Shown here one piece after another: positions 1-64,000 of a stretch of DNA of 64,000 bases. The stretch spans positions 5,714,001-5,778,000 of the forward strand of contig NC_084943.1 in NCBI RefSeq assembly GCF_958298935.1, read 5' to 3'. The stretch is from Phragmites australis (lineage: Eukaryota; Streptophyta; Magnoliopsida; Poales; Poaceae). The notes under the pieces were generated by a model. The model ran no database searches. It was given only the letters and a program-made list of their open reading frames with translations, and was not told the origin of the DNA. How positions within the stretch are numbered: position 1 is the first letter of the stretch; each line of letters opens with the position of its first letter. A program made the translations under genes and the position numbers.

Positions 1-27
1 TTTGTCCGGCTGAACTTACTTATGTGC

Positions 28-405
28 CTGAAGGATTATTTAGGGGGCTCCCCGTGGGGTTCTGGTGCCGGTACAATGGCAAGCCACCACCGACGACGAC
101 CGTGCCGATGAGCACCATGATCGCAGTGAGTGCGAAGCTGAGGCCCCACCCCACGTTATCCTGCACCCACACCAAGAAGAGGAGCCCCACGAATCCTACC
201 AGCGAGATGCAGAAGGCGAACCAGTTGAAGAAGCTGGTCTTGCAGCGCAACTACACTGGGTCGTCGCCGTTGAACTGGTCTCCAACTAGCGCTGCCGCGC
301 ATGCGCGCAATGACCCCTCGCTCACGGGGATCAGGTACAGGCCCAGGGTGAGCAGGCTCAGGTTCTGGCCGCTCACCGGAGTGCACTCGTTGGGGTGCCT
401 GATGC
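28..405 (-). pseudogene. NPF transporter pseudogene, exon 3 (3' part)
   Basis: This is the leftmost piece of a broken NRT1/PTR-family (NPF) transporter copy that runs to 10348. It aligns along its length with exon 3 of the intact gene at 24966-27684. The FFNWFAFCIS motif, a hydrophobic helix (VGFVGLLFLVWVQ) and a degenerate GSPL motif can be read. An in-frame TAG at 251-253 replaces the Gln/Glu codons that follow the GDQF..DDP motif in the intact gene. The exon 3 donor is GC (CAG|GCACAT) where the intact copy has CAG|GTACAT. At 405/406 the exon is interrupted by a hAT element, and its 5' part resumes at 4231. Exons 4 and 5 would lie left of position 1, outside the window. Its origin as a duplicate of the intact gene is inferred from the shared exon structure. 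Confidence 0.9.
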
Positions 406-841
406 CACGGGCGGAGAGAGGGGGACCCCACCCAAACCACTAAGAGAGCCTCCTATTAATTTCACTGTTAATCACATACTTAATCAAGTGCTTAATTAAG
501 TATGGCCCTGCATTAGCCCAACGAAACAAGGCTTCTGTCCATCGTCAACAATTTACATTGTAGGTTCGACTTTCTCTGTTTCTTTGCATTGTCAATGTCT
601 ATAGATTGCTCGTGCATGTGCTTTGCTCGCTACTGGTCGCTGCTTTAGTACTAGGGGTGTGAAGCCTTGAACTCGAGAAAGGTATGCCTCGTGCTCCCTC
701 CCGACCATCCTAATCTCCAATTGTTGTATGAACCTTTGTTTTAGGATTAAATTAATCGTGTACGGGTAGGGTTAATTAAATTATGTATTATTTAGTGGTT
801 ATGATGAATTGATGATGCCATGAAAAAACTAATTCCCTTTG

Positions 842-3762
842 TGAAGGTGCATCTAGCATCTAAGTGTGGTTTTAATAATTAATGATAATATCTACAAACT
901 AACAATTATATTGAGAATTGTTAGTAGATTGATGCTTAGAGGATTAAACATGAATTCATTGATGAATATCATGTGATCAAAAGAGATGTATCACCAAGAA
1001 TGATCTCTAGGTGATGCTCAGATAAGTGGTGACAACATCTATGGACTAACAATTATGTTGAGAATTCTTAATAGGTTATTTCATAGGAGATGTATAAGTG
1101 ATAAAGTATGGATTCGTTGAGGAATGCCATGATATCAAAAGATATGCATAAGTCATTTAGCTATAAATGATACTCATGTGATGAAGAAGAAGCTTAAGGT
1201 AAAAGAGACCTCGGAGATCGAAGGTGGACTCAAGAAGATGACTATAAGCATGAAGATAAAGTCACTTATGGAGATATTAGGGCCTATTTGGTTTGCGCCT
1301 AAGTTTGCAACGTCTAAGGTTAGTCACGTCATAGATTTTTAGGTAGTTGTTTGGTTGACTGTCGCAATTGTGGCAAGCCACACTTTGTTAGCCTCCTAGC
1401 CCACACATCATACACTCAATTTTTTGACTAAATTTGCTATACTTGTGGCTAAGAATTTCTTAGACACAATTTTTGTGGCAATCCATACTTAGCTAACCTT
1501 AGACGTGGCAAACTTAGTTGTGAACCGAACATGTCCTAAGTGACTAAAGGTATGAGATTGTCAATTGAGCTTTTATGAATTAACCAAATTACTATGTGCT
1601 TGAGTGAGTGGGGTTAAGTTCCATATGGAGACAAGTATTGAATTGAGATATTCAATATTCTGAGTTGGAAGAGTAAGATTAAGATAAGCTTAATGTATAA
1701 CTTGTGTGCTTGATGCTTGCAATTCATACCTTGGTGGTGAACTGGATGAAGATGATGTGAAAAGAGAAATTTTTCATGCTTTGTGCATGGAAAACAATCA
1801 AGTGAACTTCATCAAGCTTCCGAAAGATCAAGAGAGGATCGAGATGGGAACTGAATATGAACATCGTCATCAAGCTCAAGTGAAGAGTTAATGATAAGCC
1901 TAGAAGAAGCATCAGAACTCGAATGATGTGTTTGTCAAGTCCGACAGGATGGCTCAAGGAAAATGTATAACTAGAATATGTTTTATAGTTTTGCTGGTAT
2001 CAAGATGTTTGGTGGGAGATCGGGTTATAGGATTGATAGTCGTATTATCAAGAGGGGATGCTAGATGCGTAGCTCACATGATGTCAAGTGTTCATGTCAT
2101 ATGCCCAGTGCATGGAGGTTTATGAGTAGAGTCTGCTTAGTGTGTTCTGGGTATCTAAACAGTGGTTTAGAGTTAACCCCTTGTGCTATTGTCACCTTTG
2201 TGGTGGAAAGTGCCTTTGGCCAAGCCTTAGTGGAGTTTGGTGTGCCATGTATCATCTAGTTTAATCTTGGGTGATTAAGCTTAGTAAAATGGGTAGAAGT
2301 ATCCAAATCAGTTTTTTGAATGTTCCTATGTTTGATCCAATGTGTTTGAGATCAAGCAATTAGTTGGGATGTGCAACCCTCTAAATAAGCTTTTCATAGA
2401 TTCCAAGATCAACAAAATTGGACATCGGGTTCAAAAGTTATCAACATTTTTCATTGTGTCAGCTATGCTGATAGGAAGTTCCGATGTGTGAAAAGTTCTG
2501 ATCCAAGTTTCGATGGGTAGATCAAAAGTTCCGATGTGCCAGAACCTCTGATTTTTCATAAACATGTTGTTCTCGGGTTTGAGTTGAATTTGGATCGAAA
2601 GTTTTGATCAATGCATCAGAAGTTCTAATGTGTGCTTTTTTACATGTTTGGGTATGCTCCGTGTCTCAGATCGGACCGTTGGAGTTCATAGGAACGGAAG
2701 TTTTGTTAGTTTATTTCTGCTACTAGTTTAGGCCAACTATTCAGGGATCGAAAGTTTTGATTAGTGCAGAATCTGTCGAACGGCTAGTTTTTAGAGTTGG
2801 GGTATAAATACCCCTTTCCCTCCTTGTGGGGACTAGGGAGGTGTTAGAACTTTGTATTCCATCATGGATTGAGAGGTTTATGTGAACATTGTGTTCTACA
2901 TTTGTGTGAGCTCTCCCTTTCTCTCTTGAGTTTGCTTTGTGATTTTCATGGACTTTGTGGCTTGGGGCGTAGAGAGAGAGAGGTGTGGTGCTTTGGTAGC
3001 CCACGGTTGGCACAATGGCTACGCGTGTTGAGCACTTGGCTTCATGAGAAGTGCATCTGAGAGTTTGTTACTCTTGGAGACTACCATCTCCTAGATGGCT
3101 TAGTAGTGGATTACCAGTGATCTCCTAAGTGAAGATTGTGAGAAGGTTTAGAAGTGATAGCGGAACTCACCATCTCTGGAGTGGATAAAGAATTGGCCAC
3201 AGTGGAGACAAGTGCATTGTGCAATCTCGTGAGGAAAACGGTTGAAAGAAACCTGGCTCAAGTGTGATCGAGCTTCCTCAACGGAGACATAGGATATCGG
3301 TGGATCTCTAAACTTCAGTAACAAATCATTTGTCTCTATCTTTCCATTTGTGTATTTCATTGTTTTAATTGCTTATATGCTTATATGTATTTGCCTTAAG
3401 TTAATTTTGTGATATTCAATCTAGCTATTTTTACCTACATCGGAAGATCCGATCAGTAGGATCAGAATATCTGATTGGCTTGAATCGGAATATCTGATCA
3501 GTAGGATTGAAACTTCCGATTAGTCTATTCTGCATAATATTTGTCACCCTATGATTGTCATCTTTGTAACCCTATGATTGTTATCTTTCACATTTATTGT
3601 ATCGTATATATGCACTAGTTGAGCCTAGCATATTTAGTTTTTTTACTTGTGAAAATCCGTTAGTTTATTTTTGCTACTAGTTTAGGCCAATTATTCAAAA
3701 AGGGGACGAAGTTTTCAAAACGCCTATTTATCCCCCCTCTAGGTGACATCATTGTCCTTTCA
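842..3762 (+). mobile_element. Solo LTR (about 2.9 kb, Copia-like) inside the hAT element
   Basis: The tract begins TGAAGGTGCATCTAGC and ends CATTGTCCTTTCA. It is flanked on both sides by the 5-bp duplication ctttg (837-841 and 3763-3767), the signature of an LTR-element integration. No second LTR, primer-binding site or coding domain is seen, so it is read as a solo LTR left by LTR-LTR recombination. The start resembles a common grass LTR terminus. A motif of about 38 bp around tgctactagtttaggccaa occurs twice (about 2706-2743 and 3658-3698), so the LTR may hold an internal duplication. Repeated ttccgatgtg-like segments lie at 2470-2640. At 2.9 kb it is long for a Copia LTR. Confidence 0.75.
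2803..2810 (+). promoter_or_regulatory. TATA box of the solo LTR
   Basis: The sequence tataaata sits in ggggtataaataccccttt near the expected U3/R boundary of the LTR. It fixes the LTR orientation as plus. Confidence 0.5.
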
Positions 3763-3819
3763 CTTTGTTTTACAATTTTAATATGCTTTGATAGCTTTTA
3801 CATGTTGACTTGCTTAGCC

Positions 3820-3951
3820 ATGATGAAGAGGCTAAGGACAATCGATAGTGTTTTTTATAAGCCAGCCGTTTCAAGTTCCAGTTGTGATGAAAATCCTAAT
3901 ACGACCATTGATAAAACTATTGAACTGGTTGATATGCAAATTCCTAATTAG
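3820..3951 (+). pseudogene. N-terminal fragment of a hAT-associated TTF-type protein
   Basis: From the ATG at 3820 the frame reads MMKRLRTIDSVFYKPAV and ends at a TAG at 3949-3951 after 43 codons. The pattern MK(R)xTIDSFFK followed by a Ser-rich stretch is typical of the N-terminus of plant TTF-type zinc-finger/hAT dimerisation proteins. No zinc finger, DDE or dimerisation region follows, and similar sequence continues past the stop for about 60 bp. It supports the hAT call for the surrounding element and cannot encode a transposase. Confidence 0.45.
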
Positions 3952-4230
3952 AATAATCATGCACCACCACGAGATCAACAAGTAAGAATTATAACTACAA
4001 CAGTTGAGAGGGACCAAAGTAAACACCTTTAAATTTGAGATACTTGTTAGCTAATTAGTAGACAAGATAATTGACTTTCTTTCACAAAACATACGTTTCT
4101 ATACTTATTATCTATGCTCTAGTTGAGTCAGTATATGTGCATATATATCATCATGCCATACTTGTTATCAAATGATTGTTGTCAACATTTTTGACTTGCC
4201 CTCTTATCATCCAATCCTGGTTCTGTCCTG

Positions 4231-4491
4231 TTGATGATGTCGCATGGCAGTGGGTGTAGCGACGGGAAGTGTGCTTGGCATGCTAAGAGCATGTACCCCT
4301 GCCCATGACAATAACCAAACCATCTAAAAAATTATATCTAAAAGCTTATCTATTTAGCAAGAGTACATTCAAACTAGATGCATTAGTGTATTCATCCTTT
4401 AGCGAAAGATATTCACCATGATCTCGGTTGGGGTGAAGATGAGGATGGTGTAGAAGCGCATGATGTAGGAACCAGAGATGAAGACACCTAG
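4231..4491 (-). pseudogene. NPF pseudogene, exon 3 (5' part), intron 2 and exon 2 (3' part)
   Basis: NPF homology resumes here after the hAT insertion. The 5' part of exon 3 (4231-4298) matches the intact gene at 26811-26878, including the GYMLLACQAHF-equivalent stretch, with an intact AG acceptor. An intron of about 118 bp follows, then the 3' part of exon 2 (4417-4491), which encodes the FISDSYIKRFYTIL-like loop and keeps a GT donor. At 4491 the exon is cut by a Copia element. The last bases, cctag, are the left copy of that element's target duplication. The remaining exon 2 sequence continues at 10022. Confidence 0.9.
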
Positions 4492-5430
4492 TGTAGGACC
4501 GAGAACGACAACTAGTGGAGGGTGAATAGGCACCTCACAAATTTCCTGCGAAACTTGATGTCCTTCTCCTGTTTTAACACCCTACGCACCTCAAAAATGG
4601 ATCACAACAAAGCACAACACAAAACACAAAAACACAGCAGAAACAGACTAACCCGGAAGTTCCGGCCTATCGAAAGTTCTGGATAGAAACCAAATGAGCC
4701 TCGGGACAAAATTTGACTAATCTGGAAGTTCCGACTTCAGACCAGAAGTTCTGAGCATAGGAAAAATAGCAGCTCCAAAATCCAAAATCCAAACTTGGGA
4801 TCCTACCAAATGTGGGTCTCATGGATGGGATTGAACACTAGGTTCCATTGCAAACCATTCCAAGAGTAATCCCCACATAAAGATTGGAACTTGGGAAGAA
4901 AAGCCCAAAGATCAAAGAGATGGACACCGGGTGAAGAAATTCTCCAAGTTGATGATTTAGAGGCAAGAGAATTCTAGACCCAATTGTGTACATTAGTACA
5001 TGCATTTTATCCCTATAGCAACGAGAAGAATGACTCCAACTAGGTGGAAAATTGCAGCTCAACAATGGAAACGAATATCGCAACCGAGAATCGAAAAACT
5101 TGTAAACTCGTAAAGGAACCAATAGAGGGAAACTAGAAGGAGGTGAACATGATCACAAGAGGAAATACAAATTTCATTGCTTGCAGAAGTCAGCACTATT
5201 TTCGGCATATTACAAAGTATTTTCACTCATATGAGCTCTCACCTACACATAAGCTAAACAATAATAACCCTCTCCTCTAAAACCTAGCATAAGGATTTCA
5301 AATGGCTCACTCAAGCCTCCCACATAGCCCTATCCCTCTATTTATAGGCCTATGGATGTTGCTGAGCCCTTAAGCTTCTTTGTTCCTAAAATATCCCTCC
5401 TTTCTAATGGCCTTCTACCTACCACTGGAG
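4492..5430 (-). repeat. 3' LTR of Copia element A, U3 deleted
   Basis: This segment matches 7903-8870 of the 5' LTR base for base over most of its length, for example the blocks around cacctcacaaatttc and ctctatttataggcct. Homology stops near 5430, where gag-derived sequence begins. A TATA motif (tataaatag on the minus strand, 5338-5346) is retained. The first half of the LTR is missing. Confidence 0.85.
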
Positions 5431-7840
5431 TTGATGAGCCACTTGTTCTTTAGGCCTCCTCCTACCACCAAATATGAGAATAATAATATGTGGATGGCTC
5501 AATACTAGGGTTAGACAGAAACCTCTTGGGAATCCAGTACTGCATGTAAATCAACACAATGTGTTGAGGGCGAGTGCCACGATAGGGAAAACATGGTACG
5601 CCAAAGCACAGCTCAAAGCCTCTTACACATGAACCAGACCCATATGAATCATGGTAAGATCCATGCCAGACACCACCTCTAGGAGGAAACTGAGGAGCAC
5701 TCGAGACTCGTGAGCAAGAGTGAGGTAAAGGCTCATGTAAACCAAAAGAGAAGTACTCCACTCCCACTAACGCTGCTTATTCCTCCTTCAACAAAAGCAA
5801 AACCCAACTAGGTAACCCTCTCTCTGGCAGTAGGTGCAGTGATAGCATCTCTCAAAAGTTGGACTATCGGTCACTCTAGACTCTCTCACAGGGGCTTTTA
5901 TCTTTAGCTATAAAGCTCTCCTGAGTTATGGTGTGGGTTTCTTCTTTGTGAGTTGTGGTGTGAGTTTCTTCTTTGTGGTTTGTGGTAGGGTATTAATCTT
6001 GGATTTTTTGGCCTCAATAGTAGTATGGTGTGGTGAAAACAGTCTTACCATCCCCACTGTAAGCCACCCTCTGAAAATCCAACCTCAAAACTAAACTTGC
6101 GTATCTGCGCACATTTTGGTCTTGGCCAAAATCATGTTCATTTTGCCCTTGCCTTCTGAGCATTTCTGCATCAGACAAAGGAGATACTCATTCTCGACCA
6201 TGAGCTTTTCCACTTGCCCTCTAACCTAGCTGAGCTTGTCCTTAAGAACGATGCAGGTGAAACAATTTAGTTGCACATCCTTAGAACACTTAGCACTCTC
6301 CAATCTAGACTCTAGCTCCTTTATAAGCTTGGCTTTCACATCAACGTCCTTTGAGAGCAAAGGGCAATTTTTGCAAACACCTAAGAGAGTAGGTCTAGAA
6401 AACTCTTCAAGGAGCTTCTTCTCAGTAGTCTCAAGCTGACTGGTGACTTGGGCATGCAAAGTCTGAAGCTCAACAAGCTCACTCATGACCACTAGATAAC
6501 TATCACACTCCTCATCTTTGTCCCTAGACTTAAACAAGGGAAACTCAATTGTCACACACTCAAACTTGGACTTGATCTCCTTCAACTCACAACAACTTTT
6601 TTAAGCAATCTATCCTGGCTAACAAGCACATCATTCAAGGTATCAATTTAAACAGAAAGCTGGTTGTAGGAAAGTGATACCTTAGAAGAATCATGCTCAG
6701 GGTCGCTGTCGTTGTCATCTGCCATGAAGTAAAAGCCGGTGAAGACCTTGTTCTTCCTCTTTTTCTTCATGGGTGGCTCCTCCTCCTCTAAGCTCTTCTC
6801 CTCGCTTGAGAAAGTGTCGACGTCGCTGAGCGCCACCACAAAAGCTCGAGATGCCGCCTTCTTGGCTATCTTGTCGTTGTTCTTAAAGAAGGGCTTCTTC
6901 TTCTTCTTGTGCATATCGTAGTCATGGCCGTGATCTTCCCTCTTCTTGAGCTTAGGGTAGTTTTCCTTGAAGTGAGTGGTTTCACCACACTTAAAATAAG
7001 CACTAGAACCACCTCTCCTCCGGTCTTGACGGTTGTTGTAGAAGCGGGTGAACTTCTTCATGATCAAAGCCAAGTCATCATCATCAAGTGCGTCCACCTG
7101 CTCCTCTGTGATAGAAACCAAAGAAGACAAAGCAAATCCACTAGGTGAAGGGTTAGCATAAGAAAATCCAACTCCAGCATGACTACCACCACTAGGTCCT
7201 GAAACCAACGCCATGTTCTAAGGCAGGGGATTTCCTAAGCCTATTCTAGTTAGATTGACTATCTCGGTGGATTTGAGCTTGCTGAAGAGTTCATCACAAG
7301 TCGATATGTCGTAATTGGATGACTCTTCAATGCTCGATATCTTCACTTTCCATATGTTATGATCAAGAGCATAGAGAATCTTGATCTCCCTCTCATGGCC
7401 AGAGTTTGGAAAAACCCTAGTCGATCTAAGGTTGCTAACAGTTCCATCAAATCTAGCAAACATAGCATCCAAAGACTCTTTAGGGCCCTACATAAACATC
7501 TGATATTCTTGGTTGTACGTGCTCTGGCACTAAGCCTTGATTTGGTTAGTGTCCTCATGAAAGGCACAAAGAGTAGATCAAATCTCATGGCCAGTACGTA
7601 GGTGCTAAACTCTGTCGAACTTAATACGACTCAGGCTCGTGAACAGGATGTTTCTAGCCTTGTTGTTGGCTTTATATTGTTCAATTTGAGTCTGAGTGGT
7701 GCGAGTGACAGGAATCTCATAGTGGGAGTCTACAATCTTCCATATTACACTTCCTTGGCTTAGGAGATAAGCCTCCATACGCACCTTCCAGTAAAAAAGT
7801 CCAGACCTTCAAAGAGAGGAATCTTTCCATGTCTCTTATT
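5431..7840 (-). pseudogene. Copia gag pseudogene (UBN2-type) of element A
   Basis: Read on the minus strand, the region opens with a PLFEG.DF-like segment just after the primer-binding site. It continues through a UBN2-type gag domain in several frames (7218-7600) and reaches a zinc-knuckle segment near 6980-7020. There the CCHC pattern reads YFKCGETTHFKENY: first and last cysteines are both tyrosine, so zinc binding is lost. A Lys/Glu-rich stretch and a helical, coiled-coil-like C-terminal region (6226-6585) follow. The last part (5462-5767) matches the Gly/Phe-rich segment before protease in element B. Frameshifts and stops separate the parts, so no full gag can be made. Confidence 0.8.
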
Positions 7841-7889
7841 GTCACCTATGGATCACAAAGCCAGTTAAGATCAACTAGTGATCAAACCA

Positions 7890-7901
7890 GCTCTGATACC
7901 A
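7890..7901 (-). other. Primer-binding site of Copia element A
   Basis: On the minus strand this reads TGGTATCAGAGC, the usual plant LTR-element site complementary to the initiator methionine tRNA 3' end. It is separated from the 5' LTR edge (7903) by one base, which fixes orientation and LTR boundary. Confidence 0.85.
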
Positions 7902-8773
7902 ATTTAGGATCGAGAACGTTCTAGAGGGAGGGGGCGAATAGGCGCCTCACAAATTTCTTGCGAAACTTGATGGCCTTATCCTATTTTGACACCCAACGCA
8001 CCTCAAAAATGGATCACAACAAAGCACAACACAAAATGCAAAAACATATCAAAAACAGACTAACTCAGAAGTTCTAAGTTGGATCTGGAAGTTTCGGCCT
8101 ATCAGAAGTTTTGGATAGAAACCGAATGAAGAACCTCGGGATGGAAATTTGAATTGATGTGGAAGTTCCGATTTCAATTCGAAAGTTTCAAATAGAGGAC
8201 AAACAGTAGCTCAAAAATACAAAATCCAAACTTAGGATCCAACCAAACATGACTCTAATGGATGGGATTGAACACCAAGTTCCATTCCAAACAATTCCAA
8301 GAGTAATCCCCACACAAAGATTGTAACTTGGGAAGAAAAGCCCAAAGATCAAAGAGATGGACACCGGGTGAAGAAATTCTCCAAATTGGTAATTTAGATG
8401 CAAGAGAATTCAAGACCCAATTGTGTACATTAGTACGTGAATTTTATGCCTCTAGCAATGAGAAGAACGACTCCAACAGGTAGAAAATTTTAGCTCAGCA
8501 ACAAAAAAAAAATCGCAATCGAGAATCCAAAAACTTGCAAACTAGCAAGGGAACCAATAAAGGAAAACTAGAAGGTGGTGAACACAATCACAAGAGGAAA
8601 CATAAATTTCATTGCTTGCAGAGGTTAGCCCTATTTTCAGCAAATTACAAAGTACTTTCACTCACAAAAGCTCTCACCTACACATAGGCTAAACAATCCT
8701 CACTCTCTCCTCTAAAATCCTAGCACAAAGCTCTCAAATGGCTGGCTCAAGCCTCCTATACAGCCCTACACCT

Positions 8774-8782
8774 CTATTTATA
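8774..8782 (-). promoter_or_regulatory. TATA box in the 5' LTR of Copia element A
   Basis: ctatttata on the top strand is tataaatag on the coding strand. The same motif is present at the equivalent place in the other LTRs of this family (5338-5346, 29947-29955, 37886-37894). Confidence 0.6.
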
Positions 8783-9489
8783 GGCCTAAGGAGGATGCTT
8801 ATCCATTAAGCTTCCTTGTTCCTAAAATACTCATCTCTTCCGATGGTCTCCTACCTACCATCGGGGAATTTTGGTCTACTTTTTGCTCCATACATCGAAC
8901 GGCCATGACATCTTCACGACTTAGCTTTAGGATGATGCCATGTGCACTCCATCCTCCCACGATTTTGAGGCCAAACTGCGAAATTGCCTTGCACGCTTCT
9001 CAAAGTGTGACTCACTGCCACTTACTATCACCTCAAGAAAGTATCCCAATGTCGACGCGTGTACTCCATCGTGCAATCTTAACCATCGGCAAGTGTCTTC
9101 AGCTCTCGATCCCTCGGGCCACCTTGTCACTTGCACAGGTATCCCTTTCGCTTGACTTTGTCAACATGCCGTCCTCATCCACCTTCTCATGCTTTGCTTG
9201 ATCTCCAAATGCATAGCTAGTATCACTCTTGACTCCGCCCAGCATTCTCAATCGTCTGACACGAAGCACCCCGCTTAGCCCCGATCGTCCTGCTTTCGGC
9301 CGCCAAGTTGAATCTATCACCTGCACAACATGAGACAAGCACACACATACCTCCAACTCCATTATAGATTAGTCCATAATGAAAATCCTCAGTCAATGCA
9401 CATCTTAGAAATATTGTGAACGCTGGATGTTCTGGCTCTCCTTAGCGTCAGATCATCTGGCATGTTCAATTCACCAAACCGGCCATCTT

Positions 9490-9700
9490 GCAACCTCTCT
9501 GCAAGAAATGCTCCAGTGTACACTTCATCCCATCGGCAGATCATCTGGCGAGTTCACTTTCACCAGACCACCATTCTATAACCTTTCTGCAAGAAATAGT
9601 CCAGTGTGCATTGCTCTCCATCTCCGGACCATCCGACGAGTTTAAGTCCACTAAAGCCGACTTGCGACCTCTCTGCAAGAAATGCTTCAGCGTATATTCC
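9490..9700. repeat. Tandem 86-88 bp repeat in LTR U3
   Basis: The phrase acctctctgcaagaaatgct and close variants starts at about 9490, 9578 and 9664, each followed by a ccagtgt-like segment and a ccatc.gg.ccatcyg segment. Three imperfect copies are seen. The location in U3 suggests an enhancer-type array, which is inference. Confidence 0.65.
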
Positions 9701-10021
9701 TGCCCATCACCAAACCATCTAGCGTGTACTTCAATTTCTACTTCTAGGATGAAAAATTCTAGCGTGAACCTCATCTGAACACCAGACCATCTAGCGTGTA
9801 TAAAATCCCAAGCATTAGATCATCCGGCATGTACAATTTTCTTGGACTCAATGATAAATACTCTAATTCTATTTCTCTATGCAATTTTGGTTAGCCATGA
9901 TCATAATTGCAACATATATACATGCTTGAGCAATCCACAAATCAATAAAACAAAATAACAACATTGTCAATCACTCATCACATATAAACCAAGACACATT
10001 TCAACTTGGTTTCTCACCTAG

Positions 10022-10348
10022 GAAGGAGAAGAAACATATCGCGCCAAAAAAATGGTCGAAATGGTGGAGGCGTCCTCGATGCCCATGTGCATCATCCCAT
10101 GCAAGTAGTTCTCAAGGTTAATATCATTTGTATATATGTTCGCTATATTTGCCATCACAATGAGGATTACAAACATAGTGGAACATATGCATCAACAATC
10201 TGGATTTTAGTATTGAGATAGACCTTCAACATGTTAAAAGGATGAGGATCTATGTCATTCATTATTACTTACAATGGATGAACATTGTGGCTTTCACTCC
10301 ACCATGCCTGTTGTGGTTGACATGTCATCCCAGGCCTTGTAAAGCCGT
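10022..10348 (-). pseudogene. NPF pseudogene, exon 2 (5' part), intron 1 and exon 1
   Basis: NPF homology resumes immediately after the right copy of cctag. Exon 2 (10022-10166) matches 27119-27336 of the intact gene in part, including the MHMG-encoding segment. Its acceptor, TTTGCAG in the intact copy, is TTTGTAA here, so the AG is lost. Intron 1 is short and keeps a GT donor after exon 1 (10273-10348). Exon 1 begins at ACG instead of ATG and is about 12 bases shorter, although the RHGGVKATMF-coding part is preserved. With the TAG in exon 3 and two transposon insertions, the copy has at least five independent disabling changes. Confidence 0.9.
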
Positions 10349-10468
10349 AGATCTAGGTCGCTCGCTACCTCCTAATATATATCTATCGCAAGTACACAAG
10401 GCTAACTTAATGAACCTCTACAGATTTTGGTGCCACTTTAGCTCCTTGATATCTTTGCAAGAAACAAA
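10349..10468. other. Short flank of the NPF pseudogene
   Basis: This is the 5' flank of the dead NPF copy up to the CACTA terminus. No TATA box comparable to that of the intact gene is seen. Confidence 0.4.
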
Positions 10469-10494
10469 CACTAGCACATAAAACAAGATCCCAA

Positions 10495-10725
10495 TCAGTT
10501 CGTTATTGCCATTCCAGTCAGTTTCTTAACCGACTAAAACCTATCGACTATGATAATCAATGATTATCATAGTCGGTACAAGAACCAATTGGGATAATAG
10601 TTATCCTAGTCGGTTGAAGAGAAGAACCGACTAGGATAATTTTATTATTCCAAGTTATGTTCATGAACCGACTGGGATAATGATTCTATGATTCTGTTGT
10701 TGAACCGACAATAATTTTACCACAC
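10495..10725. repeat. CACTA subterminal repeats
   Basis: Repeated 12-17 bp motifs of the form ccgactaggataat occur at least six times, in direct and inverted orientation. One perfect palindromic pair, actatgataatcattgattatcatagt, is split around 10546-10576. In CACTA elements such arrays bind the element's own DNA-binding protein. Confidence 0.65.
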
Positions 10726-11299
10726 ACCAAACTTATGTAACCATAGTTGCATATACATTTCAAAGATCACTTATGTATCAGATACATACAATTGATACAC
10801 TTATCACAGATATCATGGTCACTAATTCATACAAATTCAGATTCACATTCAAATATAACATTCAAAGTTCCATTCATGGTTCATATAATTCACACAAACA
10901 TTCATATTCAAAGTTTTCTCTCAAAAAAAAAAAAGATCGCATGAACAACAATTTGAAGTTCACCACGCCTCTTCTTTTCCTCATTTCCTTCTCCTTGATA
11001 CACCTAGAAAGCAAAAAAAAATAACAACAATAAGTTAGAATTCACATGTCGCATTCTAGAATGCAAGATATATACAATATGAAATCATTCCAAACTCGCA
11101 TTCATTATTTTTCATTGTTATAAAGCAAGCCATTTGAGTTAATGATGTTTCTCAAGATAAAGTAACACATGTCTTTTCGGATTATGTCGATTTCTAAATC
11201 ATGAAGCATGCTTTGAGACATGAGCTGGCACCGTGGAAATGACAAAAACTTGCTAAATTAAATAAACACATATGAAGTTGAAACTAGTATATGTATTGG

Positions 11300-12170
11300 T
11301 GCAGTGACGAACCTCCTCAAGATCATAGAAGCCTCTCAGTTTACTCATAATGTGGCACACATAATACCCACAGTGCAGAGAGCATGGTGGTTGCTTCTTA
11401 AACTACACATAATGTAGTATCAGTATCATCATTTGTGAAGTCTTTGTCATTACAAATTGAGATTAAAATGCATAAGTGTTAGTATTACTGGGAAATAACA
11501 TGAAAGGTCTTTTTTTTTCTTACTCGGGTCATGCTTGCCACCTCTAGCAACGTAATTCTCTAAGGCACTATATATAAATGAGGTCAAACCATTATCACTA
11601 ACCATAACTAAACTCTATGTAGAGGATTTGTTTTACCTTTTCAAAAGGTCTATTAGTTCTTGGTATGAGGACTTTGGGATGTTTGCAAAGTGGAAGAACA
11701 CCATCAAGCTCAAATGCAGCTTCAGCATAACCATAATTCAGTAGTTGCTGCACATGTATCATAGCCAACAAAAGTTTGGTTATGTTCTCATTCAAGTGCC
11801 AAATCAAAAGTATTTTCAGTGAAGCACTTACTTAAACCCATAGGTGCCTGCAATTGGATCATAGCACTTAACGCGTATTCCTTGACTTCAGTAGGTCGTC
11901 GTTGGATTTGTGTCTAGCATATTGATTAGGGGTCGAGCAATCGGCTAGGCTCCTTGATGGGTTTTTATTGCACCCACATGTGTCTGTAATCAAGAAAGTA
12001 GTTAGGCATGCCATTTATTGAGAGTTACCTGAATGATGAGGTTTTAGGCACTTACAATGACCAGACTCTCATAAGTTGGGCATCGAGTTTACCGTAATGG
12101 AACATGACATGCAAGTCATTGAAAGATATTAGTAATTTACCCTCCGGGCGCAAGAAAAACTTCTACTTGT
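11300..12170 (-). pseudogene. Ulp1-like protease (peptidase C48) pseudogene of the CACTA element
   Basis: Minus-strand reading gives recognisable pieces in several frames. LRPEGKLLISFNDLHVMFHYGK lies near 12070-12160, in two parts around FNDLH, and an FELDGVLPLCKHPKVL-containing frame at 11598-11807. Near 11290-11400, CSLHCGYYVCHIMSKL is followed by LRGFYDLEEV. The Cys in HCGYYV corresponds to the nucleophile position of the C48 family. Ulp1 proteases remove SUMO-like peptides; the CACTA-borne versions have no established role. Pieces are separated by intron-like or decayed sequence and no full frame survives. Confidence 0.6.
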
Positions 12171-12369
12171 ATGCCGCATCGATGCAATACATGCTTAACT
12201 CATTGGCTGCTTTCATGTAATATTGATGCATTTGTTGCAACTCCCATGGCATCTCTGCTAGCCATGCCTCATAGGTTGGACATGAAATTTTCTTCTTCTA
12301 AGCAAATTCTTGGTGTTTAGCCTATCCATGTATAGAAGCCAAACAAATACTTTAAGTTTTAGGATAAAT

Positions 12370-14640
12370 TTTGATTTCCGTATCCATGCAACAATGAGTT
12401 TTGGGTAGTTAGAATTCTAGAAGGTTAAGGCACTGAATTTTTTTAGAAGAGTTCTTCACTGATCCCCATATGAACACCCAGGTATCAATATAACTGAAGT
12501 TATGATTCACTATCTGCAGTTCTTCTAAATTCCTGATATGCCTGATTCGAGAGAGGCAACTGAAACAATGATTGTAGCTTATTGTGTTCAAGAGCCTGCT
12601 TGACATCGCCTACTCATTCCATATATCATTATTCCAAAATAAAACTGAATTGCTAGCACCAATTTGACAAAAAGCAATCCCTGTATAGAGAATGTTAAGC
12701 CTAAGGATGCCCTTCTACTTGAAAGATCCAATTTCTCTAGGAGCATGTGGTACCTTGTTCTGATAATAGGTAGACCAAATGTGGTTAACCCAAGGTATAT
12801 CATGTCACGAGTAGAACTTGTGGAGGTGCTTGAGAAGTAAGGTATTGTTTTGTGAGCTAAGGTTGATTATTTCAAGTCCCCCTTGCTTTTGGGCCTCCAA
12901 ACAAGGTCCCAAGTGAAGAGATTGCTTCATTTCAAAAAGTTGATGCAATTGCCTCTCCATAAGCAATCCTTCCTTGCCCTATCAATCTGTTCAATTACCT
13001 CCTTGTGCAACTTGAGAGTACACATATCATAAGTAGGCAAGGAACAAAGGACTGAATTAACTAACTAAAGCCTTCCACCATATGTGAGATGTGGAGCACT
13101 TGCATTTAATCTCCTTTCCACTCTATCCACTAGAGAACAATCCTAAATTCTTTGTTTGGTGGTCCCTAAATGTAGACCTAAATATTTAAAAGGTAGTTGA
13201 CCAACCTGACAACCAAAAGTATTTGCTAGATGTTGTAATTTTTCAAAATCCACATTTATGGACATGAGGCATGAACTCTTTGGAATTCACCTTTAGGCCT
13301 GTAGATTGTGCAAAGGTGTTAAGAATATCTTTCAAACAAAAGAGTAGACTTGCATTAGCTTGCATGATCATGAGAGTATCATCTACATATTGAATTATTG
13401 GGAAGTCACCATTTTCATCCTGAGGAATTGGGGCTTGAAGAATACCATCTCTACGAGCCTTATTAACGATGCTTTGCAATAAATCAGCTGCTAAAATGAA
13501 ATGAAGAGGTGAGAGGGGTCCCCTTGCATAACACCTCTTATACATTTGAACTTCTTTCCAGAAACTCCATTCAAAAGTACACAAAATGAACCAGTTGAAA
13601 GAATTTGGAGAACCCATCGAATCCATTTTTTAGGCAACCCATCGAATCCATTTTTTTAGGCAACCCCTTTACTCTAACTATTTCCACCATTGTTGAATGT
13701 TCAGTTGTGTCAAACGCATTTTCAAAGTTCAGTTTGAGAATAATGATCTCCCTTCTAGAATGATGGCACTGGTGTAAGAATTCACAGGCCCATGGTAGAC
13801 AATCCTAAATGGTCATTGATTTAATAAAGCCATATTGGTTCTGATGAATGAGTTTTAGGATGATTTTTTGAAGCCTATCGGCAAGAATTTTGGAGATTAG
13901 CTTAAAACCTGTGTTTAGAAGAGACATATGCCAAAAATCACCGATTTTTTCTGGTGAAAGGCATTTAGGAACAAGAGTGATGAAGCAATCATTGATACTC
14001 TGTATGTTAGCTCTATGACTGAAGAAATCCTCACATAGCTTGTAGACTTCAAGTTTGATCAAATCCTAGCATTTTTTTTGAAAAATAATCCATTGAACCC
14101 ATCATGACCAAGGCTCTATCAGGTGGCATGTTCTTGACAATCAAGTCAATTTCATTGGTCGTAAAGGGAGCAATCGATGTATCAGTGATATACTCAATGC
14201 TTGGCATGAGTTGTAAAATACTTCCTAAATCAAAATGCATTACTGGCTCCATGGTGATACCCACCCTTTCTGTGTAGGCATTCAAGATATAAGTTCTAAA
14301 TTGGATGGCTACAAACAAACTAGTAAAGTGCAATGTTGGCAAGAAACTAATAAACTCTAATATTGTTATTATTGAGCACCAAATTTTTGCCATATTTGCT
14401 CTATAAAATCTTCCTTGAGACATTGATGGGTTGATCGATCATGAATATCCATGTTTTTCGCTAGGACCTCTGTAAGCCATAGATGGTCAAGTCCTACTAT
14501 TTGAGTGGAAAAATGCCCTTGTTCATATGTGTTGTCATCAGGTATCCCATAGGAGTCCCTCTCCTTTTCAACTATCATGATGGGAAAAAACAACACATGC
14601 ATATATAATATCTGCAAGTTCTTTCTTTTCCCAAAGACAT
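12370..14640 (-). mobile_element. LINE (non-LTR retrotransposon) fragment
   Basis: The minus strand carries a decayed LINE-type reverse transcriptase. In order, 14049-14423 covers the linker and N-terminal RT region (FTTNEIDLIVKNMPPDRA). Then 13805-14062 has fingers motifs (FITLVPK and KLISKILADRLQKII). Next, 13243-13626 has the palm: [16 protein letters not shown] and the catalytic-motif variant IQYVDDTLMIMQ. Finally 12588-12803 and 12409-12606 resemble the C-terminal zf-RVT region. Frames are broken by stops and shifts. No poly(A) tail or target duplication was found, so both ends are approximate. The endonuclease domain is not recognised, which suggests a 5' truncation. Confidence 0.8.
13243..14430 (-). 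pseudogene. LINE reverse transcriptase pseudogene
   Basis: This is the best-preserved part of the LINE. The YVDD catalytic box is intact (about residues 80-83 of the 127-residue open frame 13243-13626). It is preceded by the GPLSP...LAADLLQ motif typical of plant LINE RTs. Upstream frames 13805-14062 and 14049-14423 continue the same protein with frameshifts between them. An autonomous LINE would need an endonuclease domain and an ORF1, neither of which is seen. Confidence 0.75.
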
Positions 14641-14674
14641 GCTGGTTCACGTATGATGACCCAACGTTTCAGCA

Positions 14675-14870
14675 TGTTAGGAAATTGAACTTCAGAGGCA
14701 TGGATTTAACATGGAAAAACCCTCCAATGCGGAGCTAAAAAACCACGAAAGACAAAATCTATTATTATAATGGTATAGGATTACAAGTACAAGGGTGTCC
14801 CATATTTATAGGCGTCTGATGAGACATATTCTACTAGGCCACTAGAGTTTGAGGCGTTATCCAATAAACC
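14675..14870 (-). repeat. Copia-like LTR remnant (copy 1)
   Basis: The stretch with aacatggaaaaaccctccaa, a long TA-rich segment and catatttatagg matches 22416-22600 at roughly 80-85%. On the minus strand it contains a tataaatatg promoter-like motif. It is interpreted as a piece of the same LTR family, with no internal region attached here. From about 14870 to 15353 nothing recognisable is seen. Confidence 0.45.
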
Positions 14871-17300
14871 TCCTCTTGAGTCAAAATCCCTACAAAAAGG
14901 TATCCATGAAGAAATTGTCTTCGAAAACCCCAGAAGGTGATTAACTACCCTGAATGCCAACTAAGTCCAAACAATGCTTGAACTTTGTATTAGAGAGTGC
15001 CTATTATTAAATTCCTCCTATTTGTCATTTGACATGTGCACCGATTTAGCAAGCAACCCCTTTCGTACGCCTACTCTTTTGAGAACAGCTTTCATCTGAA
15101 GCTGTCATATGGAAAAATTGATCTGGCTATCGAACTTCTCAATATAAAATTTAGTGGATGACATGGTAGAGAAAAAAATTGCAAATAAAAATTATGGTAA
15201 GTTCTGATGGTCATAAAAGAATCTCAATCCTATGGCATGGTATTAACCGCTCCTTTAAAATAATAGTCTAAATGAAGGCGTAATGTGCAATATGGAGTAT
15301 AAAACCTCTGCAGTCACGAGCGGACACATCTATCTCCCTGCAATCACAAGCCGATGTCTCTATCTCTAAAACAACAAGAACATACTTAATGTCTCTGAAT
15401 GAGCAAAGACAACAAAAACCGTATTGCATCTGCAATACTAAATGTTGTAGTATCTAGTAGAAAAAAAACTCCTCTTCTGTACTTAGGATCCTCCACCTTG
15501 AACTCAATTCAGAGCACAACTTTCACTTTCAAACAACAATCTTCGAAGAATATTTTGAAACCATCTGGGTAGCATGATGAATGATGTTGTTGAAACATCC
15601 ATAATGATTAAATCAAAGCGATCAAAACAAATATTATCCTAATCTCTCCTCAAACTAGTGTATCTCAACAACGGAAATTATATATCTCCTCAAAGTAGCA
15701 AATATTTAAGTGAATTAATGCTCTCATGAAATATACAGCAGCGTGCAGAATGGCCTAAATATAATAGCACCATGCTAGTACCAAGAAGCAGTGAAATATA
15801 CCATCGGTCAAAGAAGAAGGCATGATTAACAATTAGCTGCCTAACGAAGTGTTTGACACACTACCAAATATATTAGTCGGTAGAATATAAATACACGGAT
15901 TTCCCAGCATTACTTGGCATAACCCTGCTCCAAACCAATAGAAACAACCATATGAATATGATATAAAGCCAACCGGCAAGGAAGAACATGCAAAACCGTG
16001 TTGCTTGATTGCTTGATATTGTCCTTGGTATAAATCTTCAGGTGCACATAGGAATATTCCAAATTCGTAAACCATGCATAAACATACTGACTCAAAGAGC
16101 AAGAACTTCATGTGTGAATAGTAGAAATTGGAACACGCATGCTTAAGTGCACTTGTATTGCCCAAATCAACAATAAACAATAGACTCTCTGATGACCTCC
16201 TTGTGTGAATCAATTGGGAAGTACCGAATAGAAACGAAAAGCAAAATAGTGTTCAAGTTGAAGGTCACAAAACTCCCTGGAAGGCCTTGGGAACAAAGGA
16301 ATGATCTAATCTAGGTCTTCATGTGTACCTAGAATTTATTTACCTAGATTGATCCCTTCATGGGACCAGAAGGGTGGAAGTTCTAAAAATTAGGTGCTGA
16401 GTATTGGGAGAAAGTTGTGCGGAATTGAGTAAGAGGGGAGCTTTGATTAACATTCACACGGTGTTAGTTTGAGGAGCCTTGATTCGGCTAGTAGTGTCTG
16501 ATGAAATGTGAAGCTTCTATTTGATTTTAGGCATGTCTCTGTTTTGTTGGTAACAGCTTGAGCACGATGATGCCAACGGCTAACTGACTTGAAATTCTTT
16601 ATTCTTTGTAAATAGTAACATAACACAAATAACATATTTTATTGTCTTACTGCGTGGAAGTTGATGAATGACCAAATTTTAGTTGTGACCAGCTTCCATA
16701 ATAGCTATTACCGGGTAGTGAGACAGCATTTATTGTTTACTACCTGGTTTTTATAGCACATTGTAGTTGCTCTAACAGTGAAGAAGTGATCGTTGCAGCC
16801 CCTTAGTGGTATGATTTGGAAAACTAATAGGACCATGAGACGACAATATGGAGCCATAGAAAGGAAGTTTTGACAGGGAAGAGAATGTAGTCCGGATAAT
16901 AATAGAATTTCCTACAAGTTTAATTATTTATTGAGAAGGTTATATTTTTCCTGGTTCTTTGTTGGAATCTATATATAAAGATGTGATAGTGTAGGGGAAA
17001 TGAATTGTAACAGTAGGTAGCTATAGGACGAGTGTCATACCAATAGAGAAACTAGCTGTTGGCCTAGTCTTTCTACTTTGACATAAATTTTTACTAAATA
17101 TGCAACATGCATTATTGTGCTTACAACAAATTAATCATCATGTGGACCAACATGTCTTGGGAAGTTCAGTCATATATTTACCGAAGTGCAGAACTTATAT
17201 ATGTTGCGGTTGCAAATTATTAATTGTGAAACCGTTAATGTAAAGTTATGAAGACTTAATGAGAGCCATTAATACAGATAACTATGATCCTAGCAATGGT

Positions 17301-17329
17301 TAATGGGTTAGGATTTCTCTAACCCATTA
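17301..17329. repeat. Perfect 10-bp stem hairpin
   Basis: taatgggtta and taacccatta are separated by 9 bases. The same hairpin, with one change, is in copy B near 23949-23977. Function unknown; it may be the end of a small element. Confidence 0.5.
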
Positions 17330-17343
17330 GTGTAAGCAAAATA

Positions 17344-17599
17344 CTCCCCTTGGTCATAAATACTAGAAGTTTTTTTACCAAGATCTAGTCAAACTTTTAA
17401 AACTTTGACCATCCATAACTTCCAAAATATTAAATTTGAAAATATAAAAATCATACGTGTAGATTTATCTTAAAAATACTTTCATAATATAATATTTTTA
17501 TTATATATTATAACTATATTCTAATAGAAAACAGTGGTTAAAGTTGCACGTCGAAGACCATAAATGATAAAAACATTATGTATTTTTGACCGAAGGTTG
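17344..17599. mobile_element. Stowaway-like MITE (copy A)
   Basis: The element starts CTCCCCTTGGTCATAAATAC, ends with the complementary gaccgaaggttg, and is flanked by TA. The interior is AT-rich. These are the features of Stowaway (Tc1/mariner) MITEs. The same insertion is present in copy B, so it predates the segmental duplication. Confidence 0.75.
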
Positions 17600-19809
17600 T
17601 AGTAAAAATGCCTCTCTCCCAGCCAGCTCTAAAGAGCAACTAAGAGGCAGGGAGGAAGAGAAAGATGTGAGAGCAAGGGCAGATCAGGGGAGCTAGGGGG
17701 CTCCAGTCCCTTATTGCTTGGTCACCAATGGAAGTCCTCCTGAGCCCCTTAATAATTTTTTATCATGGACGAGGGAAAGGAAGAATAAGGAGAGAAGGAA
17801 GAGGAGGAAGAGGAGAAGGACAGGGATGAGTGTCCTACCTAATTCTCTGCACCTGTTCCTGTGTGAGAGGTAGTCCATTATTTAACTATAGTAAACAGCT
17901 TAAGAGAAAGAATAACATTCTCATTATAAAGATAAATGCGAAAGACCGCTTTCCTTTCACATACTTATGTCGTTCTATTGCGGAAAGGGCATTCCTTTCA
18001 ATATTGATTCCTTGCACTACCCCACTTGAACTCTTGATCTCCTTCGTGAGTCACATGGGGATGAGAATGGTACAACGGCAACCTCCACTTGCGAGCACAC
18101 ATCCTGGAAGCTAGCAGATGGGACATCCCTATTGGAAGAAAATATTGATTCCTTGCTATTGTGCTTTTGTGACTGAATTATGTACTCCAATGAAACATAG
18201 TGACCAGCTCCGTGAAAAACGTAGTAAAGCACGGAACGAAGGTGCAAAGGCACACAAATATGTGGTCACCTGCTCAATGGATTCCCTTACACTTCGGCCA
18301 AAAAGAGATATAATCGCCCCCAAGATCCAAATTACATCATTAAACAAATCGTGCATCTGGGGGATGCGTGCAAAGAAGCAACAATACAAAGGCCGCTATG
18401 GAGAAGACAGACCCTGAAAAAGCAAACCATAGGGAGAAAGAGTACAAGGTGGCAAAAGGTAACTATGGCCTGCGGCAGGGCCATAGTCGAATGGCAAGAT
18501 AGGGATGTCCACAAAGCACCCCCGAAGGACACCTTCGTCTCCTACGGATCCCGGCAGGGGCCACGCATGGAGCAACGTATGCACTTCATCCGCGGCCTAC
18601 CGCCATGGAAGCTGATGCAGTAGCCAGCCTCCGAGCTGTCGGAAGACGAAGAAGAAACCGAAGGAGCCACCGTCGGAGCCTTCTCCCACTTCTTGCTAGC
18701 CCCCTCCCTCGTCGCCGAAGCCTATTCCTCCTCACCACTCTCCCTATGCAGGAGATCCTAGTTGATCTCCTCAGCGTCGTCGGAGATATCGATGATCTCG
18801 ACATGCGTGGTCTCCCAAACCAGGGGTTGGGAAGGGGCGGCAGGCAGCTGTCCACCCCACAGGGGCAGGGCCTGGATGGCCACCGGCGCCACCGCTGGTA
18901 GCCGAGACGGCCTAGCCCCAGTAGAAGCAGTCCAGATCATCGACATTTCTGAAGAGGATGGGGAGGAAGACGATACCATATTCAAAGTCAAGATTGAGTA
19001 CTCACTTATGGGGCAGTGATAAATCCAGCCGGGTGACCCCATCTTTATATCCCGGCCAAGCAGCCACGTACACTCGGGAGGTGAAGCAAAACCAACACGG
19101 CGTCACTCCATGGCATCCCTCATTAATCTTTGGGGGCCCATGGCCATATCCCGGTCGTTCCACTGACACATGGCAACATCCCACGGCAACACCTCGTTTT
19201 CTTGCACGAACGTCCCGTCACGTTAATGACAAAGACCCCTTTCGGTGCATGCCAGGGGCGTGGGCACAAGACCCGAAACGAACCCACACATTATCCAGTC
19301 AAAACGCGCAAGTGACACATCCCATCCTACCGCCCTCAAACTAGCGAACGTGGGGGTTCCTCGATCCCACGAGTAATCCCCCACTCTGACAAACTCAAAT
19401 GGTGAGAAGACCCATCACCAAAAAGTCCGAAGAATCTAAATCGGCCTCGGCACAGATCCAGGAGCACGTCACCTCCACCGATGTCCCTCCGGCCTCGGGT
19501 CCCGATACCGCACACACCAACTCCAACAGGCTCCTTCACGTGCCTCCTCTGCTAATACGTCTTCGATCTTCGACTTTGACTTCGACGCCAGCTGCACCTC
19601 TGACCCCAGCATAACCCCAAGGCGTGTCACCACCACGAATGCACCATCAGCCTTGAGCTTCACCATCAACGCTTGCAGTTTCCACCGAAAAACTCCTCAG
19701 GGACAGAGAATGGTCTTTGGGCCTTCTTGTTACAAGCCCAGGCTGGAGTTGGTTTTCCTCTACATCCTCTCACCCCTCCAAACATCAAGGCCAGATAATG
19801 AGGGGGTAC

Positions 19810-20771
19810 TATTGGGGGAAAATAGACCAGCCTAAGGATAATGGTTGACGATCGCTATCAAAGGTCCCTCCGGAGCCTCCGGCCTCCGGACTCTCAACAG
19901 GAGGCCTTGCCCTCAGAAGCTGCGGACCCCTTCAGACCACCTTTGTGGCACATACGTGGCCTTTCGAAGATTCAAAACTACAACAAGTCCCTCGAGAGCC
20001 TTCGGCCTCGGACTCTCAGCAGGAGGCCTGGCCCTAAGAAGCTGCGGACCCCTTCGAACCACCTCTCCGGCACATACGTGGCCTTTTGAAGACTCAGAAC
20101 TACAGCAAGTCCTTCCAGAGCCTTCGACCTCTGGACTCAGCAGGAGGCATGGCCCCCCTCCGGTGCCGATGCGACCTTCCGAAGCCTAAAGAGCAGCCGG
20201 CTTCCAGAGATAATATCAGGGAAGAAAAGGACACTGCCCTGTAGCCAACCCGACGTGAGGTGACGGGCGATTAATGCTAGTGCAAGTAGTTCTTATCCTG
20301 ACACCCCAGCGCAATGGAAGTCATCTTGACACCCCCGGTAGTGCGACACTAGGCCGCAATTGGCAACTGGCTCACCCCTCAGGGGGCAGACACCACCATA
20401 GTTACTATGGTAGACATTTATCCTCTATGCAGGGTAAAAAGTAGTTATCCAGGATAATGTCCAGTAATTCGATCAGGTCCTAGATATTTGTACATCGTGA
20501 TAACTTGCATACTAAGCTACATACCACCCTATAAATAGGGGGTAGTGGTCATCTGGAAAGGGAGGTCACAAGGAGATAGGCAACATACAGTACACAAAGG
20601 TGCCCAAGCGCTAAACCATGTTGTGATACTTCCCTCCAGACTGATCCTTTTTTCTACTATCAATACATTTATGGTGTTCATTCCTCTCAAACTTCATTTT
20701 CAAGCTTGAGTCTCTCCTTAGAAGAAACTCTCACCGTACTTGCTGGGGCAAGACGAACCCTTGCTCCAACA
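19810..20771 (+). repeat. Gypsy LTR, about 0.96 kb
   Basis: Ends are tattgggggaaaatag and cttgctccaaca, the usual TGTTGG...CCAACA termini with one changed base. A polypurine tract precedes it, so this is a 3' LTR in plus orientation. It contains a tandem repeat (19863-20157) and a TATA-like ctataaataggggg near 20530. Confidence 0.75.
19863..20157. repeat. Tandem ~124 bp repeat in the Gypsy LTR, 2.4 copies
   Basis: Units start near 19863, 19988 and 20110. Each carries gagcctycg.cctc.ggactc, caggaggc.tggccc and, in the full units, gctgcggaccccttc and cacatacgtggcctttyga. The third unit is cut after about 48 bp. Confidence 0.75.
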
Positions 20772-22122
20772 ATGTCTCTATCTCTAAAACAACAAGAACA
20801 TACTTAATGTAGAGTATCTATGCAACATACTTTATTCTAGACCTCTCTGAATGTGCAAAGACAATAAAAACCATATTTCATCTGCAATACCAAACGCTAT
20901 AGTATCTAGTGGAAATAAACTCCTCTTGTGCACTTAGGATCCTCCACCTTGAACTCAATTCAAAGCACAACTTTCACTTTCAAACAACAATCTTCGAAGA
21001 ATATTTTGAAACCATTAGGGTAGCTTGAACGATTTTGTTGAAACATCCATAATGATTAACTCAAAGCGATCAAAAGAAATATTATCCTAATCTCTTCTCA
21101 AACTAGTGTATCTCAACAGCAGAAATTATATATCTCCTCAAAGTAGCAAATATTCAAGTAAATTAATGCTCTCAAGAAAATTACAATAGTGTGCAAAATG
21201 GCCTAAATATAATAGCACCATGATAGTACCAAGAAGCAGTGAAATATACCATCGGTCGAAGAAGAAGGCATGATCAGCAATTAGTTGCCTAACAAAGTGT
21301 TTGACACACTACCAAATATATAAGTCCGTAAAATATAAATACCCGGATTTCCCAGCATTACTTGGCATAACCATCCTCTAAAACCAATAGAAACAACCAT
21401 ATGAATATGATATAAAGCCAACCGGCATGGAAGAACATGCAAAACCGTGTTGCTTGATTGCTTGATATTGTCCTTGGTATAAATCTTCAGGTGCACATAG
21501 GAATATTCCAAATTCGTAAACCATGCATAAACATACTGACTCAAAGAGAAAGAACTTCGCATGTGAACAGTTAGAACTTGGAACATGCATGCTTAAGCGC
21601 ACTTGTATTGCCCAAATCAACAATAAACAACAGACTCTCTAATGACCTCCTTGTGTGAATCAATTGCAAAGTACCGAATAGAAACAAAAAGCAAAATAGT
21701 GTTCAAGTTGAAGGTCACAAAACTCCCTGGAACGGCATGGGAACAAAGGCATGATCCAATCTACGTCTTCATGTGTACCTAGAATTTATTTACCTAGATT
21801 GATCCCTTTCAGAGCCAGAACTAGAACGACAATACTAAGGACACGGCATCTTCTTTTTCTCAAGCGCCACTTTACGAAATTTCCCTAACATTCAGCAGTA
21901 CAGAAACAACAACATCTTTTCCTTAGCTTTGATGACTGAAGATGAATTGACTTGCCCTGTACTCTTCCTCAGGACTTGTTGTTGGTTTGTTCCGCCTTGT
22001 TGATAACTTGGCTTTTATTTAATTCCATCCCATACTCGACATCGATAAAACTTCCTATGACTTTGGTTAAAAAACAAGATTCAATTTTGTGTTGCTAGAT
22101 CACCAATTTCTCTCTACCCTAG

Positions 22123-22287
22123 GATGCCCTCGATCAGGCCAATCGATGCTTTGCAGAGAAGCCACAGTGGAGTGCGCTTAGAAAACATAGGCAGCTGAAG
22201 AGGCTCGAAGAGATTCTGTCAGCTGATGAAAAACTGAAGATCAATATGCTGCGTCCAAATAAATCCATGAACACAAATGATAGGTAG
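22123..22287 (+). pseudogene. Exon-like fragment of an unidentified gene
   Basis: After a pyrimidine-rich tract and an AG (ctctctaccctag) an open frame reads DALDQANRCFAEKPQWSA, then a Lys/Arg/Glu-rich helix (RKHRQLKRLEEILSADEKL), then MLRPNKSMNTNDR and a TAG at 22285-22287. Its amino-acid composition looks like a real conserved exon: charged, amphipathic and coiled-coil-like, without rare-residue bias. A GT lies at 22284, so it may instead splice onward, but joining to the AG at 22813 shifts frame into a stop. I do not recognise the family. No upstream exons are visible in either copy. Copy A lacks it. It is probably the last coding exon of a truncated gene. Confidence 0.45.
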
Positions 22288-22401
22288 GGCCATTGCAACG
22301 TTGATGCTGCGCAACATGTTGCTATGTCGCTATGTGATGGCCGCCCCTGGGAGTTAGAGATCACTCCCCCCAGGGCCAGCAGACTGAATCTCAATTCATG
22401 G

Positions 22402-22600
22402 GTTCTAATACCACTTGTTAGAAAATTGGATATGTTAGGCACATATTTAACGTGGAAAAACCCTCTAATGTGGAGGTAAAAAATCATAGGAGACAAATTT
22501 ATTATTATGATGGTACAAAATTACATGTACAAGGGTGGTCCATATTTATAGCCGCCTGATGAGATGTATAACACTAGAGTTTGAGGCATTACCCAACACA
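22402..22600 (-). repeat. Copia-like LTR remnant (copy 2) with primer-binding site
   Basis: On the minus strand 22402-22413 reads TGGTATTAGAAC, a primer-binding-site variant. It abuts an LTR edge at 22416 (tgttagaaaattgg on top). The LTR continues through acgtggaaaaaccctct to about 22600, with a TATA-like motif on the minus strand. Coding sequence is not recognised next to it. It matches the remnant at 14675-14870. Confidence 0.5.
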
Positions 22601-22812
22601 ACAAAACCCCAAAAGCTCATTCAACATCTTTTCTTGCCAATTGATGATGCTTTGTATATAATTTTGCCTTATCACTTTGAGGTTTGGTGATGGCTGATTT
22701 GACCAACGCTACCCACTGGAGATAAACGATGCATGTCCCTCTCATCCCTTCCTCTTCACTGTTGTCGCTTGACTCTTTGTTGTTAACTGGCTATTTTTTT
22801 GCTATCTTGCAG

Positions 22813-22854
22813 GACATAGAGAGGCTGACTCTGATCCATGGGAAGCAGTGTTGA
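22813..22854 (+). other. Possible second small exon of the unidentified gene
   Basis: Behind ctatcttgcag the frame reads DIERLTLIHGKQC and then TGA. The acceptor and charged composition are exon-like, but the reading frame does not join cleanly to the exon at 22123. It may be 3' untranslated sequence or chance. Confidence 0.25.
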
Positions 22855-23991
22855 TTGCAGCTCGAAACACTTAATTTTGTTGGGTGCACTAATTTTTCTT
22901 GAGGTATGAAACCTTGAAAGGTGACTGGAGAAGATTGTAACAAATTCCTTTGATACTGAACACCATGAAAGCTTGGAGAAGAATGGCCATATGGTTGATA
23001 GTTGGCTGCAAGACCAGAAGTGTGGAAGTTCTAAAAATTAGGTGATGAGTATTGGGAGAAAGTTGTGCGGAATTGAGTAAGAGGAGAGCTTTGATTAACA
23101 TTCACACGGTGTTAGTTTGAGGAGCCTTGATTCGACTAGTAGTGTCTGATGAAATGTGAAGCTTCTATTTGATTTTAGGCATGTCTCTGTTTTGTTGGTA
23201 ACAGCTTGAGCACGATGATGCCAACGGCTAACTGACTTGAAATTCTTTATTCTTTGTAAATAGTAACATAACACAAATAACGTATTTTATTGTCCTACTG
23301 CGTGGCAGTTGATGAATGACCAAGTTTTAGTTGTGACCAGCTTCCATAATAGCTATTACCGGGTAGTGAGCCAGCATTTATTGTTTACTACCCGGTTTTT
23401 ATAGCACATTGTAGTTGCTCTGACAGTGAAGAAGTTATCGTTGCAGCCCCTTAGTGGTATGATTTGGAAAACTAATAGGACCATGAGACGACAATATGGA
23501 GCCATAGAAAGGAAGTTTTGACAGGGAAGAGAATGTAGTCGGGATAATAATAGAATTTCCTACAAGTTTAATTATTTATTGAGAAGGTTATATTTTTCCT
23601 GGTTCTTTGTTGGAATCTATATATAAAGATGTGATAGTGTAGGGGAAATGAATTGTAACAGCAGGTAGCTATAGGACGAGTGTCATACCAATAGAGAAAC
23701 CAGCTGTTGGCCGAGTCTTTCTGCTTTGACATAAATTTTTACTAAATATGCAACATGCATTATTGTGCTTACAACAAATTAATCATCATGTGGACCAACA
23801 TGTCTTGGGAAGTTCAGTCATATATTTACCGAAGTGCAGAACTTATATATGTTGCGGTTGCAAATTATTAATTGTGAAACCATTAATGTAAAGTTATGAA
23901 GACTTAATGAGAGCCATTAATACAGATAACTATGATACTAGCAATGGTTAATGGGTTGGGATTTCTCTAACCCATTAGTGTAAGCAAAATA

Positions 23992-24247
23992 CTCCCTTTG
24001 GTCATAAATACTAGAAGTTTTTTTTACCAAGATCTAGTCAAACTTTTAAAACTTTGATCATCCATAACTTTCAAAATATTAAATTTGAAAATATAAAAAT
24101 CATACGTGTAGATTTATATTAAAAATACTTTCATAATATAATATTTTATTATATATTATAACTATATTCTAATAGAAAACAATAATTAAAGTTGCATGTT
24201 GAAAACACTAAATAATAAAAATATTATGTATTTTTGACCGGATGGAG
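23992..24247. mobile_element. Stowaway-like MITE (copy B)
   Basis: This is the duplicate of the MITE at 17344-17599, with ends CTCCCTTTGGTCATAAATAC and ttgaccggatggag flanked by TA. Its terminal repeats are closer to the CTCCCTCCGTC consensus than those of copy A. Confidence 0.75.
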
Positions 24248-24965
24248 TAGTAAAAATGCTCCCAGCCAGCTCTAAAGAACAACTAAGCGGCAGGGAGGAA
24301 GAGAAAGATGTGAGAGCAGGGGCAGATCAGGGGAGCTAGGGGCTCCAGTCCCTTATTGCTTGGTCACCAATGGAAGTCCTTCTGAGCCCCTTAATAATTT
24401 TTTATCATGGATGAGGGAAAGGAAGAATAAGGAGAGGAGGAAGAGGAGACGGACAGAGATGAGTGTCCTACCTAATTCTCTACATTTGTTCCTGTGAGAG
24501 AGATAGTCCATTATGTAACTATAATTAACAGCTTAAGAGAAAGAATAACATTCTCATTATAAAGATGAATGCAAAATACCGCTTTCCTTAAATTCCTTTC
24601 ACATACTTATGTCGTACTATTGTGGAAAGGGCATTCCTTTCAATATTGATTCCTGGCACTACCCCACTTGAACTCTTGATCTCCTTCGTGAGTCACATGG
24701 GGATGAGAATGGTACAACGGCAACCTCCACTTGCGAGCACACATCCTGGAAGCTAGCAGATGGGACATCCCTATTGGAAGAAAATATTGATTCCTTGCTA
24801 TTGTGCTTTTGTGACTGAATTCTCTACTCAAATGAAACATACTGACGGGCTCCGTGAAAAACGTAGTAAAGGCTACAATCTCTTAGCACATATTTCTTTT
24901 CTTATTTCGTCAAAACTGTATCCATCTCTAGAATCGCAAATGTTTGGAACACAGGAATGACATCA

Positions 24966-27684
24966 TCAAACCGCAGCTTCCTTGGTCGTTGCCGGAGCAA
25001 CCTTATCATCCGCCATGGCCGCTTGCATTTTAGGGTCGTGCCTGTAAGTGTAACTCCACGCACAGAACAAGTAGAGAAAGAAAGAGACGAGCCCGAACAG
25101 CGCGAGGAGCCAGTAGAACAGATCGAGGCGGCTGGCGTTGAGGTTGGCGCCGTCGAGCCATCCGTGGCCCCCGCCGCGGGCTGCGGTAGCTCGGTTGACC
25201 ACCTGGATGAGGAAGCTCCCGAGCCACGACGCGACGCCGAGCATGCAGAAGAAGACAGCGCCGCCGATGGACTTCATGCCGGCGGAGGCCTCGTTGTAGA
25301 AGAACTCGAGCAGGCCGACGAAGGAGGTAACGTCCATGATGCCAAGCAGGAAGAACTGCGGCGTCAGCCAGAACAGCGACATCGGCGGCGCGCTGGTGGC
25401 CCTGCTCCTGCGACGGCCCTCCACCACGGCGGCTAAAGCGAGCGCCACGATGTTGGACGCGAACCCGACGCCGACGCGCTGCAGGTGCGTGATGCCGCCA
25501 GCGTAGCCCGTCGTGCGGCGCAGCCACGGCACGACGGCGCGGTCGTAGACGACCAGGATGAGCATCTGGAACACGATGGGGATGACGAAGAGGCTCGCCG
25601 GCGGGACGTTGGCAACACCGAGGCGGGTGTCCATGGTCCCGCCCTGCTGCACGGTGAAAGTGAGGAGCAGAGGGATCGGGAGATAGCCTAGAACGGAGCT
25701 GAGGAAGACGGGCAGCATGCGGAGGATGATCTTGGCCTCCTCCACCTGCGTCACCGTGCAAAGTGACCACCTCCGTGTGTCGCCGTCGTCCACGGCCGCC
25801 TTGTCAAGGAACCTTAGACACAGCACGCGAACGAAAAGTTAGTCAATCTGTGCACCAAACGGTCTGTGCACGGCGACCAAGGGATCCAACATGATAAATA
25901 ACAAAAGGAAAATAAATATCCAAAGGGTAAACCCGAAAACTCATTTTTGATTCTGCGTAAACATTTATAACGTATTCCAAGGATTTCAATTTTGTTTTAT
26001 AATTTTTTTCGTTCACCGATGAAAGCCATTTTTCGCAAAATTTCACCAAAATTTTGATCTTTTCCGTCTTCAACTCTATGGGCCTCACATGTCAGTAATG
26101 GAAAATTACGAAATTAAATATTTCGTTTCTCTCTTAAATTCGTGAGAACTACTTTTCTTCGCAGGTGGACTCGTTCCGGTAGAGACGGACAAGTGAACCC
26201 ACTTACTTGAAGCCTGAAGTTCTCTCCAGCACTTCGGTGCTGGTGCCTGTTCCTTCAGTGATCTCATGCAACGGCATTAAATTCTCAGGCAATGGAAGAT
26301 TCCTCTTCCTAAAAGCAGACACAAAAACCTGTAATTGACACAAAAAAATTGAATAATTGATCAATGAAATAGTACAACAACTTTCACATGATAATATTAC
26401 CAAGTTTGCTAACTCAGAACTGAGCTGACGTATGTACCTGAAAGATTCTTGTGAGGGGGCTCCCCCTGGGCACCTGGTGCCGGTAGAATGGCAGGCCGCC
26501 GATGACGACGACAGTACCGAGGAGCGCCACGAGCGCGGAGAGCGCGAAGCCAAGGTCCCAGCCCTCGTTGTTCTGCACCCACACCACGAAGACGAGCCCC
26601 ACGAACCCGCCCAGCGAGATGCAGAAGGCGAACCAGTTGAAGAAGCTGATCTTTCCGCGAAGCTCCTGTGGGTCGTCGTCGTCGAACTGGTCACCGCCCA
26701 GCGCCGCCGCGCACACCCGCACCGCGCCCTCGCCGATCGGGATCACGTACAGGCCCAGGGTGAGCAGGCTCAGGTTCCGGCCGCTCACCGGCGTGCAATC
26801 GTTGGGGTGCTTGATTATGTCGCATGGCGGCGGGTGCAGTGATGGAAAGTGTGCTTGGCATGCGAGGAGCATGTACCCCTGCGCAAGAAACAAATTGGCC
26901 GACCGGTTCATTCAAAATTTTACCATTTGCTATATATTTAAGCTAGGCATGACCAGTTCCACGTCTTGGGAATGTCGATCCGTTCCGGAAACGCGGCAAC
27001 AATCTGATCTCCACTTTATCAAAATCTTTTGCATATAGCGTACCGTGTTCCTCAATTCAGTCTCTCAACCCTATTGATCCGGAAATTATGTGATTATTCT
27101 TCAAGCAAACATACTCACCAAAATCTCGATGGGGGCGAAGACTAGAATGGTGTAGAAGCGTTTGATGTAGGAGTCGGAGATGAAGGCGCCAAGGAAGGTG
27201 AAGACGCAGATCGCGCCATAGAAGTTAGCGGCGGTGGTGGAAGCGTCGGCGATGCCCATATGCATCGTGCCATGCAAGTAACTCACTATGTTCAGTAGCA
27301 TCGGGATGTTTCCAATGTTTGTCATCACAACGAGGACTGCAAACACAGGGAAAAAACAATCAAGTTTTTATTTATTTATATGTGCCTTGCACTTGTTACA
27401 AATAGTAAAAAAAAAAAAACACGTTTGAGCAAGGAGCAGCTGTTTTTCAATTCGTTTCGAAAGGTCATTTAGTTTTCTTTTCAAAATTAAGGGACACGAT
27501 CTCGATCCTGATTCAAATTAAATCGATCCCACTTTCACCGCATACACCATCATCCCGTAACAACCAAAAGAAGGTGGATGCTATATTGTTACTTACAGTA
27601 GATGAACATGGTGGCTTTCACCCCACCATGCCTCTTCCGGCTAACTGGCTGTCCCTTCCAGGTTACAAGGCCTTGCGAAGCCAT
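24966..27684 (-). CDS. NPF: NRT1/PTR-family (NPF) transporter, intact five-exon gene
   Basis: This is a proton-coupled-type membrane transporter of the NPF (PTR2/POT, major facilitator) family, whose members move nitrate, peptides, hormones or glucosinolates. Exons on the minus strand are 27597-27684, 27119-27336, 26438-26878, 26207-26328 and 24966-25812. All introns are GT-AG and the total is 1716 nt, giving 571 residues, the normal family length. The start follows gcagcc; RHGGVKA is near residues 18-24. Visible motifs are GGDQF (163-167), SFFNWF (180-185), a central loop with RGSPLTRIFQ, LDKAA (292-296) and long hydrophobic helices in exon 5. The helix 1 ExxER motif is not conserved: FLVVMTNIGNIP has Thr and Gly in place of both Glu. 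QAHFPSLHP and FISDSYIKRF resemble NPF3-type proteins, so NPF3-like is my best guess. Substrate is unknown. Confidence 0.93.
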
Positions 27685-27790
27685 GGCTGCAGCTAGCTCT
27701 CAGCACCTATCACACTCTCACAAGACTTCACTTGGCCAACCCCTCTTGAGATCTGTGTCACTCTCCTAATCTTTCGCGAGCAGCAAGTGC

Positions 27791-27799
27791 CTTTTTATA
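27791..27799 (-). promoter_or_regulatory. TATA box of the NPF gene
   Basis: On the coding strand this reads TATAAAAAG, about 107 bp upstream of the ATG. A start site about 30 bp downstream would leave a 5' leader near 75-80 nt, normal for a plant gene. Confidence 0.65.
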
Positions 27800-28190
27800 G
27801 CCGTTGAGGATGAGCAGTCCATGGCATTCTTTGTGAAAGCAAGGGCAGCTAGTGCGTAAACTAAGGGGACGCTGGTTTTTCTCCGTGATGCCGACTCTTT
27901 TGATTACTAAATATTTTTATTGTGATTATTGCATCCCAAATAATGTCGATGGCACATCCACCAAATCAAATGATTGAATTGATACCTTGGAGCCCTAATT
28001 TCTCATATGCGGAGTCAAGTTGCCAAAATTGCTTTTCTAAATAACAGGATCACCTTGATGTTAGATTGTGCGGTTCATGATAATACTTTTTTGGGCTAAT
28101 TTGACCCATATTCCTTAGCAGAAGCCAAAGGCAGAGTGAAATGCCAGAGGTACGGCTTCTTGTGGAGAACCTTAGGTTGGAGTAACACAC
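27800..28190 (-). promoter_or_regulatory. Proximal upstream region of the NPF gene
   Basis: There are no genes here. The AT-rich sequence between the TATA box and the Tourist-like MITE probably holds the gene's proximal regulatory DNA (inference from position). I did not recognise specific elements with confidence. Confidence 0.4.
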
Positions 28191-28193
28191 TAA

Positions 28194-28622
28194 GGGTGTA
28201 TTTGGTTGCTCGAACGAATTTTGTAGATCTGTATCGTATAAGTAGGCTGAGTGGAAGTAGATTTCGTGGGGTTATATATGATTAAAAGAAAATTGTTTGG
28301 TTGATTATATCTGTCTGGACAGACTGAGCTGATTTTATGTTTAGTTGACTGAATCCGAGATGTATGAGCAGATACAAGAGTTGAGATTATGATTAGTTAG
28401 TCATATGAAGATAATTTTATAATACTAACAAATGGATCCATCTGTATGAATGGATACAATATCTGTATCCGCTCAGCCAGGATGAGGAGCGAAGCTCAAA
28501 TCGAACATCACTCCTCTCATGCAGATGGAATAACAGATGCAAACAATAAAACACACTTCTTCCTAAAATTATACACATCTACCGATCCAGGAAAGAGAGA
28601 ATTCAGACAACCAACCACGTAC
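28194..28622. mobile_element. Tourist-like MITE upstream of the NPF gene
   Basis: The element has ends GGGTGTATTTGGTTG and, inverted, GTACGTGGTTGGTTG (10 of 15 matching). It is flanked by TAA duplications (28191-28193 and 28623-28625), the pattern of PIF/Harbinger-derived Tourist elements. It is 429 bp, non-coding, and about 0.5 kb upstream of the NPF start codon. Confidence 0.65.
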
Positions 28623-28625
28623 TAA

Positions 28626-28948
28626 GAGAAAGTACTATTTGCACCACTATATAAAATTGAGAGAGACAACTGACTTATACAGAAGCCTCCCCTTTCTCCA
28701 CATTTTAGTCTCACCTTTAATTTCTTCTTGCCGATCCATCAAACCGTTGAGTACAAACTACTTTTCTAGGGTTGCTACAGACTACCTTTTCTCGAGGGGC
28801 ATTAAAAATTACTTTGGTGCATCATATCAACACTTGGTAGAAAAAATGTAATTCACTAATTCTTAATATTCCTTTGTATTTATGAAATTTATGATTCGTT
28901 TGAGCTCATTATATTGACACAATTGCAGCGGCTGCATCTGAACCGTAC
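28626..28948. other. Unassigned intergenic sequence
   Basis: An open frame of 70 codons at 28639-28851 shows no motif and no splice context. Nothing else is recognised before the Copia insertion. Confidence 0.4.
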
Positions 28949-28953
28949 CACCG

Positions 28954-30841
28954 TGAGAAGCTTGGTTAAAATGTTCCATGGTTTATAAATGATGAGTAAT
29001 TGATATTGGTATTTATTTAGTTTGATGATCTTCAGTTTTGTATGAGCTTTGATATGCTAATTCTGGTCAACCCGAAACTTTCGGTCCAAACCTAGAACTT
29101 CCGGTCCAAATCCAGAACTTCCGGTTGACTATTCGGTGTTCAAAGTTTTTATCTTACCGAAGCCTCTGGCGTTCAGTTTTGGCAGCCAACCCAGAACTTC
29201 CGATCAAAAACCGAAACATCCGGTGTCATGGGAAAACTGAAACAAAGAGCACCAGTCCGGATTGAACCTGGTACTTCTGGGTACTGGAACTTCTGGTTTT
29301 GACCTAGAAGTTCCAAGCACCCAAGTTAAAGTTCAAATATCCGGTGTTCATGATTCTTTTTGGGATGTGATTTCAACTGGGAATTTTGATTTTGGACTAA
29401 CTAAAGATGGAGTTGGAGAAATGTGTTTGTTTGTCTCATGATGTGTAGGTAATGGGTGCAACTTGACGGTCAACGGTGGGATGATCGGGACTAAGTGGGA
29501 TACTTGGTTTCGGACGATAAGGAGGTCGGGCAGAGTCAAAGGTAATCCTAACTGTGCATATGGAGGTGAAACAAAGCATAAGAAGATGGATGAAGACGAT
29601 ATATTGACAAAGTCAAATGACGGGATGCTTATGCAAGTGACAAGGCGGCCCGAGGGATCAAGAGTGAAAGAGACTTACCAGCAGTTAAGATTGCAAGATA
29701 GAGTACACATGTCGACATCGGGATGTTTGCTTGAGGTGAAAGCAGGTGATAATGAGTCATACTTTGAGAAGCGTACGAGGTAGTTTCGTGGTTTGACCTC
29801 AAAACTGTAGAAGGATGAAGTGCACATGATATCATCGTGAATCTTGCGTCGAGGCAAAGCTAAGTCGTGAAGACACCACGATCGTCAAATAGATGAAGGA
29901 GAAAATGGAGCAAAATGTCCTTGGTGGTAGGTAAGCTCCTAAGATCTATAAATAGAGGGGTATATCTGTTGGGAGAGGGTGAGCTAGACACTTGAGTTTG
30001 TATGCTAGGATTTTAGAGGAGAGGAGAGAGGAGAAATTAGCCTTTGTAATAGATGAGGAATTTTTGTGAAAATAATCTTTGTAATCCGTCTAAAATAAGG
30101 CCAACCTCTACAAGCAATAGAATTCATGTTTCCTATTGTGATTGTGTTCACCTCCTTCTAGTTTCCTTCTCTTGCCTCCCTTGCTTTGTTGCAAGTTTTC
30201 GATGTTACGTTGCAATTTTTGTTTTTGGTTGAAAGCTTAAAATTTTCACCTTGTCAAGTCATTCTTCTTGTTTCTAGAGGCATAAAATTCACATACAAAT
30301 GTATACAAGTTGTTCTTGAATTCTCTTGCTTCTAGATCATCAACTTGTAGGATTTCTTCACCTAGTGTTCTTAATTCACTTTTGTGTTCTTTGCCAAATC
30401 TACAAAATCAAAGGGTGAATTCTTGATCTTCTTGAAAAGATCTTTTGGGTAAAGATTCACCATGGATGTGCTAAGCTATGGCTAAAATTTTGTTGGATTT
30501 CGACCATGTTTGATTGGACTTCGAGTTTGGATTTTCGATTCTCATGCTGAAGTTTTTCCTCTGGAACTGTTCAACCTGGAACTTCTTGATCCTTATCAGG
30601 ACTTTTAGATTATTTCAAATTTCCATCCTGAGGCTCTTCTTCCGGTCTCAATCCAAAACTTATGGATCCAACTCGGAATTTTCGGGTTCATTTTTTTCAC
30701 TGTGTTTTTGTGTTTTGTGTTGCGCTTTGTTGTGATCCATTTTTTAGGTGTGTTGGGTGACAAAATAGGAGAAGCCAATGTTTCAAAATAAATTGTTGAG
30801 GCACCTATTCACCCCCTCTAGTCATCATTTTTTGTCCTATA
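28954..30841 (+). repeat. 5' LTR of Copia element B (about 1.9 kb)
   Basis: It begins TGAGAAGCTTGG directly after caccg and ends gtcctata just before the primer-binding site. It carries a run of short (g)aacttccggt-type repeats at 29080-29340 and a TATA box at 29947-29955. It is clearly diverged from the 3' LTR, so the insertion is not recent. Confidence 0.85.
29947..29955 (+). promoter_or_regulatory. TATA box in the 5' LTR of Copia element B
   Basis: tataaatag lies in agatctataaatagagggg. It is conserved with the other LTRs of the family and marks the expected start of the genomic transcript about 30 bp downstream. Confidence 0.6.
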
Positions 30842-30843
30842 AT

Positions 30844-30855
30844 TGTTATCAAAGC
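30844..30855 (+). other. Primer-binding site of Copia element B (degenerate)
   Basis: The site reads tgttatcaaagc, differing at two positions from TGGTATCAGAGC in element A. It lies two bases after the LTR end. Confidence 0.65.
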
Positions 30856-30906
30856 CTGGTTTGATCATTTATTGATCTTGACCGGATTTGTGATCCATAG
30901 ACAATA

Positions 30907-32877
30907 ATGAAAAGACATGGGAAGATTCCACTCTTTGAAGGTCGTGACTTTTCTTATTAGAAGGTGCACATGGAGGCATATCTCCTAAGCCAAGGAAGTG
31001 CAATATGAGAGGTTATAGACTCCAACTATGATATACCTGCTGCTCATACATATCAAGTCCAAATTGAACAATATGAGGCCAACAACAAGATTAGAAATAT
31101 ATTATTCACTAGTCTTAGTCAAAATAAGTTTGATAGGATTCAGCACCTTCACACTACTCGAGAGATTTGGACCACTCTTAGTGTCTTTCATGAGGGCACT
31201 AACCAAATTAAGGTATGGCATCAGAGCACATATAATCAAGAATATTAGATGTTTGTGTAAGTACTCACTTTGGATTCTATGTTTTCTATATTTGATAGAA
31301 TTATTAGCAACCTTAGATACACTGGTGTTTTGCCCTACTCTGATCATGAGAGGGCAATCAAGCTTCTCTATACTCTTGATCGTAGTATATAGAAAGTGAA
31401 GATCTTGAGTATTGAAGGGTCATCAAGTTATGACATATTGACCTATTATGTACTCTTTAGCAAGCTCAAATCCACCGAGATAGCCAAGACGGCTAGAATA
31501 AGCCTAGGAAACCCATGTCTCAGAACATGGTATTGTTTGTAGGAACTAGCTGTGGTAGTTAGGATGGAGTTAGTTTTTCTTATGCTAACCCTTCACCTAG
31601 AGGATTTTCTTTGTCTTCTTTGATTTCTATCACAGAGGAGCAGATGAACGCATTAGATGACAAAGATTTGGCTTTGATAGTGAAGAAGTTCACCCGCTTC
31701 TATAACAACAGAAGAGACTGGAGGAGAGACAGTTCTCATGCCTGTTTTGAGTGTGGTGATACCACTCACTTCAAGATAGATTGTCAAGACTCAAGAAGAA
31801 GGAGGATTGCGGCCACGACCATGATAAGAACAAGAAGAACAAGAATCCCTTCTTCAAAAACTGCAACAAGATGGCCAAGAAGATAGCCAAGGTGGCATCT
31901 CAAGCTTTTGTGGTGGTGCTCAGTGATGTTGACACCTCCTCAAGCGAGGAGAAAAATTCATAGGAGGGGGAGCCGCCCATAAAGAATAAGAAGAAAAAGA
32001 AGGATTTCACCAGTCTTTGCTTCCTCGCAGACGATAATGACAGCAACCCCGAGCTCGATTCTTCCTAGGTATCACCTTCTATTCAGGTTGATACCTTGAA
32101 TGATGCTCTTGTTAATCATGATAGATTGCTTAAGAGAGTGGTTTGAGAAGTAAAGTAGCTCAAGTCTAGGCTAAAATGTCCTTCTTCTGAGCTCGAATTG
32201 CTTAGATCTAGGTGAAGGATGAGGAGTGTGAAAGTTTCCACGTGGTCATGAGTGAGCTTGCTGAGCTTCAAACTCTGCATGCTCAAGTCACCAGTCAGCT
32301 TGAGACTGCTAAAAATAAGCTCCTTGAGAATGAGTCTAGACCTACTATCTTAGACGCTTGCAAGAATTACCCTTTGTTCTCAAAAGATGTTGATGTGGAA
32401 GCTAATCCCATAAATGAGCTAAAGTCTAGATTGAAGAGTATTGAGTGTTCTAAGGATGTGCAGCCAAACTATTTTACTTGTATCGTCCTTAAAGACAAGC
32501 TCAGCTTAGTTAGAGGACAAGTTGAGAAGCTCATAACTAAGAATGAGTACATCCTTTCTCTTGTGGAGAAGTGCTCAAAAGGCAAGGGCAAAATGGATTT
32601 GATCTTGGAAGAAACTAACATGTGTGCAGACAAGGCGGGGTTAGCTTTGGGTTTGGGGTTCGAGAGAGTTGCTGACACTAGTCCTAGCAATATTGTTTTC
32701 ACCTCACCCACTACCCTAGAAGCCGAAAAGTCCAAAATCAATACCATATCACAACCCATCAAGACACCAACACCATAACCCAAGAGAGCTCTGCAACCTA
32801 AGATGAGAGCTCCTGTGAGTGAACCTAGAGTGACCGGTAGTCAAGTTCCCAAGACACATTACCACTGCGCATACTGC

Positions 32878-32935
<58 letters not shown>

Positions 32936-33328
32936 CCTTATTAGGTTTTGCTTTCCCCGTAGGAGGGATCGGCGGCATGAGTGGGAGTGGAGCACTTGGA
33001 ACATGTACTCCGTTCTTTTGGTGTACATGAGCCTTTTCCTTACTCTTTCTCACTAGTGCCTGATGCTCTTCAGTTCTCTTTTAGAGGCGTTGCCCAGCGT
33101 GGATTATACAATGATTCATATGGTTTTGGTCCACGTGGCCGAGGTTTTGAGTTGCAGCGCTTTGGCGGAAAATGTTTTTCTCTTCATGATGCTCGCCCCT
33201 AGCGTGCTAGACCTATTTTGCCTACACATATTTTCACCTTTTCATCTCGAGTGTCTTGATGCTGGATTTCCAAGAAGTTTCTTACTTACCCTAGCACTAA
33301 GTACTCGAGCTCTACTTACTTGATGTAG
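30907..33328 (+). pseudogene. Copia gag pseudogene of element B
   Basis: From the ATG at 30907 the frame reads MKRHGKIPLFEGRDF, the usual opening of Copia gag. It meets a TAG after about 17 codons where the family has Trp. A UBN2 domain follows (KFDRIQHLHTTREIWTTL, about 31120-31180). The zinc knuckle CFECGDTTHFKIDC (31742-31783) keeps a full CX2CX4HX4C. A helical region follows (32212-32778, 188 open codons rich in Leu, Lys and Glu). Then comes an (AG)n microsatellite within the frame, and a Gly/Phe/Arg-rich linker (32981-33202). Several stops and frameshifts break it. Confidence 0.8.
32880..32932. repeat. (AG)n microsatellite in gag
   Basis: About 26 uninterrupted AG dinucleotides encode an Arg-Glu run in the gag frame. 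The equivalent region of element A lacks it, so it expanded after the two elements diverged. Confidence 0.9.
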
Positions 33329-33779
33329 GTGGTAGGTCCAGGCCTAGAGAACAAGTGGCTCCTCTACTCCGGTTGTTTGCACTATATGACCAAAGATGCA
33401 TCATGCTTCTCCAGTCTCAGAGTGAGGAAGCGGTACGAGTACATCACATTCAAGGATGATCGAAAGGGAAGAGTGAAGGCCAAATGTATGGTAAAAGTGA
33501 GTGAGAGTTTTACTGTTAAAGATGTAGCTTTAATGGAGCATCTGGGATATAATTTGCTATTGTATCTCAGTTGTTGGATGAGGACTTGGAAGCGCATTTC
33601 AAGGGCGATACTTCTCGAGTTCTTGATTCTTCAGGCGCTTTGGTTTGTCAGTTTTTTTTTTTGAGTTGGGAGAGTCCTTAGAGCCAGTTTTCTGAGTTCT
33701 ATGGTTCTTTTCGGTGTCTGATTCCTCAACCTTCTTTTGAGCTATGGATGTGACATAGGATACTAGGGCACATGAGCTT
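33329..33779 (+). pseudogene. Copia protease and integrase N-terminus, element B
   Basis: ENKWLLYSGCLHYMTKD corresponds to the retropepsin segment WLLDSGCSRHMTGD. The catalytic Asp of DSG is Tyr here. The chain continues through KVSESFTVKDVALMEHLGYNLL to SSGALVC and HRILGHMSF, the GPRE-IN start with an HxxxH zinc-binding pattern partly kept. It is interrupted after the SFD codons by the insertion beginning at 33780. Confidence 0.8.
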
Positions 33780-34953
33780 TGATACGTCACGATGTCCCGA
33801 TCTTCACGACGTAGGATCAATCATCAGATAACTAGCTTCAAAGAAGCCAAGATAACTTGCTGCAAGCAGCGATAACTAGTGCAACCTGGCAAATAAAACT
33901 CGAAGCCAACCACCGTCTTTAACCGGCAACCTGAATCGAGGATTCGCCCAACCACACTCTCAAAGAACCAACCAACACAGCCTACAATCAATCAAGGCGA
34001 ACCTTGAAGGGAGTAGGAGCACCAATTGGGAGCGGATGAAGCCGCCGCTTCTGTAATCCCGTGAAGGAAATCACAAGAGCAAAGAGGTAGAGATCACTCT
34101 CAATATTTGTTAGCACACAGCTGAACAAAGGGGTTCTGTATTTCGATTTTCAAAAAGTCTGCGTTTGCTATGAAGCAATGGGGTATTTATACTAGGAACA
34201 GCCCTCCTAGATAGGTATAAACACGAAAAGAAAATAAAAAGATAGACTATGTGAATAGGCTTCCACGAAAAGAGTCTCTGAGTAGTTCCCGCGTGGCTGT
34301 TGGTCTTCTACGCAGTCTTCAGTGTTTTGGCAATAACTCCATCTTGGAAAGTCCAAATGATGTGCTGTTGGTTGCGTTGGAAAGCTAACTTGATAACCTT
34401 TCACACCATGTGCAGAATGCACCACAAAACTTTCTAGAGTGGTACAGTTTTACACGGGAACTTGAACATCAGGATGACTGTTGACTTTCTGACCAGTCTT
34501 CACTAATCCAGTCGAAAATCAGCATTGGAAATTCCAAAGTACTCGGCCCTGGTGGAATTGAAAACTAGACTTAATAAGCTTTCCAAAATGTGCTCATTCA
34601 CCTTCATAGCCTTTGGAAATCAAAAGTTATGAATGTTTCTTTCCGACTGTTCTGCAGGACTGGCCTGGTTCGAGTGTGGTTCTTCTCTGTAGTCATTGCC
34701 TTGTGTGTTCTTGCCATCCTCCTTGGTGAACCTGAGTAATAACAACGTGCACGACTTAGACAGTATATACTTCTCATTAATATTAAGATGAACTTCATAA
34801 AGTAGCGCGTTCACCTCTTGTTGTAGCTTCTTTGCTCGACTACGTGTAATCGGTCCATCAAAGACTTGGGCTGGTGTCGATGTAGGTGGTACTTGAGTTG
34901 GTGTAGCTTGAATTGGAGGTTGTAACATGTTGCTTGATGGCGTGGTCATATCA
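33780..34953 (-). mobile_element. Nested Gypsy-derived insertion in the Copia integrase
   Basis: The insertion has ends tgatacgtcacg and gtggtcatatca and lies between two copies of agctt (33775-33779 and 34954-34958). Removing it and one agctt restores the Copia reading across SFD and LLSRLSALGLIRGL. On the minus strand it carries a Gypsy-type polyprotein C-terminal tail (VFDGPITRSRAKKLQQEVNA, about 34770-34870). LTR-like sequence follows, with a TATA-like region near 34190. No RT or integrase is present. It is therefore a short 3' piece of a Gypsy element with integrase-style target duplication, unusual for a truncated copy. Confidence 0.7.
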
Positions 34954-34958
34954 AGCTT

Positions 34959-36000
34959 TGATTTGCTTTCTCGTTTGAGTGCCCTAGGCTTGATCCGAGG
35001 ATTGCCCAAGCTCAAGTTTTAGAAAAAGCTTATTTGTGCTCCTTCTCGGCATGGCAAGATGGTTGCTAGCTCTCACCCATCAGTCAACCTGGTGATGACT
35101 GAATGACCGAGAGAACTTCTCCATAGGGTCACTGTTGGTCCATCACGGGTTCATTCGGCGGGAGGTAAGTAGTATGTACTTGTCATAGTTGATGACTACT
35201 CTCACTACTCCTGGGCATTCTTTCTTGTGAGCAAGGATGAAGTGTTCTCACACTTTCGGAGCTTAGCTTTGAGATTGTTTAGGAACTTCCTGATGCATTG
35301 AAAGCAATTCGCGGTGATAATGGAACCAAGTTCAAAAACTATCTCTTTGATGCTTTCTATCTTGAATATAACATTGAGCATCAATTTTTTGCCCCACGTG
35401 TTCCTCAGCAGAATGACGTGGTTGAAAGAAAGAATTGAACTTTGGTGGAGATGGCTAGACGATGCTCGATGAGCATAGGACTCCTAGGAAGTTTCGGGTA
35501 GAAACTATTAGCACAACTTGCTATATTTCCAAACGGATTTTGTTTCGCTCAATTTTGAATGTGACTTCTTATGAGTTGCGCCTTAGGAGGAAGCCAAAGG
35601 TTTTCCATTTGAGAGTTTTTGGATATCGTAGTTTCATCATAAAGCACAATAATCTTGATAAATTCGAGTCACGCACCTCCGATGGGATTTTTTATTGGGG
35701 TGTTCTCTTCATGGTCATTTTTACAGTGTTTATAATCTTGACACTAACACCATAATGAAGTCATGTGATGTGATCTTTGATGAATCAACCCCTTGTGCTA
35801 GCCCTGCTCTTGAGTGTGCAGGTGATCAAGAGATGAGCAAAAACATCTTCGTAGATGGTGACCATCTAGTCCTTGGTGATGATGAGGATGATCCATTACT
35901 TCCTGCTATCACACCTATTTCAGAGCTGACTCCTGCTTCTTCTACACTAGCTGAGGGTCCGGTAGCCTCTAAATTCGCTTTAACTCCTTTGAGCCTGCAT
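34959..36000 (+). pseudogene. Copia integrase core and C-terminus, element B
   Basis: The frame resumes with LLSRLSALGLIRGLPKLKF, then CAPSRHGKM and a catalytic-core stretch. The first catalytic Asp (MDTVGP in relatives) is Val in HRVTVGPSRV. VLVIVDDYSHYSW, the second Asp in IRGDNGTKFKN and the Glu in DVVERKN are kept. Two in-frame TGA codons occur where Arg (CGA) is expected (MTE*PREL, VERKN*TLVE), the pattern left by deamination of methylated CpG. The chromodomain-less C-terminal part continues to about 36000 in mixed frames. Confidence 0.75.
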
Positions 36001-36074
36001 CAGTAGCATTTGAGGGGGAGATTGTCTCACAACATGAGGTACCTCACCACATTTAGCAGAGACATCCCCCACAA

Positions 36075-36869
36075 TTGATGATTGACGACCTTGTTGAGAG
36101 GGTCACAAGATCTAAATATGCTCAACATGCTCATTTAACAGATTCTATATTTGTTGCTTCTTTTGATCCCCATGATGTTGGACACACTCTTTCTGATTCA
36201 AATTGGGTCAATGCCATGCATGAAGAACTAGAAAACTTTAAGAGAAACCAAGTGTGGGTCCTTGTAGAGCCACCCCCTAACATTCATACTATAGGCATCA
36301 AATAGGTTTTCAAAAACAAATAGGGGGAGGATGGGTTTGTAGTGAGAAACAAGGCTAGACTTGTGGGTCAAGGTTTCACTCAAATAGAGAGGATAGACTT
36401 TGGAAAGACCTTTGCACCTGTAGCTACACTAGAAGCTGTTAGGATTCTTCTTGCATTTGTGTCATCTAAAGGTTTCAAGTTGTACCAAATGGATGTCAAG
36501 AGTGCTTTCCTAAATGGTTTCATAGATGAAGAGATCTTTTTCAAGCAACCCTATGGTTTTGAGCACCCTAAATACCCACATAGAGTGTACAAGCTTCAGA
36601 AAGCTTTGTATGGGCTTAAGCAGACACTTAGGGCTTGGTATGATATGCTTAAATCTTTCTTGCTAGAGCATTGGTTTGTGATAGGTTCAGTTGATAAAAC
36701 TTTGTTCACCCTTAGATATGACAATGATTTCCTACTTATTCATATATACGTGGATGCTATCATTTTTTTTGGCTCTTCTCATGCTCTTGTTGCCAAGTTT
36801 CCAGAAACTATGAGTAGGGAATTTGAGATGTCAATGATGGGCGATCTCAACTTTTTCATTGGACTTTAA
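36075..36869 (+). pseudogene. Copia reverse transcriptase, element B
   Basis: RVT_2-type reverse transcriptase. SNWVNAMHEELENF and NQVWVLVEPP lie in the first open frame, with a TAG at 36303-36305. The second frame (36342-36869) holds KARLVGQGFTQ, FAPVATLEAVRILLA, the first catalytic Asp in LYQMDVKSAFLNG, KALYGLKQ, and the active-site box as IYVDAIIF. The family has YVDD: the second Asp is Ala, so the enzyme would be inactive even if translated. Confidence 0.88.
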
Positions 36870-36889
36870 ATCAAATAATGCAAGCAAGG

Positions 36890-37400
36890 TACATTCGTCC
36901 ACCAGATGAAGTACACCAAGGATTTGCTGAAGAAATTTGACATTGGCGATACGAAGTTGCTGGCGACATCGATGGCTACCTCGACCATGCTTGATCTGGA
37001 TGAAGATGGAGAGGAGGTATGCTAGTGGGAGTACATGAGCATGATTGTTTCTCTCCTGTACCTAACAGCGATAAGACCTGACATCCACTTTATCGTCTAC
37101 TTGTGTTCCCGCTTCCAAGCATCACCAAGGATATCTCACCGCCAAGAAGTGAAGCACATCTTGAGGTATTTCAAACACACCCTCGAGTACAGTCTTTGGT
37201 TTTCTATATCTTCTTTGCTTTCCCTTCGAGGTTTTTCAGATGCGGACTTTGCTAGTTGTAGAATTGATATAAAGAGTACATCCGGTACTTATCACTTCTT
37301 GGGTACCTCTCTTGCATGTTGGTCTTCTCACAAACAGTCTAGTGTTGCACAATCAACTGCTGAAGCTAAAATATGTTACTGTCACTAGCTAAGGTTCTCA
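36890..37400 (+). pseudogene. Copia RNase H, element B
   Basis: Frame 37035-37388 reads through LYLTAIRPDIHFIVYLCSRF, LRYFKHTLEYSLWF, FSDADFASCRIDIKSTSGTYHFLG and SSHKQSSVAQSTAEAKICY. This is the canonical Copia RNase H with the catalytic Asp in SDADFA and the Glu in TAEA. The domain ends early: after a CSQILWM-like tail near 37400 the sequence jumps into the middle of the LTR, so the polypurine tract and the LTR start are deleted. Confidence 0.88.
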
Positions 37401-37419
37401 GATTTTGTGGATGGTTGCT

Positions 37420-38753
37420 AGGGTAGTCCTAGTTGTGCACATGGAGGTTAAGCAAAGAATGAGAAGATAGATAAAGATGATGTGTTGACAAAGTCAAGCG
37501 AAGGCAATGTTGGTGCAAGTGACAAGACAACCCAAGGAATTGGGAGCGAGAGAGACATGCCAGTGGTTAAGATCACAAGATAAAAGTACACATGTCAACA
37601 TCATGATGCTTACTTGAGGTGAAAGCAAGTGGTAGTGAGTCACGCTTTGAGAAGCGCACGAGGCGGTTTTGAGGTTTGGCCTCAAAACTATGGAAGGATG
37701 GAGTGCATGTGGTATCATTGTGAAGCGTGTGTCGAGGTAAATCTAAGTCATGAAGGCACCATAGTCATCCGGTGGATGGAGGAGAAAATAGACCAAAATG
37801 CCTTTGGTGATAGGTAGGAGTGTACTACAAGAGTGAAGTATTTTAGGAACAAGGAAACTTGGCATCCAAGGAAGCTCCCAAGGCCTATAAATAGAGTGGT
37901 AGGGCTGTTGAGAGAGGGTGAGACAGCCACTTGAGTTTGTATACTAGGGTCTTAGAGGAGAGGAGAGAGGAGAGCTTAGCCTTTGTAACAGGTGAGAGCT
38001 TTTTGTGAAGAAAATCTTTGTAATGCACCTAAAATACGGCTAATCTCTGCAAGCAATGAAATTTACGTTTCCTTTTATGATTGTTTTCACCTCCTTCTAG
38101 TTTACTTCTCTTGGCTCACTTGCTTTGTCGCAAGCTTTCGGTGTTTTGTTGCGATTTTCATTTTTTGGTTGAAAGCTGAAAATTTTCCACCTTGTGAAGT
38201 CTTTCTTCTTGTTGCTAGAAATGTATACAATTGGGTATTAAATTTTCTTGCCCCTCGATCATCAACTTGGAGGATTTCTTCACCTGGTGTTCTTGATTTA
38301 CTTTTGTTTTCTTTGCCAAATCCACGAAAATCAAGGGTGAAATATTGATCTTCTTGAAAAGATCTTTTGGGGAAAGATTCACCATAGGTGTGCTAAGCTA
38401 TGGCTAAAATTTTGTTGGATTTGTACCATGTTTGATTGGATTTCAAGTTTGGATTTTGGGTTCTCGTGTTGCAGTTTTTCCTCTGGAACTGTTCAACCCG
38501 GAACTTTCGGATTATTTCAAATTTCCATCCTAAAGCTCTTCTTCTGGTCTCAATCCGGAAATTCCAATAGGCTGAAAGTTCGGATCCAATTCGGAACTTT
38601 CGGGTTCATCTGTTTCAGTTATGCTTTTATGTTTTGTGTTGTGATCCATTTTTGAGGTGCGTTGGGTGGAAAAATAGGAGAAGGTCATCATTTTCAAAAG
38701 AAATTGTTGATGCACTTATTCATCTCCATCTAGTCGCCGTTCTCAATCCTACA
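37420..38753 (+). repeat. 3' LTR of Copia element B, 5' end deleted
   Basis: Similarity to the 5' LTR starts near its internal position 29545 (cctaactgtgcatatggagg) and continues to the end. The first ~590 bp of U3 are missing. A TATA box is retained at 37886-37894. The 3' edge ends cctaca next to the caccg duplication. Confidence 0.85.
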
Positions 38754-38758
38754 CACCG

Positions 38759-39213
38759 TGAGGCCAGCCTTGTTTTCACATCCATCTACCACCTTGAATC
38801 TGAGAAAAATCAGCAAGTGAAACAAAACATGCAGTTTTATTACTTTTATTTTGTATTGCCTTAATAACCCTTAATTCAAGTTGTACTAGAGCGAGCACAT
38901 TATAGTAGGTAAACTGTCAATGCCTCCACAGGGCCTGCAAGGTTACTTAACACACAACTGGGAGTATACAATCAACATTGAATAATGCCCTAGATGATAT
39001 GTCTCTCCATGCTTGTATCTCTTAAGAGAAGAGTCCTACTTTATAATGTTCATTATGATTGTGTTGTGTAATGGATGCATTCATTTTATTCAAACCTAAT
39101 GGCCTGCAGTTTGTATGAGCTAACTATTTATTTGAGCCAACAAACAAACTTTTTTTTACTATGATTATGCTAAGAAGGAGCAATAGAAAAGTAATAGGAA
39201 TTTTAATTTCAAG
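38759..39213. other. Intergenic sequence between two LTR elements
   Basis: AT-rich sequence with no recognisable gene or repeat. It is the common target into which elements B and C inserted. Confidence 0.4.
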
Positions 39214-39218
39214 CTAGG

Positions 39219-39496
39219 TGAAGGGATCGGTAATGTCATAAGAGGGGGGGAGTGAATTAGGACACTTAGAATATATTCAGCTACAAAAACTACACGAGAT
39301 AAACCTGTATTAATTTCTATCTAAATATACTCTAGGTTTGTTTAGTGTGTCTACACTATCGACCAAAGCACTTACAACCTATCTAAGAAGGTAAATTACA
39401 AGAATGTAAATGCGAGAACGTAAACGAGGTAGAGAGAGCAAACTCGGCACAAGGTTTTTTTATTCTGTGTTATCGATGGCATGAATGCCACCCCCT
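39219..39496 (-). repeat. 3' LTR stub of element C
   Basis: About 275 bp of LTR end, matching 49326-49597 in the same orientation at roughly 84% identity by eye. It stops at ccacccc and is joined to LTR sequence of opposite orientation. The stub pairs with the right LTR and the ctagg duplications to prove a single original insertion. Confidence 0.8.
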
Positions 39497-40276
39497 AGTC
39501 ATTTGAAGGTGTGGAATGTTGCTGGAGTCTAGAGGAAGCTCATACACATTTGAGAAGACATACAAGCTACCAAAGTACTCAAAGTGATCATCCAAGGTGA
39601 TTAAGCACAAGATTAGTGAGTGATTAGTGCTTATAGGCCTAGAGAGAGTGTTGCTAGGTGATTGCTGTCTAGAGAGTGGATCAAGGAGTGATCCAACCTT
39701 GTACCAAATGGTATACCGGCACCTTGGAGTCTTGGTGACTCATCGGCAAGCTTGTTCACCCTCCGACTTGGTGTGGAGCGGAGGCAAAACATGTGTATAG
39801 GGACGTGGAGACCCTTGCCTTGGTGGTTCAAGCTTTGAAGTAATCAGGCGGTAAGAACAGGAAGAGGCTAGTGGTGAGACCTTGCCTTGGTGGCTTGGTA
39901 GCTCATTTGGGTGAAGGCCTTGTCTTTGTGACTTGGTGGCTCAAGAGCCATGACCAGGTGCCGATCGGGAGCATATCCTTTGTGGAGCTCCAACGTGGAT
40001 TAGGGGTGACATTCATGACATTGATACCATGAGATAAAAATCCTTTAAGCTGAGTTTGCTCTCTCTATCTCATTTACCTTTCCGTATTTACATTCTTGCA
40101 ATTTACCTTCTTATATAGGTTGCAAGTGCTTTGATTGGTAGAGTAGATACACTATACAAACCTAAAGCACATTTAGATAGAAATTGGTATAGGTTTATCT
40201 AATGTAGTTTTTGGAGACGAATAGATTCTAAGTGTCTTAATTCACCCCCCCCTAGGACATCACCGATCATTTCAAT

Positions 40277-40288
40277 TGGTATTAGAGC
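40277..40288 (+). other. Primer-binding site, left arm of element C
   Basis: TGGTATTAGAGC follows the LTR end (tttca at 40274) by two bases. The mirror copy is at 49312-49323 on the minus strand. Confidence 0.75.
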
Positions 40289-40432
40289 TAGGACTCACAT
40301 CTAGCTCTACAATTTGTGTTAGAGCTTCACACCTTTTATAAGGTTTCTTCAATTCAAGTGGCATTTGAGCCTTAGTCTCATTGTGATTGGTTAGGCTTCA
40401 CCGCCTAGTGAGTTGTGATGTTCGGGGTTAGG

Positions 40433-42392
40433 ATGAATTCCCATAGTGCTCCACTTTTCGATGGCACTAGTTTCCCCTGGTGTAAAATTCTAATGACTTG
40501 TTATTTGATCCCTATGGTTGGATGTTAGGAGAGTCACCGAGGAAGTGATGCAACCTTGCATCACCAACAAGGAGAGAAAAATTAGATGCATTGGTAAAGA
40601 GTATCCTTTTATCATCTATATGTGTTGATGCACTTAATCATGGTTATTCTCTTACCAATGCATATGATATTTGGACTAGTCTCATTGAAATACATGAAGG
40701 CACAAAGGATGTGCGCAATGAAAAATATTATGTGCTTGTTACTAAGCTCAATAGCATCAAACAATTACCCCATGAAAGTGCTAATGACATGTACTCACTT
40801 TTGAATATTCTTGTCAATTAGATCAATGTATTAGGTTTGGCGCCAATTGAAGATGATCAAGTGATGAGAAGAATACTTTAAGCTCTTCTTCCGAAGTACA
40901 AGTTGATAGTCTCCATTATTTAGGACAATATTGATATCAAGAAGATGACTCTAAGTCAAGTGCTCGGCAAGATCACTGCCTATGAGATGATAATAAATAT
41001 GGGGGTGGAAGTTTCTTCCTATCTGACACCAAGAATCTTGCTCTCACAAGCAAGCATGCTCAATATCAACACATGAAGGCAAAGATGAGAAAATAAGAGC
41101 AAGAGTCAAGCTCAAGTGAAGATGATGGAGATGAAGATGAAGAGAACTACGAAGAAGATGAGTAAAGCACCTCAAGTGATGAAGAGATGGATCCCGAAGT
41201 CACCAAGCTCATCTCACAAGTGGAGAAGAACATCAAGAAGACCAATGCCAAGATTGACCACCCAATCTCTACGAAGGACTTGGTCAAAATAATTGATCAC
41301 ATCAAGGAGAAGAAGACCAAGATCAAGAAGAGGGAGACAAAGGGAGAGCTAAGTCACTTGCTAGCATAGGAAGATGGGTAAGTGATGATGAAGATTCAAG
41401 CTCAAGTGACGATAGCATCACCATCCATTCCTCCAAGAGAAGCTCTTCCTCAAGGTCATCATCACACAAGTTGTCATCAGGTAAGTCATCTCACAAGTGC
41501 CTTATGGCCAAAGGTATGGATAGCGATATAAGTGATGATGAATCTGATGATGATTCTTCTTCCAATGATAAACTCTTTCATTTGGTCAATGAGCAACAAG
41601 GGGCCCTTAAGAAACAATCTAAAGAGCTTAAGAAATTTAATGCACTTAATCACATTCATACTACCTTTGTTTCTAATTATAAATAGTTATTATGCAAATT
41701 CGATTTGCTAAATAAGGAGCATGAAGAGCTTAAAGCTAAATTTGAGTGCATTGAATCTCAAACGAAGGTCCCTTTGAAGCAACCTACCTCTCTATTTAAT
41801 TTTAAGCCTGAGGCAAATGCTTCTACTTCTTGCAATGATTTAATTGATATATCATGCTCACCTTTTTGCAATGAGATTTGTGTTGAGAATGTTGTTGTAG
41901 AATCATTTAACAACCTTATTGTACAAGAGAATGATGAGCTTAAGCCAGAAGGACTTGGCGAGTTTAAAGGGTAAAGGACATGTCCAACCTCCTCAAGATA
42001 ACCGTGCTTTCACGATGAATAAGCTTGCGAAGGGATCCACCGTGACATGCTTCAAATGCCGTCAAGAAGGCCACAAGTGCTTCCAATGTAAACAAGTGAA
42101 GAAGGAGACCAAAGAGAAGAAGATGGCGAACCTCTCCAATAAGACCTTCAACCTCTACACTAAGACCATCTACAAGATCAAGACTAAGAGCAACCACTAC
42201 AAGCTCAAGAAGAAGGACAATGGCAAGATGGTTACACACATAGTTAGGAGAAAGGATTGGAGGTGGAACCAACCCATTTGGATGCCCAAGGAAGTCATCA
42301 GCAATATGAAGGGCCCCAATCAATTTGGGTTTCAAAGAAGACTTGAAGGCCGAAGCGGCTATGGGGATTTGGAGATTTGGCTCACAAGATGA
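40433..42392 (+). pseudogene. Gag pseudogene, left arm of element C
   Basis: Opens MNSHSAPLFDGTSFPW, then a UBN2-type domain (40591-40821: YDIWTSLIEIHEGTKDV and KLNSIKQLPHESANDMYSLL). Acidic Ser/Asp-rich and Lys-rich regions follow. A CCHC knuckle, CFKCRQEGHKCFQC, lies near 42050-42091, followed by a basic tail to 42392. A TAG after SLLNILVN (40819-40821) and several later stops and shifts break the frame. The same breaks occur in the right-arm copy. Gag-only coding is typical of non-autonomous LTR elements that borrow enzymes from relatives. Confidence 0.85.
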
Positions 42393-43010
42393 AGTGAAGG
42401 TTCAAGCAAAGAAGTCAAGTATACAAGTTTAGGCGCTTTGATGAAAATCATGATCATCGTATATCCAATCCTCATCCAAAGTTAAAAAAGGTAAATGGTA
42501 GCTAGACTTATGTTAATGCATTTTGTTTTTTTCTTCTAGCTTATTTGCCTCGTCTAGGATTGCATATGCATATTTCAATTTATTGCAATGCCTAGTGTAG
42601 TTTTCATATGGTACGTTGCTTGTGTTTATCTCTAACCTATGAGCAACCTACATGCTTTATTAGTTGTAGGTTCTTTATATGGCACTATTTTTACAATTTT
42701 GTATTATTTATGTGCCATGATCCATTCTATAGGATATATCCCTATTGTTATCAATAACAAGTGCATATATATCTCACAAGTATTCAACACTTGTATGCAC
42801 ATATTTAGGGGAGTATATCCTATAGGTTATGATTTTGAGACTAACATGTGTTTCTAGTGACATCTTTTGTAGTCTCATGAAGGAATTAATATGTCCCTGG
42901 AAGTATGCAATGCTTAAATACTTCAACTGGTATCATTGTAAAATATTTTATTTATTTAAGTTGTATACATGCATAATATAGCTTAAATTTCCTATCTTGA
43001 CATATTGTCT
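42393..43010 (+). other. 3' non-coding region of element C, left arm
   Basis: Non-coding AT-rich sequence after gag. A 72-codon open frame at 42639-42857 exists identically in the right arm (46743-46961). Because it is duplicated by the inverted repeat this is not evidence of coding. Confidence 0.5.
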
Positions 43011-43149
43011 AGTTGTGCATAATATTGCCAAGCAATCCGCCTTCCCATGGTTCTAGGCAGTCCAACCGAGGAGTGTTCCTGCCTCAGCTTGGTCCCAAAG
43101 TATCCCCTTGGACAACACCTGGGATACCCTGAGAGAGCCAACATCTTCC

Positions 43150-43510
43150 GCGACCCCCTCGGCCCTTAGACTTTGCCTGGCTCCAGAGTTACTCTGTCTG
43201 GAACCTGGCGACGGCATGTCGAAGGTGAGGCCGAGGGCTAGGCGGGAGAGGTGGTTCGCGACTCCCTCGGCCCTTAGCCGCTGCCCAACTTTAGAGGTAC
43301 TCCATCCAGAGCCTGGCGACGACGTGTCGAAGGTGAGGCTGAGGGCTAGGCGAGTGAGGTGGTCCACGACCCCCTCGTCCCTTAGCTGCTGCCTGGCTCC
43401 AGAGGTACTCTATCCAGAGCTTGGCAACAGCATGTCGGAGGCAAGGCTGAGGGCTAGGCAGGAGAGGTGGTCCGCAACCCCCTCGGCCCTTAGCTACTGC
43501 AATGAATTTG
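43150..43510. repeat. Tandem ~110 bp repeat, spacer array 1
   Basis: Three to four copies of a GC-rich unit starting near 43157, 43260, 43372 and 43485. Each carries cctcggcccttag, ggctccagaggtactc, gagcctggcgacg and gagggctaggcgggagaggt. Two further copies lie at 45670-45880, so the array is split by about 2.1 kb of other sequence. Confidence 0.85.
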
Positions 43511-43704
43511 CGGCCTCTGCAATGGATAGTCGAGGGTTCCACTATGTTTCTCGTGCCACGTAGCGTGGGATTTTATTTAATGTCAGTATAATTTTCACAA
43601 AATGACATATGAAATGTGTCTTTAAAGGATATGGTAGGGTAATGATTTTACCTTTTACCATACGTGTTTGAGTCACGTGGGTCATACCTTTCCCTATAGG
43701 GAGG

Positions 43705-43720
43705 GGGATTTATATACCCC
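43705..43720. promoter_or_regulatory. TATA-like promoter motif in the Gypsy block
   Basis: ggggatttatatacccc reads TATATAAAT on the minus strand and ttatata on the plus strand. It is a candidate LTR promoter at the heart of the inverted repeat. Confidence 0.4.
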
Positions 43721-43849
43721 TTTGATCTGTTTGCTGTGCCCTTTGGAGGCCAGCGGGTTTCGTACCCCTTCAGCACGGAGTTATTTGCCTTCAAGATGCC
43801 GAGGTACTCATCCCGTCATGTCCTTTCAGAACTTGGAGTTTTCGGAAAA

Positions 43850-44330
43850 CATCCCCATTCGCGGGGGTTTTTGGAAGTCTCTCCGTTTTAGCGGAGGTTT
43901 GGTAAACTCTTCGTGGCGCGGAGGTTTGGTAAAGCTCTCCGTTTTTGTCGGAGGTTTTGTAAAACTCTCTGTTGTGTTGAGGTTTTTGGAAGTCTCTCTG
44001 TTTTGGCAGAGGTTTGGTAAACTCTCCGTTGTGCGAAGGTTTTTAGAAGTCTCTCCGTTTTGGCGGAGGTTTGGTAAACTCTCCATTGTACGGAGGTTTT
44101 TCGAAGTCTCTCCATTTTGGCGGAGGTTTGGTAAAATCTCCGTTGTGCAGAGGTTTTTCGAAGTCTCTCTGTTTTTGTTAGAGGTTTTGTAAGGTTCTCC
44201 ATTTATGTCAGAGGTTTTGTAAGACTCTCCGTTTTTGCCGAAGGTTTTGTAAGACTCTCCATTTTTATCAGAGGTTTTGTAAGACTCTCCATTTTTGTCA
44301 GAGATTTTGTAAGACTCCTTAGCATGTACT
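43850..44330. repeat. Short tandem repeat, spacer array 2 (about 30 bp unit)
   Basis: At least fifteen copies of a unit with cggaggtttggtaaactctc or its variants gaggttttgtaagactctcc and gaggtttttggaagtctctc. In the first part two variants alternate as a ~60 bp higher-order unit; in the last part a single variant is repeated. The continuous open frames on both strands here (43668-44192 and 43888-44202) come from the repeat period being a multiple of three. Confidence 0.9.
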
Positions 44331-44339
44331 AATGCCGAA

Positions 44340-45450
44340 GGCCCTACACACTATGGGAGCTACACAATACTTTCCAGGAAACCTATGTAGTCTTGCCTCC
44401 AGGAGACCTAGGCATGCTACGCCCGCGGTGTGTAGGCTTATCGTGCTCCTGAGGAAACGCCCGGGGTGCACCACAATACTATTCACCAAGGATGTGCCCT
44501 AGTGTGTGGCATTTATACGACCGAAGCTATGCAATACCTTCCAGGAAACCTAGGCTTGATGCCTTAGCGGTGACCTAGGCATGCTGCACCTGTGGTATAT
44601 AAGCATGTCTTGCAATGAGGATATCTTGCGACAGCATTCCTCAGAGCACCGCATCCTCACATCAGAGCCATACCCTGACATGCGGCGTCCACACACTATC
44701 GAGGCTACACAATACCTTCCAGGAAACCTAGGCAGTCTTGCCTTCCAGGTGACCTAGGCATGCTACGCCCGCGGTGTGTGGGCTCCACTGCCTATTAGGA
44801 CAAAGCCTACCCTCCGGGGAACCTTTTCAGGTGACCTTGGGTTGAGGCAAGTAATGCTTACTGGTGCGTGGCCCTATCACGCCTCCGAAGAAATCCCTCG
44901 GGGGCGCCACAACTACATTACCAAGGAAGTCCCTTGATGGCCAGCATCTACACACTATCGAGGCTACACAATACCTTGCAGCAAACCTAGGCAGTCTTGC
45001 CTTCCAGGTGACCTAGACATACTACGCCCGTGGTGTGTAGGCATGTCATGCAACGAGGATTCCTTGCGACAGTATTCCTCAGAGCACCGCATCTCCACCA
45101 TTGAGGACATCCCCCAGGGCGTGGCTTCGACATCCGAGGCTATGCAAATGCCTTCCAGGGCACCCTGGGCGTAATCTGCCTTCTAGGTGACCTAGGCATA
45201 AGCGGCGCCCACGGTGTGTGGGCCTCACTGTCTACCGAGATTACGCAATGCCTTCCAGGTGACCTAAGCATGCTACGTCCGCGGTACGTGGGCTTGTCAC
45301 GCCACCCGAAGATGTTGCATAGGTGGCGTTGCAACACGGTCTATCAAGGAAATCCCTTGATACGTGGCAACTACAATTCTGAGGTCGCACAATGCCTTCC
45401 AGGAAACCTGGGCAGACCCGCCCCCTAGGCGACCTAGGCACGATACGTCT
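44340..45450. repeat. Diverged tandem repeat, spacer array 3 (seven units)
   Basis: A core with gaggctacacaataccttcc, aggaaacctaggcag, aggtgacctaggcatgctac and cccgcggtgtgtgggc recurs at about 44345, 44520, 44695, 44955, 45125, 45233 and 45380. Spacing is irregular (110-260 bp). It covers the symmetry axis of the palindrome at 44800. Confidence 0.85.
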
Positions 45451-46070
45451 GTGAGAGTGTAGGGATTTTGTAAATGAGGATGTAACTTAAGTTCTACTGC
45501 TTCTACCTAGTGGCTATCTATCACAAAAGACTTCTAGCAGTAAGGTTGGAGGCCTCCAACATACTCTAACCTTGCTGTATGAAACATAGATCACTAGGTA
45601 AACTACTGATAGTTTACAGTGGACGTACCTTTGTAGAAATAAGGCCTCTATCGTAAGGCTTGGAGGCCTCGAAGCCTGTGGCTAGGCCGGGAGAGGTGGT
45701 TCTTGACCCCCTTAGCCCTTAACTGCTGCCCGGCTCCAGAGGTAATCCGTCCGAAGCCTGGCGACAGCATGTTGGAGGCATAGTTGAAGGCTAGTCGGGA
45801 GAGGCGGTCCTCAATTGCCTCTGTCCTTAGCCGTTGCTTGGCTCCGGAGGTAATCCGTCCGGAGCCTGGCGACGGCATGTCCCTGACTCAGTTCTCGTTG
45901 TTGGATATAGTACCATTGGTAGTAGGGTTGGTAGTGATGGTGCAGGGTTGAGGGGCCGGGGATTTGCCCAAGAGTTTGCCCCAGGCCTCCGAACCCTGCA
46001 TTATCCTTTGCTGGCTCCTTCTGCGGCCACGTATCCTGCTTGCCTTCCGAGATATTCCTCCCAGAAGGTC
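45451..46070. other. Gypsy block, non-coding part with two array 1 units
   Basis: Two copies of the array 1 unit at about 45670-45880, otherwise no recognisable coding sequence. Confidence 0.5.
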
Positions 46071-46079
46071 ATGAGGGTG

Positions 46080-46455
46080 TGGCAGTCAGTGGTGTTGTGG
46101 CCGCGCCCTAGTCCGTGCAGGATGCACCCGTGTGCCTTCGGGGGCACTGGAGCTTGGAGTCATTGGGGTCGCTGTAGAAGGCGGTGTGTCCCAGAGCCTG
46201 TGGTTTCCCCAGGGTCTCCTTCCCCTTTGGGAGACCGTCGAGGCTACCCGGTGAACCAACGTTTAGAGACGAAGTGGTTCTGACTATGCCTCCCCAGATG
46301 AGGTGGGCTTGGGGTTCCCTATGCACAGTTGGCGTTGTGAGGGCCTCGTTGGAGGCGCTGATGGGGTCTGCACACCCCGGAGCCCTACATCTCCTTGGAA
46401 CGCTCTTTCGCCTGAGGGGCTCAAGGAGGACACTGGGTGGACAGACTTTCTGAAG
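46080..46455 (-). pseudogene. Gypsy gag zinc-knuckle fragment
   Basis: Minus-strand reading gives AHGCILHGLGRGHNTTDC followed by HTLMTFWEEYLG. This fits the C...H...C zinc-knuckle pattern seen after the capsid region of many plant Gypsy gag proteins (CxxHxxxGHxTxxC). Downstream protease and RT are missing. Confidence 0.5.
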
Positions 46456-49400
46456 ATGTTGGCTCTCTCGGGGTATCCCAGGTGTTGTCCAAGGGGATAC
46501 TTTGGGACCAAGCTGAGGCAGGAACACTCCTCGGTTGGACTGCCTAGAACCATGGGAAGGCGGATTGCTTGGCAATATTATGCACAACTAGACAATATGT
46601 CAAGATAGGAAATTTAAGCTATATTATGCATGGATACAACTTAAATAAATAAAAGATTTTACAATGATACCAGTTGAAGCATTTAAGCATTGCATACTTC
46701 CAGGGACATATTGATTCCTTCATGAGACTACAAAAGATGTCACTAGAAACACATGTTAGTCTCAAAATCATAACCTATAGGATATACTCCCCTAAATATG
46801 TGCATACAAGTGTTGAATACTTGTGAGATATATATGCACTTGTTATTGATAACAATAGGGATATATCCTATAGAATGGATCATGGCACATAAATAATACA
46901 AAATTGTAAAAATAGTGCCATATAAAGAACCTACAACTAATAAAGCATGTAGGTTGCTCATAGGTTAGAGATAAACACAAGCAACGTACCATATGAAAAC
47001 TACACTAGGCATTGCAATAAATTGAAATATGCATATGCAATCCTAGACGAGGCAAATAAGCTAGAAGAAAAAAACAAAATGCATTAACATAAGTCTAGCT
47101 ACCATTTACCTTTTTTAACTTTGGATGAGGATTGGATATACGATGATCATGATTTTCATCAAAGCGCCTAAACTTGTATACTTGACTTCTTTGCTTGAAC
47201 CTTCACTTCATCTTGTGAGCCAAATCTCCAAATTCCCATAGCCGCTTCGGCCTTCAAGTCTTCTTTGAAACCCAAATTGATTGGGGCCCTTCATATTGCT
47301 GATGACTTCCTTGGGCATCCAAATGGGTTGGTTCCACCTCCAATCCTTTCTCCTAACTATGTGTGTAACCATCTTGCCATTGTCCTTCTTCTTGAGCTTG
47401 TAGTGGTTGCTCTTAGTCTTGATCTTGTAGATGGTCTTAGTGTAGAGGTTGAAGGTCTTATTGGAGAGGTTCGCCATCTTCTTCTCTTTGGTCTCCTTCT
47501 TCACTTGTTTACATTGGAAGCACTTGTGGTCTTCTTGACGGCATTTGAAGCATGTCACGGTGGATCCCTTCGCAAGCTTATTCATCGTGAAAGCACGGTT
47601 ATCTTGAGGAGGTTGGACATGTCCTTTACCCTTTAAACTCGCCAAGTCCTTCTGGCTTAAGCTCATCATTCTCTTGTACAATAAGGTTGTTAAATGATTC
47701 TACAACAACATTCTCAACACAAATCTCATTGCAAAAAGGTGAGCATGATATATCAATTAAATCATTGCAAGAAGTAGAAGCATTTGCCTCAGGCTTAAAA
47801 TTAAATAGAGAGGTAGGTTGCTTCAAAGGGACCTTAGTTTAAGATTCAATGCACTCAAATTTAGCTTTAAGCTCTTCATGCTCCTTATTTAGCAAATTAA
47901 ATTTGCATAATAACTATTTATAATTAGAAACAAAGGTAGCATGAATGTGATTAAGTGCATTAAATTTCTTAAGCTCTTTAGATTGTTTCTTAAGGGCCCC
48001 TTGTTGCTCATTGACCAAATGAAGGAGTTTATCATTGGAAGAAAAATCATCATCAGATTCATCATCACTTATATCGCTATCCATACCTTTGGCCATAAGG
48101 CACTTGTGAGATGACTTGCGTGATGACAACTTGTGTGATGATGACCTTGAGGAAGAGCTTCTCTTGAAGGAATGGACGGTGATGCTATCGTCACTTGAGC
48201 TTGAATCTTCATCATCACTTACCCATCTTCCTATGCTAGCAAGTGACTTAGCTCTCCCTTTGTCTCCCTCTTCTTGATCTTGGTCTTCTTCTCCTTGATG
48301 TGATCAATTATTTTGACCAAGTCCTTCGTAGAGATTGGGTGGTCAATCTTGGCATTGGTCTTCTTGATGTTCTTCTCCACTTGTGAGATGAGCTTGGTGA
48401 CTTTGGGATCCATCTCTTCATCACTTGAGGTGCTTTACTCATCTTCTTCGTAGTTCTCTTCATCTTCATCTCCATCATCTTCACTTGAGCTTGACTCTTG
48501 CTCTTGTTTTCTCATCTTTGCCTTCATGTGTTGATATTTAGCATGCTTGCTTGTGAGAGCAAGATTCTTGGTGTCAGATAGGAAGAAACTCCCACCCCCA
48601 TATTCACTATCATCTCATAGGCAGTGATCTTGCCGAGCACTTGACTTAGAGTCATCTTCTTGATATCAATATTGTCCTAAATAATGGAGACTATCAACTT
48701 GTACTTCGGAAGAAGAGCTTAAAGTATTCTTCTCATCACTTGATCATCTTCAATTGGCGCCAAACCTAATACATTGATCTAATTGACAAGAATATTCAAA
48801 AGTGAGTACATGTCATTAGCACTTTCATGGGGTAATTGTTTGATGCTATTGAGCTTAGTAACAAGCACATGATATTTTTCATTGCGCACATCCTTTGTGC
48901 CTTCATGTATTTCAATGAGACTAGTCCAAATATCATATGCATTGGTAAGAGAATAACCATGATTAAGTGCATCAACACATACAGATGATAAAAGGATACT
49001 CTTTACCAATGCATCTAATTTTTCTCTCCTTGTTGGTGATGCAAGGTTGCATCACTTCCTCGGTGACTCTCCTAACATCCAACCATAGGGATCAAATAAC
49101 AAGTCATTAGAATTTTACACCAGGGGAAACTAGTGCCATCGAAAAGTGGAGCACTATGGGAATTCATCCTAACCCCGAACATCACAACTCACTAGGCGGT
49201 GAAGCCTAACCAATCACAATGAGACTAAGGCTCAAATGCCACTTGAATTGAAGAAACCTTATAAAAGGTGTGAAGCTCTAACACAAATTGTAGAGCTAGA
49301 TGTGAGTCCTAGCTCTAATACCAATTGAAATGATCGGTGATGTCCTAGGGGGGGTGAATTAAGACACTTAGAATCTATTCGGCTCCAAAAACTACATTAG

Positions 49401-50102
49401 ATAAACCTATACCAATTTATATCTAAATGTGCTTTAGGTTTGTCTAGTGTATCTACTCTACTAATCAAAGCACTTGCAACCTATATAAGAAGGTAAATTG
49501 CAAGAATGTAAATACGGAAAGGTAAATGAGATAGAGAGAGCAAACTCAGCTTAAGGGATTTTTATCTCATGGTATCAATGTCATGAATGTCACCCTTAAT
49601 CCACATTGGAGCTCCACAAAGGATATGCTCCCAATCGGCACCTGGTCATGGCTCTTGAGCCACCAAGTCACAAAGACAAGGCATTCACCCGAATGAGCTA
49701 CCAAGCCACCAAGGCAAGGTCTCACCACTAGCCTCTTCCTGTTCTTACTGCCTGATTACTTCAAAGCTTGAGCCACCAAGGCAAGGGTCTCCACGTCCCT
49801 ATACACATGTTTTGCCTCCGCTCCACACCAAGTCGGAGGGTGAACAAGCTTGCCGATGAGTCACCAAGACTCCAAGGTGCCGGTGTACCATTTGGTACAA
49901 GGTTGGATCACTCCTTGATCCACTCTCTAGACAGCAATCACCTAGCAACACTCTCTCTAGGCCTATAAGCACTAATCACTCACTAATCTTTTGCTTAATC
50001 ACCTTGGATGATCACTTTGAGTACTTTGTTAGCTTGCATGTCTTCTCAAATGTGTATGAGCTTCCTCTAGACTCCAGCAACATGCCACACCTTCAAATGA
50101 CT
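46452..50102 (-). repeat. Right arm of the giant inverted repeat
   Basis: Mirror image of 39497-43148. Over about 270 bp compared directly (40000-40274 with its partner) there are six substitutions and one length change in a C run, about 97% identity. The right arm is continuous with the full 5' LTR of element C, so it is the original; the left arm is the derived copy (inference). Confidence 0.95.
47208..49167 (-). pseudogene. Gag pseudogene, right arm of element C
   Basis: Mirror copy of the left-arm gag, with the same UBN2 segment (48779-49009), the same stop after SLLNILVN and the same CCHC region. Here the knuckle reads CFKCRQEDHKCFQC (Gly to Asp). One short frame has lost its ATG relative to the left arm (47626-47826 against 41705-41974). 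Few other differences are seen. Confidence 0.85.
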
Positions 50103-50998
50103 AAGTGGAGGGGTATTTATAACCTCACACCCACACACTAGCAGTTAACCTAACGTCTCAGAAAAGTTGTTAACATCGGATGGTACGATGATAATAATAG
50201 TACTAACATCGGATCATCCGGTAAGTACACTCTCACAAACTAGTTATTGGAACCCCACTCAAGCCTCTGTGAGCACTAGACACTCTGGTGTATACTTCAT
50301 CTCCATCACAGGACTACCCAGTGAGTTGTCTTGAGCCATTCGAACCTTTCCTTCTTCTATGTGTAAATTGCTCTGGTGAAAGCATCCGGTGCACATCACT
50401 TTATCACCGGACTATCCAATGAGTTGACTTCAGCCAACCGAGCCAATGCAACTCTCTCTAGAAATAATACTCTGGTGTACACAACATCCATCACCGGACC
50501 ATCCAGTGCCTTGAACTTCTTTCTTCAACGCTTGGGCACCCTATGTAAATTAGTCTGGTGTTAAGCCTCTGGTGTGTACAACACATACACCAGACCTTCC
50601 AGTGTGTTGAATTTCTTCTATCTATTTGCACTGTTTGTTGTCCGATGTGTGCAACACATTGATCACCGGACCATCTGTTACTTTGATCTTTAACTTCAAA
50701 GGCTGCAATCTTCTCTAGATCACCGGACCTTTCGGTGAGGTCTTCAGGCCTCTCTCCCCTTTGTCAAATATGCTCCGGTGAGTTTAACACACAGAGCACC
50801 ATACCATCCGGTGAGATAAATCTTCCTAGGACTTCTCCAATTCAATCTAACTTTGTCCCGGCTGCGGTGGCTTATTCATGTATTGTATCTATGAGATCTA
50901 CTTACATATATTTTTGATAGACATATTAGTCTCATTAACTATGTTATTATTAATCATCAAAATCATAATTATAGTCTACTATGACCATTTTAGCTACA
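49326..50998 (-). repeat. 5' LTR of element C (about 1.67 kb)
   Basis: On the minus strand it begins TGTAGCTAAAATGG beside the ctagg duplication and ends gatcatttca two bases before the primer-binding site. Its U3 half (50160-50860) carries repeated caccggaccatccggtg-like motifs. A tataaataccc TATA-like motif lies near 50116-50122 on the minus strand. Confidence 0.85.
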
Positions 50999-51003
50999 CT
51001 AGG

Positions 51004-51832
51004 GGAACATATATGGAGGCTGGAAAGTAAGTTGCAGTTCAGCTTATTGCAGAATAAATACGTATCCACCGGCTGGCCTTTTATGAAAGCAGGCCTTGAT
51101 TTTAAAAGGTCTTCTCCTTTAGTAGATTTACCTAAAATTTCATGTAATCACCTAACTTACCTGAGAACTTGGTGAAAATATCCCTATATTTTTTCTTCCA
51201 AATATCAAAAGCCTCGTACGCAGGTTACTTGAGTAAAATGAGATTATCATAAAACCATAATGCAGTGTTGAATACTTATCAACTTTTTCGTTGCGGTCAA
51301 TTATATTATAGTCAGAAGGTTTATATTGCAAGGTTTCAATGGAAAACAGACATCAACACATTGGTTTAATAAATAATATGAACTGAAAGCAAAATGGATG
51401 TAGTTTTATTTTTCTAGATCCCTGCTGAAATGTTTAACTTAATTTAGACCCTGATACATTTGAAGTTTGTGTTCCTTTGATTTATCTTAAAGATTTAATT
51501 CACCAATTTTATGATAGAGTTTTTGCTAATTACTGTCATTGTACCACTGTTCAAAGCAATAATTCCAGAAAATCTTTACTTCTATTTCAATGATGTTTTA
51601 CAACACTAGACCCGTAAGCACTGCATGCCTTTTAATTCAGCTAGCGAGTATGGCCACCTGTGAATAATAGTTTAATTTTGTAAAACAACTTTATGTGAAT
51701 AAAAGTGGCGTTAGTTGAAACGGTTGCTTAAAAGTGGTTTTCAGAAGCATTATGCAAGTAGTATTGCGGCTCCCTTAACCTGTTGCTTAAAATGTAGTTT
51801 TATGATAGTTTTGATGAAGTTTGAATAGCTTT
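51004..51832. other. Intergenic sequence
   Basis: AT-rich, no recognisable gene, terminal repeat or tandem array. Confidence 0.4.
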
Positions 51833-51846
51833 ATGAAATTCTTTTT

Positions 51847-51972
51847 TTACTTTTTTAGAACCGGGCTCCCATCCTGAGCCTTCATGGAAGTTTTTTATGG
51901 GGTGCGAGCCTCGGTGGGCTCAGCTCCACCGAGCATTTTGGCCACTGGGCATCATGCCCGTTTGCAATTTTC
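51847..51972 (-). mobile_element. SINE-like retroposon
   Basis: A 126-bp insert lies between two copies of the 14-bp sequence atgaaattcttttt (51833-51846 and 51973-51986). On the minus strand it has an A-box-like TGCCCAGTGG near the start and, about 40 bp on, a B-box-like GGCTCGCACCCC. It ends in an A-rich tail (ctaaaaaagtaaa) against the duplication. The long direct repeats, A tail and split pol III promoter are those of a tRNA-derived SINE. I cannot name the family. Confidence 0.55.
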
Positions 51973-51986
51973 ATGAAATTCTTTTT

Positions 51987-52808
51987 ATAGAAAAAAGTAT
52001 CATGTAGGAGAAAAAGGTTGTCAAAACCAAATAAAGATGATAGTAATGCATATATACACCTTTTCATTGAGAGATCACATATCCGCATTATCTGTTCAAG
52101 TCTTATCCAGTTACTTTAACACCTAATGTCTAGCCTCCTTCCGTGGCTATTATTCCATCACCGATTCATGTAGGGTTCATAATTACACAAGCATTTGTCT
52201 TTTTGTAGAAAGCGACATGACAATACGTAAACCTCTGAATAGTCCTAGAAACTTCATTGAACAACTAGTTATCAAGTGGCAAATGATTTCTCACGGCAAT
52301 GCCCATTGAAACTAAGGTTGTCGTGAGTGCGGTCTTGGACATTAGCGCATGGGATGTCGAGGCAGGCGAACGTGCCACATACTAGCTAGGTATGCATGCT
52401 TATAGTTTATCCATCCATTTCATGGTTGCGAATGACACACAAGCTTCACCTGTCGATATACTTAATTCGGTATTTGGCCAATAAGATGTGTGAAAAAATC
52501 ACAAGAAAATATTATAAGTTGGTGTTGGTCCAACAGTCCATAGATAAATCATGATCTCGAATAGATAAGGTAGCATGATCATATAGCAGAGTATATTTTA
52601 AACATGTATGTAACAATATAAAAATTATCTCTCCAATATACTTAATGATAGGAATAGTAGAAAACAGAGCACAAGGAATATGAGAAAATAGTAGATAAAT
52701 TGCAGTGAACATGCTGATCTTCTGCAGAGGAAGTAGTAGCAGATGGAGATTGATCTCCCTTAGGAGGAGATGCCGAGGACATCATGATGTCGATGCAGAA
52801 GACGACGT
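51987..52808. other. Intergenic sequence
   Basis: No gene recognised. Open frames at 52512-52712 and 52642-52830 lack motifs. Confidence 0.4.
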
Positions 52809-52811
52809 AGA

Positions 52812-53308
52812 TACTACTACAGAACACCACATATATAGTGCCTCATCAGTGCTGATTCAACAGTAATCGGCACTAAAGACGTATCAACTGCTAAGGAGAT
52901 AAGAATCGACACTGATAGTCACTATCAATATCGGTTCTTGGCTGAAACCAGCACTGATAATCAGTATCAGTGCTGGTTCTAGTTATAAACCGCCACTGAT
53001 GATTGCTACTGTCACAGCTCATCTTAAAAATTCTTAACTAGGGGGCGCGGTCGGGTGGGCAGCCTCTGGTCGGGTGCCTCTAGTCGCGAAAAACATTAAA
53101 ACTTTTTTGGGCCCAAAAAATGTTGAATCGAGATCGACTATCAGTACCGGTTGGAGCCACCAACCGGTACTGATAGTGATTTTCAGTACCGGTTCCATAC
53201 CCGGTACTGATAGTTAGTGACTATCAGTACCGAGTAATCAGTATCGGTTCAAAATCCGCCACTGATGCCGATTTTGAACCGGTATTGATAAGGTGTTTTG
53301 GTGTAGTG
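52812..53308. mobile_element. Miniature CACTA-like element
   Basis: 497 bp flanked by the 3-bp duplication aga (52809-52811 and 53309-53311). The right end is TAGTG (CACTACACCAAAACACC on the minus strand). The left end is tactactacagaacacc, a decayed partner. Subterminal motifs of the form ccggtactgatagt occur at least eight times in both orientations, some as direct palindromes (for example 53147-53175). No coding capacity. Confidence 0.65.
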
Positions 53309-53311
53309 AGA

Positions 53312-54136
53312 GGAAGCTGATCACGAGCAGTCGTATTGAGCGCTTTCCAAAAACCTTATTTATTTTATCTCGATGCAGGAACCAAGAACGATAGGTTTTA
53401 AAAACAGAGATAAAGAGGTAGAAACCTAATCTTGTATATGGCAACGGCCATTAGGTGTACATAGAGAAAACCCATATTATTAAGGTGTACCACAATCGAA
53501 CTCTTTTAAAGAATAAAACTGCTCATGGGGTACACGGCGAGGTGAGGGGAGCGAGTGCGCCTGTGTTCTTTCTAGTTTTTCCATCTACACGAGTTACTGT
53601 AATAGAGGACACAACTTTATTTAAATTAGTCTGCCTCTACCTCCACTAGTAAAATGAAATTAAAGAACTACACTTCCTCTTCACATGGCTGAGCCTTTGA
53701 GATTTTTAGGAATTATAAATAGACTAGGCCCGTATATCTAACATACTCAGCATAATCTCGTACAAAATACTACTAGGTTCAAATGGCAAGGACTTCTTCT
53801 ATCAGCTCATTTGGTTGAATCGGTTAGTTAAGTTCAGTTCATTCCAAACAAGAAACGACCTCAACTTGGATGAGCTACGCGAATTTTACACTACAATTTT
53901 TCAGGATTTGAATCCGTCTACAGCGGCCAAGATGATTTTGCTCTATGATTTTCAGGATTGAACCCGTTGTTTAATGCCGGGTCTTCTAATGACTACACTA
54001 ACCAATTGTCCCTGATCAATAATAAAAAGTATCTTTTAACCAACCATTGGATATGTATTGTTTAATTAACTAGTTTTTGGTCTGATCTGTGATTTAAAAT
54101 TAGAATTTGATTACATCGAACCTAAAATTGAGATGA
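53312..54136. other. Intergenic sequence
   Basis: Nothing recognisable. A phrase around ttttcaggatt.gaa.ccgt is repeated near 53902 and 53951. Confidence 0.4.
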
Positions 54137-54139
54137 TTA

Positions 54140-56738
54140 CACTATTACAAAACTATTTTTCGAAACACACAGAGCACCTTTCCACGGGCGGCTCAAATGC
54201 CAAACCGCCTAAGAAGGTCCCTGCGGTTTCGGGCCGCTTGTGAAAACAAATATCCACAGGCGGCCAACGGTCGCCTATGTAAATGGGATGATTACTACAG
54301 ACGATTCCTCGTATGAACCGTTTAGGTAAAAGCCATTTCCAAAAATAGTTCTTTACGTGAACCGCCTCTGTAAATAGTATGATTATCACAGGCAGACTAT
54401 ATAAAAAGGGCATTTTTGGTAATAGATTGCAAAAATTCATAAATTTTTTATACGAAGTTGAATGGGGACTAATTTTATATGAAAATTATAACTCTCGATG
54501 AGATCTACAACTTTGTAATTAAAAATATTTTTATTTAAAATTATTTAGATGTCCAAATAATATAAATAAAAATTGTAACGGAAATGATTTCCTGAGACGG
54601 TTCACATAAGGAACCATCTTTGGTAATGAGTTGTAAAAATTCATAATTTTTTATACCAAGTTTGATAAGGAAAAACTTTATATAAAAATTATAGTTTTTA
54701 ATGAGATCTATAACTTTGTAGTTCAAACATTTTCACTTAAAGTAATTTAGATGTCGAAATAATCTTACGTTGAATCAATTATTGTCAGCTTCTTTCCCTT
54801 TGTGTTTTCAGACCATCTTTCACATACTTAACTAACTATATTTTGGGAAAAAAACATGGATAGACAATAATCTCTTCTTAGTGCTTAAAGAAGAAATGAG
54901 ATCCTAAAAAAGAATTCTTTGTTCTTTTGGCACTGAACAATCAATAAGAGCAATCGAACAAAAAAAAGAGCTACCCAAAACCCCATCTAGACCCTGAAAC
55001 AACCTAAAAACCACATCTTTCTTATCCACAAATCTCATAACGCAAAGCCCCTAAATCACAACCACAACCACACTGGCATGCACGCACTCACCAAGCCTTG
55101 ATAATGACGTGCTTCTCTTCCCCTCTACATCAAACCTGCGCGTACACTAGCCATGTGCCACGGGCGGGGGCCTCCTGCCCTCCACTATGCTGGCCAGCGC
55201 TGAAGCTCAGGGGTGCCCTAGCCGGCGGCATCCTAGGTGTGATCGACAGGCGGCAGCGACTTTGACGACGCGAGATTGAGGATGCGACTCGTGACACCAG
55301 CACTTCGACCGTGCTATATCGGCATGGTTCGGTCCCGTCGTGTCTCGTGTTATATCATGGCATGTGCACTAGGCTTAATCAGCCTATCGTGTCATTTCGT
55401 GTCGATATAAGTCAAATTTAGAAAGGTCCAAGTACGCTTCTTGTTACGTTGTGTCGTTATCATGCCATACCGGTTCAGGCATGATCCTGCTCTATGTCAC
55501 ATGATAATGCATATATATTATGTCTTACCATCTCATACAAGTCTCTCATACTCACACATGTTCTATATCATCTGATAATACTTACATATTTATCTTTTAT
55601 CATCTCACACTTATCTCTCTCATGCTCATACATCTCTCTTAGCGTCTCATACTTTATAATAGAGAGATTAGAGGACAAGCACAGTAAATAGTCATACAGA
55701 TTATGGCATACCCTTTTCATGCCGTGCCGGCATGCCCATCATGCTAAGATCCTTGGCATGGCATGGCTCTCGTGTTCATGCTGTACCGATCTGACCCAAA
55801 ATATTTTATACCATACTAAAACTCGTGTCGTGAGCAGCCTAGAAATGACACGGTCTAAGTCTAGCTCTACTCGTGAGCAACCGTTAGCGATTTCAGCGCA
55901 CCGGCCTCTCTACGTATGGTCGGTTCTATGGGCGACTGAGGGCAGCGGATGAAAGTATGAACCGGTGAATATTGGTGGGCGTGGCTGACCGATGGCCTAA
56001 AGGTGAGCTGCTCAACTACTTGCACCAACAACCAATGCCATGTGACCTGGTGCGCCCTACAGCCTGGTGCATGAGCTAAATGGGCCATGGTGCACACAAG
56101 GTGAGATTAGGTCAATATACTAGTATTTTTTTTTACTGGTGCCAGTGCAGCAGGGAGTTTTTACTGGGCTTCCCCCCCTGATAGTAAGAACATATCATAC
56201 GCGTTAAGAGGTTTTGATTTCGAGTGCAATAAACCGCACGCGAGCGAAAAATCTTTTTACTTGTGACTTGCAACGGCACAAGCACGGGGTGGGGTTCCTC
56301 TGGTGTAATTTTTTTTCTTTTTTAGCTAAAAAATATTAATTCTAGAAATTGATTAACAGAGATAGTCCGTTTAAGAAATTGCCTATAGAAATCGAATTAC
56401 TAAAGGCGGTCCACTTAAAGAACCGCCTATAAAAATAAATTACCATAGACGGTTCACTTATATCAATTCTGGAAATTAATTTCAGAGACGGTCCACTTAA
56501 GAAACCGTTTATAAAAATTGAATTAACAGAGGTAGTCCGTTTAAAGAACCAACTATAAAAATATATTTCCACGGGCGATTTATTAATTGAACCGTCTTTG
56601 GTAGTAGGTTTTCACAGGCAGTTTTTTTTGCGTCTATGGAAATCGTATATTTCCACAGACTTTCGACTAAAGACGGATGGCTAAACGTTTGTGCAAATGG
56701 GTTATCACCCGTCTCTAAACATAGTTTTTGTAGTAGTG
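54140..56738. mobile_element. Non-autonomous CACTA transposon, complete ends
   Basis: The ends CACTATTACAAAACTAT (54140) and, inverted, CACTACTACAAAAACTAT (56738) match at almost every position. They are flanked by the 3-bp duplication tta (54137-54139 and 56739-56741). Subterminal repeats based on ccgcctctgtaaat and accgtctttggt lie at 54170-54420 and 56340-56700. The 2.6 kb element has no transposase. Its middle (about 55060-56110) differs in composition, being GC-richer with repeated ggcatggcat and tcgtgtc phrases, and may be acquired sequence. Confidence 0.85.
54405..54780. repeat. Direct ~190 bp repeat in the CACTA element
   Basis: Two copies (about 54405-54593 and 54600-54780) each contain ttttggtaat, aaaattcataa, gagatctacaactttgta and atttagatgtc in the same order, with roughly 80% similarity. 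Confidence 0.6.
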
Positions 56739-56741
56739 TTA

Positions 56742-57599
56742 TTTGAGTATTTTTAGATTACTCCACATAAAAGAACAATTCAATGAGCTAAACTTTATAT
56801 TTCTCTCATTTGATGGTTTAGTTCCACTCATTTAAGAATAGATTTTGATCATGTCCACCTTAATATTGAGTTGATTAATAATTTATGTACTTTTTTACCT
56901 ATCCACATGAAACAATGGTTTCATCAGCTAAACCTTTTATTTCTTTCATTTGATAAATCAAAAGGTGTGAGATTTATTTGTGGCGATCCACCGCAGTGTG
57001 GCATGGTCTTAAGCGCACTTCACCTATACAGACGACGGTATCGCGTAACTATCACACTCAAAAAGGCGTCTTCCTTTGCCCTGCGACCCACCATCGGTGA
57101 AGGGTTGCATCAAAAAGATTTTATGAGTTTGGCCTGCATCTAGAGATTAGATATGTTGTGACATGCTACTTTTGAGCAAGACATTTTGACCTTGCCAGCT
57201 AACATAATCCTTCAAAAAGATAAAATCCCTTTGGCGCTATCCACACAGGTTCTGAGTTGGAGAAGACACAAAGATGCCTTCTACATGCCATTGATCTATT
57301 GGCAGTCCACTAATGATCGATCTCAGTGGATTAATACATCATCGTCCTCTGCCATACGTTGTGATGTCAGTTGCTAACGCTGTTTAATTTGGACAGGGAA
57401 ATAGCTAAGGGCCATACGCCGGCATTTGCCGATTAGGTAGTGCTTTTTTAATTTTTAGATAGTGCTTATATATTTTCTTTATGCGAGGTTAGGTAGTGCT
57501 TGTTTGGCCACTCAAATAACATGGAGGCGGGATCTCACAAAAAAGTTACAAGGGTAAGGAGAGTGAAAGTTATTGGTCTCACTGCTGTCAGTTTAAAAA
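56742..57599. other. Intergenic sequence between two CACTA elements
   Basis: An open frame of 90 codons at 56871-57143 and one of 63 codons at 57186-57377 show no family motif. The phrase ttaggtagtgctt is repeated at about 57435 and 57490. Confidence 0.35.
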
Positions 57600-57639
57600 T
57601 TACACTACATAAAAAAACAGATAAAAAAGATACAATTTA

Positions 57640-57970
57640 GTGATGGTGCATTACATCACCCACTTGTCTCCTTAGGTCGGGACCGAATATTGATCTGTCA
57701 CTAATAACAGATCATCAGTGACGGGTTATAATATTATCAGTCACTTATTACCTAGTTATAAGTGACGAGTCTTCCTGTACCAGTCATAAGTGATGGATCT
57801 CCCTGCATCTATTATAAGTAATGGGTCATGTTATGACCCGTCACTTATAACCTAGTTATAAGTAAAAGGTATTCCTGCATCAGTCATAAGTGACAAGTCA
57901 TGTTATGACCCATCACTTATGACTGGTATAAGTAATAGGTTATATTCCGACCCTTCACCAATAACTTAGC
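57640..57970. repeat. Left subterminal repeats of the CACTA element
   Basis: About ten copies of ataagtgacgggtc and its complement, several paired as palindromes (for example gggtcatgttatgaccc near 57825-57841). Confidence 0.8.
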
Positions 57971-58339
57971 TCTGTTATAAGAGCTGGTCAGCTATTGTGT
58001 GCGCAGAACAGATTCAACAGTACTGCGCGCACAGTAGATCTGGTGATTTTGTTTGTTTCACCGGAGACTCTCCAATATCTTATTGATTTGAAGTTTAAAT
58101 TATTGCTAGTTCTTTGAAGGTTTGCATCTTCCCCTTTTCTTTTCCTCTAATCCCTATTTAATATTGATCTTTATCTAAAAATCTTAGTACAAGTGAGTTG
58201 TATTTATGTTAGATTTGATACTAGGTTGGCCCGATCTACCACTTCATGCTACAGATCTAGTGTAATTATATATAATTTTTAATCGCATGCTTAATCACAC
58301 AATTAAGGTAATTGTTAATGAAGAATGAATATTTTTATA

Positions 58340-61300
58340 TTGTAGATGGTGGACAGAAGTTGGATGTACCTTGAGACCCGGACTTGTCTGGAGTATCTGA
58401 GCGGGGTGAAATATTTCATAAGTACTTCTTTGGCAGATATGAAAGATCATGGTTAAACGGCAATGTATTGTCCATGTCACAATTGCAGGAATGATAAGAA
58501 GTTCCTGAAACCAGACAATGTCCAGGTACACTTGATCATGTGTGAATTTAAAGAGAATTATACATATTGGAACAAACATGGCTAGGAAGGCCTTAACAAA
58601 AGAGAGATAGATCACGGTCTCCATACCGATAGTATGGATCAAGGACTTACATTCGGTGATATGGATCATGATCTCAGGGATGAGGACATATTAGGTTCCA
58701 ATGACAATGATCTCGAGGATTTTGTAGAGAATGTGGACCAGATGGTGCAGGATGTCGAGCAACATGACGAGTATAATAGTTGTGAGTTTGCTAAATTCCA
58801 GGAATTTGTGCGAGACTCCAAGACGCCCCATTATCCTAACTATAAGGAGAAGTACACGCGGCTATTTGGGAACCTAAAGCTTTTAAAGCTTAAGGCAACC
58901 CATTGTTGGACTGACAAGAGTCTCAAAATACTACTGGATCTGCTAAGGGATATGCTACCGGAGGGGAACTTGGTGCCCGAGGGCCTATGACGGGAAGAAG
59001 ATAATTTATCCTTTAGGACTAAAAATAGAAAAAATACATGTATGTAAGCATAATTGTATCTTGTTTCATGGAGAGTATGCAGAGCTGGATCAATGTCTCA
59101 TTTGTGGAACCCATCGATATAAGCGTGGAAATGATGGTGGTGATGGGGATGAAGGTAAGAAAAGTAAAGGGCCTCCTAGGAAGGTGGTGTGATATTTTTC
59201 TGTAATTCTCATCCTGAAGCATTTATTTGCGAACAAAAAGGAGGCCCAATTGGTGCATTGGCATAAGGATGGTCATAAGAATGACGCAATGATACGGCAC
59301 CAGGCGGATTTCGCTTAGTGGTGAATCATTGATTTCACATTTGATTGGTTCGTAAAAAATTGAGAAATATTAGGTTTGCTATGAGCACAGATGTCATGAA
59401 TCCATTCAGTAACATGAGTACCTCATATAGCACCAGACTTATTGTATTGTCGATTTACAACCTTCCACCCTGGCTTTATAACAAGCGGAAATATATTATG
59501 TTGTCGATCTTGATATCAGGATCAAAACAACCTAGCAACGATATCGATGTGTACCTCAGGCCTTTAGTCGATGATCTTAAGAAACTCTGGTCGGAAGGCG
59601 TCAATGTTTAGGATCAGTACAAGCAAGAGTACTTTACCTTGCACGCCATATTGTTTGTCACCATCAATGATCTACCAGCACTTTGTAAATTGTCAGGTCA
59701 AAGCAAAAGAAAAGGTGAAGCTTGCCCCCATTGCTTAGATGACACATGTAGTTTGAGATTGAGCAATTCAAAGAAAATAGTGTACATACCGAAACATGGA
59801 AAAATAGTTTGATGGAAAAAAGGAGAAAGCGTTATCTCCAAGGCATTTTAGCGGAGAAGATGTCCACAATCAGGTTAATAATATTAATGTTATCCTTAGG
59901 GAGCAAAAATGATCATCCAAGGATGATGAACAAAAAGGAGTGTGAAACAAGAAATCAATACTATTTGAGCTAGAGTAACGAAAAAAATTTGATGTTCTAC
60001 ACTCTATCGACAACATGCATGTAAAGAAGAATGAATGTGAGAGTCTGATCGGTACATAGCTCGAAATGAAGAGAAAAGGAAAGGATCATAAGAACACACG
60101 AGCTGGCCTTGAAGAAATGGACTTAAGGCCAGAGCTCCATGCACATGATACGGACAAAAGAGAACACATACCCCCAGTAGCTATCACTCTCTCCAAGAAG
60201 GAGAAAAAAAGAATTTTGCGAGTTCTTGCACAGTGTGATAGTTCCCTCTAGTTACTTGTCCAACATCACAAGACTTGTTTTCAGTGAAAGAGCTGAAAAT
60301 GAATTTCACCATGATGAAGTCCTATGATTGCCATGTGATGATGATGTCACTACATGTGGTAGCTATTAGGAATATCCTCCCAATTAAGGTTTGCGAGGAT
60401 ATCCTGAGCCTGTGCTTTTTCTTCAATGCAATTGAACAAAAGGTGCTCGATCCAGAGTCACTAGAGAAGCTAGAAAAAAGACACTTTGAGACTATGTATT
60501 CTTGAGGTGTATTTCCCACCATCCTTTTTTAATATCATGGTACATCTCACTGCTCACCTTATGAAGGAGATTCTCTACCTTGGTGATGTGTTCCTACATC
60601 ACATGTTTTCATATGAGAGATATATGGGTGTTCTCAAGTCATACATAAGGAATCGAGCCTTTCCTGAGGGATGCATCGTGCAGGGTTATGCGACGGAGGT
60701 GGCATTGGAGTGGTATGTTAATTACATTGACCCAAATAACCTAATTAGTGTGCCTAAGTCTTGCCATTAGGGGAGACTCGCAGGTGTAGGGGTTCTTGGG
60801 AAGATGGCAATAACTCCTGATCCAAACGCATACGACTAAGCTCATTTCCTCGTGCTGCAATAAATGAGCAAAGTATGCCCATATGTTGATGAGCATAAGC
60901 AGATGCTACTTGAAGAGAATCTTGGGTAGACCGAAGCTTGGGTTGCGAGGCAACATATGTGAAGGTTCACGACTTGGTTCTGATATCGAATCGGACAATC
61001 GAGTACTCATGCAACTGCTCTAATAAAAAACTAGCATCGGGCCCTATATACACAATTATGACATATTAATGGTACGATATAAATGAATACACATTTTACA
61101 CAGTTGCCGAAGATGAAATGAGCATATACCAAAATAGTGGTGTCTGTATAAATGCTTATGATAACAACATGTAGAGGGGTACATACTATGGCTAAATAGA
61201 GGAGATCTGGGACCTGAACTACTTGTGATTCAATGTAGCCCTATTTCGGTGCCATTAGGTACATGAGGCAAAGGACGTCACTAATGACAAGTATGGATTC

Positions 61301-61500
61301 ACTAGCGTTGATCTTAAACATGTCGGATACAAGTCTGAATCCTTCATACTCGCTAAAAATGTTCACTAAGTCTTTTATGTGATTGACACAACAAAGAAGA
61401 AACACCATGTGGTTCTCGTTGGGAAAAGGCGCATCGTTGGAGTTGCAAACATCATTGATGTGGAGTTCAATCAATTCGATGAAATCCCCCTTTTGCTACT
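58340..61500 (+). pseudogene. CACTA TNP2-like transposase pseudogene
   Basis: Collinear pieces of a plant En/Spm (TNP2) transposase lie in three frames. An N-terminal zinc-binding-like segment (YCPCHNC equivalent, about 58460) comes first, then an acidic stretch with FVENVDQMVQDVEQ (58634-58990). HLFANKKEAQLVHWHKDG lies near 59220, then RFAMSTDVMNPFSNMSTSYS (split around 59370-59430) and NLPPWLYNKRKYIMLSILI and DIDVYLRPLVDDLKKLW (59345-59611). HSIDNMHVKKNECES is near 60000, then FFNAIEQKVLDPESLEKL (60275-60505) and MVHLTAHLMKEILYLG and YIRNRAFPEGCI (60486-60770). DUF4216/4218-like ends follow. Many stops and shifts make it non-functional; the transposase would cut at the CACTA ends. Confidence 0.8.
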
Positions 61501-61584
61501 ATAATCGTGCCACGCATTTCACCAACCGAGAAAACTCCATACCTGTGCTCTGACTATAACGAAGGGATCCATGTCAAGAAAGCA

Positions 61585-61790
61585 TGAAAATGACAAATTT
61601 GACTTTGAGTGTCAAATTTGTAATATTAGTATCAAATTATAATCTTTATATATTAAATTTGTATCATTAATATCAAATTTGAATTTTAGGTTTTAAGTTA
61701 TTTGAATTTGTAATATTAATGTCAAATTTGAATTTTAGGTTTCAAGTTATAATTTGTAATATTAATGTCAAATTTGTAATGGGTGACAGG
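61585..61790. repeat. AT-rich tandem repeat
   Basis: Imperfect copies of ttgtaatattaatgtcaaat plus ttgaattttaggttt recur about four times after the transposase region. Confidence 0.75.
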
Positions 61791-61990
61791 TGATACTATT
61801 AACCCGTCACTTATTAGAATGAATAGGTGACGGGTGAATAATATCACCCATCACCTTTAGTTATATCCACCTATCACTTATTATAAGTCATAAGTGACGG
61901 GTTAATAGTATACCCGTCACCTATGACTTATAATAAGTGACGGGTGGTTATTATAGATGATGGGTGATCTTTATAACCCATCACCTATGA
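61790..61990. repeat. Right subterminal repeats with long palindromes
   Basis: Motifs ataagtgacgggt and its complement are arranged so that two segments fold on themselves: around 61835-61860 (gtgacgggtgaataatatcac...) and around 61880-61935, where ataagtcataagtgacgggt pairs with acccgtcacctatgacttat. They are the counterpart of the block at 57640-57970. Confidence 0.75.
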
Positions 61991-61999
61991 TCTATATGT

Positions 62000-62380
62000 A
62001 TATATAGGTCGAGTCCCCACGCGCCTTCCTTCCTGTCATTTTTCTGAAGTCATTTCCCTCGCCCACTTTAGGGTTTGCCACCGCACTCGGAGCCCTGCCA
62101 CCATGAGCTCCTCCACCACCCTTAAAGCCTCGCCGCCCTCTGGTCGCCGCTGCTCTCAGAGCCCCGCCACCCTCCACCCTCCACCACGTGACCCCAAGCA
62201 CTCGCCACCCTCCACCCTCCCCGACGCGCCCCAACGTCCCCACGCGGTGTCTTGCTTCCTCCTTGTCCCCCACACGCTGCCCAGCCTCCCCCATCCCTGA
62301 CGCGTCGCCCCGACCTCCTCCTTCCCCATGAGGTGCCTGCCTCGGCCTCCTCCTCCTTCATAACTTGTATTGCGTGCCTT
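62000..62380. other. GC-rich, C-rich stretch
   Basis: After a TATA-like gtatatataggtc (61998-62010) comes a pyrimidine-rich, Pro/Ser-coding sequence with overlapping open frames on both strands (62103-62300 plus, 61992-62294 minus, 62252-62593 plus). No domain is visible. It may be the leader region of a CACTA gene or a fragment of a host gene's 5' end. Confidence 0.35.
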
Positions 62381-63165
62381 GTACAAATATTTGGTTATCT
62401 GCTATATTATTATGTGAATATACAATTTGGTTCCATTTACCCTCCTTATACAATTTGGTTCCATTGGTACAGAAAGGCAACACAACTGGACTCATATTCG
62501 TTGCATGTTCTCAACATGTATTGCCATATTAGCTCATTGCCAACTTGTAGTGTATATATAAAAGAGTTCAAAACAGATATGTTGCCAAAATAGCACATTG
62601 CTAGCTTAAAGTCAACAAATAGAGTTACTAAGCATATATGCCACCAAAATAGTTTGTTGCTTGCTTAAACTCATCAAAGCTTTCCTAAAAGTTCTTTTTT
62701 GCCATACCATTTCTTATGTGCCAAAGAATACATACTTATATTTTTAATAATTGTATATTAGTACATTTCCAAAAGAAATATAGGGATTTATTCATTCCCT
62801 TGCTTCTACAGAAGACTGAATGAGTAGAAACATGATTCAAACAAAAAAAAAAAGAAAAAAAAGAAAGGAGCAATTCAAGCAATCTACCAGATTCTATGCT
62901 GAATATTAACTACTATACTCATCTCCAGTTTCAACAGACAGCAATCTCCGCATGCTCCTTCGGTCACCGACAATTGAACACCGTCTCTCCGTTTTTACAA
63001 AGATCACGCAACTTATGTTTTTGTTATCCGACAAAGTGGTTTTGTGCACTCCATCTCCTTCTCCCGCAAAAATCAACACAAAACCCAAACACATAGACTT
63101 ATTTCAAAAGATGAAACAACCTTATACTAGCCCACAACATCAATACTTTATTTCCCAGTGTTCGC
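62380..63165. other. Intergenic sequence
   Basis: AT-rich sequence with an A-rich run at 62842-62867. No gene recognised; frames at 62896-63179 lack motifs. Confidence 0.4.
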
Positions 63166-63735
63166 TTGCACGTGTTTAGACACACGTTTAGACACATTTA
63201 AACGCTAAACGGCGGGTCTGCATGCAGTTTAGGGCCGAAACAATGAATTAAATGCTAGACACATTTAGACGATCAAAAGTGGTCAAAAGTGGTTTAAACC
63301 GAGTTACTAAACGCGAGCTGAACACATTTAAATGGCTGCACACACATCTAGATAGCCGCCTCATCGATGGCGAGCAGCAACAGGGCGCGATTGAGCAAAA
63401 ATTTAGTTTGGTAAATTAATTTTGGACTGAAATCTTAGTGTCTTACTGATATTTGCCATATTCTTTTGTATGCAATTCAAATTGTTATGATAATTATTGA
63501 ATTGATAGGCGAACACAATAGAAGATTGATAGAAGTAATGAAGCTGCATTTCAGCTTCTATAAGGTATGCCACAAATCCAACATTCTCACTTGGATAATG
63601 TCTAGCACATAGCTATTTTGTTGCATATTTTTGCTGCTACAATACATAACGTTTAAATTGTCTAGATGGTCATTTAGACCATTTAGATGCTAGACTGTAG
63701 GTGACCGACTAGCTAGCATTTAGTGTCTAGGATAA
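63166..63735. repeat. Repeats of a TTTAGAC motif
   Basis: gtttagacac, atttagacga, catttagacc and related forms, with complements such as taaacgctaaacgg, cluster at 63170-63330 and again at 63655-63730. The pattern suggests the two end regions of a non-autonomous transposon of about 0.56 kb, but no terminal inverted repeat or target duplication was established. From 63736 to 64000 nothing is recognised. Confidence 0.35.
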
Positions 63736-64000
63736 CATTGTGATTTCCTCACATCAACTGTCGTGCAATAGAATCTCAAAGCAAAGTTAACCAACAATTC
63801 AGTAATAACCAATTATACCATCATCCCATCTTGAAATCTACTCGGCTCCCATGTCTTCTCCAAGTATCTGAGAACAATGTAAACCTTGTATTAGAAAGCA
63901 TCTCATATTACAAAACATGTCAAAATAACTCTCAGGTACCCACTAAGTGTACCCTACTGTGTAGCAAGATCATTAATGATTCATTGATTCATCTTCATAG

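What the first reader, a model, noticed from the sequence alone, without database searches (positions are those of the whole stretch)
39497..50102. 3.65 kb near-perfect inverted repeat inside one LTR-element insertion
Arms 39497-43148 and 46452-50102 are reverse complements, with paired coordinates summing to about 89600 from end to end. The whole lies inside a single insertion flanked by ctagg duplications (39214-39218, 50999-51003). A transcript through it would fold into a hairpin with an arm of more than 3.6 kb. Such loci (Mu killer in maize is the known example) can feed Dicer and silence a transposon family in trans. That function is inference; the palindrome itself is directly visible.
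Basis: partly seen in the sequence, partly recalled or inferred. Interest (0 to 1): 0.88.

Follow-up and report, generated by a model that had tools for sequence, protein, structure and literature searches.

The report
Late palindrome inside a fossil retrotransposon
A long-dead retrotransposon fairly recently gained a mirror-image copy of part of itself, giving a 3.65 kb palindrome that could in principle make hairpin RNA but shows no sign of having evolved as a transposon killer.

Summary
The palindrome is real: arms 39496-43148 and 46452-50103 are 98.8% identical, inside one LTR insertion flanked by CTAGG. The element ("D", minus strand) has a complete 1,673-bp LTR, a primer-binding site and decayed gag. 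The 3.3 kb spacer is part of a second LTR-type element ("X"). In the own genome, no other D match over 1 kb exceeds about 86% (36 scored of 11,141 candidates). On a tree with eight D copies the arms share a stem of 0.073 and have tips of 0.006, so the palindrome arose in about the last 8% of this lineage's life. The outer LTR ends differ by 17-18%. The joints carry an inferred 4-5 bp and 2 bp of microhomology. Best reading: an old insertion in which template switching during repair or replication later copied the 5' part backwards. A TATA box faces inward, so hairpin RNA is possible. A Mu killer-like role is not supported: no young D copy turned up, and hairpin 21-mers match family copies no better than an ordinary copy's do. 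No RNA data were available.

The parts
39214..39218 (.). target-site duplication CTAGG, left copy
39219..39494 (-). last ~276 bp of an LTR in the original orientation, taken as the remnant of D's 3' LTR; ends ...GATCCCTTCA
   Evidence: 81-82% to the arms' LTR end; same terminus in 2 of 3 other D elements looked at (C5, C2)
39495..39500 (.). outer joint: antisense arm end joined to the 3' LTR remnant; inferred 4-5 bp microhomology (G)ACTA
39496..43148 (+). left arm, inferred to be the inverted copy: promoter-less LTR part (39496-40274), PBS, decayed gag, D end (~43026), 122 bp of X
40277..40288 (+). primer-binding-site-like TGGTATTAGAGC behind the LTR end in the left arm (the same motif stands in the right arm)
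   Evidence: sequence; identification as an initiator-Met tRNA site is recalled
43147..43149 (.). inner joint: arm end joined to the 108-bp tandem array of X; 2 bp shared (TC)
43149..46451 (+). spacer: truncated internal part of LTR-type element X (108-bp and ~57-bp tandem arrays), antisense to the original D element
46452..46573 (+). end of the X fragment, inside the right arm; joint X|D at 46573/46574, seen only in the two arms among scored candidates
46452..50103 (-). right arm, inferred to be the template: R-U5, PBS, decayed gag, D end, 122 bp of X
49326..50998 (-). complete 1,673-bp LTR of D (TG...CA)
50114..50121 (-). TATA box TATAAATA reading into the palindrome; the same motif in 7 of 10 distinct D LTRs seen
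50999..51003 (.). target-site duplication CTAGG, right copy

Best explanation
A gag-only LTR retrotransposon (D, minus strand) inserted long ago at CTAGG and decayed in place. A second LTR-type element (X) came to lie inside it in antisense and lost its ends. Much later, DNA repair or replication switched template within X's 108-bp array, copied the 5' part of the element backwards (122 bp of X, gag, PBS, U5, R), and switched back by 4-5 bp of microhomology into the far end of the old 3' LTR. It replaced what lay between. Shown: the anatomy, the relative ages, no second copy among the scored candidates, the joint sequences. Inferred: template switching as the process, the right arm as template, the order X first and palindrome second (X's joint lies in both arms). 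Function: most likely none selected for. RNA from the one remaining full LTR would be a hairpin and could feed Dicer-like enzymes, acting mainly on its own locus (inference; I give about 0.2-0.25 to any detectable siRNA output).
For: Arms 98.8% identical; no other match over 1 kb above about 86%. Tree with the 8 D loci that cut out (L018-L025): arms' shared stem 0.0735 (support 100), tips 0.0058 and 0.0061; other copies' tips 0.070-0.092; polarised differences 20 left, 21 right, 1 unclear. So most decay predates the copying, and both arms share gag stops and frame breaks (read by eye). Outer LTR pair K = 0.203 over 270 sites against 0.145 and 0.126 for two other elements' LTR pairs. The outer end matches the terminus of 2 of 3 other elements and the 5-bp duplication is intact. 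Short microhomology at both palindrome joints. Arm differences are enriched for CpG transitions (9 of 31 transitions against 84 of 1,452 cytosines in CpG, p = 4.5e-5), as expected for methylated DNA evolving in place.
Against: The outer remnant is not closer to the arms (18%) than to other copies (15-21%), so its being this element's own 3' LTR rests on position, terminus and duplication; by distance, three control LTR pairs also fail to stand out. Difference density falls from 2.2% (R-U5) to 0.5% (inner part) although other copies vary evenly, which one duplication does not predict. The outer joint lies within a few bases of a deletion joint in another copy's 3' LTR, unexplained. 2 bp of microhomology is weak evidence, and the 4-5 bp rest on relatives' LTRs, not on the lost sequence. 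The D|X joint shows no clear microhomology. No empty or homologous site was found for the right flank; the left flank was not searched.
Confidence: 0.75

Rival explanations
1. Natural hairpin-RNA silencer (Mu killer-like): the right LTR promoter transcribes the palindrome, the RNA folds, Dicer-like enzymes cut it and the siRNAs silence the D family in trans.
For: Geometry: near-perfect stem, one full LTR with TATA facing inward, left arm without the promoter part. Grasses have such loci: Muk (PMC2563033, PMC3440606, passages) and 28 hairpin siRNA loci in maize pollen, one precursor of 4,480 bp (PMC11390486, passages).
Against: It postdates the family's burst roughly tenfold; no young D copy among the 36 scored candidates; exact 21-mer matches to the family no better than for ordinary copies. 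No RNA data.
Confidence: 0.15
2. The palindrome is older than 1.2% divergence suggests and its arms have been kept alike by gene conversion.
For: Differences are rarer towards the loop (mean position p = 0.0145, longest gap p = 0.052) while other copies vary evenly over the same segments.
Against: Equal numbers of derived changes in both arms; one recent event explains the average equally well. Tract edges were not tested for.
Confidence: 0.15
3. Reverse transcription with template switching made a palindromic cDNA that was then inserted once.
For: Target-site duplication and LTR termini at both outer ends; template-switched complex LTR insertions exist in grasses (PMC1950507, first of two parts of the text read). 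The arm end lies near the expected transcription start.
Against: Outer LTR ends differ by 17-18%, whereas one cycle of reverse transcription should make them alike; no donor copy near 98% among scored candidates; the arms carry ~0.073 of shared decay; the arm end has a microhomology explanation and lies 18 bases from the first base of the TATA box, short for a start site (recalled rule).
Confidence: 0.05
4. Assembly artefact: an inverted read chimera or two loci falsely joined.
For: Reads cannot be inspected; scaffold lengths such as 35,120,000 and 23,450,000 hint at scaffolding.
Against: No N in the window; a 3.3 kb spacer between the arms; 43 substitutions with CpG bias; one duplication outside both ends.
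Confidence: 0.05

Closest known systems
Mu killer (Muk), maize
   Same: Partly duplicated and inverted transposon derivative; a transcript through it can fold into a long hairpin (PMC2563033: a perfect 2.4 kb hairpin; PMC3440606: ~4 kb proposed, ~1,300 bp of mudrA inverted; passages seen).
   Different: Muk derives from a DNA transposon and silences active MuDR elements. Here the element is an LTR fossil, its relatives over 1 kb are at most about 86% identical among those scored, and no activity is shown. PMC3440606 also disputes the read-through hairpin model for Muk itself.
Endogenous hairpin siRNA loci in maize pollen (28 loci; Tpd1)
   Same: Hairpin loci in a grass genome, one precursor of 4,480 bp (PMC11390486, passages).
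   Different: Those are defined by 22-nt strand-biased small RNAs, which cannot be tested here.
Template-switched complex LTR retrotransposons (Sabot and Schulman 2007, PMC1950507, part 1 of 2 read)
   Same: Composite LTR insertion with one flanking 5-bp duplication.
   Different: Those have highly similar outer LTRs and three LTRs shared by two core sequences; here the outer LTR ends differ by 17-18% and the repeated unit is inverted.
Microhomology-mediated foldback and inverted templated insertions at DNA breaks (yeast, PMC11724301, abstract and outline seen)
   Same: Inverted copy of nearby sequence with short microhomology at the joints.
   Different: Local yeast foldbacks are mostly ~5-34 bp; here 3.65 kb with a 3.3 kb loop.

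Membership tests
LTR retrotransposon insertion (element D) | TG...CA ends with 5-bp target-site duplication | tested here: met
   CTAGG
LTR retrotransposon insertion (element D) | LTRs at both ends around PBS and gag | tested here: met
   right LTR complete, left LTR only its last ~276 bp; L020/L028 and L023/L030 show both LTRs, ~580 bp from D end to 3' LTR
Mu killer-type hairpin silencer | inverted duplication of a transposon | tested here: met
Mu killer-type hairpin silencer | promoter transcribing through both arms | tested here: inconclusive
   TATA at 50121-50114, same motif in 7 of 10 distinct D LTRs seen; no transcript data
Mu killer-type hairpin silencer | long hairpin RNA cut into small RNAs | not testable with these tools
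   no RNA libraries
Mu killer-type hairpin silencer | an active, closely matching target family | tested here: not met
   no match over 1 kb above about 86%, old star-like family; only 36 of 11,141 candidates were scored
Template-switched complex LTR element | highly similar outermost LTRs with flanking duplication | tested here: not met
   duplication present, but outer LTR ends differ by 17-18%
DNA transposon with long terminal inverted repeats / foldback element | arms form the mobile ends and the unit recurs in the genome | tested here: not met
   arms start inside the LTR, duplication lies at LTR ends; no second copy among scored candidates

The most novel reading that the evidence does not exclude
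A fossil LTR element gained, by a late inverted duplication under its own surviving LTR promoter, a long hairpin RNA locus whose siRNAs maintain silencing of old D copies in trans: a retrotransposon counterpart of Mu killer that can be dated on a tree.
Probability: 0.12. Interest if true: 0.7.

Novelty: new member of a known kind. Interest (0 to 1): 0.35.

Why it matters
It is a datable example of how long inverted repeats, the raw material of hairpin RNA loci, arise inside old retrotransposons. Because the arms, the likely template and relatives of the family are all readable, the order of events can be argued from sequence. If it makes siRNAs, it would show that even dead elements can become silencing sources; if not, it warns against reading every transposon palindrome as a killer locus.

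Tried and rejected
RNA-end origin of the arm: the outer arm end lies near the expected start of transcription, so I considered a cDNA. Set aside because a 4-5 bp microhomology can explain the end, the arm reaches to within 18 bases of the first base of the TATA box, and no donor copy was found among scored candidates.

CpG contrast: the outer LTR piece holds 8 CpG against 3 in the arms, which first suggested a different age; the other D copies span 4-8, so I dropped it.

LTR dating of the C2 copy: its short 3' LTR misaligned across the deletion (K 0.314) and was left out of the ages; its U5 alone differs by 12%. L019 and L027 hold the same C2 LTR and are counted once here, though tabled both.

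Protein searches: Pfam found nothing in 7 frames of the palindrome and spacer; the spacer frame had no homolog; the gag frame had 4 short unnamed hits. Rfam: nothing at gathering score in the window. Empty site: among 40 scored of 892 candidates, only the own locus matches the first ~1,530 bases of the right flank; the left flank was not searched. Organism not named by any tool; broomcorn millet was a guess from genome size and is unproven.

Full report
OBSERVATION. Self-BLAST confirms the inverted repeat: 39488-43148 against 46452-50111, 98.7% over 3,661 columns with 46 mismatches and 1 gap. The first 8 columns are not convincing homology, so I take 39496-43148 and 46452-50103: 3,609 of 3,653 columns identical, longest perfect run 520, and 3,486 bases in perfect runs of 21 or more. 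CTAGG flanks both ends directly outside TG...CA termini.

ANATOMY. Read on the minus strand, the element (here D) has a complete LTR of 1,673 bp (50998 to 49326), a primer-binding-site-like TGGTATTAGAGC and a gag region with a zinc-knuckle-like motif (by eye), broken by stops and frame shifts that both arms share. No pol was seen (one search covers 7 frames only), and in two relatives with both LTRs the distance from the D end to the 3' LTR is only ~580 bp (L028, L030), so the family looks gag-only and non-autonomous (inference). The outer left piece, 39494 to 39219, is the last ~276 bp of an LTR in the original orientation, ending GATCCCTTCA like two of the three other elements looked at. The left arm holds the LTR without its promoter part. 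The spacer 43149-46451, plus 122 bp of each arm, is the inside of another LTR-type element (X) with 108-bp and ~57-bp tandem arrays. Of six 10-kb X loci compared, five (L009, L010, L011, L013, L014) show direct repeats of ~0.75-1.0 kb around the X core; L012 shows none on the stretch held. X gave 164 matches from 36 scored of 1,893 candidates. It lacks both ends here, and the D|X joint at 46573/46574 was crossed by no match other than the two arms among the 36 scored of 11,141 candidates.

AGE AND ORIGIN. Apart from the arms, no D match over 1 kb exceeds about 86% (pieces of 693 and 260 bp reach 87-90%). I aligned both arms with the eight D loci that the search had cut out (L018-L025). The tree is star-like: copies' tips 0.070-0.092, arms' shared stem 0.0735 (support 100), arms' tips 0.0058 and 0.0061, with 20 changes derived on the left, 21 on the right and 1 unclear. 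The palindrome is therefore about 0.006/0.08, or 8%, as old as the lineage. With a recalled rate of 1.3e-8 per site per year this is about 0.5 against 6 million years. LTR pairs agree: K 0.145 (1,695 sites) and 0.126 (1,455 sites) in two other elements, and 0.203 in the window over only 270 sites. In U5 alone, three other pairs differ by 12, 17 and 13%, the window pair by 18%; pairs of one element are not reliably each other's nearest by U5, so this is consistent but not proof.

JOINTS. At the outer joint the antisense arm ends ...AAATGACTA and continues GGGGGTGGCATTC. At that LTR position L020 and L025 have GACTAGGGG, L024 CACTAGGGG and L018 GATTAGGGG, which implies 4-5 bp of microhomology. 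The inner joint shares TC with the X array; the D|X joint shows no clear microhomology. The left arm is bounded by joints on both sides, while the right arm runs on into a full LTR and into X, so I take the right arm as template and the left as copy. Microhomology and inverted copying fit foldback or template switching at a break (yeast precedent PMC11724301, abstract and outline seen).

AGAINST MY READING. Arm differences thin out towards the loop: 2.2% in R-U5, 1.2% in PBS and early gag, 0.5% from later gag to the D end, with 1 difference in the 122 bp of X, while other copies vary evenly at 15, 13 and 14% over the first three segments. Later gene conversion near the loop could explain this. 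The outer joint lies at almost the same LTR position as a deletion joint in the C2 copy's 3' LTR. A small hairpin-like TGGCATTCATGCCA stands there in some copies; whether it marks a weak spot is speculation.

ARTEFACT? The window has no N. Transitions between the arms fall in CpG in 9 of 31 cases against 84 of 1,452 cytosines (p = 4.5e-5), the mark expected of methylated DNA rather than of read error. The right flank's first ~1,530 bases match only this place among 40 scored of 892 candidates, so no second site could be compared; the left flank was not searched. Two paralogous loci falsely joined would show similar differences, so reads remain the real test.

FUNCTION. A TATA box (50121-50114), present in 7 of 10 distinct D LTRs seen, faces the palindrome; RNA started there and read through to 39496 would fold on itself. 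That such RNA exists is not shown. For a trans role the targets are poor: each of 8 copies shares 3.9-6.7% of hairpin 21-mers exactly, together 21.9%, and ordinary copies score 16.6-22.2% against the other seven (the hairpin was compared with eight and has two arms, which favours it slightly). Old, star-like copies and no close long match among those scored suggest that the family was quiet long before the palindrome formed. Muk, by contrast, acted on active MuDR (PMC2563033 and PMC3440606, passages), and its own read-through model is disputed in PMC3440606. Maize pollen has 28 hairpin siRNA loci (PMC11390486, passages), so a hairpin locus as such would not be new.

LITERATURE. Searches listed no paper whose title or visible start of abstract describes an LTR-retrotransposon palindrome acting as a Mu killer-like locus. 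This covers only the held open library, the terms used and the rows listed (25 of 32, 20 of 31 and 15 of 28).

VERDICT. A confirmed, unusual but explicable structure: a fossil LTR element with a late in-place inverted duplication. The silencer role is possible and untested, and the available evidence leans against it.

Noticed in passing
L019 161-903 and window 39494: The 3' LTR of the D copy at C2:19.1 Mb has an internal deletion whose right joint lies at LTR position ~1404, almost the same as the palindrome's outer joint; a possible recurrent breakpoint.
   Followed up: partly
G000 C18:22621184-22624636: D matches on opposite strands next to each other (69%, 78% and 83%); possibly another, older inverted arrangement.
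   Followed up: no
L015 1-9666: Another D copy (C12) is interrupted by an X-like element at about 603-8713 with ~885-bp direct repeats at its ends; X matches lie antisense to D.
   Followed up: partly
window 24966-26911: Two minus-strand frames with PTR2 (POT family) matches; 10-403 is 82% like 26420-26815, so a second copy or fragment lies at the window's left edge.
   Followed up: no
window 15354-18229 and 20772-24871: Direct repeats of 1.0 kb (90%) and 1.9 kb (95%), possibly LTRs or a recent duplication.
   Followed up: no
window 5588-9431 and 29336-33178: A second, much more diverged inverted pair (72.6%); an RVT_2 frame lies at 36324-36866.
   Followed up: no
window 45470/45471: X relatives such as L009 carry ~94 bp here that the window's X lacks.
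   Followed up: no
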